Below are positions 1 to 64,000 of a stretch of DNA of 64,000 nt, piece after piece (the first letter of the stretch is position 1; each line of letters starts with the position of its first letter). The DNA comes from Candidatus Binatia bacterium (GTDB lineage Bacteria; Desulfobacterota; Binatia; HRBIN30): the NCBI GenBank assembly GCA_937925685.1, contig CALAMI010000010.1:124001-188000 (forward strand), read 5' to 3'. The position numbers and the translations under genes were made by a program. Below the pieces are notes generated by a model. That model did not search any database and was not told the DNA's origin. It saw only the letters and a program-made list of their open reading frames with translations.

Positions 1-406
1 GCCCGTCTTGGACCTGGAGGGAAAGATCGCGCCCATCTGCAACGATCACTCTTGTGGCTGGCTGATGTTGAAACTCCGTCACGATAGCCCGGGCGTCCTC
101 CTCCCTCATCATGGCAAGCACCGGTTGTAGCCAGGATAGGTTGTCTAGGGTGAAGGCTGCTGCCGCATCACCCCAGGCGAGTTCCTCGAGAGTAAGGACC
201 TTTGCCAAGAGTCCCTGCCCTAAGCCTTCTAACGAGACAGGAAGCTCCATGCGGTCAAAGCCCAGCGACCAATATCGCTGAAACAGCTCAACGGGAACGC
301 CGCTCCGTTCATGCGCACGGGATGCGGGTCGCAACACCTCCCGCGCAAACGAGTTCGCGGTTTGCTGCACCAATTTTTCTTCGGGCTCGAAGCCAAAGTG
401 GAACAT
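1..406 (-). CDS. acyl-CoA dehydrogenase family protein, N-terminal part (cut by window edge)
   Basis: Read on the minus strand from ATG at 406, the frame stays open to base 1, so about 135 residues of the N-terminus are present and the C-terminus lies outside. The translation opens MFHFGFEPEEKLVQQTAN, followed by FAREVLRP and TLEELAWGDAAAAFTL, the pattern of the all-helical N-terminal domain of acyl-CoA dehydrogenases (FAD enzymes of acyl-CoA alpha,beta-oxidation). The start lies 5 bases after the stop of the upstream XRE-cupin gene, so the two are probably co-transcribed. Substrate cannot be judged because the FAD and catalytic-base regions are missing. Confidence 0.8.
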   Translation of the reverse strand, partial: MFHFGFEPEEKLVQQTANSFAREVLRPASRAHERSGVPVELFQRYWSLGFDRMELPVSLEGLGQGLLAKVLTLEELAWGDAAAAFTLDNLSWLQPVLAMMREEDARAIVTEFQHQPATRVIVADGRDLSLQVQDG

Positions 407-411
407 GGACC

Positions 412-1020
412 TTATCGCTCGTACGAGAAGGCACAGATCATGTACATCTCCGACTCGCCCGGCGCGGCGTTCTCCCAAAAGTGAGGAATGTCACCCTTGA
501 AGTGGAGGACGTCTCCGGGACCAAGGACATAATGCTGCCCACGGACCTCAAAGCGAACGCGCCCCTTGAGACCAATGACGATTTCTTCTCCTCGATACGC
601 GATGGGCACTTCCCTTCCGCTTTTGGCTCCCCGACCTAGGCGGATGAGGAAACCTTCCATGCGGGGATGCATTAATCTCTCTGCGATATGTTCGATGGTG
701 ATGGGCGCACCTTTGATCTCGCTGACTCGTGCTTGCCCCTGGGGCGTGAAGCGCAAGTCGGACGGCGGGTCATCCGTCTCAGCAAAATAGCTGATCGGCC
801 GACCCAGTGCTTCAGCCAGCCGAATGCAAACGGCTAGCGATGGCACCAACTTGCTGTTTTCGATCTTAAGGATAGTGCTCGGTGCCAGGCCGGCCCGTTC
901 CCCGAGCTCCCGCAGTGTTAGACCAGCTTCTTCCCGGGCACGTCGAAACTTCTCGGCAGCTTGCCTTAGTGAGGTTCGCAGTCGCTCTTCACGTGACCGT
1001 TTCCATGCTTTCTCGTTCAT
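412..1020 (-). CDS. XRE-family transcriptional regulator with C-terminal cupin domain
   Basis: 202 residues. A helix-turn-helix of the XRE/Cro type covers about residues 20-80 (EAGLTLRELGERAGLAPSTI, then a second helix ending near AEALGRPISYF). A small cupin beta-barrel covers about 125-198 (YRGEEIVIGLKGRVRFEV, GPGDVLHF, IPHFWEN). Such XRE-cupin proteins are cytoplasmic repressors whose barrel binds a small ligand. The gene immediately precedes an acyl-CoA dehydrogenase gene on the same strand (5-base gap), suggesting local control of an acyl-CoA degradation step. Ligand unknown. An inverted repeat at 1047-1070 upstream is a plausible autoregulatory operator. Confidence 0.88.
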   Translation of the reverse strand: MNEKAWKRSREERLRTSLRQAAEKFRRAREEAGLTLRELGERAGLAPSTILKIENSKLVPSLAVCIRLAEALGRPISYFAETDDPPSDLRFTPQGQARVSEIKGAPITIEHIAERLMHPRMEGFLIRLGRGAKSGREVPIAYRGEEIVIGLKGRVRFEVRGQHYVLGPGDVLHFKGDIPHFWENAAPGESEMYMICAFSYER

Positions 1021-1046
1021 CGCTTTTAAGCATGCACTATAGGCAA

Positions 1047-1070
1047 CTCTGTTGTCAATAGGAAACAGAG
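1047..1070. promoter_or_regulatory. candidate operator of the XRE-cupin regulator (inverted repeat)
   Basis: Perfect 7-base arms CTCTGTT (1047-1053) and AACAGAG (1064-1070) separated by 10 bases, between the divergent XRE-cupin gene (start 1020) and lipid kinase gene. On the minus strand a consensus -35 box TTGACA (1058-1053) lies inside the repeat, so a bound repressor could block transcription. A TATAGT at 1041-1036 is only 11 bases further and does not make a standard-spaced pair, so the promoter itself is not resolved. Binding by the adjacent regulator is inference. Confidence 0.4.
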
Positions 1071-1167
1071 AAACTGCTGTGTGCTGCGAAGTGGCGAAGC
1101 GTGTTTCCCTTCAGTACAAGTGCAGCCAGGTGACAGAGGAGGAGTGGTGACGCACCGTGCGGAGAAC

Positions 1168-2112
1168 ATGGGGGAGCTGTTCGTGGTCGTGAATCCGGTT
1201 GCTGGCGCTGGGAAAACCCGGCGGCGATGGCCGGCTCTGGCCGCGGAGCTGGAAGAACGTGGTTTTCGACTGCAACCTTACTTTACGGAGGGCCCAGGTA
1301 TGGCCACGGTCAAGGTTCGAGAGTGGCTGCAGCGCGGCGTACGGCATGTCGTGGCGGTGGGCGGCGATGGAACCGTGAACGAAGTTGCAAACGGCTTTTT
1401 TTGTAATGGGCAACCGGTGGCTGGAGAGGCGGTGCTTTCGGTGATCCCGTGCGGCACCGGGCATGATTTCGCTCGAAGTGTAGGGGTCGGAACGGTGAGC
1501 GACGCACTCAATGCGCTGGCCCACGGTAACGTTCGCTCCATTGATGCTGCTTTGGCGGCTTTCTACCAAGGAGGCCAGCGGGTGACGCGCTTTTTCTTCA
1601 ATGCGGCCGATGTGGGTCTGGGTGCGGCCGCGGCCGCTGCGGTGAATCGATCTCGCAAGCTCATCGGGGGGTTGTGGACCTACGTGGCGGGCACGGTACG
1701 TGCTTTGTGGTCGTTTCGCTGTGTGGCCACGGAAGTTGTCGTTGACGGACAGCCATTAAGTTCCGGGCCCACGGAAATGGTCCTGGTTGCGAACGGTGGT
1801 TTTCACGCTGGGGGGATGCGCATGGCACCCATGGCCGATCCGAGCGATGGTTTGCTGGAGGTTTTGGTGCTGCGACAGGTCTCCCGTGTGAATTTGCTTT
1901 TTTCCCTGTTGCCGCGGGTATTGAACGGACGCCACCTAGGTCACCCGGCGCTAGCGCACACTCGGGGCCGCAGGGTTGTGGTGTGCAGCGCCCAACCGCT
2001 GTTGTTTGAGATGGATGGTGAGCAGCCCGGGACGACAGATGTCACGATTGAAGTCGTGCCATCGGCACTGCAGGTAACGTCAACTTTAGCGCGTTTGCGG
2101 GTGCAATCGTAA
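1168..2112 (+). CDS. diacylglycerol/sphingosine-type lipid kinase family protein
   Basis: 314 residues from ATG 1168. An upstream in-frame GTG at 1147 behind GAGGAGG is an alternative start that would add 7 residues. The N-terminal domain has VVVNPVAGAGK (7-16) and the nucleotide-binding VGGDGTVNEVANG (GGDGT 65-69), then IPCGTGHDFARS, where the usual GTGNDFAR carries His instead of Asn. The C-terminal beta-rich half (VANGGFHAGGMRMAP, ASDG-like PSDGLLEV) fits the DagK/YegS/BmrU family. These enzymes phosphorylate diacylglycerol or related lipids at the inner membrane. Convergent with the GH38 gene. Substrate not predictable. Confidence 0.88.
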   Translation: MGELFVVVNPVAGAGKTRRRWPALAAELEERGFRLQPYFTEGPGMATVKVREWLQRGVRHVVAVGGDGTVNEVANGFFCNGQPVAGEAVLSVIPCGTGHDFARSVGVGTVSDALNALAHGNVRSIDAALAAFYQGGQRVTRFFFNAADVGLGAAAAAAVNRSRKLIGGLWTYVAGTVRALWSFRCVATEVVVDGQPLSSGPTEMVLVANGGFHAGGMRMAPMADPSDGLLEVLVLRQVSRVNLLFSLLPRVLNGRHLGHPALAHTRGRRVVVCSAQPLLFEMDGEQPGTTDVTIEVVPSALQVTSTLARLRVQS

Positions 2113-2127
2113 GAATTCTTGTGTCCC

Positions 2128-4776
2128 TCAGAAGGAAATCTTTGAGTTCCGCGGGGCGGCGAGATCGAGGCCGAAAGAACGGAGCTGGTGCGGCTTAAGG
2201 GAGCACGTGAGTGTTCGTTGCTCGAACCGGAACGCTTGCCGGTTTCGGCTCCCATCGAGCCGCAAACTTTGTACCCCGGCCACGGGAAAACCGAAGCGAA
2301 CAGCAGCATCCACAGTGTGTTCCCACGGGTTGAGCAATCGCAGCCACAGCCGATGCCGACGCGGAGCTGGGAGCAGCGCACTCAGAACAACGTCGCGGGG
2401 CTCTATAGCTAGGAGGGAATGTTGCGGCTCAAGGAGTGGCTGATCGCCACCCACAACCGGCCATAAACCCGCGCTCAGTTCAGTAACCGTTTGGCAGTCG
2501 AGCCCGTAGCTCAACGCAAGGCGGGTGCGGAACGGCCCGAGGCACTGCGCATTTGGCGTGGGAATCGTAGGCCCAGCTAAATCAGGACGTGTATGCAAGC
2601 CTGGCAACGAAAGCCAGCCAACCGCGCGCAACAACGTGAGGGCTATGGTTCCCTCTGGGGTCACTTCTGCCTCAGGAAGACCTGGAGCAGTCACCGTGAG
2701 GCCATTCGCATGGACAAATCCGTGATGGGGAAAGGTGCGGGTCGGCGGGTGCACCCAATGAGGCTGCGCTCGGATTTCCGTTGGCCGTCGGGCAATGTCG
2801 AACGTCGTTGCGGCGAAGCAGGTTGCGGCTGGTTGTCCGGTTGGAAACAACAGCCTGAGCCGGTGATCGCATGCTGTATTCTCCAACCAGACGTCGATCA
2901 GAAGCCGGGTCAAGCGCGGCGCCAGGCGCAATTCTAAGACCAGCGGCAAGAGAACCGTCTCTTGACTCCGCGCCTCGCGCGAAGGAGCAAGCTTGCGGGG
3001 GAGTTCGAGAAGTCGTTCGATCCGAAGCGTTTCGATGCCGCTGGCATGTCGGGTTCGGCGAAAACCAACGGTCCGTAACACAGGAGTGCCAGGAACCGGA
3101 TCGAAATCGTAGGTGTCGCCGCGGTCTCCTAAGTCTTCCCAGTTGCCCAGTTTTTGGTAACGGACTTGGGGAACGAGAAAGTCCACGTCGAAGGTGCCTG
3201 ATGGGTCGGCCTTCACCCGCAAAAATTCGTTGGCAATCTCGTCTCCGTCATCGACGATATCCTCCACTGGCTGCTCGTGCGCTCGCAGAACAACGCGTGT
3301 ACAGCCAAGAGCTGGCACGTCGCGAGCAAGAAATTCAATGGCCAACGGCTGTTGTTCTAGCCGCAAACGGACGCGCGGTGCCTCGCTGTCTTCCACGATT
3401 CGCACAGGCACCCCATTTACGGTAAAGCCTTGGGGCACTGCGGCCGCAGTAATCCAGGGATGCACAGCGAGTGTTTTCACCTCATCGCCCTGAAGCCCGA
3501 ACCAAGGGTGGGGGTCGAGAGGCAGACGCACCAGGTCCGTTCGGGGAAACGGCGAGGGATTGAACACATAGACAGACCAGGGTTGTGTCCAGGGAGTTTG
3601 CCGGCTCCCGTCCATGCCGGCTAGGCGCTCGAGGATCCTCCTGGTCGTCTCGTAGGCCACCTCGCGAACCAGGCGGAAACGGTCCAGCATCTGCTCGTGC
3701 ACTGCATCGATGGAGCACCCTCCAATCGAGTCGTGGGCTTGATTTTCGAGCATCGTTGCCCAAGCCAAGCGTAAAGCTGGCCGTTCATCCTGGCCGACCA
3801 ATGCGAGTGCAAGTGCAGCCCACGGTTCCATCCACTGAAGCAACAGCGACTCACAGTGGCGGTTTTCAGCCTTGAGGTGCATGCGGCTCGACCAGACCCC
3901 TGGTAACAGATTGGCCACGCGAGCGCCCCGGAGTTCGCCGCGGTACGAGGCTCGAGGTGGTTTAAGGGTGGCGGCGAAATCGTCGAGGGTGCCGCGGACG
4001 ACCCTTGTACGGATGGTTTGGGACAGAGCGTCGGCCACCGCTTGTGTATGGGGTTGGGGAAATGCATGATCAATGCCGTGCATCAGCAAAGCCGGCTGCT
4101 GTGGGTTGCGCTCCCGGAGCCGAGAGACCACCGGAGCCAAAAGCGAAGCTGCTTTTTCAGGATCGCTGGGTAATTCAGCGGCGTTGAAGTATCCCTCGGC
4201 TAAATGGTGGGCGAGCACCGTGCTACCGTCCGGGGCTACCCACTGATAGGTCGATGGCAACGTGTCGATTTCATCGCCGTTACCTCGCCAATAAACGAAG
4301 AGCTTCAATCCAAACCCTGCAAAGATTTGAGGGAGCTGTGCAGGGTGACCAAAAGAATCCGGGGTGTACGCTACCCGGGAAGACCTGCCCGCCATGCGTG
4401 CATGCGCAATCCCGAGGAGTAGATTACGCACGTGCGTTTCTCCGACCGGCAGCAGGGAATCTGGCTGAACATACCAAGGGCCCACTGCTAGGCGGCCTTG
4501 CAGACAGTGCTTTTGGAGGGTGGGGCGTTGCTGTGGCCGGATTGCCAAGTAGTCCACCACGATGATGCTCTGCCCGTCCAAAACAAAGCAATACCCGCTA
4601 TCGTTGTCGAGGAGCGTTAGAGCGCGGTCTACTGTGTCCACTAGCCGCGCACGAAACTGCTGGAACGTACGGTACCATTCGCGGTCCCAATGGGTGTGGC
4701 TCACCAGGAAGCATACAGTAGCACCGTCGGCATTTCGATGGAGATCTCCGCCAGCAGGGTGACCACGCCCGCTCAT
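2128..4776 (-). CDS. glycoside hydrolase family 38 (alpha-mannosidase type)
   Basis: 882 residues, full length for a bacterial GH38 enzyme. The catalytic domain starts with the zinc-binding HTHWDREW (27-34). The nucleophile Asp is predicted in YTPDSFGHP (Asp140), and NQAHDSIGGCS supplies the third conserved metal-site region. The all-beta C-terminal half follows the helical middle domain. No signal peptide is visible, so the enzyme is probably cytoplasmic and acts on imported or endogenous mannosides. GH38 members include alpha-mannosidases and mannosylglycerate hydrolases, and the sequence alone does not separate these. It is the last gene of a tightly packed run with pyrE and an M16 peptidase: its start is 3 bases after the peptidase stop. 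Confidence 0.9.
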   Translation of the reverse strand: MSGRGHPAGGDLHRNADGATVCFLVSHTHWDREWYRTFQQFRARLVDTVDRALTLLDNDSGYCFVLDGQSIIVVDYLAIRPQQRPTLQKHCLQGRLAVGPWYVQPDSLLPVGETHVRNLLLGIAHARMAGRSSRVAYTPDSFGHPAQLPQIFAGFGLKLFVYWRGNGDEIDTLPSTYQWVAPDGSTVLAHHLAEGYFNAAELPSDPEKAASLLAPVVSRLRERNPQQPALLMHGIDHAFPQPHTQAVADALSQTIRTRVVRGTLDDFAATLKPPRASYRGELRGARVANLLPGVWSSRMHLKAENRHCESLLLQWMEPWAALALALVGQDERPALRLAWATMLENQAHDSIGGCSIDAVHEQMLDRFRLVREVAYETTRRILERLAGMDGSRQTPWTQPWSVYVFNPSPFPRTDLVRLPLDPHPWFGLQGDEVKTLAVHPWITAAAVPQGFTVNGVPVRIVEDSEAPRVRLRLEQQPLAIEFLARDVPALGCTRVVLRAHEQPVEDIVDDGDEIANEFLRVKADPSGTFDVDFLVPQVRYQKLGNWEDLGDRGDTYDFDPVPGTPVLRTVGFRRTRHASGIETLRIERLLELPRKLAPSREARSQETVLLPLVLELRLAPRLTRLLIDVWLENTACDHRLRLLFPTGQPAATCFAATTFDIARRPTEIRAQPHWVHPPTRTFPHHGFVHANGLTVTAPGLPEAEVTPEGTIALTLLRAVGWLSLPGLHTRPDLAGPTIPTPNAQCLGPFRTRLALSYGLDCQTVTELSAGLWPVVGGDQPLLEPQHSLLAIEPRDVVLSALLPAPRRHRLWLRLLNPWEHTVDAAVRFGFPVAGVQSLRLDGSRNRQAFRFEQRTLTCSLKPHQLRSFGLDLAAPRNSKISF

Positions 4777-4779
4777 ACA

Positions 4780-6018
4780 CTAGGTGAGCAATGCGGTGAG
4801 TCGGCGCCCGTTCCAGACTCGTTGCCAAGCCCGTGATACGTCGTCTCTCGTCAGGCTTGCCATGAGAACTTCAATCTCTTCTGGAAGCGGGAAGCCGAGG
4901 AGCTGATCTTCAGCCAGAGTAACGGCACGGTCTAACTGGCTATCCTCGAGGAGACCGTAGCTAAAGCGTAGTTTTTTGCGCGCTCGTTCGAATTCCTCCT
5001 CGGTGAAGCCGGCTTGGGCGGCTTCGGTGCAAATCGCTTCGATCGTCTCGCACAAACGATCCACGGAAGACGGTGGGCAACTGGCCCCAATGGTGAACAG
5101 CGCCCAATCGGGTCCCCACGCGGATCCGGTGTCTACCGCGTAACCCAAACCACGGCGCCCACGAATCTCCTGAAACAAACGGCTGTCTGGAGCGTCCCCG
5201 AGCACTTCGAGTGCGGTTGCGGCTGCGAAAAAGTCGGGAAACGATGGAGGTGCTTCGATGAGAAAGGTCACATAGCCAACGGTTCCTTCTTCTCTCCGCC
5301 GAAGAGTACCCGAGCGACCTGGACCAACCGGCGGTGGCGTTGGTGCGGGTAGCGGCTGCCCACAGAAAAGGCGTTCGACCGTTTGGACGATCCGTTCCGG
5401 GTCGTTACCCCCAGTGATAGCGAGAGAAGTAGCCTCGTGGACGAAGTGGCGCTGGAGGAATGCCTGAATTGTCTCCGCATCGAGATGGGCGAGCGAGCGC
5501 ACCGTGCCGACGACGGGATGCGCTAACGCTCCGCGAAAAAATCGGCAAAAGGCGCTTTGTTCCAAGCTTTGCACAGGGTCGCTGCGATCGCCACGAAGCT
5601 CGTCGAGCACGACACGCCGTTCCACCTTCCAGCGCTGCTCGTCGACGACGGTATTGTAATATTGTTCGGCGAGTAGCCACAGCGCACGCTCCGTATCCGG
5701 GTTGAAGCACTCGAAGGTCAACGTAATTGTCTCGTAGCGTGTGCAGGCATTATGTTGGCCACCCAATTGTGCTGCCTGCTCAGTCAAGGTCCGATGGTCA
5801 AGGTTCTTAGTGCCCTGAAACATCATGTGCTCTGCGGCATGGGCGAGCCCTGGATGAAGCCCATCGAAGCGAGCTCCAGCTCTGATGCTGAGCGCAATGG
5901 CGGTCAGTGGCCCTCGATGGTATTCCGCAGTCACCTTGAGTCCCCGGTGTCGAGCGTAGACTGGCTTCCGTCGACGAAAACGCGTAGGTGAAGGAGACGT
6001 TCGTGGAACCTTCGTCAT
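4780..6018 (-). CDS. M16 family zinc metallopeptidase (processing-peptidase/pitrilysin type)
   Basis: 412 residues, the size of a single M16B unit (two roughly 200-residue halves). The inverted zinc motif HxxEH is present as HAAEH (60-64), with the distal Glu ligand at about 140 in VVLDELRGD. The second half contains GRRGLGYAVDTG and the usual hydrophobic core. No signal peptide is seen. The start overlaps the pyrE stop (ATGA), so translation is probably coupled. M16B enzymes degrade or process peptides and often work as a homodimer or with an inactive partner. No partner gene is adjacent, so a homodimer is the simplest reading. Confidence 0.9.
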   Translation of the reverse strand: MTKVPRTSPSPTRFRRRKPVYARHRGLKVTAEYHRGPLTAIALSIRAGARFDGLHPGLAHAAEHMMFQGTKNLDHRTLTEQAAQLGGQHNACTRYETITLTFECFNPDTERALWLLAEQYYNTVVDEQRWKVERRVVLDELRGDRSDPVQSLEQSAFCRFFRGALAHPVVGTVRSLAHLDAETIQAFLQRHFVHEATSLAITGGNDPERIVQTVERLFCGQPLPAPTPPPVGPGRSGTLRRREEGTVGYVTFLIEAPPSFPDFFAAATALEVLGDAPDSRLFQEIRGRRGLGYAVDTGSAWGPDWALFTIGASCPPSSVDRLCETIEAICTEAAQAGFTEEEFERARKKLRFSYGLLEDSQLDRAVTLAEDQLLGFPLPEEIEVLMASLTRDDVSRAWQRVWNGRRLTALLT

Positions 6019-6614
6019 GTCGATAAAAACCGTACGGCTGAGTCGTAATCTGTGGTCGTCACCATACCCATGTCGAGGAGTTCCCGGAGAAGTTCGCGGA
6101 CGGTGATAAGACGGTGACTTCTGATCCCCTGCTGCTCCAGCACCCCAGCGCCGCCCTCCTCCCGATCGACCACGACAAGGATGTCCGTTACCACCAGGCC
6201 AGCGGAGCGGAGCAAGGCGAGCGCTTCGAGTTTGGCGGTCCCGCTGGTGAGTACATCGTCGACCACAAGGGCGTGGCTTCCAGGCTGGAAATACCCCTCG
6301 ATCTGACGCTCCGTGCCATAGGTCTTGGCTTCCTTTCGCGGGTAGACAAGCGGTTTGTCTGCCGCGAGGGCCATCGCCACAGCTAAAGGGATGCCCGCGT
6401 AGGGAATAGCGGCCAGGCAGTCGTAGTGGAGTGGTTCAGCTGCTGATAGCAACCACTCCCCCACTTTTCGGAGCATCCGGGGAAAGGCAATAATGCCGCG
6501 TAAATCCACGTAAAAAGGCGACTGACGGCCGTCCTTCAGGCGAAAACTGCCGAAACGTAGAGCCGCAATTTCGCCAAGAAGCTCAGCCACCTCGCGTGTA
6601 CTCGGTCGAGTCAT
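6015..6614 (-). CDS. pyrE: orotate phosphoribosyltransferase
   Basis: 199 residues from ATG 6614, chosen because it forms an ATGA overlap with the stop of the preceding gene; an in-frame ATG at 6668 would lie wholly inside that gene. The PRPP-binding loop is ALVVDDVLTSGTAK (residues 115-128). The catalytic loop YPRKEAKTYGT (91-101) carries the conserved lysines, and QSPFYVDLRG (31-40) is typical of bacterial PyrE. The enzyme makes orotidine 5'-phosphate from orotate and PRPP in pyrimidine synthesis. It is embedded in a run with an exported propeller protein upstream and a peptidase downstream, which is not the usual pyr neighbourhood. Confidence 0.95.
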   Translation of the reverse strand: MTRPSTREVAELLGEIAALRFGSFRLKDGRQSPFYVDLRGIIAFPRMLRKVGEWLLSAAEPLHYDCLAAIPYAGIPLAVAMALAADKPLVYPRKEAKTYGTERQIEGYFQPGSHALVVDDVLTSGTAKLEALALLRSAGLVVTDILVVVDREEGGAGVLEQQGIRSHRLITVRELLRELLDMGMVTTTDYDSAVRFLST

Positions 6615-8368
6615 CCCTTGCGCGAGCGCCGCGACAAAATCCACCAGGCTAAGGGGGCGAGTGCCCACACGGAGATTGGGGATGCACTAACGTCGCCAGT
6701 TTGCGGGTCTACACGGCATCCGCAGCCATCACCTCCCCCGCGAACTGCCCCCGGCGGAGACGGTGCAGTGCGAGTGGTTGTGGCCGTTGGCGTATTCACC
6801 CGCGGGGTAAATGAGTCAGTGGGTGCGGGGGACGCGGTCATCGTTGCCGTGCCGATGGGTGGCGCCGTCTCCGTGGGTGGTGCCGTCTCCGTGGGAGAGG
6901 GCGTCGGTGTGTTTACACGGGTCGGCTCAAGAGTCGGGGAAAGACTGGGCGTCATGGTGCTGGAAGGCGTCGGGGTCGGTGGAATTTCCTCCGGCGTCCA
7001 AGTCGGCGTTGCTCCTGTAGGTGGTTTTACGAACAGCGGGTTGAGCGTGAGATAGGCGTCCGCGACTCTGTCCGTGTCCGTTGGGCTCAGGCGGGCCTTC
7101 GACAAAAACACGATTCGGCTGCCATCGGCAGAAATGCTGGGCGCGTAGCTGTCGCCGTCAACTTGCCCACCTGCGGCCGGCTTACTGACAAGACGCACCT
7201 CCCCATCAGTCAAGTCGACTACGAACACGTCCTCGCCTGGCCATTCGTCGTCCTCCGATAGATTCGACGCAGCTGACTGAAACACCAAGAAGCGCCCTTC
7301 GCGATCGAGGCTTGGGGAAACCGATGGAGCGTTAGCGATCTCGCCCCGTTGGTTCCGACTCACTAGACGGGTGGTGCCCAATATGCGGTCGCGAAGAAAG
7401 ATTTGGGATCGCCGACCAGTATTGCCGTCTAAGTTCGTGGCGCGTGATGAGAACGCCACAAATCTGCCATCGCCGCTCAAGGCAAGTGTTGCAAGCTCGA
7501 CCTGGCTCGGGCCGTTGGCCTCCGCTCCGTTGCTTGCGACGCTTACCCGTTCGATGGTCTCGTTGCACCGATCTCGCACAAAGACGTCGCGCGCCTCGTT
7601 GCGGTCCTGCACAACCAGGTTGCTGGCGTCGGAGAAGAAGGCAACCACGCAGCCGTCAGTACTAATCGCTGGTCCGGCGCTGGGCCCGTTTGCCGTGCGA
7701 ACCTCGTTCGCTCCAAGGCCGGTGAGGGTCATGGCCGTCACCGAGCCTGACTCGCGATCAAGGACAAATACATCACTCGCTTCATTGCGATCGTTTGACA
7801 CGAGGTCGTCGGCTTGTGAGGCAAACGCTACCCATCGGGCTTCGGGAGAAATTGCCGGTGGCAGGTCAGGGACGGTGCCACCACCGAGTCCCTCGTTTGC
7901 CAGAGTCAAAATGGTTGTCCGGCGGGACGTGCGGTCGAACAAAAATAGGTCGGGGGTACGATTGAAGTCCCCAGTGACCAAATTATTCGCAGCCGAACCG
8001 AATACGGCAACCGTAGCGTCGTCGCTCAGAACGCCGGGGAAGCTACCATCGTTTGGATCTCGCCCGAGGAAAGAGACGCTCACACGTTCGGCGATGCGGC
8101 TTTCGACGTCGATCACGAACACGTCGCTCCTACCATTGCGGTCCCCGTCAATGAGATTGCTTGCCGCCGTCAACAAAAGGACGAAGCTCCCATCCGCGTT
8201 GGGACGGGCAAAAAGCACGTCGGCGTCAAGACCATCCCCCAGTACCGGGACGCTGATGCGCACGGGCTCCCGAAGAACCTCAGCGCCCGAGGTTGCGGCG
8301 CCCACGGAACTGACGAAGAGCAGCAGCGCCGCGCGTCGATGTACCCTCCCCAACCAAGTTTGCTCCAT
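6611..8368 (-). CDS. exported PD40/TolB-like beta-propeller protein with Thr/Pro linker and Cys-TM-Arg tail
   Basis: 585 residues from ATG 8368, chosen because GGAGG sits 7 bases upstream. The N-terminus is basic then hydrophobic (RRAALLLFVSSVGAATSGA), a signal peptide. The body has about seven repeats of roughly 60 residues with the core SNL-(x)2-DRN-(x)3-DVFVxDR (for example DRNGRSDVFVID), typical of PD40-like propeller blades. After this comes about 85 residues dominated by Thr, Pro and Ser, then GDGCGC, a hydrophobic segment (ISVWALAPLAWWIL) and SRRSRKG. That tail looks like a MYXO-CTERM-type sorting signal. Function unknown; likely cell-surface or secreted. Its stop overlaps the pyrE start. 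Confidence 0.75.
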   Translation of the reverse strand: MEQTWLGRVHRRAALLLFVSSVGAATSGAEVLREPVRISVPVLGDGLDADVLFARPNADGSFVLLLTAASNLIDGDRNGRSDVFVIDVESRIAERVSVSFLGRDPNDGSFPGVLSDDATVAVFGSAANNLVTGDFNRTPDLFLFDRTSRRTTILTLANEGLGGGTVPDLPPAISPEARWVAFASQADDLVSNDRNEASDVFVLDRESGSVTAMTLTGLGANEVRTANGPSAGPAISTDGCVVAFFSDASNLVVQDRNEARDVFVRDRCNETIERVSVASNGAEANGPSQVELATLALSGDGRFVAFSSRATNLDGNTGRRSQIFLRDRILGTTRLVSRNQRGEIANAPSVSPSLDREGRFLVFQSAASNLSEDDEWPGEDVFVVDLTDGEVRLVSKPAAGGQVDGDSYAPSISADGSRIVFLSKARLSPTDTDRVADAYLTLNPLFVKPPTGATPTWTPEEIPPTPTPSSTMTPSLSPTLEPTRVNTPTPSPTETAPPTETAPPIGTATMTASPAPTDSFTPRVNTPTATTTRTAPSPPGAVRGGGDGCGCRVDPQTGDVSASPISVWALAPLAWWILSRRSRKG

Positions 8369-8423
8369 CCGCATCCCTCCAAGGCCAAGAGCCGCATAGC
8401 ACAGGAATTGCCCGAGGAACAAC

Positions 8424-9449
8424 GTGGCATGCACTCAGGAAATCGCTACAACGCCAAAGATGCTTTGGCAGCGCAGCAACGTGGTTAAGTCAACCAGGCT
8501 TTGCGAGATTGGTTTAGGCAATGTAGCGGTTGCCGTGGAATCGCTGAGCCACCGCTACGGTGATCGTCGGGCCCTGGATAATGTGTCGTTTGAGGTGCAG
8601 CGGGGCGAAATGTTCGCCCTTTTGGGGCCGAATGGTGGGGGAAAGACCACGTTATTCCGGATTCTGTCAACGTTGATCCTCCCGGCGAAAGGAGCTGGCA
8701 GGGTTTTTGGTGTACCTTTAACTGAGCCGTGGCGCGTTCGCCCGTATCTCGGGGTCGTATTCCAACAGCCAAGCCTGGATTCAAAGTTGACGGTGTGGGA
8801 GAATCTTCTGGCGCATGCGTACCTGTATGGTTTGCGGGGCTTGTCAGTGCGCCAGAGAGCGCGCGAGCTCTTGGAGCGATTTGGTTTGCAGGAACGTTGC
8901 AACGAACTCACCGAGAGGCTCTCGGGCGGATTGCAGCGCCGCGTGGAATTAGCCAAGTGTCTCCTTCCCCGGCCTCCGCTGTTGCTCCTTGATGAACCTT
9001 CCTCGGGGCTGGACCCTGGCGCGCGCAGGGAGTTTTTCCTCTTATTGCGCGAGTTACAGAAGCGCGACGGGACCACGGTTGTCTTCACGACCCATTTCAT
9101 CGAAGAGGCCGACCGTTCCGACCGTGTGGCGATTTTGCATCGCGGCAAATTGGTTGCTCTAGGATCTCCGACGTCTTTGAAAAGCGAAGTCGGTGGCGAC
9201 GTGCTGGTGATCCAGGGTGAGCACCCTGCTGATTTAGCCGACGCACTGAGGCGGGAGTTCGGCTTAGCTACTCAGGTTGTCGACGGCACAGTGCGCGCCG
9301 AGTGCGCGCGGGCGCACGAGTGGATTCCGCGGCTTGTTAACCGATTCGGGCCGGGTATCTCGCTCATTTCTTACGGGCGGCCCACCTTGGAAGACGTTTT
9401 TGTCCATCACACGGGCCAGCGTTTTTGGGCAGGAGAGCGGGATCGCTGA
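8424..9449 (+). CDS. ABC-2 type exporter, ATP-binding subunit
   Basis: 341 residues from GTG 8424 (GAGGA 5 bases upstream); the true start may be a little downstream since homology begins near residue 35 (VESLSHRYGDRRAL). Walker A is GPNGGGKTTLF, the signature LSGGLQRRVELAK, and Walker B LLLLDEPSSGLD, followed by the switch His in TTHFIEEAD. The long C-terminal extension after the nucleotide domain is typical of DrrA/NodI-type ATPases that power ABC-2 exporters. The permease follows 7 bases downstream. Substrate could be a lipid, polysaccharide or drug; nothing nearby decides this. Confidence 0.9.
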   Translation: MACTQEIATTPKMLWQRSNVVKSTRLCEIGLGNVAVAVESLSHRYGDRRALDNVSFEVQRGEMFALLGPNGGGKTTLFRILSTLILPAKGAGRVFGVPLTEPWRVRPYLGVVFQQPSLDSKLTVWENLLAHAYLYGLRGLSVRQRARELLERFGLQERCNELTERLSGGLQRRVELAKCLLPRPPLLLLDEPSSGLDPGARREFFLLLRELQKRDGTTVVFTTHFIEEADRSDRVAILHRGKLVALGSPTSLKSEVGGDVLVIQGEHPADLADALRREFGLATQVVDGTVRAECARAHEWIPRLVNRFGPGISLISYGRPTLEDVFVHHTGQRFWAGERDR

Positions 9450-9456
9450 GGCCAAA

Positions 9457-10236
9457 ATGATGCATTGGATTCTTCCGGTATGGGGATTGTGGTGGCGGGA
9501 GATGGTTCGCTTCGTACGGCAGCGAAGTCGCCTGACCGGAGCGCTGCTGCAGCCCCTGGTGTTTTGGCTTTTGCTGGGCGGTGGGCTTAACGCATCTTTC
9601 CACCCAGCGGGGTTTACGGGTGTGTCGTACGTTGAGTACTTTTACCCGGGGTCGGTGGTGTTGGTGCTGCTGTTCACAGCAATCTTCGCGACGATCGCGA
9701 CTGTGGAGGATCGTAAGTCTGGCTTCTTGCAGGGGGTGTTAGTTGCGCCCATGGCTCGGTCTGCGATTGTGCTCGGCCAGGTACTGGGATCGGCCACCCT
9801 TGCAACCGTCCAAGGCACGTTGATGCTTGCGTTGGCGCCCATTGGTGGAATTCGCGTCGGGTTGAGCGCCCTCGTTTTGACCGTGCTGGTTCTGAGTGTG
9901 CTCGCCATCGCGTTGAGCGGCCTTGGGCTGAGTATTGCGTGGAAGATGGATTCCACCCAAGGTTTTCACGCCGTGATGAATATACTCTTGTTACCGCTTT
10001 GGTTTTTGTCCGGCGCCGTGTTTCCCTTAAATAGCGCGCCGCTCCCTATTTGGCTCCTCATGGTGCTCAATCCCTTGATGTATGGACTCACTGCAGTACG
10101 CCGCAGCCTTTATTGGGACGATCCTATGCGAATCGACGGGCTACCGTCCTTTGCAATTAGTTTCCTCGTTACACTGGTTTTCGCTGGGGCAACGTTCCTG
10201 CTGGCGGTTCGCAACGCGAGACGCAATTTGTGGTAA
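9457..10236 (+). CDS. ABC-2 type exporter, permease subunit
   Basis: 259 residues from ATG 9457, 7 bases after the ATPase stop. Six hydrophobic helices are visible. The protein begins with an amphipathic region (WWREMVRFVRQRSR) before the first membrane span, and ends in a short basic tail (RNARRNLW). The segment FLQGVLVAPMARSAIVLG between helices 2 and 3 and the LPLWFLSGAVFPL stretch are characteristic of the ABC-2/DrrB/NodJ family. It would form a homodimer in the inner membrane with two copies of the upstream ATPase. It ends 20 bases from the convergent hemW stop. Confidence 0.9.
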   Translation: MMHWILPVWGLWWREMVRFVRQRSRLTGALLQPLVFWLLLGGGLNASFHPAGFTGVSYVEYFYPGSVVLVLLFTAIFATIATVEDRKSGFLQGVLVAPMARSAIVLGQVLGSATLATVQGTLMLALAPIGGIRVGLSALVLTVLVLSVLAIALSGLGLSIAWKMDSTQGFHAVMNILLLPLWFLSGAVFPLNSAPLPIWLLMVLNPLMYGLTAVRRSLYWDDPMRIDGLPSFAISFLVTLVFAGATFLLAVRNARRNLW

Positions 10237-10256
10237 GGAGGTTGCGCCGTCGCGGC

Positions 10257-11486
10257 TCAGAGAAACTCGGCAAACACAGAGTCTGCGAGGAAAATTCCGC
10301 GTGGCGATAGTCGCCAACCGTGCTCCGTAGGTTCTAGGAGCGACTGGGCCACAAGAGAGCCAATCACCGGGAAGGCTTGTTCCACCTTTTTCTGAAACCG
10401 TGCGAAAAACCGTGTTGCATCGAGTCCCTCTGCACGACGAAGGGCCAAAAAAATGAATTCGCCCGCCGCCTGCTCGAAGCTTAAATGCTCAACGCTCGCC
10501 CGTGCGTGCCCGTTTTGCTGGACTCGCACCAAATAGCGCTTTGGAGAACGCTCGTTGGCCCAACGAAATCCCCAACCTTGGCTACCTCCCCAAGGCGAGT
10601 ACCCGTGGGCTCCAGCCCCTACTCCGACGTAGGGTTCAGAACTCCAGTATCCTAAGTTGTGCCGGCAGAAAAACGATGGCTGGGCGTAGTTTGAAATCTC
10701 GTAGTGGCAATAACCCTGCCCTTCTAAGAGTTTCTCGGTCAGGGTGAACATCGCCAGCTCGGTGTCTTCGTCTAGAGGCTGCAGCCGACCTAACTTGCGC
10801 CAGGAATGAAAAGGCGTGCCTTCCTCGTAAGTTAGGTTGTAAGCAGAAATGTGGGTGGGTTTCAGACTAAGGGCTCTTTGCAAGTCGCGCTCCCAGGCCT
10901 CTAGGGTTTGACCGGGGAGCGCATAAATAAGGTCGATATTCACGTTCTTAAACCCTGCCCTAAGTGCATTGGCGATCGCCTCGATCGCCTCACGAGGTCC
11001 ATGAATTCTCCCAAGGGCTCGCAAATTCTCTTCATCGAATGATTGCACGCCCAAACTTAATCGGTTGATGCCGGTGGAGCGAAGTGCCTTGAGCTTGAGG
11101 AGATCGACTGTTCCTGGGTTTGCTTCTAGCGTGATCTCGACAGAAGGGGCTACACGCCAACACCGGTCAATCGTTGACAGCATTCGCTCGAACGCCACCG
11201 GCGAAAAAAGCGATGGCGTCCCCCCGCCGAAATAAATGGTGTTGACCCAACAATCGGCGAACAAGCCCATCCCAGCGTAGGTCTGCAGTTCCCGCTCTAG
11301 TGCCAGCACGTATTCCTCTTCTGGCCATGAGGAAACGGCTACGCTGTTGAAGTCGCAGTACGGGCACTTCGCTACACAGTAAGGGATGTGAATGTACAAA
11401 CCAAGATCGCCGTGTCCCGGCGTGGCTCCAATTCGCGTCTGTGGCCGTTGCCAGGTCAAGAATTCCGCGGAGCTGGCCTGCTTCAC
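10257..11486 (-). CDS. hemW: HemW-like radical SAM protein (heme chaperone, formerly annotated as coproporphyrinogen oxidase)
   Basis: 409 residues. The radical SAM [4Fe-4S] site is C37-xxx-C41-xx-C44 in YIHIPYCVAKCPYCDF. The position after CxxxCxxC is Asp-Phe rather than the extra Cys of true HemN (CxxxCxxCxC), which favours HemW, a heme-trafficking protein, over oxygen-independent coproporphyrinogen oxidase. YFGGGTPS and LEANPGTVD are family motifs, and a C-terminal HemN domain is present (EGLDATRF). Start GTG 11486 overlaps the lexA stop (GTGA), so the two are probably translationally coupled. lexA-hemW coupling is not a standard SOS arrangement. Confidence 0.88.
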   Translation of the reverse strand: MKQASSAEFLTWQRPQTRIGATPGHGDLGLYIHIPYCVAKCPYCDFNSVAVSSWPEEEYVLALERELQTYAGMGLFADCWVNTIYFGGGTPSLFSPVAFERMLSTIDRCWRVAPSVEITLEANPGTVDLLKLKALRSTGINRLSLGVQSFDEENLRALGRIHGPREAIEAIANALRAGFKNVNIDLIYALPGQTLEAWERDLQRALSLKPTHISAYNLTYEEGTPFHSWRKLGRLQPLDEDTELAMFTLTEKLLEGQGYCHYEISNYAQPSFFCRHNLGYWSSEPYVGVGAGAHGYSPWGGSQGWGFRWANERSPKRYLVRVQQNGHARASVEHLSFEQAAGEFIFLALRRAEGLDATRFFARFQKKVEQAFPVIGSLVAQSLLEPTEHGWRLSPRGIFLADSVFAEFL

Positions 11487-12088
11487 ACGTACTTCCGCAA
11501 TACGGCTACCACGATGCCCCGTATCATCACGTCGTCGGCGCTGGCTTCGATAGGTGGCATAGTGGGATGGGCGGGTACGAGGCGGACACGCCCATTGGGC
11601 TCCCCGTGGAACTTTTTCACCGTGGCTTCGCCCCGAACCAGCGCAACGACGGTTTCACCGTTATTCGCCACAGCCCTCTCCTCTACGATGATGTAATCGC
11701 CGTCCAGAATTCCGTCGTCAATCATTGAGTCGCCGCGGACACGGAGGACGAAGCAGTTGGGCCGACGAACGAAGGATTCTGGAACAGCGAACGTGCCTTC
11801 TTGTTCCAACGCTTCGATCGGGGCTCCAGCGGCTACGTAGCCTAATAACGGTAGCTCGATCGCCCCTGCCCTTGCTCCATGTGGAATGGGCTCAATAGAT
11901 CGACTGAGATTCGAGCGACGCCGAATCCAACCACGCCTCTCGAGGTTGGTCAGATGTTTGTGCACCGTGGCAACGGACGACAAACCGAATTGTGCGCAAA
12001 TTTCCCCAATTGTGGGCGCATAGCCATAACGCTCGAGGAACGAGCAAATAAAGTCGTAAATTTCTTTCTGCCGCTTGGTGACTCCCAC
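11483..12088 (-). CDS. lexA: LexA repressor (SOS response regulator, self-cleaving)
   Basis: 201 residues, normal length. The winged HTH covers about residues 1-65 (TKRQKEIYDFI, APTIGEICAQFGLSS, then a wing near RRRSNLSRS). The S24 peptidase domain has the cleavage site Ala87-Gly88 in GYVAAGAP, catalytic Ser121 in RGDSMID, and the Lys general base at about 158 in ATVKKF. LexA represses DNA repair genes until RecA filaments trigger self-cleavage. hemW follows with a GTGA overlap. The recognition helix is unlike that of E. coli in detail, so its operator cannot be assumed. Confidence 0.95.
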   Translation of the reverse strand: MGVTKRQKEIYDFICSFLERYGYAPTIGEICAQFGLSSVATVHKHLTNLERRGWIRRRSNLSRSIEPIPHGARAGAIELPLLGYVAAGAPIEALEQEGTFAVPESFVRRPNCFVLRVRGDSMIDDGILDGDYIIVEERAVANNGETVVALVRGEATVKKFHGEPNGRVRLVPAHPTMPPIEASADDVMIRGIVVAVLRKYV

Positions 12089-12519
12089 GCTAGCTCTCGC
12101 TTCACTTTGGCGACCGTATTCTCGCGCGTAGCGAAGGGAAAGCGAAACCGCAACGGGTGTCCGGCAGCTGGTGACTAGGACTGCCTCCTTGGATGAACGA
12201 GTATAAAGGAAACACCAGTGTAATCACAGTGATCACCACTGTCTTGCCCGCTATGAGCCGTCAAACCTCAATCAAAGTGAGTAGTCTCGATCAATTTGAT
12301 TACTTCGAACCTGCAACCGTCTCGGTGCGGGCTGGATGAAAAGGCACGGAAGATCAATGGGTTGCGGGGGGCAGCTGTAAGTCGACGCTCTACTGGTTCT
12401 GGACCGACGCGTTATCCTGCGTTTTGCGCCCTTGTCAGGACCACGCCACAGGCTGAGTTGGCGTGTGGCAAAGCACTTGCACACGACCGGGGCAGTTTTT
12501 TGCACGTGAGGAGGGCGTT
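12089..12519. other. 431-base divergent control region between lexA and the sigma-54 activator gene
   Basis: No credible gene is seen here. The region holds a long dyad (12216-12241), a short palindrome ATCAATTTGAT (12290-12300), and just before the downstream gene a strong ribosome-binding site (GAGGAGG, about 6 bases before ATG 12520). I could not identify confident -35/-10 or -24/-12 promoter boxes by eye. Confidence 0.5.
12216..12241. promoter_or_regulatory. candidate operator: 26-base dyad upstream of lexA
   Basis: Nested half-sites CAGTG (12216-12220), ATCAC (12223-12227), centre A (12228), GTGAT (12229-12233), CACTG (12237-12241). Both the inner and outer arms are perfect inverted repeats, with 2- and 3-base spacers on the two sides. 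It lies 128 bases upstream of the lexA start and about 280 upstream of the divergent regulator. Autoregulation by LexA is one possible reading. It does not match the E. coli, Bacillus or alphaproteobacterial LexA boxes, and another regulator could use it. Confidence 0.4.
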
Positions 12520-14190
12520 ATGTACAGAAGGAGCGGGTCTTACAACGAAGGAGCGGTTGAGGAACCACGGGGGAGCACTCACCAGAGGTGGGTCACTTTA
12601 TGGGCAGACTCAGTGGAAGAGGTGCTGCGCCGCGGCCTTGAGCCAGAAGTTAGTGTATGGCCACTCATGGAGTTGGTGTCCTCCCCGGGCTCGGAGGCGC
12701 GAGAAGGCCCCGACGTGGCTCTTATTGCCGAGAAGATTGCCGCGATGTGCTGCCAGCCTCCCTTGGGGTTCAGTTGGGTAGTATTTTACCTTCGTGACGG
12801 CAAGGCCTTCCGATGCCTCGATGTCAGAGGTAGCGGCAATAGACGCCGACCGGCCGTGATCTTGTTGAACCGTGCGCCAGGCACATTTGGTGCGCCCGGC
12901 TTTGGACACAGTTACTCGCGTCATTTGCCGTGGCTCCCTTTGAGTGCGCTCGTGGAAGACGAATACGATGGAAACCTTTTGTCCGGTATTTGGGCCTTGC
13001 CCCTCATAGCGTTTGGCGAATTGGTCGGACTTTTGTGCGCTTCAGCTGAGGATGCCTGGCATTGCAGTGAGGCGGGAATGGTGGCGCCACTGGTTGCTGC
13101 CTGTGCGCCCCTTGCGGTTACATTTTTCACTCTCAGCCGTTTCGACGCGACGCAAACTGCAGCGATGTGCGCTCGCATTGCCGGGCCCATTGCGCCTGGG
13201 GAGCGGGGAAAGGTGCCTCTCCCAAGATTATCGACAGAGTCACAGGTCTTTCGAGAACTCGTGGGAGAAAGTCCGGCATTCTTTCATGCCCTGGCGCTAG
13301 CAGAGAGGTGGGCGGCTGGCTGCGCTCCCGTGCTCATCACGGGGGAGACGGGTACGGGAAAGGAGCTGCTTGCACGGGCGATTCATGCCTTAAGCAGCCG
13401 GAGAAGTGGCCCGTGGGTGGCGGTTAACTGTCCCGCTATCCCCAGGGAACTCGCTGAGAGTGAACTGTTCGGCCACGAAAAAGGGGCGTTCACCGGGGCG
13501 ACGGAGGCGCGTGTTGGCCGCTTCGAGCGCGCGGACGGAGGAGTACTCTTTCTGGACGAAGTGGGCGACCTGCCGCATACGATCCAGGCAAAGCTTTTAC
13601 GGGTTTTGCAGGAGGGAGAGATCGAGAGAGTCGGCTCGGCGAAAACCAAAAAGGTTGACGTGAGAGTGATTGCGGCGACCAATCGGGACCTGCACGAGGC
13701 AGTTCGCCTCGGCGATTTTCGAAAAGACCTATACCACCGTTTAGCCGCCTTGCCAATCCATTTGCCTCCCCTCCGTGAGCGCGGGGGCGATGTCGAGTTG
13801 CTCGCCTGGCATTTCTTGCGCAAAAGCCGCGAGCGCTACGGCAAATGTATTGAAGAAATTGCTCCGGCAGCGATCGAGCGACTTGAAGCCTACGACTGGC
13901 CTGGCAATGTGCGTGAACTCGAATACGTGATCGAGCGCGCCGTGTTGCTTGCCGTGGAACCCATCCTGCGGGTGGAGGACCTCGCCGATTTAGCTGCGGA
14001 AGAGAACTCGACCGGATTGAGTCTGCATGCTCGTTTACGGATGGAGAAAGTGAGACGGATCGAAGCAACACTACGGCAGACCCAGGGAAACTGCGCCGAA
14101 GCTGCGAGACTGCTTGGGATGTCGCGGGGGAATTTTGCGAGATTGCTGAAGGCACTTCGCATCGATGCTCGTCGCTTCCGCTTGGACTAG
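12520..14190 (+). CDS. sigma-54-dependent transcriptional activator (GAF-like sensor, AAA+, Fis-type HTH)
   Basis: 556 residues from ATG 12520 (GAGGAGG upstream). The N-terminal 210 residues form a sensor with no receiver domain; the LRDGKAFRCLDVRG and LIAFGELVGLLCAS segments resemble a GAF fold. The AAA+ domain has Walker A GETGTGK (275-281), the sigma-54-contacting GAFTGA loop (322-327), and Walker B GVLFLDEVGD (341-350). The C-terminal Fis-type HTH is about 522-545 (NCAEAARLLGMSRGNFARLL). It binds an enhancer and activates RNA polymerase with RpoN. Targets are unknown; no clear TGGC-N8-TGC promoter was found nearby. The nearest downstream gene is a P450. Confidence 0.9.
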   Translation: MYRRSGSYNEGAVEEPRGSTHQRWVTLWADSVEEVLRRGLEPEVSVWPLMELVSSPGSEAREGPDVALIAEKIAAMCCQPPLGFSWVVFYLRDGKAFRCLDVRGSGNRRRPAVILLNRAPGTFGAPGFGHSYSRHLPWLPLSALVEDEYDGNLLSGIWALPLIAFGELVGLLCASAEDAWHCSEAGMVAPLVAACAPLAVTFFTLSRFDATQTAAMCARIAGPIAPGERGKVPLPRLSTESQVFRELVGESPAFFHALALAERWAAGCAPVLITGETGTGKELLARAIHALSSRRSGPWVAVNCPAIPRELAESELFGHEKGAFTGATEARVGRFERADGGVLFLDEVGDLPHTIQAKLLRVLQEGEIERVGSAKTKKVDVRVIAATNRDLHEAVRLGDFRKDLYHRLAALPIHLPPLRERGGDVELLAWHFLRKSRERYGKCIEEIAPAAIERLEAYDWPGNVRELEYVIERAVLLAVEPILRVEDLADLAAEENSTGLSLHARLRMEKVRRIEATLRQTQGNCAEAARLLGMSRGNFARLLKALRIDARRFRLD

Positions 14191-14632
14191 AATGACGCTC
14201 TCGACGCCCGAGTTTTGCTTGCATCGTGGTTCCCGATGAACTGATAAGGGGCGGGCTTGAAGCGCGGGCAGCGTTGGTGAAGCCAGCCGTTGGGCTTTCT
14301 TTGTCGTAAACCTATGGCCGCGGACAGCGCGGCGGCCTGTTTTAGCCTGGTTTCACGATGGCTGCGGGGCCTACATCCGTTGTAGGGGAGCACGAATGCA
14401 AGGCAGCGCGAGGCGTGAACACCCCTGGGGGGTGCGAGTCTCTCGAACTCATCGGTGGCACGACTCAACGTTCCAGTTTTCGCGAGAGATCCTGCTTGCT
14501 TCTCAATCAATCGTATGATTAAGTCGCCTGATTGAGGCCCGGGCACCGAAAATGTGCAGGTGCTTTAGTCTCGCAGCACGTGTTCAGGTGACGGGGCCGC
14601 TTCGAAGCTTGGACGAGGGAGGTTGTGATCCA
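14191..14632. other. 442-base intergenic region before the P450 gene
   Basis: No convincing coding sequence. It contains a terminator-like hairpin (14316-14343) and a weaker stem AAGCC/GGCTT (14280-14297) followed by TCTTTG. The 3' end carries a good ribosome-binding site (GGGAGG at about 14617-14622) before ATG 14633. A TGGCACG at about 14456 was checked as a possible sigma-54 -24 box, but the -12 box is absent at the required spacing. Confidence 0.45.
14316..14343 (+). terminator. candidate intrinsic terminator after the sigma-54 activator gene
   Basis: An all-GC 6-base stem, GGCCGC (14316-14321) and GCGGCC (14332-14337), with a 10-base loop, followed by TGTTTT. It lies about 125 bases after the activator stop codon on the plus strand, and would separate this gene from the P450 gene. 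Confidence 0.4.
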
Positions 14633-15820
14633 ATGCCGACTACAGTGGAACTGTTCGGAGGCACGATGATGAGCCCCGTTCCCAACCCCTACCCTGTGTA
14701 CAAGCGGTTGCGGGACGAATGGCCCGTGGCGTTGGTCGATGGAATTTTTGGTCAGCATTACCTCGTCACTCGGTACGAAGATGCACTGGCTGTGTTGCGT
14801 GACGCAGAGCGGTTTTCGTCGCGGGCGAACGCAAGGGGTATCGGGTTGGTGTTCGGCCGCACAATTTTGGAAATGGATGGAATCGAGCACATTCGTCATC
14901 GCAGGTTGATTACTCCCGCATTGACGCCGCGGGCTTTGACGAGCGGCGACCTGCCGGCGGCGATCCGAGCCACGGCCCACGATCTCGTGGATCGCTTCGT
15001 GGACCGGGGGCACGCGGAGCTCGTCGAAGAATTTACCTTCCTCTTCCCCATCCGGGTGTTCACCAAGCAATTTCTTCAGTTGCCTGAAGACGACGCAAAG
15101 CAGTTCCATTTCTGGGCGCTGGACCTTATTAGCATCGCGGATGATCCACCTCGGGCGTTTGCTGCGGCGCAGGCGATAGTCGAGTACCTGAAGCCGGTAC
15201 TCGCCCGCCGCCGTGAGAACCCCGGGGAGGACTTAATTAGTTTGTTGGCAACTGCACGAGTCGAAGGCGAGCAACTCACGGATGACGAGATACTGAGCTT
15301 TTGCCGCCTTCTGGTGCCAGCCGGTGCCGAGACCACCTACCGGTTGCTCGGTAGTGCCTTGTTTGCATTGTTAACGCACCCGGAGGTTTTGAACGCCGTG
15401 CGAGCGGATGGACGGCTACTCGACCGGGTAGTCGAAGAAACGTTGCGGTGGGAATCGCCTGTTCAATATGTGACTCGGGAGACCACCGTGGACACCGAGG
15501 TAGGCGGAACAAAGATCGCGCGCAACATGCTAGTAAGCGTGGCGTTAGGGTCGGCCAACCGCGATGAGCGACGGTACCCGGAGCCGGATCGGTTCGACAT
15601 CCATCGCGATTTCGAGGGCCATGTTGCCTTCGGTTTTGGCCGGCACTACTGTGCGGGTTCTCATCTCGGGCGGCTGGAGGCGCGCATAGCACTGGAGGTC
15701 TTGTTGGAGCGATTACCCGACCTGGTCCGAGATCCTTCTTTCGAAGATCAGATCGTTGGCCTGGCGTTTCGGTCTCCAAATGCACTCCACGTAAGATACC
15801 GGACGACAAAAATGGTTTGA
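14633..15820 (+). CDS. cytochrome P450
   Basis: 395 residues from ATG 14633 (GGGAGG 10 bases upstream), a soluble bacterial class I P450 with no membrane anchor. The oxygen-activation motif in helix I is AGAETT (230-235), ExxR is EETLR (Glu269, Arg272), and the heme-ligand loop is FGFGRHYCAG with Cys340 as the iron ligand. Such enzymes hydroxylate or otherwise oxidise lipids, terpenes, alkanes or aromatic compounds using electrons from a ferredoxin and reductase. No redox partner is encoded nearby, so the substrate is not predictable from context. Confidence 0.95.
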   Translation: MPTTVELFGGTMMSPVPNPYPVYKRLRDEWPVALVDGIFGQHYLVTRYEDALAVLRDAERFSSRANARGIGLVFGRTILEMDGIEHIRHRRLITPALTPRALTSGDLPAAIRATAHDLVDRFVDRGHAELVEEFTFLFPIRVFTKQFLQLPEDDAKQFHFWALDLISIADDPPRAFAAAQAIVEYLKPVLARRRENPGEDLISLLATARVEGEQLTDDEILSFCRLLVPAGAETTYRLLGSALFALLTHPEVLNAVRADGRLLDRVVEETLRWESPVQYVTRETTVDTEVGGTKIARNMLVSVALGSANRDERRYPEPDRFDIHRDFEGHVAFGFGRHYCAGSHLGRLEARIALEVLLERLPDLVRDPSFEDQIVGLAFRSPNALHVRYRTTKMV

Positions 15821-15840
15821 TGGCCGCCTTGTGAGGGGGC

Positions 15841-15882
15841 CCGTGTCCCGAGGAGAAACTCCCGCAGGCTACGAGGACACGG
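15841..15882. terminator. candidate bidirectional stem-loop between convergent genes
   Basis: Perfect 8-base arms CCGTGTCC (15841-15848) and GGACACGG (15875-15882) enclose an inner hairpin GGAG-AAA-CTCC (15852-15862). It sits between the P450 stop (15820) and the convergent ABC ATPase, overlapping that gene's last codons and stop. There is only a short T run (TTT) on the plus side, so it is a weak intrinsic terminator at best. Confidence 0.35.
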
Positions 15883-16624
15883 TTTGGTGCTGTAAGTACG
15901 CGCCCGCAGGGCCGTAGGGGTAAATGTCTTTTGTTGGCCCTAAGGCGACAAGTTTACCTCGTTCGAGAATTGCGATCCGGTGAGCCAGTTTCGCAACAAG
16001 TTGGGACTGATGACTGACCAGGAGTACGGCTCTGCCCCGGTCAGCAAATTCCCAGAGCAGATGGGCAACTTCTGCAGAATTTGCTGCATCCAGGGCTGAT
16101 GTCGGCTCGTCAAGCAGCAGGAGCTCGGGATCCATGAGCAAAGCCCGGAGTAGGGCAACGCGCTGCTGTTCTCCGCCGGATAACTGATGGGGGTAAAGGT
16201 GCGCCAGATGGCCGATTCCCAAGCGCTCAAGGCTACTGCAAGCTTGTTGTCGCGCCTCCTGGGCTGCCAAACCTTTGACCCTGACAGGAGCCTCTACCAA
16301 GTTCTCTATGACGGTGAAGTGGGGAAAAAGGTGGTAATGCTGGAACACCATACCCACTGTTCGCCGCAGGCGGGCCAGCACCCGGGCATGTCGTCGCTCG
16401 CAAAGCCCGGGTCGTAGGTTGATCCCGGCGACGTCAATCTGGCCGGCTGTGAGCGGTGTGAGGTAGTTGATCGTGCGCAAGAGAGTGGTTTTCCCACTGC
16501 CAGATGGCCCGACAACGGCCATGATCTCGCCCCGGGCGAGTGCGAACGATACGTCCTCTAGCAGCGTTTTGCCGTTCCTCACGACGCCGAGGTGACGGGC
16601 GAGCAATAACGTTGAGGAATGCAT
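15869..16624 (-). CDS. polar amino-acid-type ABC importer, ATP-binding subunit
   Basis: 251 residues from ATG 16624, chosen because it overlaps the stop of the permease gene (ATGA). Walker A is GPSGSGKTTLLR, the signature LSGGEQQRVALLRALL, Walker B ELLLLDEPTSALD, and the switch His is in LLVSHQSQL. The overall sequence is close to the GlnQ/HisP group. It energises uptake through the fused binding protein-permease encoded just upstream. Substrate is probably an amino acid, opine or related small molecule. Confidence 0.92.
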   Translation of the reverse strand: MHSSTLLLARHLGVVRNGKTLLEDVSFALARGEIMAVVGPSGSGKTTLLRTINYLTPLTAGQIDVAGINLRPGLCERRHARVLARLRRTVGMVFQHYHLFPHFTVIENLVEAPVRVKGLAAQEARQQACSSLERLGIGHLAHLYPHQLSGGEQQRVALLRALLMDPELLLLDEPTSALDAANSAEVAHLLWEFADRGRAVLLVSHQSQLVAKLAHRIAILERGKLVALGPTKDIYPYGPAGAYLQHQTVSS

Positions 16625-18147
16625 CAACCTTTTCCAAGCCGTTTTTCCAAGTGCAAGGCGAGCCGCGAAAGGGGAATGCTCATAGCCAGGTAAAGCGCGG
16701 CGCATAGGACACCCGGAAGTAACCAGCTGCGAAGGTCGACTGCGGTAATGGTCATTTGTTTGGTGAGTTCCACGACTGTGATTACCGAAACAATCGACGA
16801 ATCTTTCAAAAGGGCGATGAAATCGTTGGCCATACCGGGAAGAGCCACACGCAGTGCCTGTGGTAACACAATACGTCGCAACGTTAGCCAGCGGGACATG
16901 CCCAGCGCGAGCGCGGCTTCTTCCTGCCCTCGCGGGACAGCTTGCAACCCAGCTCGGTAGAGCTCTGCCTCGTACGCGGCGTAGTTCATGCCTAAACCCA
17001 CGACCGCCGTCGTAAAAGCGTCCATCGCGATGAGCGGAGCCAGGCCGTAGTAAAGAACATAAAGTTGGAGCAAAATCGGTGTTCCCCGAAACAACTCCAC
17101 GTACATTTGTGCCAGTGCCGCCAGCAGTTTTCCTCCATACTGGCGTGCCAGACTTAGGACAGATCCCAGAGCCATGGCGAGGCCCATCGCCAGCACTGAC
17201 AACACTAAGGTCACGCCAGCAGCACGGAAAAACAGTTCGGTTTGGCGTGAGAGTTGAGGAAGCGAAGGCGTCGTGCTTGCTGATATGCTCGTGCCTGCGG
17301 CGGACGTGATACCCCAGCGTTGCAGGATTGCATCCAGCTGCCCATCTTGATCGAGCTCATCCAAAGCTGAGGAAAGTGCGTCTCGGAGCGCCAGGTCTGA
17401 CGCCCGCACGACCATCGCATAACTTCCGGCTGCCACATGTGCCGCCTCTGTTAAGCCTTTATGCCGAGGCAAATAGCGCTGTGCGATAACGTCATCGATC
17501 AACACCGCGTCGATACGCCCGACCTCGAGATCGGTCAATGGCTCGTCGACGCCTTCATACAGAACAATCTTCGCGCTTGTTTGTAAACGTAGGATGTCTT
17601 GAGCCAGCGAATTCGCCAGGGTACCGACCCGGCGCGACCGCAACTGCTCAAGGTTGTGCCACTTCTGCAGATCCTCCTGCCGCACGATGAGGCTCTCACG
17701 GAAGCTCGCGTAGGGTCGTGTGAACGCATACGTCGCTGCGCGCGCGGCGGTGATCTCGATACCATTGACGGCGACGTCGAAATCGCCACGGTCCAATGAG
17801 GAAAGTAAAGTGGACCAATCATTTTGAACGAACTCAGCGTGCAGTCCTAATTTGCGCGCAACCGCGTCGACTATTTCCACCTCGAACCCAACTAGGCTAG
17901 CGGGCTGGCCCGGGTCCCGGAACACGTAGGGTTCCCCGCCCTGGAGGTCGCCGCCCCAACGCAGAACCCCCCTCTCCAACACACGAGCTAAGCTCCGGTC
18001 AGCGGCGGGAGCGGATCCTGCAATTGCATCGGATGTGTGGACGAGCGTGGTCGATGACGCCAGCACAATGGCAAGCACGATCATTCCTGCCACCCGTTTC
18101 CAACGCTTCAGGAAGCGCAGACAACGACCTCCAGTTAGCTCGACCAT
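16624..18147 (-). CDS. fused periplasmic solute-binding protein and permease of an amino-acid-type ABC importer
   Basis: 507 residues. A hydrophobic leader (about 20-45) is followed by a family 3 solute-binding domain (about 55-290: RWGGDLQGGEPYVF, GFEVEIVDAVARKLGL, DFDVAVNGIEIT, LQRWGI). After a short linker comes a HisM/GlnP-type permease (about 310-507: FFRAAGVTLVLSVLAMG, ELFRGTPILLQLYVLYYG, and the EAA loop EEAALALGMSRWLTLRRIVLPQA). The leader probably stays as a membrane anchor or is cleaved with the binding domain tethered to the permease. The ATPase gene overlaps at the 3' end. Such fusions are known for GlnPQ-like systems, so this is uncommon rather than unprecedented. Confidence 0.92.
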   Translation of the reverse strand: MVELTGGRCLRFLKRWKRVAGMIVLAIVLASSTTLVHTSDAIAGSAPAADRSLARVLERGVLRWGGDLQGGEPYVFRDPGQPASLVGFEVEIVDAVARKLGLHAEFVQNDWSTLLSSLDRGDFDVAVNGIEITAARAATYAFTRPYASFRESLIVRQEDLQKWHNLEQLRSRRVGTLANSLAQDILRLQTSAKIVLYEGVDEPLTDLEVGRIDAVLIDDVIAQRYLPRHKGLTEAAHVAAGSYAMVVRASDLALRDALSSALDELDQDGQLDAILQRWGITSAAGTSISASTTPSLPQLSRQTELFFRAAGVTLVLSVLAMGLAMALGSVLSLARQYGGKLLAALAQMYVELFRGTPILLQLYVLYYGLAPLIAMDAFTTAVVGLGMNYAAYEAELYRAGLQAVPRGQEEAALALGMSRWLTLRRIVLPQALRVALPGMANDFIALLKDSSIVSVITVVELTKQMTITAVDLRSWLLPGVLCAALYLAMSIPLSRLALHLEKRLGKG

Positions 18148-18302
18148 TCCTTCGTCTACAGTCCAAGGAAGACCAAAACCTCAGTCTCGAGGTTCCTGGA
18201 TCTAAGGCGAGCACCGTACGCCATGAGCGTGCCGTGGTTCCTGGCAAAACACTCCCAGAGCGACAGCACTTTTTAGCGCGCCCGGCCGTCGCCTGAAAGA
18301 GA

Positions 18303-19130
18303 TCAGGTTATTACCAGCGGGGGAACGACGCACCAAGACAAGGGACCTCGTCCGGGGTCGAGATCAACGATGCAGACTGCCAAGGCTTCGTCACTATGGG
18401 TGGGCCATAGCTGGTCGAACACCAAAAAGTGGAAGCGGTATGTGCTACCGTCGGTTTCCACTCTCGCTAGAGCGTAGCTCTCGCTTTGGGGCGGAAGCCG
18501 CAACGGTAGATTCAAAACTGCAGACTTCCACGACCGGTACAATTCTAATCCCCGCTCCCACGCCTCCCGTACTTCGGGAGACCACGCTGCCATTGGCCCC
18601 GGCCATGTCGCCAAGCTCACCTGACGTAAACTCTCGAGCTGAGCGTTAGTTTTCTCCGACGCGGAAACGAACACTGTAGGCAGTGAGCCGTAGCGTCCAG
18701 CCGGAGCGGACCATTCGGAGATCGCCCCTAAGGGTGGAGGATGAACTAGCTGCTGACGTGGTTGATCAAGCAAGTATCCAGATGCAGCCCGATCTGTAGC
18801 TTCAGAAGCGGAAGAAAACGCGCTTATCCGCTCTAGCCAGTTGCCTTCTTCCTCAGGGTGCCAGGGATCGAGCGACGAAGGGGGAGGACCGACTGGCCAG
18901 TTTAATTCTGACGCCTCATCTAGCGCAGGCCGCTCGTCGACCTGCGCCACAGGCTCAGGTGCAGTTAGTGGGGATCCCAATTCAACGCGGGATCGGCCTA
19001 CTGCTCGAGCCGCCCCCGCGTTAGCCCACGCAGTAGCCAGCGGAATGAAAAGAATGAGCGCGAGCGCGACACCGAGGAACAACACCTCGCCGAGGGTGAC
19101 AGCAGGTGCAGTGGAAACCAGTTTTTCCAT
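18303..19130 (-). CDS. hypothetical membrane-anchored protein
   Basis: 275 residues, not recognised. The N-terminus has one hydrophobic helix (about 13-38, GEVLFLGVALALILFIPLAT) with no obvious cleavage site. Then comes an acidic, Pro/Ser-rich stretch to about residue 130, and a C-terminal region of about 130 residues that looks folded (QVSLATWPGPMAAW, YRFHFLVFDQLWP, SWCVVPPLVIT). It is divergent from the subtilisin-like protease gene, with only 119 bases between the two starts, so the two probably share a control region. A role with that protease or with its export is possible but unproven. Confidence 0.6.
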   Translation of the reverse strand: MEKLVSTAPAVTLGEVLFLGVALALILFIPLATAWANAGAARAVGRSRVELGSPLTAPEPVAQVDERPALDEASELNWPVGPPPSSLDPWHPEEEGNWLERISAFSSASEATDRAASGYLLDQPRQQLVHPPPLGAISEWSAPAGRYGSLPTVFVSASEKTNAQLESLRQVSLATWPGPMAAWSPEVREAWERGLELYRSWKSAVLNLPLRLPPQSESYALARVETDGSTYRFHFLVFDQLWPTHSDEALAVCIVDLDPGRGPLSWCVVPPLVIT

Positions 19131-19249
19131 TGCGCGCTTGGGAAAGCGAAAAAATGCTTCCTTTGCAAGAATGTTGGACTGGAATTTGGCGGCCGATGTT
19201 GGATTGTCTGATAGCTCTCTGGTATCCCGTGGCGTCGGGAGAGGACCGG

Positions 19250-22200
19250 ATGAGACTACGACGATGGCGGCTGGTGGTTTGGGTGGGAACAGTGTTCGCG
19301 ACGGCTACGCCGACAGCGGGCGAATTTCCCTACCCTTCGAATCCGCGACCTTGCCGGGAAGGCGAGAACCCGAGCACCTGCATTCGCTCAGATGATTTCG
19401 CTTCGTATCTGTTTTTGCCCGCGTCGGATCCACCGGTAGTTCCAAACGATTTCGTGCAGAGCCTGGCGTGGAAACTGGGCAGTGGCACGACCGGTAACCC
19501 GGAAATCGATCAAAATCCCCAGGAATTGTTCGGAATCACCGGCAGCAGTGTGGATCGCGCTTGGCAAGTCACGACAGGTCGGCCCGATGTGGTCATTGCC
19601 ATTCTAGATTCTGGAATTCGCTGGCAGCGTCCACTGCCGGACTTAGTGGCCAAATTTTACTTGAATCGAGGTGAACTGCCGATTCCGGAGGGGTCCACGA
19701 ACAAATTAGACCCATGGGACCGCAACGGAGATGGCGTCTTCAATATTCGCGATTACGAGTCCAGCGCGGGCTGGCCGCAGGACTCCCGGGTTCGTGATGA
19801 GAATGACAACGGGTTGCTCGATCCAGAGGATCTGATCTTTCTGTTTTCCGACGGCCACGACGGGGACGGCAACGGGTACGTAGATGACATCTCTGGTTGG
19901 GATTTTTTTGAGGACGATAACGATCCTTTGGATGAGGTCGACTATGGACACGGGACGGGCGAAGCTCATGACTCGACTGCAGAGGCAAACAACGGTGGGG
20001 CGGTCGGGACCTGTCCAAATTGTATGGCGTTGATGGTACGGGTTGCCGACAGCTTCGTCGCGGAAGTCAACGCCTTTGCCCGGGGGGTGCTCTTTGCGGT
20101 GGACAGCGGAGCCATGGTGATTCAAGAGGCACTGGGAACGTTGAACCATTCTAGTTTCGGCCAGGCTGCCATCGACTATGCGTATCGACGTGGGGTCGTG
20201 GTCATCGCCTCGGCCGCCGACGAGGAGTCAGCTCATCACAACTACCCCGCAGCTTATGAACGCACGGTTGTGGTAAATTCGGTTACTCGGTATGCATCTC
20301 TTGGCGGGCTCTCCATGTCGCCGCCTTCCTACCTGTACCTTAATGGGTGCACCAATTTTGGCCCACACATTGCGCTGTCCGTGCCTTCCACAGCCTGTTC
20401 GAGCGAGGCCACAGGCTTGGCCGCCGGGGTTGCTGGGCTTGTGTATTCTGCAGCGCGAAACGAAATCGATCGTGGGCGCTTGACCCGCTATCGAGCGGAC
20501 GATGGCAAACTTACAGCCCATCCCCTTTCGACTAACGAAGTAAAACAAATATTAACGCAAAGCGCAGACGACGTGAATTTCGATGCCCGCCCCAGCGTGG
20601 GTTTGCCCCAAAGTTACCAGGTCGTTCTCCAGCTGCCCCAGGGCATTGGATCGCAACGTTTCCCATCCATTGCTGGGTTCGACCAATACTTTGGCTACGG
20701 AAGAATCAACGCTCGACGGGCTGTCGAGGCGGTTATCGAGGGCAGGATCCCGCCCGAGGCGGAGATCGCGAGTCCGTTGTGGTTTGCTATGGTTTCGCCA
20801 GACGACGGCACCTTAGATATCCGGGGGCGTGTGGCGGCAAACCGAGCAGGGTCGTTTCAGTGGCAGCTTGCCGTCGCACCGGGAGTGCAGCCTCGGGAGG
20901 AGGAATTTCTCCTCGTGGCCTCGGGTACCGAAGTTCAAGCTCGGGTTGGACTGCTTGGTCAGATCGATGTGCGCGCCTTAGCTTCGCGCATGCCCTACGG
21001 TACTTCTGGGGGGCCAGTAACGGAGGATGGCAGGCCCGACCCCGACCGCTTCACCGTTACCGTTCGATTACGAGCCATCGACGATCGAGGCAACATCGGG
21101 GAAGACCGGCGCGCCTGGTTCCTTTATCATGACCCAGAAGTGTGGCCGGGAACCCCGAGGATGCTCGGCAGCGATGGCGCAGCCGCTCCTGTTTTCGCAG
21201 AAATTACTGGAGACGGCGTAGACGATTTAGTGATTGCTACAGCGGACGGATCCGTGCACGTGCTGACCGGGGCGGGTTTGGAGGAAGCCACCGGGTGGCC
21301 CGTTTACACCGACCTCATGGAGGTTCATAGCGACTCTCCTGCATTCCGTAGTGGCGAACTGCCACACCCCCACGCACCGATTCTTGGGACGCCTGCGGTG
21401 GGTGACCTTGACCGAGACGGGTTCCCTGAAGTGGTTGCGGCAGACCTTTACGGCAAGGTCTACGTGTGGGACAAAAGCGGGCGCAGACGCCCTGGGTTTC
21501 CCGTACGGAGTCGGTTGGAGTTTTCTTTCCCGTTGAGATCGGAACGCGAGGGATTGCCGGAAATGCAACTTGTGCCGGACCGTGTTCATCGTCTCGACTC
21601 AGACAACCGCCTCGCTCGTGGGTTTATGGGGGGGCCAGTGCTCGGTAATCTGGATGGCTCCGCTGATGGGTCCCTCGAAATAATCGCTGGCTGCATGGAC
21701 CGTCACATTTACGCGTGGTTCCTGGATGGGCGGCCAGTCCCAGGTTGGCCCGTTTTGCTGAAGGACCCGAACAAAGTGGCCTCGGTGGATCCGATCACCA
21801 ATCGTGTCCGGCTAATCCCTGGAAGTGGGCAACGAATGGGCAGCAAAATTGTTGTGCCGCCGTCTTTGGGCGACATCGATGGTGACGGTTCGCTTGACGT
21901 GGTGGCCAGCGTGAATGAGGCGTATAGAGAGCGCCCCAATGCGGTGATCACCAACGTCGTGGTGAACTTCCTGCAAGCCTCTGGCGCTTTAGAGAGCGGT
22001 AACACGAGGTTGTATGCGGTCCATTCATCCGGGGCTACTAGAGGCGCGAATTCCCAGTCTTTTGGGTGGAATCCCGATGCTTTTTTAGAAGGCTGGCCCG
22101 TACGCCTGGCAATGCTGACCACGGAGTTGCTTCCGGTAGTGGGAACCGGCTCTAATGGCCCGCCGGCGCTTGCGGACTTAGATGGGGATAGCCGTTTGGA

Positions 22201-23560
22201 GGTTGCTGGATTTTCGATATTGGGGCCAGCGTACGTGTTTCGATGGACGGGAGAGTCTTTCTTGGGGATCGAACGTGGCTCGATACCGCGAACATTACTG
22301 GCGGACGTTTTTGGCGCAGAAAGCCGCGCGCTAGACAGCCCCAGCTACCCGGCGCTCGGCGCGCCCGTGATCGCAGAGATGTTCGGTGCGGGTCGCGGAT
22401 ATCACTTGCTTGCACCGGCTGCTGGCTTGGGCAAGCTGCTTGACGCGAATTTACCAGCGCAACAGTTTCCGGCTGAGAATCATCTAGCTCTTTGGGAGGT
22501 CGCCCGGGCCGATGGTTCGCCGGCAGAGGGAAAACTTGCGCCGGCGTTCCCGCAGTTGGTAAACGATCTCCAGTTCTTTGTGGCGCCGATTGCCGTGGAC
22601 ATTAACGGGGATGGTGTTGCAGAAGCCATCTGGGGAAGTGGAGTGTACGACCTCCGCGCTGTCGATCCTCTAGGAAGGTGGCCACGCGGCTGGCCGAAGT
22701 TCACCGGTGGTTGGTCGATTGGATCGCCCGCGGCAGGAGACATCGACGGGGATGGTACTCTCGAAATTGCCGCAGTAACTCGCGAAGGGTACTTATTTTT
22801 ATTTTCGACGGCTGGTTCCCGCTGCGGTCACCTGCCGTGGAGGCAGTACCATCACGACCCGTGGGGTAGCGGCAATTATCATACCGATGCTTGGCCGCCA
22901 GCCCCGCCTGTTGGCCGCATCCAGCTTGTTGACACACGGCAGGTCATGCTTTTAGGAGATGCGACCCCGGGGGATGACCAGTTTTGCGGTAAGCCAGCGC
23001 GAATTGAGCTTCGATTTGCGTTGGCTCCGCTCGATGAGGCAGCAGCATTTGAGCGGGCGAGTGTGTTGGTCGCTAGCGTGGCGGGTACCGAGTCAGGTCG
23101 GAGCCGGCGGCTAGCAGTTTCCGCAACGCTTCCTTCGTCACTAACTGGCCGCGTGTATCTTGCTGCTAGAGCCGAGGATGAGAGGGGAAATCGCTCACGA
23201 ATCGTAGCGTACGGCGCTCTCGAATTGCCTACGGTGGTTCCCACAAGAACACACACTCCGACGCCGGCTGCGTCGAGGGCCCAAACCCCAACGCCGACGT
23301 CCACGTATACCCGAGTTCAAGAAGCAGCCGTTACAGCGACTCGGCCGCCAGGGCCAACGCCGTTGCCTACGGTAACGACAACCGCCATGTCACCAACCCC
23401 TTCAGTGATCCCTATCGCGACAGCTGCGTCAAGCCACCCGAACGGATGTCAGGTTGCAGTCAGCGACTGGGGTGGGAGTGCTTGGGCACTGCTTGTCTCA
23501 TTGACTGGATTTATTGTGGCCCGGAAGCGAACTTTACGGAGTCGCTTCTTCAGGCGGTAA
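19250..23560 (+). CDS. subtilisin-like (S8) exoprotease with FG-GAP repeats and Thr/Pro linker-Cys-TM-Arg tail
   Basis: 1436 residues from ATG 19250 (GAGAGGA just upstream); a basic start and hydrophobic stretch give a signal peptide ending near residue 24. The S8 domain has Asp120 in AILDSG, His234 in YGHGTG and a predicted Ser385 in ACSSEATG, where the usual G-T-S-M-A reads C-S-S-E-A. Between Asp and His are calcium-type loops such as DRNGDGVFN and DGDGNGYVDD. About seven FG-GAP/VCBS-like repeats follow (DITGDGVDDLVIA, DLDRDGFPEVVAA, DIDGDGTLEIAAV). The end is a Thr/Pro linker, NGC, a hydrophobic segment and RKRTLRSRFFRR. It is convergent with, and 10 bases from, the T2SS locus. Confidence 0.88.
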   Translation: MRLRRWRLVVWVGTVFATATPTAGEFPYPSNPRPCREGENPSTCIRSDDFASYLFLPASDPPVVPNDFVQSLAWKLGSGTTGNPEIDQNPQELFGITGSSVDRAWQVTTGRPDVVIAILDSGIRWQRPLPDLVAKFYLNRGELPIPEGSTNKLDPWDRNGDGVFNIRDYESSAGWPQDSRVRDENDNGLLDPEDLIFLFSDGHDGDGNGYVDDISGWDFFEDDNDPLDEVDYGHGTGEAHDSTAEANNGGAVGTCPNCMALMVRVADSFVAEVNAFARGVLFAVDSGAMVIQEALGTLNHSSFGQAAIDYAYRRGVVVIASAADEESAHHNYPAAYERTVVVNSVTRYASLGGLSMSPPSYLYLNGCTNFGPHIALSVPSTACSSEATGLAAGVAGLVYSAARNEIDRGRLTRYRADDGKLTAHPLSTNEVKQILTQSADDVNFDARPSVGLPQSYQVVLQLPQGIGSQRFPSIAGFDQYFGYGRINARRAVEAVIEGRIPPEAEIASPLWFAMVSPDDGTLDIRGRVAANRAGSFQWQLAVAPGVQPREEEFLLVASGTEVQARVGLLGQIDVRALASRMPYGTSGGPVTEDGRPDPDRFTVTVRLRAIDDRGNIGEDRRAWFLYHDPEVWPGTPRMLGSDGAAAPVFAEITGDGVDDLVIATADGSVHVLTGAGLEEATGWPVYTDLMEVHSDSPAFRSGELPHPHAPILGTPAVGDLDRDGFPEVVAADLYGKVYVWDKSGRRRPGFPVRSRLEFSFPLRSEREGLPEMQLVPDRVHRLDSDNRLARGFMGGPVLGNLDGSADGSLEIIAGCMDRHIYAWFLDGRPVPGWPVLLKDPNKVASVDPITNRVRLIPGSGQRMGSKIVVPPSLGDIDGDGSLDVVASVNEAYRERPNAVITNVVVNFLQASGALESGNTRLYAVHSSGATRGANSQSFGWNPDAFLEGWPVRLAMLTTELLPVVGTGSNGPPALADLDGDSRLEVAGFSILGPAYVFRWTGESFLGIERGSIPRTLLADVFGAESRALDSPSYPALGAPVIAEMFGAGRGYHLLAPAAGLGKLLDANLPAQQFPAENHLALWEVARADGSPAEGKLAPAFPQLVNDLQFFVAPIAVDINGDGVAEAIWGSGVYDLRAVDPLGRWPRGWPKFTGGWSIGSPAAGDIDGDGTLEIAAVTREGYLFLFSTAGSRCGHLPWRQYHHDPWGSGNYHTDAWPPAPPVGRIQLVDTRQVMLLGDATPGDDQFCGKPARIELRFALAPLDEAAAFERASVLVASVAGTESGRSRRLAVSATLPSSLTGRVYLAARAEDERGNRSRIVAYGALELPTVVPTRTHTPTPAASRAQTPTPTSTYTRVQEAAVTATRPPGPTPLPTVTTTAMSPTPSVIPIATAASSHPNGCQVAVSDWGGSAWALLVSLTGFIVARKRTLRSRFFRR

Positions 23561-23570
23561 TGTTCATTGC

Positions 23571-24500
23571 TTAGCGGATTTTGGGCCGCGACAATGTTCC
23601 GGTTATAGTCACCGGAGCGTCGGGTTTGCCGGAGCTGGGTTTCGGCAACAGCGCTAAAACGGCCTTAACCGTATCCGAGGTTTGCGCCCCGGGTGCCACC
23701 GTGAGTCGGAGGTTGAGCAAGCTTTCTCCGTACGGCTCACGCAGGGTGATAAAACCGGACCCTTGGATCATGAGGTCACCGGTAGCCGCAATATCCGTAA
23801 GCTCCACTTTGCCGGGGGTAACGCGAACCTTCGCCTTTAGTTGCTTGAGATGCAGATCGGGCACTGGCCAGCCATTAATTTTCGCTCGCTCCAAACGCAG
23901 GTCTTCCAGGAACAATTCGCCACTCGCCTGTCCCTGCTGGAATGCCGTACCTCGCAATTCGAACGTGAGGTTGCCCCCAATTTGTCCTCCGACTTGCCCT
24001 TCTTCCAACTGCGTTTGGAGGGTGCGGTACCGTAGCAACTGCAGGTTCCGCCAGGCGATAACCCCGTTTATTCCTGTGTCACGGTAGGTAAGGCTACCCT
24101 GCATGTGCCCACCATACAATTCGCCGCCGATGCTTGCGGAGAAAAAATTACCCTTAATCCACTCCGACCACAGTGGGCGCGCCCATACGCGGGAGAGCTC
24201 AAGAAGCGGAACCTGTCCTTCGTCCAATCCGCCAAGCCGAAGGCCCACCAGCTCATAACCTTTGCGGAGCGAGAGGCCAGCGCCCTGAACTCGTAGCGGT
24301 AGAGGCCCGCGGTCGAGGTTATGCAGCGCCCTCCGGATAAGTAAGTCGTGCGGAAACGTGAAAAGAAAGGCAACCAGAAAAACAAGTAGAGTATAAACAG
24401 CGTAAAGCCAAAATAACCGGCGAGTGAAAAACTCTGGCAATGCCAGAGGGGGGAAAGAAAGCCCGCCAAGACGTCCGTTGAAAACTCGCATCGTTTGCAA
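23571..24500 (-). CDS. gspN: type II secretion system protein GspN
   Basis: 309 residues. There is one N-terminal membrane helix (about 31-50, LFWLYAVYTLLVFLVAFLF), then a long beta-rich periplasmic domain with repeated hydrophobic/charged alternation (SIGGELYGGHMQGSLTYRD) and PVTITGTLSRPKIR at the end. This is the GspN form found in delta-type and spirochaete T2SS loci and resembles AsmA-like repeat proteins more than the short E. coli GspN. It is the last gene of the gsp run, 2 bases after gspM. Its role in the assembly is not established. Confidence 0.82.
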   Translation of the reverse strand: MQTMRVFNGRLGGLSFPPLALPEFFTRRLFWLYAVYTLLVFLVAFLFTFPHDLLIRRALHNLDRGPLPLRVQGAGLSLRKGYELVGLRLGGLDEGQVPLLELSRVWARPLWSEWIKGNFFSASIGGELYGGHMQGSLTYRDTGINGVIAWRNLQLLRYRTLQTQLEEGQVGGQIGGNLTFELRGTAFQQGQASGELFLEDLRLERAKINGWPVPDLHLKQLKAKVRVTPGKVELTDIAATGDLMIQGSGFITLREPYGESLLNLRLTVAPGAQTSDTVKAVLALLPKPSSGKPDAPVTITGTLSRPKIR

Positions 24501-24502
24501 CT

Positions 24503-25114
24503 CTAACCCGAAGTAGCAGCGATCGGACGGTCGCTTGGTTTTTCCGGAGATTTCTCCGCTGGCTTGAGTACCGCCACGATGGCTTGGACATCGAAGCTGT
24601 ATGGGTCATTTGGGCGCTTTTTGATCGCCACACGGGAGAAGTGGAGGGGATGGTCCCCTTTTTCCACTCGATGCAGGAGATCCACGATCTGCGGGAGGGC
24701 TACCTGAGTTAGCTTGATTTCTACCATTTCCTCTAAAAATTCGGGAGCTTCAGGCTTCGGCCGGGTGGACGGATTCAACGAAAGAATTTTATCGCGGCTT
24801 ACAGCGGCGGTCACGACTCCTTGGAGGTAGCCCAACAAATTGAAGTTTGGATCAACCTCGGAGATATCGCCGTAGGCCTCGAGCTGCCGAAGCAACTCCA
24901 AATAGTACTCCCTTTCCCTTTGTAGTTCGACAAGCTCCTTTTCCTTGAGGGCGATGCGCCGGGACAATTGCTCCATGTTAACCTGGAGCGGGTCCCAGAT
25001 GAATGTGTACCCTAAAATTAGGACCGTAGACACAGCAGCGACAACAAGCAGTAGCCGCTCGCGCGGTGCTAACCGATCGAAGTAACGTAAAAGGGGCGCA
25101 AAATCGAACATCAA
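24503..25114 (-). CDS. gspM: type II secretion system inner-membrane protein GspM
   Basis: 203 residues: short cytoplasmic N-terminus, one membrane helix (about 18-36, RLLLVVAAVSTVLILGYTF), a coiled coil (about 40-75, rich in Leu, Lys and Glu) and a small ferredoxin-like periplasmic domain. This is the GspM/PilO plan. GspM pairs with GspL in the inner-membrane platform. The start overlaps the gspL stop (ATGA). Confidence 0.85.
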   Translation of the reverse strand: MMFDFAPLLRYFDRLAPRERLLLVVAAVSTVLILGYTFIWDPLQVNMEQLSRRIALKEKELVELQREREYYLELLRQLEAYGDISEVDPNFNLLGYLQGVVTAAVSRDKILSLNPSTRPKPEAPEFLEEMVEIKLTQVALPQIVDLLHRVEKGDHPLHFSRVAIKKRPNDPYSFDVQAIVAVLKPAEKSPEKPSDRPIAATSG

Positions 25115-26637
25115 CCTTTCCCGCTCGGGCGACCCGCACCAGGTAAGCCGGCCTTGTTCAGCGTCAGAATGATACGAAAGTCCACACGGCCATCCGGCGC
25201 AGTCTTTATGTCTTTCACTTGAACGTCAGCGAAATATTTCCCATTGGCGATAGCTTCGCGAATCGAATTCGGGGTGTCCAAGGAGTCGGTGTGTGCACGA
25301 ATTTTGATTTCCTCGGTGTCCATGACATACTCGTCCACCTCGAGTTTGAGTGATTCCGGAATGGCCGTACTGATCGCGTGGAGCGCGTCGATGGCCGTGG
25401 CCCCACTTGGCGGGGCCACGCTCCCTAGCAGCTTCAATCTTTTTTCGGCAGCCGCAATCTCTTCTCGAATTTGGCGACTCTCGTCGATTACTCGCTGCAC
25501 GTCCGGTAAGGTTTGTCGGAATACATGTCGGATTTGGCTGTTAACCGCCGCGAGCTGAGCCTCAAGGTGGCGGTAGTTCAAGTACGTCTGCAGAACGAAC
25601 AGCCCCAAAACAAACATTGCCAGGGTGGCCGTCCCTAGCAGCGCCCGCCGGAGTTCCTCTTGACCTCGGTGGTACGCAAACTCGCCGCTTCGAAAATTGA
25701 GACCGTAACATCGATCGGGTTGGATCTCACGGAGCGCTAAGCCAATGGGTACGGCAAAGGGTGTCAATTTTTCTCGAAGGGTAGCGGGTAGTCCCTTAAG
25801 GGGCGATTCCTGGATGCGCAGCACTTCCATAGCCAGCTGCTCACGAAGCTGGTGCGCAAGCCGATCGAAGTAAATCCCTTCGCCTGCGAGCACACAGCGC
25901 GTGCCCTCCTCCAGGCCCCCTCCATCGAGTGCCAGAAGAGTCCACCGAAGTTCCGCCATCAGGTCGCCGACGACCTCTTCAAGGATTTCCGGGCGACCAT
26001 TGCCTTCCGCTCCCTCGGCACCATCGGCAGTGTACGAGGCGTTTACTGGTGTAATGGTTCGTAAGCCAACCAGCGTTCCGCCGCGATACAAGGCCACCGT
26101 GAGTCGATCGATCTCGCCGCCGATGAAAACGGTCCGTTCTGCTATTGGCAGGTCTAAGAGCTGGAGTACATTGAGAGCTGCGAGAGGAGCAAAGTCGACG
26201 ATTTTGGGGTCCAAACCCGCGGCCTGTAGCACATTTAAGTGCCGTTGCAGCTCCGCACGAGGGACCAGAGCTGCGAGCACGTGGCTGCCCGTTTTGTCGC
26301 GCAGGAGCACTTGATAAGAAACAACAACTTCTTCGAGATCGAAGGGAACCTGAGTTTCGAGCTCGTAAGGAACAGTCTGATCCAGGCGCTTACGATCTTT
26401 GAAAGGAAGAAAGAACGTCCGAAGGGTGATTACCTCGCCTGGCAGCGAGGAGACGACGGTGTGGGGCTGGAAGTTGATTTGCCGGACAAAGTTGCGCAGT
26501 GCTTCTTCGAGGTCGTCGGCTGACGACAAGGGCAACTCGTAGAGGTCTACGACCTTGTAGTCGCGAAAAGACGCCTCCACAAGGGCCGCACGTACCTCAT
26601 GGGCTTGAACTTCTAAAGCAAGGACGCGTTGGGGCAT
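25111..26637 (-). CDS. gspL: type II secretion system protein GspL (PilM-like plus PilN-like domains)
   Basis: 508 residues. The cytoplasmic actin-like domain (1-330) has VLALEVQAHEVRAALVE, DQTVPYELETQVPF and VFIGGEIDRLTVALYRGG. A membrane helix (about 345-362, LLGTATLAMFVLGLFVLQTY) leads to a PilN-like periplasmic domain with a coiled coil and a ferredoxin-like end. GspL recruits the GspE ATPase to the inner membrane and binds GspM. Position between gspK and gspM is canonical. Confidence 0.88.
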   Translation of the reverse strand: MPQRVLALEVQAHEVRAALVEASFRDYKVVDLYELPLSSADDLEEALRNFVRQINFQPHTVVSSLPGEVITLRTFFLPFKDRKRLDQTVPYELETQVPFDLEEVVVSYQVLLRDKTGSHVLAALVPRAELQRHLNVLQAAGLDPKIVDFAPLAALNVLQLLDLPIAERTVFIGGEIDRLTVALYRGGTLVGLRTITPVNASYTADGAEGAEGNGRPEILEEVVGDLMAELRWTLLALDGGGLEEGTRCVLAGEGIYFDRLAHQLREQLAMEVLRIQESPLKGLPATLREKLTPFAVPIGLALREIQPDRCYGLNFRSGEFAYHRGQEELRRALLGTATLAMFVLGLFVLQTYLNYRHLEAQLAAVNSQIRHVFRQTLPDVQRVIDESRQIREEIAAAEKRLKLLGSVAPPSGATAIDALHAISTAIPESLKLEVDEYVMDTEEIKIRAHTDSLDTPNSIREAIANGKYFADVQVKDIKTAPDGRVDFRIILTLNKAGLPGAGRPSGKG

Positions 26638-26661
26638 GAACTCTCGTGTGTCTCTGTTGCG

Positions 26662-27846
26662 CTAAAATTCACTTTGATCGCGACTCTCAAACTCTGGCTT
26701 GAATAAAACGGCCCCGGGCTCCTTTTGCCAGTACAACCGGGTGAGCTTCCATCGCGTTACTGTACCACCGGACATTCCTGGCTGCACCTGCCTTGGGTCC
26801 CGTCGAACAACCATTTCAGCCGAACGGCTGATGCCCCCCGTCCCGGTCATGGGGTTGATGTTGACGATGGCAGTGGCACGGATGGAATAAACATTGCTCC
26901 GCGCCCCGAGCATCATACGGGCACTGCGATACGCCGGATCCTGGTTGGTGGAAGCGGCATTGACAAGCGTGAGCACGTTACTGGCTTGCAAGACTTGCGT
27001 TTGGCGTTGTTGGATGATCTCTTCGACCACCTGGGCGTCACCGATGACTGCTGACAGGACTTCTCGAGGAGCTGTGTTAGCATTCACCTGACTTGGAAAC
27101 GGCCAGCCAAAGGCGGTGACAAAAGGTCTCAGGCGGCCCAGCTCAGCTGGGGTAAGAAAGCCTGGTACAGCAGTGACCTCGTCGAGTGAACCGAAGTACA
27201 AGGTCGTTAGCGGCGGCGGGGTGCCCGTTAGCCCCGGGGTTTGGACTCCCGGGGATCCATCTGTTGGAGTTGAGGTACCGGTGGTACTCGGGCTAAGCGG
27301 ACCGAAATAAAACTCGAAAAGTTGGTTCCAGTAATCATCGAGCGCGGTCATCGCGTCGGGGTGCGAGTCGATAAGCCGGCCGAGGGCAAACAACCAAGAC
27401 TGGTAACGCTGGGGTGACTGTTCTGGATTCGGGTTCATACGGCCGGCACGCCACTCCGCTTGGGTCTGCGGGCGGGTGAGATTAACGTTGATTTTGCCAC
27501 TCTCGTCCCAGATTTCCACTCGAAGGCGGGAGTTAGGGGGAAGCGTGATGAAGCCGCCGCCGTCGTCGATCTGGCACGCCCGACCTTCGCGTGCTTGCAA
27601 GGGGCACCACTCTTCCAGGAAGGAATCTGTGAGTGGATCCTGATCCTGGATCAGCAGCGCCTCGCCGAGAGCAATTCCCGAGCGAGCGAGCAATGCTGCT
27701 TGCAGGCTATGTACAGAATTGCGGGCCATCCGAGCGTCGATTTCGACGGAGAAAAAAAACTCCGTAACCGTGATGGTCAACAGCGCCACCACTAGAAGAG
27801 CCATGACTAAAGCCACCCCTCGCTCGCCTTGCTTATCATTAACCAA
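26662..27846 (-). CDS. gspK: type II secretion system minor pseudopilin GspK
   Basis: 394 residues from TTG 27846, preferred because GGAGG lies 8 bases upstream and the prepilin leader becomes short (LVNDKQGERG before VALVMALLVVALLTI). In-frame ATGs at 27885 and 27930 would give longer leaders inside gspJ. As is usual for GspK, the helix lacks Glu5. The large globular insert includes IWDESGKINVNLT, VPGFLTP and VNANTAPREVLSAVIG. GspK caps the pseudopilus tip with GspI and GspJ. A Thr/Pro/Gly-rich stretch near 27190-27290 (TPTDGSPGVQTPG) is an unusual insertion. Confidence 0.85.
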   Translation of the reverse strand: MVNDKQGERGVALVMALLVVALLTITVTEFFFSVEIDARMARNSVHSLQAALLARSGIALGEALLIQDQDPLTDSFLEEWCPLQAREGRACQIDDGGGFITLPPNSRLRVEIWDESGKINVNLTRPQTQAEWRAGRMNPNPEQSPQRYQSWLFALGRLIDSHPDAMTALDDYWNQLFEFYFGPLSPSTTGTSTPTDGSPGVQTPGLTGTPPPLTTLYFGSLDEVTAVPGFLTPAELGRLRPFVTAFGWPFPSQVNANTAPREVLSAVIGDAQVVEEIIQQRQTQVLQASNVLTLVNAASTNQDPAYRSARMMLGARSNVYSIRATAIVNINPMTGTGGISRSAEMVVRRDPRQVQPGMSGGTVTRWKLTRLYWQKEPGAVLFKPEFESRDQSEF

Positions 27847-28588
27847 GGGACGGACCTCCGGGACCTGGGGTTGGTGGCGGGACATACAGAAGAAGGTCGA
27901 CACGGGTGCTGAAATCGACGTAGCCGCCATTATTGTCGAGTAAGAAAAGTTGGATTTCCACTACAGGTGGCAGCCCCGGAGGCGGCTGCCCCGGTTGCGC
28001 AGGGGTCGTAGTATCCCAAGAGTTAACCCAAGAACCTGTTGTGGGATCCAGGTAACGCAAACGGAGGCCCGCGACCCGATCGACCAAATACACGTCGCTC
28101 ATTAGGGAATTTGCCGTGGTTTGGTTGTCGGTTGATGTATCCGCGGTGGCTTGGCTCAACGGATCCAACAAAATCTCCTCATGTCGCAAAAGGGCGTAGG
28201 CGCGGGGCACGTCGGGCATGGGTTCCAAAAGGTACGACACAAAAGCTCTACCCCCGCGGCGCGCACCCACGCTTCGTTCACGCCGAGTATCAAGAACAAA
28301 TCCGACTTGATCGGTCGGGACGGCGTCATTGCCAGGAACGCCAATGAACCAAATTGCCCCGCGGTTGGAGGCGCCGGGCGCCAACGCGCGCTCGAGATCA
28401 TCGGCCATGCGCATAACCGCATCGCGCCCGGCAGCGAACAGCTCTGCGCGCTCCTCACCGCGGTTCTTCCCGTCCAACGTACGCCAAAGAACTCCGTATA
28501 TAGTGGTAGCCATGATCGCGAAAAGGGCGATCGCAACCAGCAGTTCCAGCAAGGTGAAGCCAGTGTGACTAGGTTTACTGTGCCGCAT
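27839..28588 (-). CDS. gspJ: type II secretion system minor pseudopilin GspJ
   Basis: 249 residues from ATG 28588, where the prepilin leader MRHSKPSHTG precedes FTLLELLVAIALFAIM (cleavage before Phe, with Glu5). The start lies 14 bases inside the end of gspI. The globular part (RADDL-like MADDLERALAPG, GFVLDTRRE, DRVAGLRLRYLD, PPVVEIQLFL) fits GspJ. It ends in a Pro/Gly-rich tail (VPPPTPGPGGPSLG). It is part of the tip complex of the pseudopilus. Confidence 0.87.
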   Translation of the reverse strand: MRHSKPSHTGFTLLELLVAIALFAIMATTIYGVLWRTLDGKNRGEERAELFAAGRDAVMRMADDLERALAPGASNRGAIWFIGVPGNDAVPTDQVGFVLDTRRERSVGARRGGRAFVSYLLEPMPDVPRAYALLRHEEILLDPLSQATADTSTDNQTTANSLMSDVYLVDRVAGLRLRYLDPTTGSWVNSWDTTTPAQPGQPPPGLPPVVEIQLFLLDNNGGYVDFSTRVDLLLYVPPPTPGPGGPSLG

Positions 28589-28973
28589 CGCGAACAAAAA
28601 AGGTGACTTCGCACGCGTTGAGATTTCTTTGGTCCCAAAAGACACGAAGGACCACCTGACGCATTCCATCCAGTCCTGTGGGGAGAACTTCTTGATCATA
28701 AAAGAACCCCGGATAGCCATCGATCGGACCAGTTTCGCTGCGCACGCTATCGACCCCTTGTTGCAAGGCCTGATAGTGCACCAAGCTGGCTCGCTCGCGT
28801 GCAAGGAGTACGGCGCGAGCCAAATTTTGGTCGTAGATGAGGGTAGCAAGGTTGCGGGCGTGCCAGCCAAGAAGCGTCACAAACGCAATGGCAAGAATTG
28901 CCAAGGCGATGAGGACTTCCAGTAACGTAAAGCCCTTTTGGTGAACCACTTGGCCCATCAATCTAGGTGCCAT
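28575..28973 (-). CDS. gspI: type II secretion system minor pseudopilin GspI
   Basis: 132 residues from ATG 28973; ATG 28958 (MGQVVHQKG) and ATG 29003 are alternatives. The leader ends in HQKG before FTLLEVLIALAILAIAFVT, a standard type IV prepilin-like signal. The short globular part with LARAVLLARERASLV and DGMRQVVLRVFW fits GspI, which nucleates the pseudopilus tip with GspJ and GspK. Overlaps gspH upstream and gspJ downstream. Confidence 0.85.
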   Translation of the reverse strand: MAPRLMGQVVHQKGFTLLEVLIALAILAIAFVTLLGWHARNLATLIYDQNLARAVLLARERASLVHYQALQQGVDSVRSETGPIDGYPGFFYDQEVLPTGLDGMRQVVLRVFWDQRNLNACEVTFFVRDAAQ

Positions 28974-29553
28974 AGCTTGGTTCCCAGTAGCCGCTTTTGC
29001 CACGGAGGCGTTGGGCCCGCGGATCGAACCACATCGTATGAGCCTCTCGATGAGTGACCAGGTGGATCACAACGGGTTCAATCGACCCGTCGGGATAAAA
29101 AACGGTAAAGATGCTCCCTTGGGCTACTTTGATCCCTTGCAAGGGTAGAGAGACGTCCGCGATCAACACGGTTTCCCCGAGCCTAACGCCTCGCGCGAGG
29201 GTGCCGACCTCGGAGACAAACTGGGCCAAGTCCATTGTACCGGCCTCGTCCAAAGCGGCCCAATAGCGCTGCTGGTCTAGATCGAAGTGAAGCCTGTAGG
29301 CGACACCGCTGAGAATAGCTTGGTTGCGAAGATACCGAAAGGTTAACTCCAGGCGATGCGCGTGCGCCAAGAGTTCGGCACGATCACGGTCGCGAAATCG
29401 TGGCAAGGCAACCACAAGTACCACCGATAACAGCAGGAGCACGAGGGTGACCTCCAGCAGAGTAAACCCGGATCGTTGCACATCTCGGTAGTTTACCCGC
29501 TCGCCGCTTTCCCTGGCATTTCCGATGAAGAGGTCGAAGGAACGTAACATCAC
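28963..29553 (-). CDS. gspH: type II secretion system minor pseudopilin GspH
   Basis: 196 residues, with a long 27-residue stretch before the prepilin cleavage site (RDVQRSG before FTLLEVTLVLLLLSVVLVV). The globular domain (LELTFRYLRNQAILSGVAYRLHFD, IFTVFYPDGSIEPVVIHL) fits the GspH/FimT family. It is the first gene after the gap that splits the gsp locus in two. GspH joins the pseudopilus shaft to the tip. The start is uncertain because several Met codons lie close together. Confidence 0.85.
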   Translation of the reverse strand: MMLRSFDLFIGNARESGERVNYRDVQRSGFTLLEVTLVLLLLSVVLVVALPRFRDRDRAELLAHAHRLELTFRYLRNQAILSGVAYRLHFDLDQQRYWAALDEAGTMDLAQFVSEVGTLARGVRLGETVLIADVSLPLQGIKVAQGSIFTVFYPDGSIEPVVIHLVTHREAHTMWFDPRAQRLRGKSGYWEPSYGT

Positions 29554-29944
29554 TCAGTTTGCCTCAAGCCCTTTTAGAGGCGTATGGCCTCTTCAGCAGA
29601 CGCGTGCGGGAAGGCAAAATTCTGCCCTCGATGGTTCGACTTCCACGTTTCTCTCGTGGAGAAACCGGAGTTGGCGAGCATCTCGCGCGCGTGAAGTCAG
29701 GGTTCGTCCAGAAACTGACAACCAACATGGTTGCACTTGCCACAGGGCCGTAGAAGCGTCGTGCACCGAATTTTAGATGCGGTTTATCCCCGCTAGCTTC
29801 TGCTGATTCCAGGACCTAAAGCGAGCAAAAGCGACCAATCAATTTTCCGCGTCAGGTGCTTTCAGCGAAAGCAGCCAGGAGTAAAAGCCCCAGGCTTTGC
29901 CGCTAGCGAGCACGGCTAGTGCAGGTTCAGATCCACTACTGCAC
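29554..29944. other. 391-base gap inside the gsp locus, between gspG and gspH
   Basis: No credible gene is seen on either strand and no prepilin-like signal is present. The only structure found is the stem-loop at 29857-29873. Every other junction in the gsp locus overlaps or is much shorter, so this gap probably holds a processing site or attenuator after gspG, and perhaps a second promoter for gspHIJKLMN. Confidence 0.45.
29857..29873 (-). terminator. candidate attenuator hairpin downstream of gspG
   Basis: A perfect 7-base stem TGCTTTC/GAAAGCA with an AGC loop, 72 bases after the gspG stop on the coding (minus) strand. No T run follows, so it is more likely an mRNA-stabilising or attenuating stem than a full terminator. 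It would allow the major pseudopilin GspG to be made in excess over GspH-N. Confidence 0.35.
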
Positions 29945-30358
29945 TTAACCACGGTTGTCGATGTCAGCGTTTTTGCCCTCGCCGCCCTCCTGGCCGTCAG
30001 CGCCGTAGGATTTGATGATCACGGACGTCCCGTCAGAAAAGTACACGTAAGGATTCCCCCAAGGATCGACTGGAATTTGAGACAGGTAACCGTCAGGATT
30101 CCAATTGCGTGCATTTGCAGGGCGTTGGACCAACGCCTGCAATCCGTCTTGAGTACTGGGGTAAAAACCATTGTCCAGTTTGAAGAGATTCAATGCTTGC
30201 TCAATCGCCTTGATGTCGGCTGCGGCCTTAGTGCGTCTTGCTTCATCGGTCCGGCCGATGATCTTGGGGGCCACGAGGGTGACCAACAAGCCCAGGATAA
30301 AGACCACTACCATGATCTCAATCAACGTGAAACCGCCTGAGTTCTTCAGAAAGCGCAT
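29945..30358 (-). CDS. gspG: type II secretion system major pseudopilin GspG
   Basis: 137 residues from ATG 30358, with GGAGG 8 bases upstream. The leader MRFLKNSGG is cut before FTLIEIMVVVFILGLLVTLV (Glu5 present). The globular domain has the GspG signature IEQALNLFKLDNGFYPSTQDGL and PVDPWGNPYVY, and the C-terminal calcium-site region GGEGKNADIDN. GspG polymerises into the pseudopilus that pushes substrates through the secretin. The prepilin peptidase (GspO) needed for processing is not in this window. Confidence 0.95.
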   Translation of the reverse strand: MRFLKNSGGFTLIEIMVVVFILGLLVTLVAPKIIGRTDEARRTKAAADIKAIEQALNLFKLDNGFYPSTQDGLQALVQRPANARNWNPDGYLSQIPVDPWGNPYVYFSDGTSVIIKSYGADGQEGGEGKNADIDNRG

Positions 30359-30451
30359 CGCCAGAACCTCCTTCGTGCCGACGCCGCGAACACTCTTTTT
30401 CATTGCGAGTGGCTTGAAAATAACACGACCAAATGCGGGCTCAAAGCGCGG

Positions 30452-31684
30452 CTAACGTACAAGCTGGTTCATCTCGAAAATGGGGAGTAAGATGGCAAGA
30501 ACGATGAACAGGACGATGGCTCCGCCGAACAAAATCATCAGCGGCTCCAAGATGCTGGTAATTGCCGCAACAGCAGTGGAGACTTCGTTATCGTACGCAT
30601 CCGCGGCCTTTGTCAGCATGCTCTCAAGCTGACCGCTTTTCTCGCCGACTGCGATCATGTGCACCAACATGGGAGGGAACAACCCGCTTTTTTTCAGGGG
30701 AGGGGCAATACTCTGCCCTTCCCGGATGCTATTGCGAGCCTCCTCAATTGCTTGGCTGAGCACTGTATTGTTAACGACGTGTTTCACAATCTCCAATGCA
30801 ACAAGGAGATTGATCCCGCTACTCAGTAGCGTGGCTAAAGTTCGAGCAAAGCGTGCCAGAGCGACCTTGCGGATAAGATTGCCGAAGTACGGAATTTTCA
30901 ATGTGGAGCGGTCGAAGCGGAGGCGGCCGGCCGGCGTTCGCCGACTCATGTTGATCGAGACAGCCACTGCACCCAGGGCTCCAACAGCGAGCCACCAGTA
31001 ATCCTGGGCAAACCCACTCACGGCGAGAAGGATGCGCGTCATGAGCGGCAGCGTGGCCTGGTTTTCGGCAAAAATCTTGGTGATCTTCGGCACAACGTAC
31101 GACAGCAAGAAGAGAAGGATGGCGGTCCCCGTGACCGCCATGAGCGTGGGGTAGGTCAAGGCGGATCGCACCTTGTTCCGTAGCTGAGCATAGTTTTCCG
31201 TGTAATCAGCCAAGCGCAGCAAGACGACGTCGAGAGCACCACTGGCCTCACCTGCGCGGACCATGTTGACGTAGAGGTCGTTAAAGACGCGAGGATGCGC
31301 TTTCATCGCATCGGCCAGAGCTGCCCCCTCTGTCACGAGTTCCCGCACTTGAGCGAGAATCCGCTTAGTGCGCGCGCTTTCGGTCTGCTCGATCAGTGCG
31401 GATAGGGCTTCAACAAGTGGAATCTTTGCGCCCACTAATGTTGCCAGTTGCCGGGTCAACAGCGCTAGTTCCTCGGGAGAAACACGCTCGAAGTAGCGCA
31501 AGATTTGCCACCCTTCCGAGACTTTCCCGGCTTGAGTGGGGCGACGCTCCTGCTCGACGAGCTCTGTCGGAAACACCCCTTCTCGGCGTAACTTCTGGCG
31601 CGCCCCTTTAGGATTTTCCGCGTCTACAATCCCACTGATGACTCGCCCAGCGGCGTTGAATCCCCTGTAAGCGTATACCGGCAT
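30452..31684 (-). CDS. gspF: type II secretion system inner-membrane platform protein GspF
   Basis: 410 residues, normal length. The N-terminal segment is MPVYAYRGFNAAGRVISGIVDA. Two GspF domains follow (LLTRQLATLVGAKIPLVEAL and FARTLATLLSSGINLLVALE), with three membrane helices (about 170-195, 220-240 and 375-400). GspF is the polytopic core of the platform that couples GspE to pseudopilus assembly. Confidence 0.95.
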   Translation of the reverse strand: MPVYAYRGFNAAGRVISGIVDAENPKGARQKLRREGVFPTELVEQERRPTQAGKVSEGWQILRYFERVSPEELALLTRQLATLVGAKIPLVEALSALIEQTESARTKRILAQVRELVTEGAALADAMKAHPRVFNDLYVNMVRAGEASGALDVVLLRLADYTENYAQLRNKVRSALTYPTLMAVTGTAILLFLLSYVVPKITKIFAENQATLPLMTRILLAVSGFAQDYWWLAVGALGAVAVSINMSRRTPAGRLRFDRSTLKIPYFGNLIRKVALARFARTLATLLSSGINLLVALEIVKHVVNNTVLSQAIEEARNSIREGQSIAPPLKKSGLFPPMLVHMIAVGEKSGQLESMLTKAADAYDNEVSTAVAAITSILEPLMILFGGAIVLFIVLAILLPIFEMNQLVR

Positions 31685-31735
31685 AACGACTGCGCAAAGT
31701 TTATCGATTACCAGGCAGTTACGCTGCCCACGGTC

Positions 31736-33445
31736 TCACACGATGTCGTCCTGGGTGACCCGCAAAACTTCTTCGATCGTCGTCACGCCAGCCAAAACCT
31801 TCTCGGCCCCATCTTCGCGAAGCGTATTCATTCCGTGTGCTGTAGCACTGCGCCGGATGGAGGCGGCGTCGGCGTTCTTCATGACGAGGCTACGAATTTC
31901 GTCGTCTACCACCAAGAGTTCATGAATACCCGTACGCCCACGATAGCCTTTGCCTTTGCAGTGGGCACACCCCGGGCCTTGCTTATAGATTTCGCGTCCG
32001 CCCAACTGTTGAGGGGTGATACCCACCTCTTCGATTTCCTCGCGTGTTGGCCTGTAAGCGATGCGGCACTCGGGGCACACGCGTCGGACCAAACGCTGCG
32101 CCATGACGGCGATCACCGAACTGGAAACGAGAAAGGGCTCGATGCCCATGTCGAGCAAGCGCGTCATTGCTCCGAAGGAGTCGTTGGTGTGTAGGGTGGA
32201 AAACACCAAGTGTCCCGTGAGCGCAGCCTGAATGGCGATTTCTGCTGTCTCGGTATCACGGATCTCACCAACCATGATCACGTCTGGGTCTTGGCGAAGA
32301 ATGGATCTGAGTCCGTTGGCAAACGTAAGATCGATCTTCGGGTTGACTTGGATTTGGCCGATGCCGTGGAGTTGATACTCGATTGGATCCTCGATGGTGA
32401 TGATGTTTTTCTCTGTGGTGTTGATCTTGGCCAGGCAAGCGTAAAGGGTGGTGGTTTTCCCGCTACCTGTAGGACCGGTGACCAGGATGATTCCATGGCT
32501 TTGCCGGATCAATCGATTGACGGTCTCGAGCTTGGTACCTGTGAGTCCCAGCTCTTCGAGCTGAAGCAGTGTACTCGCCCGGTCAAGTAAGCGCATGACC
32601 ACGCGCTCTCCATGGGCCGTCGGGACGACGGAAACGCGGATATCGATATCCTTGCCCGCTAGGCGGATGCGAATGCGCCCATCTTGCGGCAACCGCTTCT
32701 CCGCGATGTTCAAGCCGGCCATGACCTTGATCCGCGAGATGATAATCGGTTGGAATCTTTTCGGTGGAGACAGGATATCGTACAACACGCCATCGATGCG
32801 AAAGCGCACCAGCAAATCCCGTTCGTACGGCTCGATGTGAATGTCGCTGGCACGGTCCTTCGCCGCTTGGAAGATCAACTGGTTCACGAGGCGGATAATT
32901 GGTGCTTCTTCGTCCGCATCCAGAAGGTCCCGTGGTTCCTCCAAGTCAGCGAGTTCTAGGTCCAACCGCTCGGTATCGAGATCATCCATCAGTTCGGAAG
33001 CGGAGCCGGCGGTAATCTGATCGTAAGCGCGGTTGATGGCATCGAGCACAACGGGCGCTGGTGCAACAACCGCTTTGATCGGGTGGCGTAATAGAACGCG
33101 CAGATCGTCCAATGCGGAAATTTGGCCCGGTTCGGCTGTAGCAACCAACACCGCCCTGCCCTCGCGGGCTACGGGTAATACCAGGTACCGCTTGGCAAAA
33201 TTGATCGGCACGAGCTGTACGAGATCGAGCACATCTTCTTGAGGCAGCTTGTCGCGAAAGGGTAACCCATAGTGTTGGGCTAACGCCCGAGCCCAGGTGA
33301 CACTATCAATGACCCCCATTTCCTGAAGGACGTCACCCAACCCTTTGCCGTCTCGCTGGCGTTCCCGCGCCTTCTCCAATACCTCCTCTGAGAGGTTTCC
33401 GTACTGCACAAGCAACGATTCAAGGGAGCGCGCCGCTACGGCCAT
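31736..33445 (-). CDS. gspE: type II secretion system assembly ATPase GspE
   Basis: 569 residues. The N-terminal region contains two MshEN-like stretches (ESLLVQYGNLSEEVLEKA, ALAQHYGLPF). The ATPase domain has Walker A GPTGSGKTTTLYA, the Asp box ITIEDPIEYQ, Walker B PDVIMVGEIRDTETAEIA and the His box TGHLVFSTLHTND. The zinc-binding tetracysteine loop is CPECRIAYRP with CAHCKGKGYRGR. It is a hexameric cytoplasmic ATPase powering pseudopilus extension. It lies 4 bases upstream-coupled to gspD. Confidence 0.96.
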   Translation of the reverse strand: MAVAARSLESLLVQYGNLSEEVLEKARERQRDGKGLGDVLQEMGVIDSVTWARALAQHYGLPFRDKLPQEDVLDLVQLVPINFAKRYLVLPVAREGRAVLVATAEPGQISALDDLRVLLRHPIKAVVAPAPVVLDAINRAYDQITAGSASELMDDLDTERLDLELADLEEPRDLLDADEEAPIIRLVNQLIFQAAKDRASDIHIEPYERDLLVRFRIDGVLYDILSPPKRFQPIIISRIKVMAGLNIAEKRLPQDGRIRIRLAGKDIDIRVSVVPTAHGERVVMRLLDRASTLLQLEELGLTGTKLETVNRLIRQSHGIILVTGPTGSGKTTTLYACLAKINTTEKNIITIEDPIEYQLHGIGQIQVNPKIDLTFANGLRSILRQDPDVIMVGEIRDTETAEIAIQAALTGHLVFSTLHTNDSFGAMTRLLDMGIEPFLVSSSVIAVMAQRLVRRVCPECRIAYRPTREEIEEVGITPQQLGGREIYKQGPGCAHCKGKGYRGRTGIHELLVVDDEIRSLVMKNADAASIRRSATAHGMNTLREDGAEKVLAGVTTIEEVLRVTQDDIV

Positions 33446-33449
33446 AACT

Positions 33450-36308
33450 TCAGCTCAATTTCCAATTGCTCTGGTCAAGCACAGCCGGCTCTACGGCCTC
33501 CCGCCAATGCAAGAACGTCGGCGGATTGTTGCTCACGCGCATTCCTTCTGGATAAGAGGCAAAAGCCTCGGTTGGACTCTCGAACACTTCTAAGCAAAAA
33601 TAAATAGCACGGTAACTGCTCATCTCGAAGCGGTAGAGCGTTCCCTTTTGAAACTGTCGCGCAAGCGCAAGATCGCTCGGCAGGGCGAGAGCCACAAGCC
33701 CGTTGCTGCTCTCGAGGCTCCGCACGGGAGAGCCACTCTCCTCCAACAGAGCCAACAAGATGTAACGGTTCGTGGTCGTGGCCGGTGCCACCGCCGATGA
33801 ACGGCTAGGTGAGCTGCTCAAGGGTTCTTCTTCTAGTGTTGAGGAAGGCGGCGGCTCAGCGGAAGACCCGTTCCTTGCTCCTGGCTTGTATACCTCGATG
33901 CGGGACCTTGTGCCGCGTTCCTCCGGCTCCCTCTCCTGCGGTGCAGGTTCGATGGACGGACGGACTTCCCACGAGGGCGCGTAAAGCTGCTCCCATCGCG
34001 GAGGACGCTGCCCCATTTCTTCGTAAGGGCGGCGTAGCACGCGATCACGCTCTGACACCGCTACGTTCCGCTGATCTCGTTCGTTCCGAATAATGTGGGG
34101 GGTCAAGAAAATCAGCAAGTTCGTCTTGCGGTTGCGTGTCGAGTCAAAACGGAACACGTTGCCGAGGACAGGGATATCACCGAGAAACGGCACCTTGCTG
34201 ACATTTTTCCCTCGCGCTTCGAACATAATGCCGCCAATGACCACGGTTTGTCCGTCACGCGTGACGACGCTGGTTGTCGCGGAGCGGATAGTCGTGGTTG
34301 GTCCAAGCTGCGGGTCGTTGGAAATGACATCGGAGACCTCTTGAAAAATGTCCAGTCGAACCTGCCCTCCCTCCGAGATTTGCGGGGTCAACCGCAGAGT
34401 AATCCCGACGTCTCTGCGCTCGATGGTGGCGAATGTGTTGCTTAAATTGACGTCGCTGGTAGCGCGGCTAGCGATAAAAGGGACATTCTGGCCCGATACG
34501 ATCTCCGCCGGCTGGTTATCTGTAGTGAGTACGGTGGGGGCGGACAAGATGTTGGCGTCGGAGCGACTTTCCAACGCGCGCAAAAGCGCCTGCTGTGCAG
34601 GGATCGTCACACCGTTGACGGTGACCGTTTGTGAGCTGGCTGCCGCCAGGACTAACCCAGATAAGTTCGTAGGGTTCAGCAGTTGATTGATGTCGCCTCT
34701 CAGGTTGGTCCGACCAAATCCCACACCGTTGGGGATTTCCGTTGCCCCTTGTAACTCAATCCCTAGCTCTCTGGTGAGGTCAAGAGATACCTCGGCGATA
34801 ATGGCCTCGACGTATACTTGACGCCGCCGCACATCCAGTTTCTCGATTACCTCGCGCAGAGTCTCAAAGTCTTGAGGTGACGCATTGATGATGAGCGCGT
34901 TCGTCGCGGGGTCTGCACTAATGCGCACCTGCCCTTCGAATTCCGTTTGTTGCCCTGGTTGGCCGGCTGCAGGTCCTCCGGCCGTACCGGTTAATCCTGG
35001 TCGGCGTCCTGCTATGGAGCCGGCTGCTCCGAACCCGGTCTGGCCCAGACCTAAACCAATTCCTGGGCTCACCCCGCCTAGTCCAAAGCCGCCGAACCCA
35101 GGCGTAAAGCCCCCGAACCCAGGAGTGCCGAACCCTCCTAAACCGAAGCCCCCACCGAAGCGCCCGAAGCCTCCACCAAAGCCGCCCCGTAAGCCTCCAA
35201 TCCCGAAGCCTCCTCTTAACCCTCCAATGCCTCCAAACCCAAAGGGGCTAAAACCTCCAAAACCACCGCCGGTACCAACGAGCGACGACAGCACCGGAAT
35301 CAACTCGAAGGCATTGGCGTATTTAAGATAGTAAACGTGGATTCTGCCGGTGCCGAGAGGAAGCGGTACATCGAGCCGGGCAATTAGGTCTTTGATACGT
35401 CTGGCCTCGGCGGGACCAGCCACAAGAATGAGCGAATTTGTTCGCTCGTCGGGGATAATTTTAAATGCTCGTTCCGGCGTGACCCCACCCGTGATGGTTT
35501 GCCCTGCCCCGGGGGCAGCTCCTCCGGGCCGAGGCGCCGTCCCGCGCCGTAGCCTGGCATCGGGCGCGGCCCCGGGTTGGGTTGCTGGCACACCGGTAAC
35601 TGGCGCCGAAGGCTCTTCCAAGAGTTGTTGCAACAGCGCGGCAATGTCGCCAGCGAAGGCGTAGTTCAAGCGGACAACTTCAATTTCCTGCTGTTGCCCT
35701 TCAACGTCAAGCTGAGAGAGAATCTTTGCCAAACGGTCGGTTTGGGCAGCAGTGTCAATGACAATGAGGGTGTTGGTTGGTGTGTACGCAGTCAGAAGGC
35801 CATCGGGAGAGGCAAGGGGCTGAAGGATGGCAACCATGTTGTTGGCGTCAACATACCGCAGTCGGATGAGACGGGTGATGTACTCATCGCGCGGAAGCGG
35901 GCGTGTCTCAGGCAAAACCGTGTCGATAGTCGAAGTCTTGGCGTCTTTGGTTGGCAAGATTTTGATGATCGACCCGGCGGGGACGGTGGTGAACCCTTTG
36001 ACCTGCAAGACAGACTGGAACACCAGGTAAGCCTCGTCGACCGATATCTTCCCTGGCGAGATGATGGTCACCTTGCCGCGGACCTTTTCGTCCACGATGA
36101 AGTTTTTTCCCGTAATGTCACTGATGAACTTGACAAGCACGGCGATGTCGACGTCCTGGAAGTTCATCGTGATTTTCGCAGGTTCGGTCTCCGCCGCTTC
36201 TGCGTCAACCGGGACGTCCTCTTCTTGTGCCAGGGCGGCTGAAAATGCCAGCATGGATGCCACCGTGATGCCGCTGGCTAAAGAAACCATCGATCCCCAA
36301 CTCCGCAT
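33450..36308 (-). CDS. gspD: type II secretion system secretin GspD with Gly-rich insert and C-terminal extension
   Basis: 952 residues, larger than usual (about 650-750). A signal peptide ends near AALAQ (residue 28). N0 to N3 domains follow (NFQDVDIAVLVKFISDITGKN; LIRLRYVDANNMVAILQPL; IHVYYLKYANAFELIPVLSSL). Residues about 343-450 are an insert of Gly with Phe, Leu and Pro (genome about 34955-35280). The secretin core has RDGQTVVIGGIMFE and FLTPHIIRNE. After it comes a 200-residue extension, first Pro/Glu/Arg/Ser-rich, then a predicted folded end (YRAIYFCLEVFESPTEAF). GspD forms the outer-membrane exit channel. Confidence 0.93.
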   Translation of the reverse strand: MRSWGSMVSLASGITVASMLAFSAALAQEEDVPVDAEAAETEPAKITMNFQDVDIAVLVKFISDITGKNFIVDEKVRGKVTIISPGKISVDEAYLVFQSVLQVKGFTTVPAGSIIKILPTKDAKTSTIDTVLPETRPLPRDEYITRLIRLRYVDANNMVAILQPLASPDGLLTAYTPTNTLIVIDTAAQTDRLAKILSQLDVEGQQQEIEVVRLNYAFAGDIAALLQQLLEEPSAPVTGVPATQPGAAPDARLRRGTAPRPGGAAPGAGQTITGGVTPERAFKIIPDERTNSLILVAGPAEARRIKDLIARLDVPLPLGTGRIHVYYLKYANAFELIPVLSSLVGTGGGFGGFSPFGFGGIGGLRGGFGIGGLRGGFGGGFGRFGGGFGLGGFGTPGFGGFTPGFGGFGLGGVSPGIGLGLGQTGFGAAGSIAGRRPGLTGTAGGPAAGQPGQQTEFEGQVRISADPATNALIINASPQDFETLREVIEKLDVRRRQVYVEAIIAEVSLDLTRELGIELQGATEIPNGVGFGRTNLRGDINQLLNPTNLSGLVLAAASSQTVTVNGVTIPAQQALLRALESRSDANILSAPTVLTTDNQPAEIVSGQNVPFIASRATSDVNLSNTFATIERRDVGITLRLTPQISEGGQVRLDIFQEVSDVISNDPQLGPTTTIRSATTSVVTRDGQTVVIGGIMFEARGKNVSKVPFLGDIPVLGNVFRFDSTRNRKTNLLIFLTPHIIRNERDQRNVAVSERDRVLRRPYEEMGQRPPRWEQLYAPSWEVRPSIEPAPQEREPEERGTRSRIEVYKPGARNGSSAEPPPSSTLEEEPLSSSPSRSSAVAPATTTNRYILLALLEESGSPVRSLESSNGLVALALPSDLALARQFQKGTLYRFEMSSYRAIYFCLEVFESPTEAFASYPEGMRVSNNPPTFLHWREAVEPAVLDQSNWKLS

Positions 36309-36329
36309 ACACCCCTCTTCCCTGACCGC

Positions 36330-37253
36330 TTACCGGATTCGGTAAAAGGTCTCGAACGGTTGTTTGTTCCGGATACCAGCAATTTTGATCTCGCTCGTGT
36401 TCCGGAGTTCTTGGAAAAGCGCCAGCGCCTTTGCAGGGTCGCTGAGGTCCTGCCCATTGATAGTTTGGATAACATCCCCGTTACGCAAGCCTAGCTGCTC
36501 GAAAATGCTGCCTTGCCGAATGGCGAACAAGCGAAAGCCTGTGGATTTTCCGTTTTCAAAGTGCGGCACGGCCCGCATTTGGGTAAGTAACTGGTTCATG
36601 TTGTCCAGCTGGCGATCCACCTCAGCACGGTCAATGTGGTATTCATTTTCTGCAACCTGCTGGATATGCGGGTTCGGAGCCACGGTGGGGGCGAGGGGAT
36701 CCGGTGCCGTGGAAGGAAACGAGGCGTTTACGATGACGCGCTGCCCTGCAGGTCCTGGCACACTACTCGGCAGTGGCCCACCACTGGGTTGCGCGATCTC
36801 AAGGATTTCCTCGAACCCTCCGCGATCAAGAACCACATGGTCCCATTTAATCTGTTTCACGGTGGCAGAACCGGGGACTTGGTCTCCAATTCTATATACC
36901 TCCTGCTTGCGGCTCGCTAAGTCTTCGATCACGCAGTACGATTTGCCGCGGCTGTGCAACGAAACCCCCCATAATTTCAGGTTAAGCTTTGTCGGTGGCG
37001 GGGGGGCCTCTATTTTGACTTCCTCAACTGGTTTGGGAGGATTAAAAATGTCACGCGCGTTGATGGCTGCGTATGCACCAAGGGGTCGCTTGGCTGGCTT
37101 CGGGATGGGCGGAGGTGGTGGTTTCAAGCGCACCTCCGGGGGTACTGCAAGACGAGCCGCGATTGCGGCGCTTACCGCAGATGCAGCTAGATAAGCGGCT
37201 AACGTCAGCAATGCAAAATTTACCCACACAAGGTGTCGCGGCGAAAGCTTCAT
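36330..37253 (-). CDS. gspC: type II secretion system protein GspC with C-terminal PDZ domain
   Basis: 307 residues. One N-terminal membrane helix (about 10-35), a Pro/Lys linker (LKPPPPPIPKPAKRP), the homology region (LWGVSLHSRGKSYCVIED, RIGDQVPGSATVKQI), and a PDZ domain at the C-terminus (RLFAIRQGSIFEQLGLRNGDVIQTINGQ). GspC connects the inner-membrane platform to the secretin and recruits substrates. It is the first gene of the gsp locus, with a candidate promoter just upstream (37277-37306). Confidence 0.92.
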   Translation of the reverse strand: MKLSPRHLVWVNFALLTLAAYLAASAVSAAIAARLAVPPEVRLKPPPPPIPKPAKRPLGAYAAINARDIFNPPKPVEEVKIEAPPPPTKLNLKLWGVSLHSRGKSYCVIEDLASRKQEVYRIGDQVPGSATVKQIKWDHVVLDRGGFEEILEIAQPSGGPLPSSVPGPAGQRVIVNASFPSTAPDPLAPTVAPNPHIQQVAENEYHIDRAEVDRQLDNMNQLLTQMRAVPHFENGKSTGFRLFAIRQGSIFEQLGLRNGDVIQTINGQDLSDPAKALALFQELRNTSEIKIAGIRNKQPFETFYRIR

Positions 37254-37276
37254 GACGCTGGGGACGGACGAATTAG

Positions 37277-37306
37277 TCTATAGACGAAGCCGCTTTGCGG
37301 ATTCAA
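37277..37306 (-). promoter_or_regulatory. candidate sigma-70-type promoter of the gsp locus, with palindromes
   Basis: On the minus strand, TTGAAT (37306-37301) and TATAGA (37282-37277) are separated by 18 bases, 24 bases before the gspC ATG. The -10 box lies inside the palindrome GTCTATAGAC (37276-37285), and the spacer contains CCGC-AAA-GCGG (37300-37290). Both could be operator half-sites. Each box matches the consensus at 4 of 6 bases, so this is only suggestive. Confidence 0.35.
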
Positions 37307-37458
37307 GCAAACGAACTGCCGCGGCAATTGACTGCGTAACACCATACCGATAGCCTTTTGGTGACGACGGTTACGCCGGAAGCTTCGATTGCTTTTGTGT
37401 TTCCGAGACGAAAAGCTGCGGCCTGACTTCATCAACAAACGGAGGTGACTACTAGCAT

Positions 37459-37848
37459 ATGGAACGCCAGGATAGGAAAGGAGGCAACCCGCTCCCAACA
37501 GAGGAGCCTATCCAGCTTACGCCATTAGCGGCCGACCAGGCCCGAAAAGCCTTGGAACGAAGCAATGTTAAGGGCGGCCTATTGCGTGTTGGCGTCATTG
37601 GCGGCGGTTGTTCGGGATTGCAGTACTCGTTGAGTGTGGAGCACGAGGCCAAGGCTGGGGACGTCGTTTTTGAACACCAGGGTGTTCGTATCGCTGTGGA
37701 GGAGCAAGCGGTTCCGTACCTGAAGGGTACCGTCATCGATTACGTCAGTGGGCTTCATGGCGCTGGGTTCAAGTTTCTTAACCCGAACGCGGTACGTACT
37801 TGCGGTTGTGGATCATCGTTTGCGACTGCAGACGAAGAAGGGCCTTGA
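37459..37848 (+). CDS. HesB/IscA-type iron-sulfur cluster assembly protein
   Basis: 129 residues; GGAGGTGA lies 10 bases before ATG 37459. The three conserved cysteines are in GGGCSGLQY and TCGCGSSF, with FLNPNAV between, which matches A-type carriers (IscA/ErpA/SufA). It would carry Fe-S or iron to target enzymes. It heads the tetrapyrrole gene run, where siroheme (needed with Fe-S for sulfite and nitrite reductases) is made, which fits the location. Which A-type subclass it belongs to is not clear. Confidence 0.93.
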   Translation: MERQDRKGGNPLPTEEPIQLTPLAADQARKALERSNVKGGLLRVGVIGGGCSGLQYSLSVEHEAKAGDVVFEHQGVRIAVEEQAVPYLKGTVIDYVSGLHGAGFKFLNPNAVRTCGCGSSFATADEEGP

Positions 37849-37884
37849 CGGCAGCGAAAGAAAAGCTTGGCACGACTCAAGATC

Positions 37885-38547
37885 ATGCGTTATCTCCCGG
37901 TTCTTCTAGACCTACGTGGCCGGCCTTGCGTCGTGATTGGGGGTGGATCGGTTGCTCTCCAGAAGTGCGAGACGCTTTCGAGGGCTGGCGCCGACTTGGT
38001 GGTGGTGAGTCCCACAGTAGTGCCCGCCTTGGCCTCTTTGTTGGAGAGCCCAAGCCTTAGATACATCCGGCGCGAGTACCGTCCGGGAGACTTGGCTGGC
38101 GCCTTTTTGGCCATCGTGGCAACGACGGAAGCCGCGGTTCAACAGGCTGTTTGGCTAGAAGCTCAGGAGCGTGGGGTTCTGATCAATGTGGTCGATCGCC
38201 CGGACCTGTGTACGTTCGTCATGCCGGCGATCCTGGCTCAGGAAGAGTTGATCCTCGCTGTTAGTACTTCGGGGAGCTGCCCGGGGTTTGCTGCGGCGCT
38301 ACGCGACCGCATTGGCAATCAGCTGGGCCCGGAGTACGGGAGGGCTCTCGCCATCGCGCGAAGTTTGCGAACCCGGTGGAAGTTGAAGCGCTTGGCTGTG
38401 GAGGAGCGGCGCCGACGAGTTCAGCTATTGCTCGACGATGACTTTCTCTCTGCCCTCCGTTCGGAGGACTGGCCTGCGGTGAAGCGGCACGTTGCAATGA
38501 TCGAAGGGGAGGAAATACCACTGCCTGTGGGAGACCATGGTCGATGA
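37885..38547 (+). CDS. sirC: precorrin-2 dehydrogenase / sirohydrochlorin ferrochelatase (siroheme synthase N-terminal type)
   Basis: 220 residues from ATG 37885; TTG 37867 is an alternative adding 6 residues. The Rossmann domain has MRYLPVLLDLRGRPCVVIGGG and ATTEAAVQQAV. VDRPDLCTFVMPAI and LAVSTSGSCPGFAAALRDRI are family motifs. It oxidises precorrin-2 to sirohydrochlorin with NAD+ and may insert iron, branching from the heme pathway after the downstream CobA activity. The stop overlaps the next start (ATGA). Confidence 0.92.
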   Translation: MRYLPVLLDLRGRPCVVIGGGSVALQKCETLSRAGADLVVVSPTVVPALASLLESPSLRYIRREYRPGDLAGAFLAIVATTEAAVQQAVWLEAQERGVLINVVDRPDLCTFVMPAILAQEELILAVSTSGSCPGFAAALRDRIGNQLGPEYGRALAIARSLRTRWKLKRLAVEERRRRVQLLLDDDFLSALRSEDWPAVKRHVAMIEGEEIPLPVGDHGR

Positions 38548-39377
38548 GCATGGTAATGCTGTTGCTCGCCGTGGGTGCCTACTCATTGGCGACCGCGACC
38601 TTTCTTATTCATGTGGTTGGGGGAAAACAATGGTCCCGCCGCCTCGGTGACGTAGCCTTGATCGTGGGCGCATCTGCCCATGCCGTAGCGTGGGGCCTAC
38701 GCCTAGCGGCGTTCGGCTACCGGGCACTTGCGCCGCTTCCTGAACAACTCTCGGCGATGGCCCTATTTGCTGTTGCCGTTTACCTCTTGGTGAGTTTACG
38801 GGTTTCTCTGAGCGCAGTTGGTGCAGCGGTGGCACCGCTGGCTGCGATTGCCTCGGTATCGGCATACTTTTTCGAAGCGGGCGGACCCCCGCAGACGGTT
38901 CCCCCCTCGGGCCTTTGGGTGCCCTTCCATGTAGGTCCCACGCTTCTCGGCTATGGGGTCTTTGCGTTGTCGTTTTGCTTGAGTCTGGCTTACTTGGTTC
39001 AAGAGCGGCAACTGAAAGGGAAGGCCCGTAGCGGGATATTCCGGCGGTTGCCGTCTCTGCAAACGCTGGATGAATGGAATCACCGATTTGTTGTTTGGGG
39101 GTTTGTATTCTTCACAGTGGGGATCGTGAGCGGTTCGTGGTTGGCAAAGCAAAGGTGGGGCGAGTTGTGGTCCTGGGATCCTGTTCAAACTTGGTCTGGG
39201 GGAGCGTGGGTACTTTATGCTAGCTTGCTCCATCTCCGCAGCGTTGGCTGGCGAGGAAAGCGTGCTGCTCAGCTCGTGGTGTGGTCGTTTTTGTTCTTGC
39301 TCGTGTCATTCATCGGCGTAAGCATGTTCTTCCCAGGGCGCCACGGGGTCCAAACAACATGGACTCGGAACTCCTGA
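38544..39377 (+). CDS. HemX/CcsA-like heme-handling membrane protein
   Basis: 277 residues with eight hydrophobic helices. The tryptophan-rich heme-binding motif appears as WGELWSWDPVQTWSGGAW (about 210-227), as in CcsA/CcmC/CcmF heme-handling proteins. Members in hem operons are called HemX and are reported to influence glutamyl-tRNA reductase level or to act in cytochrome c assembly. hemA follows directly with a 19-base overlap, favouring the HemX role. A full Ccm set is encoded elsewhere in the window, so a System II cytochrome function is less needed. Confidence 0.87.
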   Translation: MSMVMLLLAVGAYSLATATFLIHVVGGKQWSRRLGDVALIVGASAHAVAWGLRLAAFGYRALAPLPEQLSAMALFAVAVYLLVSLRVSLSAVGAAVAPLAAIASVSAYFFEAGGPPQTVPPSGLWVPFHVGPTLLGYGVFALSFCLSLAYLVQERQLKGKARSGIFRRLPSLQTLDEWNHRFVVWGFVFFTVGIVSGSWLAKQRWGELWSWDPVQTWSGGAWVLYASLLHLRSVGWRGKRAAQLVVWSFLFLLVSFIGVSMFFPGRHGVQTTWTRNS

Positions 39378-40642
39378 TTGTCGGAGTCAACCACCACTGG
39401 TCTCCGGTCGAAGTGCGCGAGCGCCTGGCGATTCACCCCGACAAAGTCCCGACCTTTTTACAGCGACTAACACGTTACCGTGGCGTGGAAGAAGCCGCGG
39501 TGCTGTCGACTTGCAATCGCGTAGAGGTCGTTCTTGTCGCGCGAGAGGTTGAGGAAGCCGTAAATGTGGTCACCGGTGAGCTGGTAACGAGCGAGGCGTG
39601 CTCGGAAAAGATCCTGCGCGACAACTTGCTGGAGTATCGGGGGCGCGAAGCCGTTCGTCATTTGTTTCGCGTTGCTGCAAGTCTCGACTCTCTTGTGGTC
39701 GGTGAGCCGCAGATCTTAGGCCAAATGAAAGACTTTTACCGGCGTGCCGTGGCAACGGGGAGCGTCGGCGTGGTTTTGCACCGATGCTTCCATAAAGCCT
39801 TCAGCGTGGCCAAGCGGGTGAGAACGCAAACGGGCGTGGCCAACCGGGCCGTTTCGGTGAGTTCCGCCGCAGTGGAGCTGGCGTCAAAAGTTTTCGAACG
39901 CTTGGATGATAAAACTGCGCTCCTCATTGGCGCTGGGACGATTGGGGAACTCGCAGCTCGGCACCTTTTGTCTCATGGGGTTCGGGGATTGCTCGTGATC
40001 AATCGCAATTTCGAGCGAGCGGTGGCGGTGGCAAAACAGTTCGAGGCCACGCCTATGCCCTTGGAGGAACTATCCCAGGCCCTGTTGTGGGCGGACGTAG
40101 TGATTGGGGCCACGGCGGCAGAAAATTTCGTCCTCACGGCAGACGTTGTCCGGCAGGCTTTGCGACAGCGAAAATTTCGGCCCCTGTTTCTCATCGATCT
40201 GAGCGTGCCGCGGAACTTCGATCCGAAGATCAACCAACTCGATCAGGTTTACTTGTTCGACATTGATGACCTTGCCGCGGTGGCGCAGCAGAATAAAGAA
40301 CAAAGGGCGCGCGAGGCGGACCGTGCCGAGTTGATCGTGGAGGCAGAAGTTGACTCTTTCATGCGCTGGTGGCGCTCCCTGGAGGTCACGCCAACGATCG
40401 TGGCATTGCGGGAGCGACTCGAGCGGATCCGCCAGCGAGAGGTTGAGCAGTTCCTTGCGAGCCATCCAGAGCTTGACAACGCACTGCTCGAGGACATCAG
40501 GAGGTTTTCCCGCGCGCTGCTAGCGAAATTTCTTCATTCACCGCTCACGCAAATCAAGCGCGAGGGAGGGAAGAAAGAGAAACTCTACTTGGCGGCGGCG
40601 AGGCGGTTGTTCCAGCTCGATCCAGGCGAGGACGATGAATGA
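39359..40642 (+). CDS. hemA: glutamyl-tRNA reductase
   Basis: 427 residues from ATG 39359, where homology begins (MDSELLIVGVNHHWSPVEVR). The catalytic Cys is Cys52 in LSTCNRVEV. VVGEPQILGQMKDFYR is a family motif, and the NADPH domain has LLIGAGTIGELAARHL. A C-terminal dimerisation helix region ends the protein. It reduces glutamyl-tRNA(Glu) to glutamate-1-semialdehyde, the first committed step of C5-pathway heme synthesis. The hemL gene is not in the window. Overlaps HemX and hemC (ATGA). Confidence 0.96.
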   Translation: MDSELLIVGVNHHWSPVEVRERLAIHPDKVPTFLQRLTRYRGVEEAAVLSTCNRVEVVLVAREVEEAVNVVTGELVTSEACSEKILRDNLLEYRGREAVRHLFRVAASLDSLVVGEPQILGQMKDFYRRAVATGSVGVVLHRCFHKAFSVAKRVRTQTGVANRAVSVSSAAVELASKVFERLDDKTALLIGAGTIGELAARHLLSHGVRGLLVINRNFERAVAVAKQFEATPMPLEELSQALLWADVVIGATAAENFVLTADVVRQALRQRKFRPLFLIDLSVPRNFDPKINQLDQVYLFDIDDLAAVAQQNKEQRAREADRAELIVEAEVDSFMRWWRSLEVTPTIVALRERLERIRQREVEQFLASHPELDNALLEDIRRFSRALLAKFLHSPLTQIKREGGKKEKLYLAAARRLFQLDPGEDDE

Positions 40643-41559
40643 CGATCCGCGTGCGCATCGCTACTCGCGGCAGCAAGCTGGCGCTAGCTCAAAGCGAGTT
40701 GGTAGCCGCTAGAATTCGGGAATTGCGTCCGAGCTGGGAGACCGAATTCGTCGTCATTCGCACCACCGGCGATAGGTTTGCCGACCAATCCCTGGCCTCG
40801 CTTGGTGGCAAAGGCCTCTTTGTTAAGGAAATTCAGGAGGCGCTGTTGAACGGCGAGGCGGATTGCGCGGTACACTCTGCAAAGGATTTGCCCGCTCAGA
40901 CTAGGCCAGGCCTGATCTTCGCCGCAGTGCCTGCACGGGAGGACGTGAGCGACGTTCTCGTGACGAATCCGGGTTACTCGCTCGCGGAACTGCCCTCGGG
41001 TGTGGCCTTGGGAACGAGTAGTCCACGACGTGCCGCCTTGCTGAGCTGGCTGCGCCCGGATGTTCGCCTCGTGGCATGTCGGGGGAACGTCGACACGCGG
41101 CTTGGCAAGGTTGTGCGTGGTGAGCTGGACGGCGTCATATTAGCTGCAGCCGGTTTGCGTCGACTAGGCATCTGGGATGCGCGGTTTGTGCGCGTGGATC
41201 CTAGCTTGATGGTGCCAGCGGTGGGGCAAGGAGCATTGGTCGTGGAGACCAGGACGGACGTTTGGGCTCGACGTTTAAGTTTTCTTCACGACGCCGTTGC
41301 CGGATGCACGCTTGCAGCGGAGCGGGGGTTCCTCACCGCCGTTGGTGGGTCGTGTCACACTTCGCTTGGGGCCTACGCAACAGTTGTCGGTCAAGAGCTG
41401 GTCGTACATGGTGCAATTGCCGAGCCCTCAGGCCGCCAAGTTGTTCGCGGGTTGGTGCGTGGGACCGTAGACAGTGCCGCAGAGGTCGGGCGCGCGCTTG
41501 CGATGCAGCTGCTCTCAAGTGGCGGTGAAAGATTGTTGAGGAGCGACGTGCGCGCGTAA
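40639..41559 (+). CDS. hemC: porphobilinogen deaminase (hydroxymethylbilane synthase)
   Basis: 306 residues. TRGSKLALAQSELVAARI (N-terminal), GKGLFVKEIQEALL and CAVHSAKDLP are diagnostic. The cofactor-binding Cys is in VGGSCHTSLGAYA. It joins four porphobilinogens into hydroxymethylbilane, using a dipyrromethane cofactor. The start overlaps the hemA stop (ATGA). It is followed 17 bases later by the cobA-hemD fusion. Confidence 0.96.
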   Translation: MTIRVRIATRGSKLALAQSELVAARIRELRPSWETEFVVIRTTGDRFADQSLASLGGKGLFVKEIQEALLNGEADCAVHSAKDLPAQTRPGLIFAAVPAREDVSDVLVTNPGYSLAELPSGVALGTSSPRRAALLSWLRPDVRLVACRGNVDTRLGKVVRGELDGVILAAAGLRRLGIWDARFVRVDPSLMVPAVGQGALVVETRTDVWARRLSFLHDAVAGCTLAAERGFLTAVGGSCHTSLGAYATVVGQELVVHGAIAEPSGRQVVRGLVRGTVDSAAEVGRALAMQLLSSGGERLLRSDVRA

Positions 41560-41575
41560 GGATAAGGTGTCGTTT

Positions 41576-43126
41576 ATGAAGGGTAAGCTCGTTCTCGTGG
41601 GAGCGGGGCCAGGGGACGTAGGTTTGATCACGTGCGCGGGTTTGCGATGGATCGAGCGCGCTGAGGTCATTGTGTACGACTACCTGGTGAACCCTTCCCT
41701 ACTAAGTTGGGCAAAACCGGATGCGGAGTTGATCATGACGGGAAAGCATGGTGGCGGCCCGCGAGTGAGTCAAAGTGAAATTCTCCGCATCCTGCTCGCC
41801 CAGGTTCAGGCGGGCAGGATCGTGGTTCGTCTGAAAGGTGGTGACCCATTCCTTTTCGGCCGTGGTGGAGAGGAACTTGAGGCCGCCGTCCGCGCTGGAA
41901 TCGACGTCGAGGTGGTTCCGGGAGTGAGCTCGGCTTTGGCGGTACCGGCGTACGCGGGAATTCCGCTGACACATCGTGAGATTTCTTCCTCGGTGGCGAT
42001 TGCGACCGGTTACGAGTACCCAGACAAACCCGACCTGGTCGTTCCTTGGGAGCACCTCGGTCACCACGGTCAGACGTTGGTGTTGTTAATGACACAACGA
42101 CAGCTCCGAATGAACGTCGAGCGGCTGCTTCTTGCTGGCCGTTCCCCGGATACGCCGGTGGCGGTGATTCAATGGGGAACCCGCGCGCGCCAACGCACAG
42201 TGGTTGGAACGCTTGCCAATATTGCGCAGTTAGTGGAGCAAGCCAGGCTTGCCCCCCCTGTCGTGGCTGTGGTGGGCGATGTGGTGCAGCTTCGTGAACG
42301 GCTGGCATGGTTCGAACGCAAGCCGCTCTTTGGCAGAAGCCTCGTGATAACCCGGCCCCGGCCAGAGGCTGAGCGTTTGGCAGCTTCGTTCGGCGAGCTG
42401 GGGGCGGAAGCTATTGTATTTCCAACCATCGCGATCGCCCCGCCTGAATCGTACGCCCATCTAGACGCGGCCCTGGCGCAGCCCGAGGACTTCGACTGGG
42501 TTGTGTTCACGAGCGCCAATGGTGTGCGGGCTTTTATGGAACGGCTGTGCGTCATAAAGCAAGACGTCCGTCGCTGGCACCGAGCACGGATTGCGGCAAT
42601 CGGATCGGAGACTGCTAGAGTAGCGCAGACTTTTGGGCTCGTTGTGGATGTCGTAGCCCAAGAGTTTCGCGCTGAAAGCTTGGCCGATAGCCTAGGGGCC
42701 CAGGGAGTTGCAGGAAAGCGCATCCTGCTGCCGCGAGCAGCCGGGGCCCGTCAGGTTTTGCCCGAGCGTTTGCGCTCGTTGGGTGCTCAGGTTGTAGAGG
42801 CCGAGGCGTACCGCAGTGTGCTTCCGGCAGCCCCTAACTCGTTCTTTGTCGCCCAGGCCTTGAGCCGCGGAGAAATCGACCTGGTCATTTTTACCAGCTC
42901 GAGCACAGTGCACCATTTCGTGCAGCTGATCCGTGATCAGCAAGGGGTGGCGCTGGAAAGGTTGCCTGCAGCCTGCATTGGGCCGGTGACTGCCGGTACG
43001 GCTCGAGGTTACGGCTTTGATGTTCAGGTGGAGGCTAAACAGTTTACGGCCGAAGCATTGGTTCGAGCCGTGCTAGAACATTTCTCCACGCAAAAAAAAG
43101 GAGGAGTTTCTCGTGGCATTCCCTGA
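41576..43126 (+). CDS. cobA/hemD: fused uroporphyrinogen-III C-methyltransferase and uroporphyrinogen-III synthase
   Basis: 516 residues from ATG 41576; GTG 41567 would add 3. The methyltransferase half (1-250) has [40 protein letters not shown] and a SAM site near [15 protein letters not shown]. The HemD half (about 260-516) starts at [18 protein letters not shown] and includes [16 protein letters not shown] and [12 protein letters not shown]. The fusion closes the ring of hydroxymethylbilane to uroporphyrinogen III, and methylates part of it to precorrin-2 for siroheme/cobalamin. Such fusions are common in anaerobe-related lineages and in Gram-positives. Confidence 0.95.
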
Positions 43127-44096
43127 AGTTCGCATGCGTCGGTTGCGGAAAACGGAGGCACTCCGCCGGTTGGTACGGGAGACAACGCTGACGATCGACG
43201 ACTTGGTCATGCCTCTATTCATCGTACCAGGCCACGGAGTTGTGAATCCAGTGAAGAGGATGCCTGGCGTGTCCCAATTATCGGTAGATCAGGCGGTGGA
43301 GGAATGTCGTCGGATTGCTGATTTGGGAATTCCCGCTGTCATCTTGTTCGGAATCCCGCAGTACAAAGACGCGACGGGTTCGAGCGCTTGGCGCGAGGAT
43401 GGAGTCGTGCAGGAAGCCACTCGCGCTATTAAGTCGGCTGTGCCTGCGCTGGCGGTGATTACGGATGTCTGCCTTTGCGAATACACGAACCACGGCCATT
43501 GCGGGGTGGTGGTTGGGGACGACGTTGACAATGATGCCACCCTGGAATTGCTGGCGAAAGAGGCGGTGTCTCACGCTCGGGCAGGGGCCGATGTGGTTGC
43601 TCCGTCGGATATGATGGACGGCCGAGTGGTTGCGATTCGGGAAGCACTGGATGCAGAGGGGTTCGAACACGTCCCAATTCTCTCTTACGCCGCCAAGTTC
43701 GCTTCGGCATTCTACGGACCCTTCCGGGAAGCTGCACAGTCCACGCCGAGCTTTGGGGATCGGCGCACGTATCAAATGGATCCTGCTAATGGGAATGAGG
43801 CACTTCGCGAGGTTGAACTGGATCTGGAGGAAGGTGCGGATATCGTGATGGTTAAGCCTGCCAGTTTCTACCTCGACATCGTGTGGCGTGTGAAAGAAAC
43901 GTTCGCGTGCCCGGTGGCGGCGTATCAGGTGAGTGGAGAGTACGCCATGATCCAGTCTCTCATCCAGGCGGGCGCTGTTGATGAGAAGCGAGCGATTATG
44001 GAAAGTCTCGTTGCCATTCGAAGGGCCGGAGCGGATTTTGTGCTGACGTATTTCGCAACGAGGGTTGCTCCTTGGCTGAGGGATGTTGCATCGTAA
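43113..44096 (+). CDS. hemB: delta-aminolevulinic acid dehydratase (porphobilinogen synthase)
   Basis: 327 residues from GTG 43113, which has AAGGAGGAG 7 bases upstream and overlaps the end of the preceding gene. The zinc-site cysteines are in [14 protein letters not shown], so this is the zinc-dependent type, not the magnesium-only type. Active-site lysines are in [14 protein letters not shown] and [13 protein letters not shown]. It condenses two 5-aminolevulinates to porphobilinogen. It ends the hem run, leaving heme steps from uroporphyrinogen III onward (hemE and later) outside the window. Confidence 0.96.
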
Positions 44097-44242
44097 GCTC
44101 CATCGCCGCCTTGGCTACCAGAGGCGAGGATCTGCCGACCAAAGCCAATGTGGTGCTTGGCAGCGGTTTGGGGACTCTGCTAGTTTGAATATGCACTAAA
44201 CAACAGAAATTCCATTCTTACCCGAAAAGGAGGTTTTGCTGA

Positions 44243-44461
44243 GTGAGTCGCGAAGATCTGATCCAAATTGAAGGAACAGTGAAAGAGGTTCTGGCCGGTG
44301 GCCAGTTCCTTGTGGAATCTGACAAAGGACAAAAGTTTTTGGCCAAGATTGGGGGCCGCATGCGACGATATCATATTCGGGTTATCCCGGGCGATCGCGT
44401 AACGGTCGCGGTTTCACCCTACGACCCGTCGCATGGCTTGATCATGTATCGAAGCAGTTAA
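44243..44461 (+). CDS. infA: translation initiation factor IF-1
   Basis: 72 residues, the standard size, from GTG 44243 with AAGGAGG 9 bases upstream. It is a single S1-type OB fold: REDLIQIEGTVKEVLAGGQF, VLAKIGGRMRRYHIRV-like AKIGGRMRRYHIRVIPGDRV. IF-1 binds the ribosomal A site during initiation. It stands alone rather than in the ribosomal-protein (rpmJ) cluster, as in several proteobacteria. A hairpin follows. Confidence 0.95.
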   Translation: MSREDLIQIEGTVKEVLAGGQFLVESDKGQKFLAKIGGRMRRYHIRVIPGDRVTVAVSPYDPSHGLIMYRSS

Positions 44462-44480
44462 TTTAGCGGCTGAACGCTAA

Positions 44481-44508
44481 CTCACTCCCCGCTCTGGGAG
44501 AGCGTGAG
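44481..44508 (+). terminator. candidate terminator hairpin after infA
   Basis: A perfect stem CGCTCT (44490-44495) / AGAGCG (44499-44504) with a GGG loop, extended by CTCA (44481-44484) / TGAG (44505-44508) across a 5-base bulge. It begins 20 bases after the infA stop. Only a weak T-containing tail (AATTTCTCC) follows. Confidence 0.4.
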
Positions 44509-44980
44509 CAATTTCTCCAGCTGAGCGTATTCGTCGTTCGAACGCACAGCCGTCAATGTAAATAACTTAGCTCGAGGTTAGCACGGCCAACTGCTTACCG
44601 CACTCTTAGCGGAGAATAGACATTTCCGTACCAAAGAGTGCTCCATCAGTGGAACAGTTCCCTGTTTTCTCCGAAGGGCTGCTCGGGCGCGCAACTCAAT
44701 CCAATTGATTGCATCCTGCTCGACGACCACTGATGGCTGGTGATGCGATGAGAATGACGCGGTCGTGCAGCATTTGGCTCATTTCCGCGTATGACCGTGT
44801 GGTTCCCGTGGCGATTCACCGTAACAGGCGGGAAGCGACGACAGGCAGGAAAAAGGTTACGCCACGGTCTCTGTGCCCAGGCCAGAAGGGTGCGCAGTGT
44901 GCGCAGCTGAATATCATCTTGGGGTGGAAAGCCCTGCCCTGTCCTATGTAGGCTTGCGCCCCTCAAAAACTGCCTCTTCT

Positions 44981-45013
44981 ACTTGCGAGCAACGAGTACT
45001 TGCGAGCAACGAG
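44981..45013. repeat. tandem duplication of a 16-base unit
   Basis: ACTTGCGAGCAACGAG occurs at 44981-44996 and again, perfectly, at 44998-45013, separated by one T. It is a recent local duplication or a pair of binding sites in the leader region about 145 bases before the histidine kinase start. Confidence 0.7.
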
Positions 45014-45156
45014 CCAATGGGCTGCATCCCCCGGTGGGTTGAGGGAGGCCCACCACGCCAGATATTACGGCGTCCCTCAATTCGATGGCCCCGGTAGGGG
45101 AATGGAAACGCTGATTTTCGCGATACTCCTGCCCGCCGCTGTGTTACCTTGAAGGT

Positions 45157-47019
45157 GTGGAACTTTCTGAACGCCAGAGCCAGGCATACTCCAGAGAACT
45201 GGAAATCCTGATTGTTCGCCGCCACGCTGCTGCTTTGGCGGTCGCGATCGTCTTGTCGGCGCTTTTTCTAGGCTTGGAGCTTTTGTTCTTTCCGGGCCGC
45301 TTTCCCTTCCTCATGTTGTGGCTGGCTACCACCTACGTACCCATGTTCGTTCTTTTTCGATGCCGCCGTTTTTTGCTGCGCCGACGAGTGGTCTCGTTTG
45401 CAACGTCCGTGGTCGTAGCCACCACGTTGTTAGCGCTGCTTGGTTATGCTGCTCTGGTGAAAGCTGATGTATCGATTGTGGGAGCGCAGCTTGCGGTGGC
45501 TTTGCTCGTCGTCGCCGTACTTCTCCCCTGGTCGGCCCTTTGCCAAGCATTGGCAGCCGGCCCTCCCTTGTTGGGGTTGGCAGTTCTCCTTTGGCATCAC
45601 GGAACACCGGTTTCAGGCGTGCACTTGTTTGTTGTGGTCGGGACCGCTTCGCTGGCTTCGATCTCTGTCGCACGACACCTCGATGTCCAGAGATGGGCAA
45701 TTTTTCGAGAGTCCCGCGCCCGCGACGAGGCGATGGTTGTGACCCGGTCGTTGTTGCAGATGGCTCGTGAGCTGGCGGCGGCGGTCGACCCTAGAACGGT
45801 GTTGGACCGCATCGTAGATCAAACGAGAAGGATCTTGCAGGTCGATTGGTGCGCGATTTTTTTGGAAACCGCCGAAGCAGGCACATTCCGGCTGGCCGCT
45901 GGTTCTGCGATCCGTGCTGATCTTTTGCAAGAGAGTGCGGGATTGGACTTCAGAACCTCCGACTATCCGACACTGCGTGGGCTGGCGGAGGAGCCCGGAG
46001 GGGTCTTGGAGGTTTCCCGACGCTGCCCACCAGATGCGCGTTGGCGTGCAATGATGCGCTATTTTCGGACGCGTTCGCTGCTGGTCGCCTCAATGGAGCG
46101 TAATCGGCGTGTGGTGGGGCTGCTTGCCATAGGGCGCGGGGGAACGGATGAACCGTACCCGGTTCGGCATTACCGAATCCTGCAGGGCTTTGCCAGGCAA
46201 GCGAGCGTAGCCCTGGAGAACGCCCGCCTGTTTTCAGACTTAGAAAGGGCGAACCGCCTAAAGTCTGAGTTTGTGGCCACGATGTCGCACGAGCTGCGCA
46301 CCCCGCTAAACATCGTCATCGGTTACGCGGACCTTATTGCAGAGGGTGTGTTTGGTCTTATTCCCGAGGAGGCCGTGGAACCCATAGAGCGTATCCGCCA
46401 GGAGAGCCGTGAACTTCTTCAGTTGATAGATGCCACCTTGGACGTCAACCGCCTCGAGTCGGGAACAGCGGTGCTCGACGTTTCGGAAGCGGTGCTTGGG
46501 GAATTCGTCCACTTCTTGCGCCAGCAGTTGGAGCGCTTGCCTCGCGCCGAAGGGGTGGAATTTATTACGCAGGTTCATGGTGAGGGGGTCATTCGTACCG
46601 ACCTGAGGAAGCTAGCAATTGTGTTGCGCAACTTAGTGAACAACGCGTTTAAGTTTACCGATCGGGGAGAGGTGCGTTTGGAGGCGGTGATGGATGGCGA
46701 TGGTACAGTTCGTTTCACTGTGCAGGACACAGGGGTGGGCATTCCGGACTCTGAAAAGGAGCGAGTTTTCGAAATGTTTTATCAAGTGGCCCGCTCTGGG
46801 CAGAGTCCACGCGGGGTTGGTTTAGGACTGTACATTGTGCGTCGGTTCATCGACCAGCTCAAAGGGCGTATCGAGATGGAAAGCGCGGAAGGCCAGGGAA
46901 CTACCTTCACTGTCACGGTCCCCTCGCTTGAAGGGTCTATTCGCGGCACGGCGAGCAGGGGCGAACTCGGTGATGGAAAGAAACTTAGCCCAGTAGACCG
47001 TGTTTCCGCCGAGAACTGA
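45157..47019 (+). CDS. membrane-bound GAF-containing sensor histidine kinase
   Basis: 620 residues from GTG 45157. About six N-terminal membrane helices (25-170) are followed by a GAF domain (about 205-360, DWCAIFLETAEAGTF, LENARLF). HisKA has the phospho-acceptor His378 in MSHELRTPLN. The ATPase domain has the N-box LVNNAFKFT, G1 DTGVGIP, and G2 GVGLGLYIVRRF. No response regulator gene is adjacent, so it is an orphan kinase. The signal is probably sensed by the membrane or GAF part; its nature is unknown. Confidence 0.92.
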   Translation: MELSERQSQAYSRELEILIVRRHAAALAVAIVLSALFLGLELLFFPGRFPFLMLWLATTYVPMFVLFRCRRFLLRRRVVSFATSVVVATTLLALLGYAALVKADVSIVGAQLAVALLVVAVLLPWSALCQALAAGPPLLGLAVLLWHHGTPVSGVHLFVVVGTASLASISVARHLDVQRWAIFRESRARDEAMVVTRSLLQMARELAAAVDPRTVLDRIVDQTRRILQVDWCAIFLETAEAGTFRLAAGSAIRADLLQESAGLDFRTSDYPTLRGLAEEPGGVLEVSRRCPPDARWRAMMRYFRTRSLLVASMERNRRVVGLLAIGRGGTDEPYPVRHYRILQGFARQASVALENARLFSDLERANRLKSEFVATMSHELRTPLNIVIGYADLIAEGVFGLIPEEAVEPIERIRQESRELLQLIDATLDVNRLESGTAVLDVSEAVLGEFVHFLRQQLERLPRAEGVEFITQVHGEGVIRTDLRKLAIVLRNLVNNAFKFTDRGEVRLEAVMDGDGTVRFTVQDTGVGIPDSEKERVFEMFYQVARSGQSPRGVGLGLYIVRRFIDQLKGRIEMESAEGQGTTFTVTVPSLEGSIRGTASRGELGDGKKLSPVDRVSAEN

Positions 47020-47355
47020 CGAGTTAGCAGCCCAGAGCGGGACGTGTGCAGAGTTCCAGAGGAATGATCGTTACGGGCTGACTCAGCCTCTTTCCCGTTC
47101 TTCGCAAAGGTTTGCACTGGCTACACGATTGCTCATGCCAAGCCTGCAAGGTTGGATCCTTTTACTAGACATAGCCGGGCTTCTCCTTCGGGTGACCAGA
47201 CTGTAACCTGAGTCATTTGCCGGTTAGTTCGGTAACCGCTGGAAGCTAAAGCTGGTTGGCCTGCTTGGCGACCGATTTACCACTGGTCTGCCCTTAAACC
47301 CCAAGAGAAGGCGAAGGTTCGGCCTGCGTTTTGAACCTGGGCAGCGTTGCGTCCG
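47020..47355. other. 336-base convergent intergenic region after the histidine kinase gene
   Basis: No gene seen. A stem CGGTTA (47221-47226) / TAACCG (47233-47238) with a 6-base loop lies between the convergent genes and could stall transcription from either side, but neither flank has a T run. Confidence 0.35.
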
Positions 47356-47805
47356 TTACTTCTTGCGTCGGGTTTTCCTTGCCGGGGCGCGAAGTTTTCC
47401 CACGGTCACAACTTTGACCTGAGCGGTTTTAGGGGTAGTTGTCGACGGTTTGCGCGCTTTAGGGAGCATTGCAACACGTCCTGTGCTGCCAGCTTTCCTT
47501 TTTTTCGTTCGGGTGATCTTGTCCGTGGCGGCTTTCTTGGTCCTTGCTGGCTCCTGAGCATCGGTGGTCTCAGCCGCGGTAATCGCTTGATATTTGACCT
47601 TACTTGCCAACTGACCGAACAGGATGCTCAGCATATTCGGATCTCGGCTTGCCAAGGCGTCCACTAAACGCTGGTGGTGATCCTCAAGATAGGTCAACGC
47701 GTAGCGTTTACCGCTTACCGCCACCGTGTGAGGAACCTTTGCTTCCGAGCGGATGACACGCACAATTTCTTGCAAAATCTCTTTGTCGAGAGGGGTGGTC
47801 GTCAA
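47356..47805 (-). CDS. small protein with histone H1-like basic C-terminal tail
   Basis: 149 residues. The first 70 or so look folded and mixed in charge (LDKEILQEIVRVIRSEAKV, YALTYLEDHHQRLVDALASR). The rest is a low-complexity Lys/Arg/Thr/Ala/Pro tail (ITRTKKRKAGSTGR, APARKTRRKK) similar in composition to eukaryotic H1 tails and to the tails of bacterial H1-like and some HU-type proteins. DNA or RNA binding is likely; the N-terminal domain is not one I recognise. It follows dksA on the same strand. Confidence 0.65.
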   Translation of the reverse strand: MTTTPLDKEILQEIVRVIRSEAKVPHTVAVSGKRYALTYLEDHHQRLVDALASRDPNMLSILFGQLASKVKYQAITAAETTDAQEPARTKKAATDKITRTKKRKAGSTGRVAMLPKARKPSTTTPKTAQVKVVTVGKLRAPARKTRRKK

Positions 47806-47985
47806 TGTTTCGCTCTCCCTTCTCCACTTCTGGAAAGCTCAGAAGATAGGCCAGCTGCTAGCATAAAAAACGACCATGGCAAACTAAGATCGCAGCTTTA
47901 AAGTTGTCGACCTCTTCTTACCGTTCGCCAACTGGGGGTTTCGAAGCGATGACTTTGGGAGTTCGCGCTACCGCGGGGCCGAAGA

Positions 47986-48375
47986 TCAGGAGTGGCCCGG
48001 GCGGCGTTCGAGCACCTCCTGTTCCGATTTACAGTGAATGCAGAGGGTGGTTACCGGTCGCACTTTAAGCCTTTCGAACCCGATGGGCCCCCCACAAAGT
48101 TCGCATTCTCCGTAATGGCCCGACTCCATTCGGGCTAGCGCCTCATCGATCTTGGTCAAAAGCTTCCGCTCGCGGTCACGGACGCGTAAAAGAGCAATGT
48201 GATCGGCCTCAATCGAAGCACGGTCCGTAGGGTCGGGGGTGTTGTCTTTGGTGGCATTGAGCCCGCCCACAGTTCGCGTCGCTTCTGCCAGAATTTCCGA
48301 GCGCCGCTGCAGTAGAAGTACTCGTAGAGCCTGTAACTGCTCTTGTGTAAGTTTACCGGTCCCGCCTTGCGCCAC
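47986..48375 (-). CDS. dksA: DksA/TraR-type C4 zinc-finger RNA polymerase regulator
   Basis: 129 residues from GTG 48375 (GGAG 7 bases upstream); longer readings would run into dxr. A coiled coil covers about 10-85 and its tip carries PDPTDRAS, with the two Asp residues that DksA needs to act on RNA polymerase. The four-Cys zinc finger is CELCGGPIGFERL and TLCIHC. DksA works with ppGpp in the stringent response, acting at rRNA and amino-acid promoters. Some family members instead act without ppGpp, so the exact role is not settled. Confidence 0.88.
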   Translation of the reverse strand: MAQGGTGKLTQEQLQALRVLLLQRRSEILAEATRTVGGLNATKDNTPDPTDRASIEADHIALLRVRDRERKLLTKIDEALARMESGHYGECELCGGPIGFERLKVRPVTTLCIHCKSEQEVLERRPGHS

Positions 48376-48421
48376 GAACACGCTCCTACCACCGTGCGGA
48401 AAGCCAGTAAAGCACAAACAC

Positions 48422-49582
48422 TCACCAATTTGCCGCGATTGCCAAAGATGCGCTCTCTCTGGCCCAACGATCGGCATTCAGCACCGTGCTCAGGGATTCG
48501 ACTTCACTTGGCTCATGTGCATCGAGTACGGAGCGAATGACTCTGGGAATATCGGTAAAGCGAAGGCGGCCGTCGAGAAATGCGGCAACCGCAGTTTCGT
48601 TGGCAGCGTTGAGAACAGCAGGAGCTGTACCGCCGCGCGCCAGGGCTTCATACGCTAACCTTAAGCATGGGAATCGCTCCAGGTCTGGCTTTTCGAACTC
48701 CAGTCGCCCCGTGTGCGCAAGTTCCAGCCGTGGCAGATAGCCTAGATCCAGGCGCTCTGGGTAGCCCAGTACGTAGGCTATGGGAATGGACATTTCCGGA
48801 ATACCCAGTTGTGCCAGTAAAGACCCATCCACATACTCTACGAGCGAATGGACAATACTCTGTGGGTGGATGACCACCTCGATCCGGGTCGGCTCCAGGC
48901 CAAAAAGCCAGTGAGCTTCAATGACCTCGAGCCCCTTGTTCATTAAAGTTGCTGAGTCCACTGTAATTTTTGCACCCATTTTCCAAGTGGGGTGCTGGAG
49001 GGCTTGCTGGGGGCGGACGTCAGCAAGTTGTTCTGGCGGTGTGCGCAAGAAGGGCCCTCCCGATGCGGTCAGGATTAACCGCCGCACGTCTTGCCGCCGG
49101 TGTCCCTGAAGGGACTGGAAAATGGCATTGTGCTCACTGTCAAGCGGCCAGAGTTTGGCACCAGTTTTGATTGCCGTCGCAGTAACGAGCGCGCCAGCGG
49201 CAACGAGCACCTCTTTGTTCGCGAGAGCCACGGCCTTGCCAAGTTCGAGAGCGTGCAAGGTCGGTATCACGCCGACTGCGCCAACCAAGGCGGAAATCAC
49301 AAGGTCGGCCTCCGCGACCGTGGCGCAGCGGTTGAGCCCCTCCGGGCCATAGAGGACTTCTCCTCTGTATTCCGGATATTGTCGGCGGAAATCTTCGGCC
49401 GCGTCTTTTGAGCCCACGGCGATCAGGCGAGGTCTGTACTTACGGGCTTGACTGACTAGTTGAGTGATGCGGGTCCCAGCGGCTAAGGCGACGACCTGAA
49501 ACCGTTCCGGGAATCGCGAGACGAGCTCCAGCGTCGTTACGCCAATCGAACCCGTTGAACCTAAGATGCTCAGGTGTTTCAT
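48422..49582 (-). CDS. dxr: 1-deoxy-D-xylulose 5-phosphate reductoisomerase
   Basis: 386 residues, normal length. The NADPH site is LGSTGSIGVTTLE, with ALANKEVLVAAG in the linker. The metal and substrate site includes LDSEHNAIFQ (Asp and two Glu in this family), TASGGPF and HPTWKMGAKITVDSATLMNKG. It converts DXP to MEP, the committed step of the non-mevalonate isoprenoid pathway. In many genomes it lies beside rseP and cdsA, which are not here. Confidence 0.96.
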   Translation of the reverse strand: MKHLSILGSTGSIGVTTLELVSRFPERFQVVALAAGTRITQLVSQARKYRPRLIAVGSKDAAEDFRRQYPEYRGEVLYGPEGLNRCATVAEADLVISALVGAVGVIPTLHALELGKAVALANKEVLVAAGALVTATAIKTGAKLWPLDSEHNAIFQSLQGHRRQDVRRLILTASGGPFLRTPPEQLADVRPQQALQHPTWKMGAKITVDSATLMNKGLEVIEAHWLFGLEPTRIEVVIHPQSIVHSLVEYVDGSLLAQLGIPEMSIPIAYVLGYPERLDLGYLPRLELAHTGRLEFEKPDLERFPCLRLAYEALARGGTAPAVLNAANETAVAAFLDGRLRFTDIPRVIRSVLDAHEPSEVESLSTVLNADRWARESASLAIAANW

Positions 49583-49701
49583 CGAATCAACCTCTTATGG
49601 GCCGCAAAAACGGAACGACCATGGAGATAACAGTTAGGGAGAGCTAGCAGGTAAGATTAGTACAAGATGACTCCAAAACGGCGGGTTTGCCGCTTTGGAC
49701 A

Positions 49702-51348
49702 TCATAGAGCAAATTCCAGTTGTTCGCCCGGAATGAGGATTGTATCCCGCTTCCAGTGGAGGTCGTCGCGATTGGGGTAGTCGATGTTGAAATGTAGGCC
49801 GCGACTTTCTTTGCGGGAGATCGCCGATCTAATGATCAGCTCGGCTACTAAGGCGATGTTGCGAAGCTCAATCAAATCGGCGGTAATTAGGAAATCCCAA
49901 TAGTATTGATCGATTTCTTCTTGCAGCAGGCAGATCCGTTTGTAAGCGCGTGCCAATCTACGGTTTGAGCGCACGATCCCCACGTAGTTCCACATCATGC
50001 GGCGGATCTCATCCCAGTTTTGGGTGACCACGACCATTTCATCGCTGTCCACCGCTTGACCAGGATTCCACTCCGGCAATTCTGGCATTGGTTCATGGTC
50101 CTCGTCCAGAAGCATCCTTGCGGCTGCTGCTGCGCGGTGACCGAAGACGAGCGCTTCCAGCAGTGAGTTCGACGCGAGGCGATTTGCCCCATGGAGCCCC
50201 GTCATTGCTGTTTCCCCCGCCGCGTACAAGCGGTGCAGATTGGTGGCCCCATCTTTATCGGTTACGGCGCCACCACAGCAGTAGTGAGCTGCTGGAACTA
50301 CAGGGATCCACTGTTGAGTGATATCGATCCCGAAGCGAAGGCAGCGCTCGTAAATGAGTGGGAACCGTTCCTTGATAAAACCAGCGTCACGGTGGGTGAT
50401 ATCGAGATACACGCACTCATAGCCATGGACTTTCATCTCATTGTCGATGGCACGGGCGACAATATCGCGAGGGGCGAGCTCTGCCCTCGCGTCATACCGT
50501 TTCATGAACGCGGTGCCGTCTGGCGCACGCAGAATAGCGCCTTCGCCCCGCAGTGTTTCAGAAATCAAGAACGACTTTGCGTGCGGGTGATACAAACAAG
50601 TGGGGTGGAACTGGAAAAACTCCATATTGGCGATGGGGACGCCGGCGCGGTATGCCATTGCGATACCGTCGCCGGTCGCAACGTCGGGGTTGCTGGTATA
50701 CAAGTAAACCTTGCCCGAACCGCCCGTAGCCAGCAAGGTCGCTCGCGCTTGGAAGCGCGTTACTGTGCCACTGGTCGTATCCAGCACATACGCTCCCCAG
50801 CATTGCGGCTTTTGGATACCTGCGCGGAATTTTGCATCAATGAGAAGATCCACCGCCAGATGGCGCTCGAAGATTGTAATGTTGCCTTGCTGGCGTACTG
50901 CCGCCAGAAGTGCACGCATGATCTCGTGACCGGTGGCGTCCGATGCGTGCAAGATTCGGCGACGGCTGTGCCCACCTTCCTGCCCGAGATCGTACTCGCC
51001 GTTAGCGTTGTTTTTCATGTCGAAACGAGTTCCCAGACGGATAAGTTCTTGCACGCGCAACGGGCCTTCACGAACGACAAGATCCACCACGTCCTCGTGA
51101 CAAAGCCCAGCTCCGGCTTCGATCGTGTCCCGCGCGTGGTCCGCGAAGGAATCTTCCGGGCTCCAGACCGAAGCGATTCCACCCTGCGCGTATTCAGTGG
51201 CACTTTCGGGCAATCGGTCTTTGGTAACGACGACAACCTTTCCGTAGGGGGCAACTTTCAGTGCAAAGGTCAGTCCAGCTAGACCACTACCAATTACCAA
51301 AAAATCACTCTTGACCACATGTTGCCGTGTATCATACTGCACCACCAT
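49702..51348 (-). CDS. nadB: L-aspartate oxidase
   Basis: 548 residues. The FAD dinucleotide site is VIGSGLAGLTFALK, and TEYAQGGIASV is diagnostic of the NadB branch rather than succinate dehydrogenase. HPTCLYHP, LRGEGAIL and the active-site region HYCCGGAVTDKDGAT follow. The C-terminal helical domain is complete. It oxidises aspartate to iminoaspartate, which NadA and NadC take on to NAD. Neither nadA nor nadC is adjacent. Confidence 0.95.
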   Translation of the reverse strand: MVVQYDTRQHVVKSDFLVIGSGLAGLTFALKVAPYGKVVVVTKDRLPESATEYAQGGIASVWSPEDSFADHARDTIEAGAGLCHEDVVDLVVREGPLRVQELIRLGTRFDMKNNANGEYDLGQEGGHSRRRILHASDATGHEIMRALLAAVRQQGNITIFERHLAVDLLIDAKFRAGIQKPQCWGAYVLDTTSGTVTRFQARATLLATGGSGKVYLYTSNPDVATGDGIAMAYRAGVPIANMEFFQFHPTCLYHPHAKSFLISETLRGEGAILRAPDGTAFMKRYDARAELAPRDIVARAIDNEMKVHGYECVYLDITHRDAGFIKERFPLIYERCLRFGIDITQQWIPVVPAAHYCCGGAVTDKDGATNLHRLYAAGETAMTGLHGANRLASNSLLEALVFGHRAAAAARMLLDEDHEPMPELPEWNPGQAVDSDEMVVVTQNWDEIRRMMWNYVGIVRSNRRLARAYKRICLLQEEIDQYYWDFLITADLIELRNIALVAELIIRSAISRKESRGLHFNIDYPNRDDLHWKRDTILIPGEQLEFAL

Positions 51349-51383
51349 CCTGCTACGGGAAGAGACCGATCAGAGCTCAGGAC

Positions 51384-51412
51384 TTGCAGGACGTTGTCGC
51401 CTGGGGTATTGC
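51384..51412 (+). promoter_or_regulatory. weak candidate promoter of tRNA-Ala
   Basis: TTGCAG (51384-51389), 17-base spacer, TATTGC (51407-51412), with a GC-rich stretch to the tRNA start. Only 3 of 6 positions match the consensus in each box. The placement, not the sequence, is the main argument. Confidence 0.25.
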
Positions 51413-51434
51413 TCGCTGCTCGCAAGAAATGCAC

Positions 51435-51507
<73 letters not shown>

Positions 51508-51589
51508 CTATATTGTAGCTCTCTACTTTCCTCTGTTCGGGCGAGGGAGCGACTAGCATTCGCAGGCCCGTGGGGTGGCGACGTACGGA

Positions 51590-52738
51590 TCAAGCTAGGC
51601 CGAGTCGCCGGGCAATGATGACTTTCATAATTTCGTTAGTGCCGGCGTAAATAGTTTGCACGGCAGCGTCGGCATAGTCCATGGCGATAGGGTATTCCAA
51701 CATAAAGCCGTACCCCCCGTGCAGTTGAAGACACTCGCTGGTGAGGCGCTTTTGCAGCTCGGTAACCCACCACTTCGCCATACTGACCTCTTTGACGATC
51801 TCTTCTCCGCGGCAGTGCGCCACCAAGAGGCGGTCGATAAACGCTTGCCCGAGTTCGACTTCGGTGGCGAGCTCAGCGATTTTGAACTGCGTGTTTTGGA
51901 AGGAGGCAATGGGCTGTCCGAAGGCTCTCCGTTGTTTGACGTAGGCAATCGTGTCCTCGAGGGCCCGTCGGCAGGAGGCCAGAGAAGCGACTGCAATGCA
52001 AAGCCGTTCCTGCTGGAGCTTTTCCATGAGCATGCGGAAGCCTTTTCCCTCTTCTCCGAGTAAGTTCCGAGCTGGCACGATGCAGTCGTCGAAATAAAGC
52101 TCGCTGGTATCTTGGCCCCGCAGCCCGAGCTTTTCCAACTTCCGTCCGCGACGGAAACCAGGAAATGAAGACTCTACGAGAAACAAGCTGATCCCTCGGT
52201 GTGGTGGCTGCGCGGCTGGGTCGGTTTTTGCCACGACAATGAACAGGTCCGCAATCTGGCCGTTAGAGATAAAAGTCTTGCTGCCACTGAGTACGTAGTG
52301 GTCGCGATGCCTTACCGCGCGGGTTTGGATCGAGGCGAGGTCAGAGCCCGCGCCCGGTTCTGTCATTGCAATGCCTAGGATAAGTTCTCCGCGCATCGCA
52401 GGTACCAAGTATCGTCGCTTTTGATCCTCCGTCCCATAACTGGTGAGGTAAGGCATGCAGATATCGCAGTGAAGCGAGATCATCATGGCGTGGGCCCGGA
52501 GGTCAGCCATTTCCTCCATGATGATGGCGTCAAATAGAAAATCTCCGCCGGCACCGCCGTATTCCACTGGTTGATTCGCTCCAAGGAAGCCTTCTGCCCC
52601 AGCTTTTCGCCAGGTCTCTCGGTCGGTCATTCCGCGTTGATTCCACTCGGGGATCTTGGGAACGATTTCGCGTTCCGCGAATCGCCGAAATTGCTGGCGG
52701 AAAAGCTCGTGTTCTTTGGTGAAAATGTCACGCTTCAT
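51590..52738 (-). CDS. acyl-CoA dehydrogenase
   Basis: 382 residues from ATG 52738, which overlaps the patatin stop (ATGA). The FAD and substrate region is AMTEPGAGSDLASIQT, with SGSKTFISNG and the C-terminal GGYGFMLEYPIAMDY and YAGTNEIMK. The usual base Glu before GT in the Y-E-G-T-N-E-I segment is Ala here. A Glu at QQERLCIA aligns with the base position of isovaleryl- and long-chain acyl-CoA dehydrogenases, so that class is suggested. It ends a run with the patatin upstream. Confidence 0.93.
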   Translation of the reverse strand: MKRDIFTKEHELFRQQFRRFAEREIVPKIPEWNQRGMTDRETWRKAGAEGFLGANQPVEYGGAGGDFLFDAIIMEEMADLRAHAMMISLHCDICMPYLTSYGTEDQKRRYLVPAMRGELILGIAMTEPGAGSDLASIQTRAVRHRDHYVLSGSKTFISNGQIADLFIVVAKTDPAAQPPHRGISLFLVESSFPGFRRGRKLEKLGLRGQDTSELYFDDCIVPARNLLGEEGKGFRMLMEKLQQERLCIAVASLASCRRALEDTIAYVKQRRAFGQPIASFQNTQFKIAELATEVELGQAFIDRLLVAHCRGEEIVKEVSMAKWWVTELQKRLTSECLQLHGGYGFMLEYPIAMDYADAAVQTIYAGTNEIMKVIIARRLGLA

Positions 52739-53979
52739 TGCGGCACTGTTGAATTCCTTACGGTGACGAAAGCTTGACTTCGACGAGTTGCACACGAGAG
52801 GGATGGCTCTTCCAGATGGTCTACCCGTGGGCCTGCCTCTAGCCAGTTCTCAGCAGCCCGCAGTCCTGCAGCGTACATTTCGTCAAGGATTTTTCTGTCG
52901 AAGTACAGATACGATCCGGCGTTAAAGAGGCCATCGCGAGCAGGTCGCACCGCCTCGTATAGAAGAACGGCCCTGTAGGATCCTGGGTCTAAGCTAGCCA
53001 GGCGGTTTCGTTCCAAGAGCAGCTTACGGTCCACGTTGTAAGCGTTTTCCAAAAGACTATCGACGGTTCGTTCAACGGCCCGGCCGAAATGGGCAAGCGG
53101 TTCGCCGCCGGGCTCAGCAGGTTCGGTAATCAAGACCGGAACGATTTCCTCGGCGCCGAGTGCAACCACCGGGGCCAAGGGGGTGTTCACCAACAGGCCG
53201 CCGTCCCAGAGCAGGTGCGGTCCTATGCGAACCGGTGGAAACAGTAAGGGAATGGCACAACTGGCCATGATCATGTCTACGCTAATGGCGTCGACGATGT
53301 GATAATCAGGCGGGCGCGTTAACGGGGTTGCCCGAGTCACAAAACGTACTACGTGTCCACTGTGAGCATCGACAGTATTGATTGCGAGGTGGACACGATC
53401 AGTGGGTACCGTCTCTCCTCCGAGAGCGTCGACGAGGCGTTTTCGCAAGGCAGCCGTGTCGGCGAGGAAGGGTTCTTTAATGCCGGAGAGAAATTCGCTC
53501 ACGAGATCGAAACGCAAAGCCAGGATGTATTCCACGACAAATGCAAGAAAATCCCCCGGGCGTGGTGGTAAGTGGCCTTTGGCTCGTTGAAGAAGGTGGC
53601 GCCATCTGCGTCCCGGCACTAGAAGCCGTAAACCCTCCTGCACCAGAAGCGAAAAAAGGGTTTGCACCGCATCAGCAAAGAAGCGCGCACTAGCAGTGGC
53701 GGGTGGGTCGTCCCCGATTGAATGCCAAAATTCCAGCATTTCCTTGGGTGTTCGCCCAGCGGCTATCAATGCCGCATTGATGGCCCCGGCAGAGGTGCCC
53801 GAAATTGCTACCGGGCCCGAGGCGAAGCGGCTGTCATTAAGGAGACGCTCGTAGACCCCCACCTGAAAGGCTCCTCTTGCTCCGCCCCCGGACAACACCA
53901 TTCCCATTTTTCCTCGGCTGGGAAAACTACGGATTCGGCCTGGCTTCTTCCCTCTCATCGCACCACCTTCGCACGGCAC
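52735..53979 (-). CDS. patatin-like phospholipase
   Basis: 414 residues. The oxyanion loop is GGGARGAFQ (31-39), the catalytic Ser63 is in SGTSAGAINAAL, and the catalytic Asp is in LLWDGGLLVNTP. No signal peptide is visible, so it probably works on the cytoplasmic side of the inner membrane, releasing fatty acids from phospholipids or other esters. The next gene overlaps by ATGA and encodes an acyl-CoA dehydrogenase, which fits lipid recycling into beta-oxidation. Confidence 0.92.
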   Translation of the reverse strand: MPCEGGAMRGKKPGRIRSFPSRGKMGMVLSGGGARGAFQVGVYERLLNDSRFASGPVAISGTSAGAINAALIAAGRTPKEMLEFWHSIGDDPPATASARFFADAVQTLFSLLVQEGLRLLVPGRRWRHLLQRAKGHLPPRPGDFLAFVVEYILALRFDLVSEFLSGIKEPFLADTAALRKRLVDALGGETVPTDRVHLAINTVDAHSGHVVRFVTRATPLTRPPDYHIVDAISVDMIMASCAIPLLFPPVRIGPHLLWDGGLLVNTPLAPVVALGAEEIVPVLITEPAEPGGEPLAHFGRAVERTVDSLLENAYNVDRKLLLERNRLASLDPGSYRAVLLYEAVRPARDGLFNAGSYLYFDRKILDEMYAAGLRAAENWLEAGPRVDHLEEPSLSCATRRSQAFVTVRNSTVPQ

Positions 53980-54182
53980 CGCTCAACTGATGTTACTCGC
54001 ATTCCACGCCAAGCGAAACCAAAATAACCCTTTTCCCTCGCTTCTCCCAAGTCTCCACTACGCTCAAAGGCGCCTTTCGCCTCTCCCCTCTGGCTGTTTT
54101 AGGCGCAAACAACTAACCTTCTCCGCTCGGTATGGAGGGTGGTGCGACGGAAAGCAACGCCTGCTAGGCGAGCCAACCGGGC

Positions 54183-55190
54183 TCACCAGCCGAGCACCCA
54201 CGCGAAAATAAGCGGAGCAACAATGGTGGCGTCGCTCTCCACGATGAACCGAGGGGTGTTCACGCCTAGCTTACCCCAAGTGATTTTCTCGTTAGGTACC
54301 GCACCCGAGTACGAGCCGTAACTCGTGGTCGAGTCGCTAATCTGACAGAAGTAAGCCCACAACGGAGCCTCACGCCGCCCCAAGTCTTGATGCAGCATGG
54401 GCACAACGCAGATGGGAAAATCCCCCGCAATGCCCCCCCCAATTTGAAAGAAGCCAACCCCTGGAGGAGTCGCATTCCGCAAATACCATTCTGCAAGCCA
54501 CGTCATGTACTCTATTCCGGAGCGGACGATTTCCTGCCGAAGCTCGCGTTTGAGAACGTACGCAGCAAAAATGTTGCCCGTGGTGGAATCTTCCCACCCG
54601 GGTACAACGATCGGCACGTTGTTCTCGGCGGCCGCAACGACCCACGAATCTCGTGGGTCAATCTCGTAGTATTTCTCTAGCTCCCGAGACAAAATGAGCT
54701 GGTAAAAGTACTCGTGGGGGAAATAGCGCTGGCCCTGATCCTGTGCCTTTTTCCAAACCCGAAACAAATGATTCTGAAGCCGTCGGAATGCTTGCTCCTC
54801 TGGGATGCAGGTGTCGGTTACTCGGTTGTACTGCTGCTCTAACAGCGCCTGTTCGTCCGCCGGTGTCAAATCACGGTAGTTCGGCACCCGCTTGTAATGC
54901 GAGTGGGCCACAAGGTTCATGACGTCTTCTTCTAAGTTTGCACCCGTGCAGGAAATGATGTGAACCTTTTTCTGACGGATCATCTCCGCCAGGCTTTTTC
55001 CAAGCTCTCCGGTACTCATGGCACCGGCCAAAGCCACCAGCATTTTGCCGCCACGATCAATGAGGTCGGCATACGCCCGAGCAGCGTCCATCAAGGCCGC
55101 CGCGTTAAAGTGAAGAAAATGGTGTTCGAGAAAGCGCGAAATCGGCCCTAACTCCCGTTTCATCGCGCCCCACAAATTGGTGTAAGGCAA
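54183..55190 (-). CDS. deoxyhypusine synthase-like protein
   Basis: 335 residues of the DHS fold. ALAGAMSTGELG and SCTGANLEEDVMN (NAD region), PHEYFYQLI, VPGWEDSTTGN and the C-terminal TWGKLGVNTPRFIVESDATI are typical, and the Lys in TWGKL aligns with the catalytic Lys of DHS (imine-forming). Bacteria lack eIF5A, so bacterial members are thought to act on other amine acceptors, for example as homospermidine synthases. The present substrate is unknown. It lies between the ccm genes and the patatin gene on one strand. Confidence 0.88.
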   Translation of the reverse strand: MPYTNLWGAMKRELGPISRFLEHHFLHFNAAALMDAARAYADLIDRGGKMLVALAGAMSTGELGKSLAEMIRQKKVHIISCTGANLEEDVMNLVAHSHYKRVPNYRDLTPADEQALLEQQYNRVTDTCIPEEQAFRRLQNHLFRVWKKAQDQGQRYFPHEYFYQLILSRELEKYYEIDPRDSWVVAAAENNVPIVVPGWEDSTTGNIFAAYVLKRELRQEIVRSGIEYMTWLAEWYLRNATPPGVGFFQIGGGIAGDFPICVVPMLHQDLGRREAPLWAYFCQISDSTTSYGSYSGAVPNEKITWGKLGVNTPRFIVESDATIVAPLIFAWVLGW

Positions 55191-55243
55191 CTAGAGATGC
55201 AAGTGCTGCGGCGAAAAATTGTGGCGTTTCCTCCAGCAGACTT

Positions 55244-55690
55244 TCAACCCGCAGACGTATGTTCCCCCCGCAGCACTGGCCTGCTCCCTCCCTGCCTGGG
55301 GAGTTTCTGACCACAAGCGAAGCAGAAGGAAGCCGTTAGCGACTGCTCCGCGCCACACCGTGGGCAGTCGTAGCGTGATATTGACCTCGTCGGCTTTGCC
55401 ATTTGAGCTTGGTCTAGGCGTTTGATCTCGTCCATAGTCGCAAGTGCGATCTGCGCGTACTTGGTCCGAATGGCTTCGTAGTCCTCACGGGTGAGCTTGT
55501 TCATGTTCCAGTCAAACTCAGCCTCTTTGATCGCCGCGAGCGCCTCGTCTTTTCGCTTTTGAAGATCGGCTAGCCGATCCGCGGAAAGCGCCGGGTCCCA
55601 AGATTCACGACCTGCCTCAGGAGACCAAAATGGTCTAAGCACATAAATCCATGCGATGACGGCAAAGGCAACGATCAGGAAGAGCTCCAT
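55244..55690 (-). CDS. membrane-anchored zinc-ribbon protein of the ccm locus (CcmI-like N-terminus)
   Basis: 148 residues from ATG 55690. One membrane helix (about 3-20, LFLIVAFAVIAWIYVLRPFW), a coiled coil (about 35-95, LADLQKRKDEALAAIKEAEFDW, LTREDYEAIRTKYAQ), and a C-terminal zinc ribbon of two CxxC pairs (CPRCG, CFACG). The helix plus coil matches the N-terminal half of CcmI, which presents apocytochrome to the heme lyase, but the TPR part is replaced by the ribbon. It overlaps none and follows ccmH by 7 bases. Confidence 0.75.
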   Translation of the reverse strand: MELFLIVAFAVIAWIYVLRPFWSPEAGRESWDPALSADRLADLQKRKDEALAAIKEAEFDWNMNKLTREDYEAIRTKYAQIALATMDEIKRLDQAQMAKPTRSISRYDCPRCGAEQSLTASFCFACGQKLPRQGGSRPVLRGEHTSAG

Positions 55691-55697
55691 AGCAGGG

Positions 55698-56216
55698 TTA
55701 ATCCTCGAACCGTTCCAGTTCTCTTTGCAACCGCTCATCCTCTGCCAAATTGGGGCAGCCGGACCGGTCGGGTCGAGAATTCACTGGAATTGGGTTCCCC
55801 GCTCGAGTCCAGCGCCGCAATGTCCAAACGAGGAAAACACCCCCAACGGCGACGACAAAGAAGGGCGCAACCCAAGCGAGTAAATTGAAACCACGGGTAG
55901 TCGGTGAGGAGAGGATTTTTTCGCCGTATTTGGCTTCAAAATAACTTAGGATCTCCTTCTTGGTTTTTCCCAGAGCCATTTGCTCGCGAATTTCCTTGCG
56001 TAATGGCAGCGCGGAACTACAGTCGACGTGATTGCAACTGTGAACCGTCAGCCCGCAACCGCATTGGCACGTCAGGGATTCTTCCAGTTCCTGGAACGTC
56101 ACCCCGTGTTGAGTTTGAGCCCTCGACGCGGGCGCCAAGCCCAGTAGCGCCCCTACAACAAGCACCAGAAAAAGACGCCTGGTCTCTCGTATGCCGTGGG
56201 GAACAGTGCCGGCCAT
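55698..56216 (-). CDS. ccmH: cytochrome c maturation protein CcmH
   Basis: 172 residues from ATG 56216, 8 bases from the ccmF stop. Signal peptide to about residue 33. The Cys-rich active-site region is ESLTCQCGCGLTVHSC (Cys50, 52, 54, 61), followed by NHVDCSSALPLRKEI and one membrane helix (about 108-128). Typical CcmH has LRCxxCQ; here the motif reads CxCxC with extra cysteines, a form seen in delta-type lineages. It reduces the apocytochrome CXXCH thiols with CcmG, which is not found nearby. Confidence 0.88.
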   Translation of the reverse strand: MAGTVPHGIRETRRLFLVLVVGALLGLAPASRAQTQHGVTFQELEESLTCQCGCGLTVHSCNHVDCSSALPLRKEIREQMALGKTKKEILSYFEAKYGEKILSSPTTRGFNLLAWVAPFFVVAVGGVFLVWTLRRWTRAGNPIPVNSRPDRSGCPNLAEDERLQRELERFED

Positions 56217-56223
56217 TGGCAGC

Positions 56224-58221
56224 TTAAGAGAGGGAGTGCGAACCCGAACTGGCAGCGGCACTCGCCTCCCACTCAGGCACTTTGCGGGCCGATCTTTGTG
56301 GCCATGCGGCGATGAGGGTCCCAAACACAAGCGTTAGTCCGCCCCACTCGAGAAACCCGACCAATGGGTTGATATACGCTAGGATGGTTGCCGTCTGGCT
56401 CGCACTATCGTAACTTCCGAAAACGACGTATAGATCGCTGCCTAGGTGCGAGCGAATCGCTACCTCAGTGGCAGGCTGCTCGGGTTTTTTGTAGAAGCGC
56501 TTTTCCGGCTTAAGGGTATCGACACGCTGGTTGTGTTCGAAGACGGCGAGGTGTGCCGCCATGTGTGCGCTGTGAGCTGTCTCCCAAGCGTCGACCTTTT
56601 CGAACAACAGTCGGTAATGTCCGACCTCGAAAGCCTCCCCGGGCTTAACCGTTACCTGTTCCTCCACTCGAAAGGCAGACGTCCCTGTGATGGCCAGGAA
56701 AATCATGACCACACCGAGGTGGACCACATACCCGCCGTAACGGCGGCGATTCTTTGCCGTTAGCCGTGCCACGGCAACAGGCCACCGTTCTCCTAGCAGA
56801 AGTTGGCGTGCGCGGGCGCCCCGCCAGAACTCTTGCACAATCGTGGCGACGACGAACGCGCACAAAGAAAAAGATAGCAAAGCGTATCCATGACGTATTC
56901 CGCCCACAGTGCAGGCGACCGCGACCGTTACTCCAGCTACTGTGGGCCAAAAGAAATTGCGGCGCAGCGAAGCTAGCGAGGCGCGTCGCCACGCCAGCAA
57001 CGGCCCTACCCCCATGAGAAACAGCAGGAGCAAGCCTAAAGGCGTGTTCACCCGGTTGAAGAAGGGAGGGCCCACGGTGATTTTCACGCCGCGTACAGCT
57101 TCTGAGATTACAGGGAACAGCGTACCCCAAAACACCGCAAAGGCCATACCGAGGAAGACGAGATTATTGACCAGGAAAGCCGCTTCACGGGAGAGCATCG
57201 AGTCAATTTCGTTGGTGCTTTTCAGTACAGGTAACCGCCACATGAGGAGGGCGAAGGATAAGGTAGCCGCGACAGCAAGGAAGGCGATGAAGAAAGGCCC
57301 TAGGCCCGACTGAGTAAATGAGTGCACCGAGGAGATCACACCGCTGCGCGTGAGGAAAGTGCCAAAGATGGTCAGGAGGAAGGTCAAGATCACGAGCACC
57401 ATATTCCAGATCCTCAGCATGTTCTTCTTCTCTTGGATCATTACGGAGTGCAGGTAAGCAGTGCACGTCAGCCACGGCATGAGAGCAGCGTTTTCAACAG
57501 GATCCCACGCCCAATACCCCCCCCAACCTAGAACCCGGTAGGCCCAAAGTGCCCCAAACAAGTTGCCCAGACTAAGGAAAAACCAGGCAAATAAGGTCCA
57601 CCGCCTCGTCGTGCGGATCCAGACGTCGTCCAGTCGGCCAGTAACCAGTGCAGCAACCGCAAAGGCGAATGGAATTGAGCAGCCGACGTACCCAAGGTAC
57701 AGGGACGGCGGATGCATGGTCATCCAGTAATTTTGCAGCAAGGGATTGAGATCGCGTCCGTCCCCCGGGGTGAATGCTAATCGTTGAAACGGTGGGGTGA
57801 CGAACACCAGCAGCGAAGCGAAAAATACGGCGATTGCCATCAACGTCGCTGTGACCATGGGCATGAGGGTACGGTTTTGATGCCGGTTCTGAAGAATGAC
57901 TACAGCGGCCATTGAGGAAAGAATGGTTAGCCAAAACAACAGCGATCCCGCCTGCCCTCCCCACAAGGCTGCCACCGTGTAGTGGAGGGGCAACGTGCTA
58001 CTGGAATACTGGGCCACGTATTCCAAATTGAAGTCACGGCTCACGAGGCCACGAAGGAGGTCGGCCGTGGCCACGGTGGTGAACGCCCACATGGCAAGCA
58101 CTGCATGTTCTCCGCTACGGACAAGATCTTGCCGCTGCTTGAGACCACCCCAAATTGAAACAACGAGGGCGTAAGCACCTAAAACCCAAGCGATTACAAT
58201 GGCAACGGCGCCGCTATCCAT
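56224..58221 (-). CDS. ccmF: cytochrome c heme lyase subunit CcmF
   Basis: 665 residues, about 14 membrane helices. The WWD heme-handling motif is GWGGYWAWDPVENAALMPWL, with further histidines in LQNYWMTMHPPSLYLGYVG and RSGVISSVHSFTQS. It attaches heme from holo-CcmE to apocytochromes at the periplasmic side. Two overlapping palindromes lie 37 bases upstream (58258-58277). ccmE lies upstream, separated by 144 bases. Confidence 0.95.
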   Translation of the reverse strand: MDSGAVAIVIAWVLGAYALVVSIWGGLKQRQDLVRSGEHAVLAMWAFTTVATADLLRGLVSRDFNLEYVAQYSSSTLPLHYTVAALWGGQAGSLLFWLTILSSMAAVVILQNRHQNRTLMPMVTATLMAIAVFFASLLVFVTPPFQRLAFTPGDGRDLNPLLQNYWMTMHPPSLYLGYVGCSIPFAFAVAALVTGRLDDVWIRTTRRWTLFAWFFLSLGNLFGALWAYRVLGWGGYWAWDPVENAALMPWLTCTAYLHSVMIQEKKNMLRIWNMVLVILTFLLTIFGTFLTRSGVISSVHSFTQSGLGPFFIAFLAVAATLSFALLMWRLPVLKSTNEIDSMLSREAAFLVNNLVFLGMAFAVFWGTLFPVISEAVRGVKITVGPPFFNRVNTPLGLLLLFLMGVGPLLAWRRASLASLRRNFFWPTVAGVTVAVACTVGGIRHGYALLSFSLCAFVVATIVQEFWRGARARQLLLGERWPVAVARLTAKNRRRYGGYVVHLGVVMIFLAITGTSAFRVEEQVTVKPGEAFEVGHYRLLFEKVDAWETAHSAHMAAHLAVFEHNQRVDTLKPEKRFYKKPEQPATEVAIRSHLGSDLYVVFGSYDSASQTATILAYINPLVGFLEWGGLTLVFGTLIAAWPQRSARKVPEWEASAAASSGSHSLS

Positions 58222-58257
58222 TCGACTCGTTCCTGCTCTTTTCAGACAAGCGATTCA

Positions 58258-58277
58258 AGAAACGTTTCTCCAGAGAA
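58258..58277. promoter_or_regulatory. overlapping palindromes upstream of ccmF
   Basis: AGAAACGTTTCT (58258-58269) is a perfect 12-base palindrome, overlapped by TTCTC-CA-GAGAA (58266-58277). They lie in the ccmE-ccmF gap and could be an operator for a second promoter at ccmF. No regulator can be named. Confidence 0.3.
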
Positions 58278-58365
58278 GAATTTCTATGGTGTGCTCGCCT
58301 TGAGGCTCTATCAACGCGCCTCGGCGATCGCCTCTCTTTCTCCTCAACAACTCTTACCCATCGCC

Positions 58366-58818
58366 TTACTTCCTTGTGCCCTGAGAGTCGCTTCCAGGTT
58401 CGATCGCCTCGTACTTCGAGGGGCAAGACGTAAGCACCGTCTGAGCTCGTAAGATGGAGCCATCGTATTGCCCCTCCACAATGACGTCACTGCCCCCCTC
58501 GTCCCGAAACATATCGGGGACCACGCCGACGTAAAATACTCGGATCACGGGCGTAACGTGCCCATCATCCTGGAAGTCCCCTAGTTCGAACCAAACCTCC
58601 TCGCCCCTCGGACTCATACGGCGTTGCACTGATCCCGGGGTAACACGCCCGGCGATGCGAACTCCCTCCCCCACGAGCGAATGTCGCCGCTGCGCAAACT
58701 CTTCCACGGTGATGTAATAGACTGCGGTTTCCCGGACCCCCGTGTACATTAAGTATGCCACAGCGCCAACTAGCACGACCGCGGCAAATCCAAGGCGTGC
58801 TTTTCGCTTCATGTCCAA
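58366..58818 (-). CDS. ccmE: cytochrome c maturation heme chaperone CcmE, CxxxY type
   Basis: 150 residues: membrane helix (about 9-27), then an OB fold (VGEGVRIAGRVTPGSV, EVWFELGD, VIRVFYVGVVPDMF). The heme-binding segment reads LTSCPSKYEA, so the residue that covalently binds heme is Cys132 in CxxxY, not the His of the usual HxxxY. The CxxxY form is known from Desulfovibrio and some archaea. It carries heme from CcmC to CcmF. It follows the lpxA gap of about 260 bases. Confidence 0.9.
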   Translation of the reverse strand: MDMKRKARLGFAAVVLVGAVAYLMYTGVRETAVYYITVEEFAQRRHSLVGEGVRIAGRVTPGSVQRRMSPRGEEVWFELGDFQDDGHVTPVIRVFYVGVVPDMFRDEGGSDVIVEGQYDGSILRAQTVLTSCPSKYEAIEPGSDSQGTRK

Positions 58819-59080
58819 ACCCGCTTAGTGAAATGTTCCGTTGCTCGCAATGCTGCACTCTAGGTGCTCGACGGTTGCACCTCGAGTCCCCTCGCGCTTG
58901 CCTTTCCAAGTGAAAAGGCAGACGGCCCACAGCGATGATTCTCGATTCTCAATCTTTAGGAACGCCGCCGCTGCATGGGTCACGTGAGACGAGCTGATCC
59001 TTTTAAGACTTAGTGACGCAGCGCCACAAGGAAAATTTCAAGACGGCTCAGTTCGCGCAACTGGACCTGTTAAGCGGTAG

Positions 59081-59875
59081 TCACTCCTCTTCGTGGAATC
59101 GAACGCCACCTCCTCGACAAACGCCCCGCCGAGAGGTGCGGATGAATTCGAGAAGATAACGCACTTCCGGAGTCAGCAACTCCTTTTCCACTTCGCTGAT
59201 GCGGGTAGCCAGGTTTCCGGGCCGAAAAAAAAGCTTGCGAAATGCCTTGTGTACGGCCTGGATTTGGGCAGAAGAATACCCCGCTCGCCGCATGCCAACG
59301 CGGTTGACCGCCCGTACGGTATGAGTTCCGTCTACGATACAAAACGGGGGCACGTCTCGCGAGGTTCGCGACAACCCCCGCATGAGGGCCAGCTTCCCGA
59401 CGCGCACGTATTGGTGGACCACGCAGTTGCCAGAGATAAACGCTCCATCCTCCACAACAACGTGGCCGCCGAGCAGCGCGCCGCTGGCGAGAACGATGTT
59501 ATCACCTAGCGTGCAGTTGTGGGCTATGTGGGATGAGGTCATGAGAAAATTCCCGTGACCTATGCGGGTGACCGACCCTGGCTGTGAACCACGATGAATT
59601 TGTACGTACTCGCGGATCGTATTATTGTCTCCAATCCATACGAACGATTCCTGTCCGCCGTAGGCGCGGTCTTGCGGGGCGTCGCCGATCACTGCACCAG
59701 TGTGGATTACGTTGTAGGCCCCGATCCTGGTTGGACCTTGAATGACCGCGTGCGCCTGGATCCGCGTTCCCGCGCCAATGGTAACCGGCCCATCGATGAC
59801 AACGTAAGGGCCAATTTCAGCGCTCGGGTCGATTTCAGCTTTTGAGTCGACGAGAGCAGTCGAGTGAACGGCCAC
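59081..59875 (-). CDS. lpxA: acyl-ACP--UDP-N-acetylglucosamine O-acyltransferase
   Basis: 264 residues of left-handed beta-helix hexapeptide repeats (AEIGPYVVIDGPVTIGAGTRI, NTIREYVQIHRGSQPG). The catalytic His is in MTSSHIAHNCTLGD. The C-terminal helical part (RAVNRVGMRRAGYSSAQIQ) is normal for LpxA and not LpxD. It adds the first 3-OH acyl chain in lipid A synthesis, so the cell makes LPS. It stands without lpxD, fabZ or lpxB, inside the ccm run, 6 bases after yacG. Confidence 0.95.
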   Translation of the reverse strand: MAVHSTALVDSKAEIDPSAEIGPYVVIDGPVTIGAGTRIQAHAVIQGPTRIGAYNVIHTGAVIGDAPQDRAYGGQESFVWIGDNNTIREYVQIHRGSQPGSVTRIGHGNFLMTSSHIAHNCTLGDNIVLASGALLGGHVVVEDGAFISGNCVVHQYVRVGKLALMRGLSRTSRDVPPFCIVDGTHTVRAVNRVGMRRAGYSSAQIQAVHKAFRKLFFRPGNLATRISEVEKELLTPEVRYLLEFIRTSRRGVCRGGGVRFHEEE

Positions 59876-59881
59876 GGACGC

Positions 59882-60076
59882 TCACCCACGAGATTTCTTG
59901 GTCGGCGGAATAACCCGGTCTTCACTGCTGGTGCCCTGCTCCCAGTTTGGGCCGGGTATTCGGTAGCTTTCTGAGATCCACTGACCAAAATCTATAAGCT
60001 GGCAGCGCTCGGAACAAAAAGGCTTCCATTTGTTCTGTTCTCGAGGGACCACCCTGCGGCAAATAGGACAGTGCAT
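59882..60076 (-). CDS. yacG: YacG-type zinc-finger protein (DNA gyrase inhibitor family)
   Basis: 64 residues. The zinc site is Cys3, Cys6 (CPIC) and Cys21, Cys25 (CSERC), followed by LIDFGQWISESYRIP, the family signature. E. coli YacG binds GyrB and inhibits gyrase; whether that holds here is untested. It lies between ccmD and lpxA, an unusual place since yacG is more often next to coaE. Confidence 0.9.
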   Translation of the reverse strand: MHCPICRRVVPREQNKWKPFCSERCQLIDFGQWISESYRIPGPNWEQGTSSEDRVIPPTKKSRG

Positions 60077-60091
60077 CGCCTTTCGTGAATC

Positions 60092-60298
60092 CTAAGTGGT
60101 CTTCACCTTTTCGTCGCTCTCTCTGGATGCGCTGGGCTTTGTCGGCCGCCGATTCAGGTCGTGTTTCTGCACCAACTGCAGCAGCTGTTGCAACTGTTCC
60201 TCGAGTCGCCGGGTCCGCTTGGCCGTCACCCAAACGTAGAGAAAAATCATGGTCCACACAGCGGTGTAGGCGGCAAACAAGAAGTGGAGATGCTCCAT
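60092..60298 (-). CDS. ccmD: CcmD-like small membrane protein
   Basis: 68 residues: one membrane helix (about 5-25, FLFAAYTAVWTMIFLYVWV), then a Leu/Gln-rich helix (RRLEEQLQQLLQLV) and a charged tail. Size, topology and position just after ccmC are those of CcmD, which releases holo-CcmE from the CcmABC complex. Such proteins have little sequence signal. Confidence 0.78.
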   Translation of the reverse strand: MEHLHFLFAAYTAVWTMIFLYVWVTAKRTRRLEEQLQQLLQLVQKHDLNRRPTKPSASRESDEKVKTT

Positions 60299-60308
60299 CA
60301 GCTTTCCC

Positions 60309-61016
60309 TCATGACATCTGCAAAAGCGCTCTTTCAGTCTCGGCCAGCTGTGCTTCCAGCTGTACCTGGGAGGTGCGTAACTTCAGTAACCAAAAAAAGA
60401 GAAGTAGGAGCGCAACAAAGGCTACGAGGAGCGTGAGTTGCATGCGCGGATCGGTTAGACCAGTCCCCCCTTCACGGGTGACCAGCACTGCTGGGTGAAT
60501 TGTCCGCCACCAGTACACGGACCGATTGATGATAGGAATGTCGAGCGCACCAACAATCCCTAAAATCGCAGCGTAGCGTGCCCCCTGCTCTGGGTCACTC
60601 GTCAGGTTGCGAAGCATGAGATAGGCGACGTAAATCAGCCAAAGAATCAAAGTCGTGGTGAGCCGCGCATCCCAAGTCCACCAGGTGCCCCAGATTGGTT
60701 TTGCCCAGATCGGACCAGTGATCAGAACGAGGGTACAAAATAGCACCCCGAGCTCAGCACTTGCGTGGGCCCTTTGGTCCCACTTGGGGTCGTTGCGCCA
60801 GAGGTAAAATGCGCTGCCGACCGCGGTGATTCCGAATGCCACGAACGTCACAATCGCCAGCGGCACATGAAAGTAAAAAATGCGCTGCACCACACCCTGC
60901 ACTCGGTCCGTCGGCACATAGAGAAAGATAGCCCCAATGGCCATGACCATCGTTGCGCCTGCGACTAGGGCTAAAAATCGTTCCCAGATCGCTCGAGGTT
61001 TCCGAGGCGGAATCAT
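60309..61016 (-). CDS. ccmC: heme exporter/handler protein CcmC
   Basis: 235 residues, six membrane helices. The WWD motif is WGTWWTWDARLTTTLILWL, flanked by heme-ligand histidines (FYFHVPLA; RTIHPAVL). It loads heme onto CcmE together with CcmAB. The start overlaps the ccmB stop by one base (TGATG). Confidence 0.94.
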   Translation of the reverse strand: MIPPRKPRAIWERFLALVAGATMVMAIGAIFLYVPTDRVQGVVQRIFYFHVPLAIVTFVAFGITAVGSAFYLWRNDPKWDQRAHASAELGVLFCTLVLITGPIWAKPIWGTWWTWDARLTTTLILWLIYVAYLMLRNLTSDPEQGARYAAILGIVGALDIPIINRSVYWWRTIHPAVLVTREGGTGLTDPRMQLTLLVAFVALLLLFFWLLKLRTSQVQLEAQLAETERALLQMS

Positions 61017-61675
61017 CAGTAATCGATTACATATTCGAATAGGATCCAGCCGACAACCACAGCAACGACGTCAAATGTCGCCATGAGGTGCAGCCATGTA
61101 GCGGTGAGTCCAAGGGGTTGTCCGGCTAGTGACCGCTCCGTAACTTGCACTCCTCCCAAAAAGAGGGGGATGACCAAGGGGATCAGAAGCAAAGGGAGCA
61201 TGACTTCTCTCGCGCGCGTACCCATGGCGACAGCGGAAAAGAGTGTGCCTAATGCGGCCAGCCCGATAGAGGCTAGCAGCGTGGAAAGGAGCCACGACCA
61301 GCAATGAATTCTGAGCGGGACGTCGAAAAACAAAATGAACAGCGCTATGAGCATGACGTCAGCGACCAGCAGGTGAATGAGTGTGGACACCATCTTAGCC
61401 AGGTAGATCGTCCCACGACTCACTGGGCTTAGGAGAATGCCCTGCAAGGCATCATTGTACTGCTCTGCCACGAAAGCGCGTCCGAAACCGTAAACTGCAG
61501 CGAACAACAGCGCCACCCAGAATGCCCTCGGTGCTGCTTCTCGGCGCAAAGGCAAACCCGGGTCGAAAGAGAAATTCAAGATGAGTAAGCTCAGCACCCC
61601 TATGAGGAGCAAGGCGGGCAAAATTTCTCTCGCGCGCCACTCAAGGAGGAGGTCTTTTTTCACGAGTTCCCACAT
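61016..61675 (-). CDS. ccmB: heme exporter permease CcmB
   Basis: 219 residues, six membrane helices. VKKDLLLEWRAREILPALLL at the start, FVAEQYNDALQGILLSPVS and MLPLLLIPLVIPLFLGGV are typical CcmB segments. It forms an ABC complex with CcmA that releases holo-CcmE from CcmC, using ATP hydrolysis. Six bases after ccmA. Confidence 0.94.
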   Translation of the reverse strand: MWELVKKDLLLEWRAREILPALLLIGVLSLLILNFSFDPGLPLRREAAPRAFWVALLFAAVYGFGRAFVAEQYNDALQGILLSPVSRGTIYLAKMVSTLIHLLVADVMLIALFILFFDVPLRIHCWSWLLSTLLASIGLAALGTLFSAVAMGTRAREVMLPLLLIPLVIPLFLGGVQVTERSLAGQPLGLTATWLHLMATFDVVAVVVGWILFEYVIDY

Positions 61676-61681
61676 TCAACT

Positions 61682-62425
61682 TCACACCTTAAAGGGAAGT
61701 GCGGATTTGATCCACGTTCGATAGGCTTTCGCAAGCGGCCGAACCATCGGCCCATCGTAAATCACTTGGCCCCCATTCAGACACAACACCCTCTGGCCTA
61801 AGGCTTGAGCCTGGGCAAAATCGTGCGTAGAAAAGACGATAGTCAGTCCCTTTTGGCGAAGCTCTGCAAGAAGCCTCAACACGCGGTCGATTGCCTCAGT
61901 GTCCAGACCCGTCAATGCCTCGTCAAGCAGAAGAAGGTCGGGCTCGTGAAGAAGGGCCCGCGCCAACGCAGCTCGTTGCTCTAAACCGCGGGACAAGCTG
62001 TGCACCGGGCGCTGTGCCCAGCCGACAAGCCCCAAACGGTTGGTTAATTCTTCCACGCGTTCTGCCGGTGCGGCAATTCTGTACAGGCGAGCGTAGAAGC
62101 CAAGGTTTTCTTTCACGGTTAGCTGTGGGTACAGTAAGCTCGTATGGCCTGCGTAGCCGATACGCCGGCGAATAGAGTGGTTCTCCTCTTCGACAAGCTC
62201 CCCGAAGAGTCTCAAGGCGCCTTCGGTGGGTCTGGAAATTGTTGCCAGCAATCTGAGCAGCGTCGTCTTCCCAGCTCCATTCGGTCCGACGAGGGCTATC
62301 GTTTCTCCGACTGAAATGGAAACATTAATGGCTCGTAACGCCCATAAATGGCCAAATCGCTTACCCAGCCAGCGACCATCGACACACACTGTCGCTCCGG
62401 AAGTAACACCCGCTTTTCGGGACAT
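61682..62425 (-). CDS. ccmA: heme exporter ATP-binding protein CcmA
   Basis: 247 residues. Walker A GPNGAGKTTLLRLL, signature LSRGLEQRAALARALL and Walker B LLLLDEALTGLD, with the switch His in STHDFAQA. The gene is first of the ccmABCD run, and divergent from yceD with about 119 bases between the starts, so both promoters lie in 62426-62544. Confidence 0.93.
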   Translation of the reverse strand: MSRKAGVTSGATVCVDGRWLGKRFGHLWALRAINVSISVGETIALVGPNGAGKTTLLRLLATISRPTEGALRLFGELVEEENHSIRRRIGYAGHTSLLYPQLTVKENLGFYARLYRIAAPAERVEELTNRLGLVGWAQRPVHSLSRGLEQRAALARALLHEPDLLLLDEALTGLDTEAIDRVLRLLAELRQKGLTIVFSTHDFAQAQALGQRVLCLNGGQVIYDGPMVRPLAKAYRTWIKSALPFKV

Positions 62426-62544
62426 AGAAACTTTCTGCGCTCGTGGAGCTGTCTTGTAAAAAAGATCCGCCCGAAAAACAAAGCCGGAGTCAGCTCGGCT
62501 GCCGAGCCCAAGCTTGCAGCATCATAGAGGCTCGGCTACCTAGA

Positions 62545-63108
62545 ATGAGCCGAAATTTACCTGTTAGAGCTAGCACCGTGAAGCTTGTCGTTCGAGACAT
62601 TGAAGAACAAACTCGCCGAGTCCTCTACGAAGAACCCACTGCGTCGTTGAACGCCCGGTTGAGCAGTAGCACTGTGCGTGACTACGAGTTGCCGACGAAC
62701 GCAAGTGTTCGCCTCGACTACTATCGAGTTGGCGTGGAAATCTTCGTGCAGGGCCACATCGAGGGGAAAGCCATCGGATACTGTGCGCGTTGCCTGGAAG
62801 GCTACGTGTTCGACGTCGTGAACGACTTTTCCCTCGTCCTGCTGCCGCAGGAACAGTTGCCCCCAAACATGGAGCTTACCCAAGATGACTTGGACATTGT
62901 GTACTACCAGGGTGATGAGATTGATCTGAGCCCGATTGTGGGCGAGCATATTTTGTTAGCCCTTCCAACGCGCCCGCTATGCAGCGAGTCCTGCCGGGGT
63001 TTGTGCCCGTACTGTGGAGTGAACAAAAATTTCGAGCAGTGCAGTTGCGAGACAAATCGAAGCGACCCCCGGTGGGCTGCCTTGCGTGAAATCAAACTGG
63101 ATCGCTAA
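62545..63108 (+). CDS. yceD: YceD/DUF177 family protein
   Basis: 187 residues from ATG 62545. It shows [28 protein letters not shown] and [15 protein letters not shown], a pattern of two CxxC-type pairs near the middle and C-terminus seen in DUF177 proteins. These proteins sit upstream of rpmF in most bacteria and have been linked to 23S rRNA accumulation in plants and E. coli. rpmF is next here too. Molecular action not known. Confidence 0.9.
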
Positions 63109-63179
63109 ACAGCGCGGCGCTCGGTTCCACGGCCAGACACGTGGAGTCTCAGTGGAGTTGCGCAGACGAGGAGAGTAGA

Positions 63180-63362
63180 ATGGCCGTACCAAAACGCAAA
63201 ACATCGAAATCGAAGCGTAACAAACGGCGCTCCCATCATGCGTTGGTTCCCCCTACAGTTGGGTTGTGCCCGCAGTGCGGGGAGCCGAAGCTTCCCCATC
63301 GTGTTTGTGCCCACTGTGGTTCATACCGTGGGCGTAAAGTCCTCGATATCGGCGCAGATTGA
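63180..63362 (+). CDS. rpmF: 50S ribosomal protein L32
   Basis: 60 residues from ATG 63180. [20 protein letters not shown] is the standard L32 start, followed by zinc-binding [19 protein letters not shown] (four Cys, so the zinc-dependent form). Its stop overlaps the fabD start (TGATG). Confidence 0.97.
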
Positions 63363-64000
63363 TGCGGGCAATCCTGGTCTTTCCCGGCCAAGGCTCGCAA
63401 GCCGTTGGTATGGGAAAGGCGATTTACGACCGGTTTTTGTACGTTCGCGACCTGTTTGCACAAGCCGACGACTTGCTTGGCTGGCAACTGAGTCGACTCT
63501 GTTTCGAGGGCCCGGCGGACCAGCTCGTGCTAACCGCAAATGCCCAGCCGGCGATCCTCTTGGTTAGTGTTGCTTATCTTCGGGTGTTACAGCGCGAGTT
63601 CGGTGTGGTTCCCCTGGCTGCGGCGGGCCACAGCTTGGGTGAAGTGAGCGCTTTGGTTGCGGCTGGCTCACTGGCTTTCCCCGATGCCTTGCGGCTGGTC
63701 CGTGAAAGAGGTGTTGCCATGCAGGCAGCAGTGCCACCGGGACAAGGTGCGATGGCTGCCATCCTCGGTCTCGATGCGTCCCAAGTTATGATGCTTTGCA
63801 AAGAGCACGCAAATGGGGCCGTTGTGTCCCCGGCAAACTTCAATGGTGCGGGCCAGATCGTGATTGCGGGACAGAGGGAGGGAGTGGAAAGGGTAGGCAA
63901 AGCCGCCCGAGCCGCTGGCGCCAAACGTGTTGTGCCGTTGCAGGTGAGCGCGCCATTTCATTGTGCTTTGATGGCGCCGGCTGCCCGCCGGTTGCAGGAG
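63362..64000 (+). CDS. fabD: malonyl-CoA:ACP transacylase, N-terminal part (cut by window edge)
   Basis: Frame open from ATG 63362 to the last base, 213 codons. The translation has FPGQGSQAVGMGKAIYD near the start, QPAILL, the catalytic Ser in AGHSLGEVSALVAAG, PANFNGAGQIVIAG and SAPFHCALM with the catalytic His. This is FabD, which loads malonyl groups on ACP for fatty acid synthesis. The start overlaps rpmF (TGATG). plsX and fabH, usually between rpmF and fabD, are missing here. Confidence 0.96.
   Translation, partial: MRAILVFPGQGSQAVGMGKAIYDRFLYVRDLFAQADDLLGWQLSRLCFEGPADQLVLTANAQPAILLVSVAYLRVLQREFGVVPLAAAGHSLGEVSALVAAGSLAFPDALRLVRERGVAMQAAVPPGQGAMAAILGLDASQVMMLCKEHANGAVVSPANFNGAGQIVIAGQREGVERVGKAARAAGAKRVVPLQVSAPFHCALMAPAARRLQE

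Follow-up and report, generated by a model that had tools for sequence, protein, structure and literature searches.

MYXO-CTERM tails have been described as specific to myxobacteria and universal within the Myxococcota, and the known myxosortase pathway is that of Myxococcus xanthus (PMC11980579, a source available to us in part). According to this part, the M. xanthus MYXO-CTERM/MrtX system (TIGR03901, NF040593) combines a tripartite tail (a Cys motif, generically GCGC, a helix and an Arg cluster) with a CPBP glutamic protease, a T2SS (type II secretion system) in the genome, and a secreted cargo that includes hydrolases. The system described here resembles it in the tail, in the catalytic motifs of the protease, in the T2SS and in the cargo. 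It differs from it as follows: the order concerned belongs to another phylum (Binatota, by inference); the protease, P0005, lies below all curated cut-offs, in a clade of its own; and many tails of the order read GC-x-[VI] instead of GCGC, cohesins being frequent among the tagged proteins read.

Two other systems are worth comparing. In the Ruminococcus cellulosome, as far as the consulted portion of the source goes (PMC11557425), many secreted proteins with dockerin modules accompany a C-terminally sorted surface cohesin protein, and a sortase links the anchoring scaffoldin to the cell wall. We infer a similar arrangement with dockerin-like modules here, whereas the cell is presumed to be Gram-negative and the enzyme is an intramembrane protease; furthermore, unlike in Ruminococcus, no sugar-cutting enzyme was named in the 13 dockerin-like proteins scanned here. 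The noncellulosomal proteins of ANME archaea likewise have cohesin and dockerin domains apart from cellulose degradation (PMC9012536); the excerpt available of that source makes no mention of myxosortase anchoring, whereas here the anchor proteins bear a tag and a cluster of three genes is conserved.

The MYXO-CTERM-like tail of P0001 and related tails

The window (the whole stretch of 64,000 nucleotides that was analysed) encodes the protein P0001, with the following features:

6611..8434, minus strand: P0001, secreted PD40/TolB-type propeller protein with a MYXO-CTERM tail; likely start ATG at 8368
6731..7042, minus strand: linker of P0001, rich in Thr, Pro and Ser; about 104 residues as delimited here
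6620..6730, minus strand: MYXO-CTERM tail of P0001 (the motif GDGCGC, then a hydrophobic stretch and an Arg cluster); TIGR03901 match G000:C10:130620-130730
6015..6668, minus strand: pyrE (identified by eye as orotate phosphoribosyltransferase), next to P0001 in relatives too, outside the mechanism

A preliminary description of this DNA had placed the gene at 6611-8368. Its 6611 end stands and the inner ATG at 8368 (MEQTW...), followed by a signal-peptide-like stretch (judged by eye), is the likely start, but the open reading frame runs to 8434. Pfam matched PD40 in P0001 with 23.2 bits. As had been described, the protein ends with a Thr/Pro/Ser linker (about 100 residues, given earlier as about 85), which is followed by GGGDGCGC, a hydrophobic segment and RRSRKG. 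Its proposed membership of the MYXO-CTERM class was borne out by the curated TIGR03901 model (21.9 bits for a cut-off of 20), MYXO-CTERM being the only type among the sorting-signal models listed at E 10. In addition, a profile of 21 tails from other genomes ranked P0001 first of the 565 ORFs of the window (E 2.6e-4).

We consider it highly probable that this tail is a MYXO-CTERM-type C-terminal sorting signal acting with P0005 and the T2SS, the export route, lipidation and cleavage being inferred from the work on M. xanthus. By analogy with that pathway, P0001 would be exported by Sec and retained in the inner membrane by the tail helix, with the Arg cluster inside; the Cys of the tail would be lipidated; P0005, a myxosortase-like intramembrane protease, would cut distal to this Cys; and the T2SS would carry P0001 to the outer surface, where the lipid would anchor it. 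In the order (Binatota, by inference), the same signal is often borne by cohesin-domain proteins. The T2SS genes were observed in the window itself:

23571..37253, minus strand: type II secretion operon, likely exporter; similar gene order in relatives
36330-37253, minus strand: T2SS C
33450-36308, minus strand: T2SS D
31736-33445, minus strand: T2SS E
30452-31684, minus strand: T2SS F
29945-30403, minus strand: T2SS G
28963-29553, minus strand: T2SS H-like
28575-29003, minus strand: T2SS I-like
27839-28870, minus strand: T2SS J-like
26662-27930, minus strand: T2SS K
25111-26637, minus strand: T2SS L
24503-25114, minus strand: T2SS M
23571-24500, minus strand: gene at the N position of the operon, no Pfam match

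The T2SS does not discriminate the tag-bearing order, because it is class-wide (GspD was matched in 57 of 58 genomes).

Alternatively, the tail could serve merely as a stop-transfer helix: it would retain a periplasmic protein in the inner membrane and undergo no processing, and its Cys would be incidental. Any hydrophobic helix with an Arg cluster would suffice for that, Cys-less helix-and-Arg matches to the profile occur elsewhere (in G091, as judged from profile positions, and at three places of G016), and the tail of the subtilase P0002 (see below) could be of this type. Against it, the P0001 orthologues of G001, G002, G004 and G008 retain the Cys motif, its nine residues being 78-89% identical to P0001's own copy versus 33-57% for the remaining tail, and the tails found by the models are almost restricted to the protease-bearing order. 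We regard the stop-transfer explanation as very unlikely and retain the sorting signal as the preferred reading.

The suggestion that this signal operates genome-wide proved right, and the signal is order-wide too. Ten MYXO-CTERM-like tails were listed in the genome, and five of its proteins exceed the TIGR03901 cut-off (one of them only with the frame neighbours included); no match over this cut-off occurred in 14 control genomes. Scored with the profile of 21 foreign tails, each of the ten tails beat its own shuffles (192 to 200 of 200 scored per tail), some of them narrowly (7.9 versus 7.7 bits for L040). A first profile had found L040 at E 0.73 and L038 at 7.3e-4. The lineage profile, A3, comprises 31 rows chosen by eye for their Cys motif (the ten own tails and 21 from 28 loci), so that its invariant Cys is partly a selection effect; the seven loci left out are L107, L111, L119 and L123 (tail absent from the printed frames), and L113, L114 and L115 (from outside the order and without a visible Cys tail). 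A3 recovers nine of the ten own tails (L009 was missed at E 0.01), and the tag counts per genome that it yields are lower bounds, no more than 133 candidates having been scored in each genome. Two tags, in L010 and L038, are internal; we rejected the idea that these are intact polyproteins, the cohesin parts being broken in both; gene decay or misassembly may account for them.

The Thr/Pro run, which the preliminary description had included in its search pattern, did not hold up as a part of the signal. The run pattern gave 131 matches versus 16 for the reversed pattern, and among the 18 different frame ends taken from 30 of these 131 matches (13 of them complete at a stop), only one carries the tag.

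The protease P0005 and its co-occurrence with the tag

The genome encodes three CPBP proteins (P0003, P0004 and P0005), one of which, P0005, is close to the myxosortases. The preliminary description, which had expected a co-occurring CPBP-family protease, would have been refuted by a genome with only two tailed proteins and no such enzyme; ten tails and P0005 were found. P0005 fails every curated cut-off, both that of Mrt_core (NF040914; 96.7 bits for 100) and those of MrtX, MrtC, MrtP and MrtZ (81.3, 100.1, 109.7 and 68.5 bits for 180, 195, 250 and 325, respectively), and thus belongs to no named subfamily. Mrt_core is not reached either by the proteins of HR30 (95.0 bits), L077 (94.2) and L080 (89.9); the top-scoring protein among the 15 clade members reaches an E-value of 1.1e-33 on this model, which would be about 115 bits (compare 8.4e-34 for 115.9 bits). 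In a tree that included MrtC-type rows, with none passing MrtX, MrtP or MrtZ among the rows scanned, the P0005-type proteases form a separate clade (support 99/97). The CPBP catalytic residues (EExxxR, H, HxxxN) are present, EE, R, H157, H192 and N196 being invariant in an alignment of 15 sequences. The predicted structure of the HR30 homologue (pLDDT 92.6) found MmRce1 (4cad) as its best solved match, with a probability of 0.96 and a TM of 0.54, the Foldseek E-value being only 0.38.

Within the class, both the tag and the protease are characteristic of a single order. In a profile search of 148 class genomes, the tag exceeds the cut-off in all 15 genomes of the order versus one of the 133 outside it, and the protease is matched at E 1e-10 in 14 of the 15 versus one of the 133. 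The sole outside tag match, in G091, covers profile positions 15-33 (helix and Arg only), as judged from these positions, the sequence itself being unread. G014 has tags and no protease was found in its 1200-contig assembly; G016 has the protease and no tag was found in this 74% complete genome. We did not accept G016 as another tag-bearing lineage: its three MYXO-CTERM matches, all below the threshold, have no Cys tail where read, and A3 finds none at E 0.01. G044, outside the order, gave a weak CPBP match (E 1.9e-7) and no tag. Since the order is one clade, the co-occurrence may go back to one event, and p-values computed per genome exaggerate it; with the 15 families as units, p = 0.004. 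The Binatota assignment is only inferred, from the fact that the genus contains bacterium HR30. NCBI taxonomy places some of the named relatives (L074, L075, L077 and L080) under Myxococcota, and the statement that the order lies outside this phylum therefore hinges on that assignment.

Another sorting enzyme (a rhombosortase, an exosortase, P0003 or P0004) could process the tails, P0005 having a different role. The three CPBP proteins of the genome and the scores of P0005 under the curated cut-offs leave room for this explanation, which we judge unlikely from the sorting-signal models and the CPBP proteins alone: P0001 matches MYXO-CTERM only among the sorting-signal models listed at E 10, P0003 and P0004 are far weaker on the myxosortase models (34.7 bits on Mrt_core and not listed, respectively), and the homologues of P0005 track the tag closely. 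A further lineage, whose protease is divergent, offers an independent comparison set for questions on the pathway, above all for the Cys-lipidating enzyme. Within one class, the 15 genomes with the tag can be set against the 133 others, a natural contrast for phylogenetic profiling.

Cohesin cargo and dockerin-like modules

Many of the tagged proteins that were read are cohesins. This share cannot be taken as representative, because the 20 stretches were self-chosen, largely on the strength of their tag scores, and the majority of the A5 domains belong to those genes. A search of solved sequences with a profile of 15 tagged domains gave 16 matches at E 10; the names of the top nine (E 5.7e-9 to 0.0053) are those of cellulosomal, scaffoldin or anchoring proteins. 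PF00963 (Cohesin) matched eight of the 15 domains at E 1, with L195 over the cut-off, and the own-genome L004 and L006 gave, as whole proteins, no Pfam match at E 0.01.

Dockerins are recognised by a duplicated calcium loop-helix, the absence of an entering helix and a position near the protein end. A profile built from five own-genome modules detected dockerin-like C-terminal modules in all 15 tag-bearing genomes (from 18 to at least 113 per genome), and none or one in each of 43 others. Among the 13 of these proteins that were scanned, Pfam named FG-GAP, subtilase, PKD and PD40 domains, and no cellulase or other sugar-cutting enzyme.

We propose, with evenly balanced confidence, that the order has a Gram-negative, cellulosome-like surface display, in which cohesins, anchored in the outer membrane by a myxosortase through the MYXO-CTERM tail, dock tens to over a hundred secreted dockerin-like proteins per genome; binding, cleavage and lipidation are inferred. 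Its core would be the conserved three-gene cluster (a dockerin-like FG-GAP protein, a dockerin-like adaptor and the tagged cohesin), and the docking proteins would be FG-GAP propellers, a subtilase and others, attached through their C-terminal module. The rival explanation, a real if lesser possibility in our view, is that the modules are EF-hand pairs of the ordinary calcium-binding kind, without a cohesin partner, the gene neighbourhood reflecting co-secretion only. It is in line with the Pfam matches of 34 modules at E 0.5 (32 for EF-hand_1, 20 for Dockerin_1), with the Dockerin_1 (PF00404) scores, under the cut-off of 22.9 bits wherever shown, and with the best 60 of 347 solved-structure matches, in which calmodulins and other calcium-binding proteins predominate and nothing is named a dockerin. 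The following lines of evidence speak against it. First, the module is a duplicated loop-helix (halves 57% identical on average versus 9.5% when shuffled), with linker- or strand-like sequence and no apparent entering helix before the first loop (by eye). Second, it ends at most eight residues from the C-terminus in 30 of 31 copies. Third, among 58 genomes it is almost restricted to the tag-bearing order. Fourth, modules cluster with tagged cohesin genes: in 10 of 15 genomes, the gene for the tagged cohesin comes after two dockerin-like genes. The idea of the middle protein of the cluster as a cohesin adaptor was set aside without being excluded: its solved-structure match has an E-value of 0.056 at best (about 27 residues) and the profile comparison spans 24 columns. 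If the cohesin-dockerin reading is true, diderm cells would have a way of assembling exoproteins into complexes at their surface, and a role could be proposed for dozens of secreted proteins that have little annotation in these uncultured bacteria.

The subtilase P0002 and gene neighbourhoods

The second tailed protein of the window is a weaker example:

19106..23560, plus strand: P0002, secreted subtilase; FG-GAP repeats; Cys-helix-Arg tail weaker than in P0001; orthologue with Cys tail in G001
23432..23533, plus strand: putative tail signal of P0002 (NGCQV, hydrophobic stretch, RKRT); A3 match G000:C10:147432-147533

Like P0001, it shows a Cys motif, a helix, a C-terminal Arg cluster and an N-terminal signal peptide (helix and signal peptides by eye), HPNGC standing in its C-terminus between a Thr/Pro linker and a hydrophobic segment, with basic residues at the end. 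The architecture claimed to be shared with P0001 is present in this respect, but its support is weak: no TIGR03901 match was obtained at E 10, the profile that leaves out the own genome does not recover P0002 (sixth of the 565 window ORFs, 4.9 bits, E 0.83), and the A3 match is circular, this tail having been an A3 seed. The Cys-plus-helix end is kept in the orthologue of one congener (G001).

A conserved adjacency of the T2SS operon and the subtilase was rejected, being seen in that congener only. No P0002 match at E 1e-5 occurred in the six loci of the order that continue past the operon (G007, G008, G009, G010, G011 and G012); the G002 contig stops before the site, and the G003 and G006 stretches stop shortly past the operon. 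Elsewhere, pilT adjoins the protease gene in 15 of 15 loci, and the gene order P0001, pyrE, M16 is found in G004 and G008 as well.

Probable sorting-signal tails in the window and its genome

Window 6611-8434, minus strand: P0001, PD40/TolB-type propeller protein with the C-terminal order Thr/Pro/Ser-rich linker, GGGDGCGC, hydrophobic stretch and RRSRKG.
Window 19106-23560, plus strand: P0002, subtilase.
Window 23571-37253, convergent with P0002: T2SS operon comprising genes C to M plus an unassigned gene at the N position.

We consider it very likely that the P0001 tail is a MYXO-CTERM sorting signal; we read it as one with a divergent myxosortase, probably outside Myxococcota. The tail has the linker, Cys motif, hydrophobic stretch and Arg cluster of the preliminary description, and it reaches 21.9 bits against the NCBIfam curated MYXO-CTERM model TIGR03901 (cut-off 20). 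The same architecture had been ascribed to the subtilase, which does end in a linker, NGC, a hydrophobic stretch and basic residues, but which has no TIGR03901 match, even at E 10. Using a profile built from 21 tails of other genomes only, P0001 ranked first among the 565 ORFs of the window and P0002 sixth, with 4.9 bits. On these results, we regard P0001 as firm and P0002 as a merely plausible bearer of a sorting signal.

Orthologues of P0001 were read in G001 and G002, and P0001 also occurs in G004 and G008, again with pyrE and M16 as neighbours. All five copies, including our own, carry the pattern GC[GS]CR[VI]DP. Identity to our copy is 78-89% for the nine-residue motif, 33-57% for the remainder of the tail, 46-56% for the linker and 40-86% for the propeller; in G008, the motif (78%) is better kept than the folded domain (40%).

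The idea of a genome-wide signal was sustained by the 3.70 Mb assembly bearing the window, where TIGR03901 gave nine matches at E 10, five of them above the curated cut-off (one only when its neighbours in the frame are included); matches at E 10 occurred in 7/14 control genomes, and above the cut-off in 0/14. Two more, L038 (E 7.3e-4) and L040 (E 0.73), came from an eight-tail profile. The working list comprises ten tails:

P0001, P0002, L004, L006, L007, L008, L009, L010, L038, L040.

Besides the propeller and the subtilase, the tails occur on cohesin-like proteins and Cys-rich repeats as well as on an FG-GAP protein and a matrixin-like protease. All ten score above their own shuffles, some narrowly, with the 21-tail profile.

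Two of the nine TIGR03901 matches (L011 and L012) were judged not to be tails. Thr/Pro-run linkers are common genome-wide (131 pattern hits versus 16 for the reversed pattern), and among the frame ends read for 30 of the 131 hits, most lack the tag.

The protease, its distribution and its lineage

The co-occurring CPBP-family protease that had been anticipated was identified as P0005, one of three CPBP proteins in the genome. P0005 matches the myxosortase models MrtP (109.7 bits), MrtC (100.1), Mrt_core (96.7) and MrtX (81.3), though under every curated cut-off (250, 195, 100 and 180, respectively); the other two, P0003 and P0004, score far below it. The residues EE, R, H157, H192 and N196 are invariant in a 15-row alignment. 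In a 36-row tree, the lineage proteases and that of G016, a genome outside the order, form one clade (support 99/97), separate from the Polyangium rows, one of which was scanned and is MrtC. The protease gene adjoins pilT, among pilus retraction genes, at 15/15 loci, from 14 genomes of the order and G016. The AlphaFold2 model of the homologue from bacterium HR30 (pLDDT 92.6, pTM 0.87) has MmRce1 (4cad) as its best solved-structure match (probability 0.96, TM 0.54), with a weak E-value (0.38).

An RlpA-like gene lies upstream of the protease gene in 9 of the 15 pilT-adjacent loci (our own locus is G000:C8, L003). Two CPBP proteins from records labelled Candidatus Wallbacteria (L079 and L082) exceed the Mrt_core cut-off, with 121.1 and 121.8 bits, hinting at further myxosortase systems outside Myxococcota.

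Tag and protease co-occur over relatives as follows. First, among 58 relatives, TIGR03901 matched above cut-off in 15/15 genomes of the order versus 0/43 others, and the lineage tail profile found 3 to 20 tails per order genome and 0 or 1 per other genome. Second, among 148 class genomes, the tag was above cut-off in 15/15 order genomes versus 1/133 others, and the match of that exception (G091) spans only profile positions 15-33, i.e., helix and Arg. Third, the protease was found at E 1e-10 in 14/15 order genomes versus 1/133 others, namely G016; G044 has a weaker match (E 1.9e-7). Fourth, the Fisher test of tag versus protease gave p = 1e-16 at genome level, which overstates the association because the order is a single clade; the count over 15 families gave p = 0.004. 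In G014 (1200 contigs), tags are present and the protease was not found. In G016 (74% complete), the protease belongs to the same clade and keeps its pilT setting (L027, L080, L188), with no recognised tag or dockerin-like module: either the assembly is too incomplete, or the substrate is one not yet known.

The T2SS, though needed for the model, does not discriminate, since GspD is matched in 57/58 relatives (above cut-off in 51). P0002 was seen beside the T2SS only in the congener G001, and not in six further order loci covering that place.

The congener G002 is identical to bacterium HR30 across 3.6 kb, and the order HRBin30 is listed within Binatota in the available part of one source (PMC8262859). 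HR30 is unclassified in the NCBI taxonomy, where several named relatives, recorded as Deltaproteobacteria, are placed under Myxococcota; our placement of the lineage in Binatota, hence outside Myxococcota, is therefore only an inference. The MYXO-CTERM tag has been called myxobacteria-specific, and MrtX cleavage shown, in a source available to us in part (PMC11980579). The literature searched contained no paper joining MYXO-CTERM with Binatota, or Binatota with dockerin; for combinations of at least two of MYXO-CTERM, cohesin, Binatota and myxosortase, it gave five papers, each with the MYXO-CTERM and myxosortase pairing only. Novelty remains provisional, because a 2024 in silico myxosortase paper, outside that literature, may treat other phyla.

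Cohesin and proposed dockerin-like partners

A single domain, lying between the signal peptide and the linker, recurs in many of the tagged proteins read. Fifteen copies of it were combined into a profile, which at E 10 matched 16 solved sequences; the top nine bear names of cellulosomal, anchoring or scaffoldin proteins, with E-values from 5.7e-9 to 0.0053. Pfam Cohesin matched 8/15 copies at E 1, one being shown above its cut-off, and domains that did not enter the 15-copy profile also match that profile (e.g., L240, 2e-48; L250, 8e-46; L256, 1e-26). In the stretches searched for clusters, no cohesin match was found in P0001, in P0002 or in the proteins that carry the tag at L252, L253 and L257.

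Five C-terminal modules of our genome were made into a profile, which found 52 dockerin-like modules there. The 15 order genomes each yielded between 18 and at least 113; of the 43 others, four had a single module and the rest had none. Among 34 modules, 32 matched EF-hand_1 and 20 Dockerin_1 in Pfam. No dockerin by name appeared among the best 60 of 347 solved matches, and sequence alone does not settle the dockerin name. The anatomy is dockerin-like: module halves share a mean identity of 57% (9.5% when shuffled), and the module is C-terminal in 30/31 copies, with no obvious entering helix by eye.

In 10/15 genomes (G000, G001, G002, G003, G008, G009, G010, G011, G012 and G014; 20 hand-chosen stretches covered), a tagged cohesin gene has two dockerin-like genes directly ahead of it, all on the same strand. 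In G004, G005 and G013, the tagged cohesin gene sits at the end of a contig or close to it, one dockerin-like gene being seen in G005; no such cohesin gene was found in the fetched stretches of G006 and G007. In the clusters scanned with Pfam (L239, L243 and L251), an FG-GAP protein is one of the two partners. The other partner has a domain of its own type, whose resemblance to cohesin is not strong enough for an assignment. From the domain match, the near-exclusive co-occurrence and the cluster, and without binding data, we propose, as a reading that could equally well prove wrong, a cohesin-dockerin display system of Gram-negative type, with this protease providing the anchoring. The nearest precedents found are the sortase-anchored scaffoldins of Ruminococcus (PMC11557425) and the noncellulosomal cohesin/dockerin proteins of ANME archaea (PMC9012536), as far as the available parts of both sources go.

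Two tags stand in mid-frame (G000:C7:335620, L010/L245; G000:C23:30574, L038/L186), with a second signal-like helix after each of them; in L010, a subtilase domain comes after the tag as well. The cohesin parts upstream of them are interrupted by a stop or frameshift. These mid-frame tags resemble the internal MYXO-CTERM reported for MXAN_5598.
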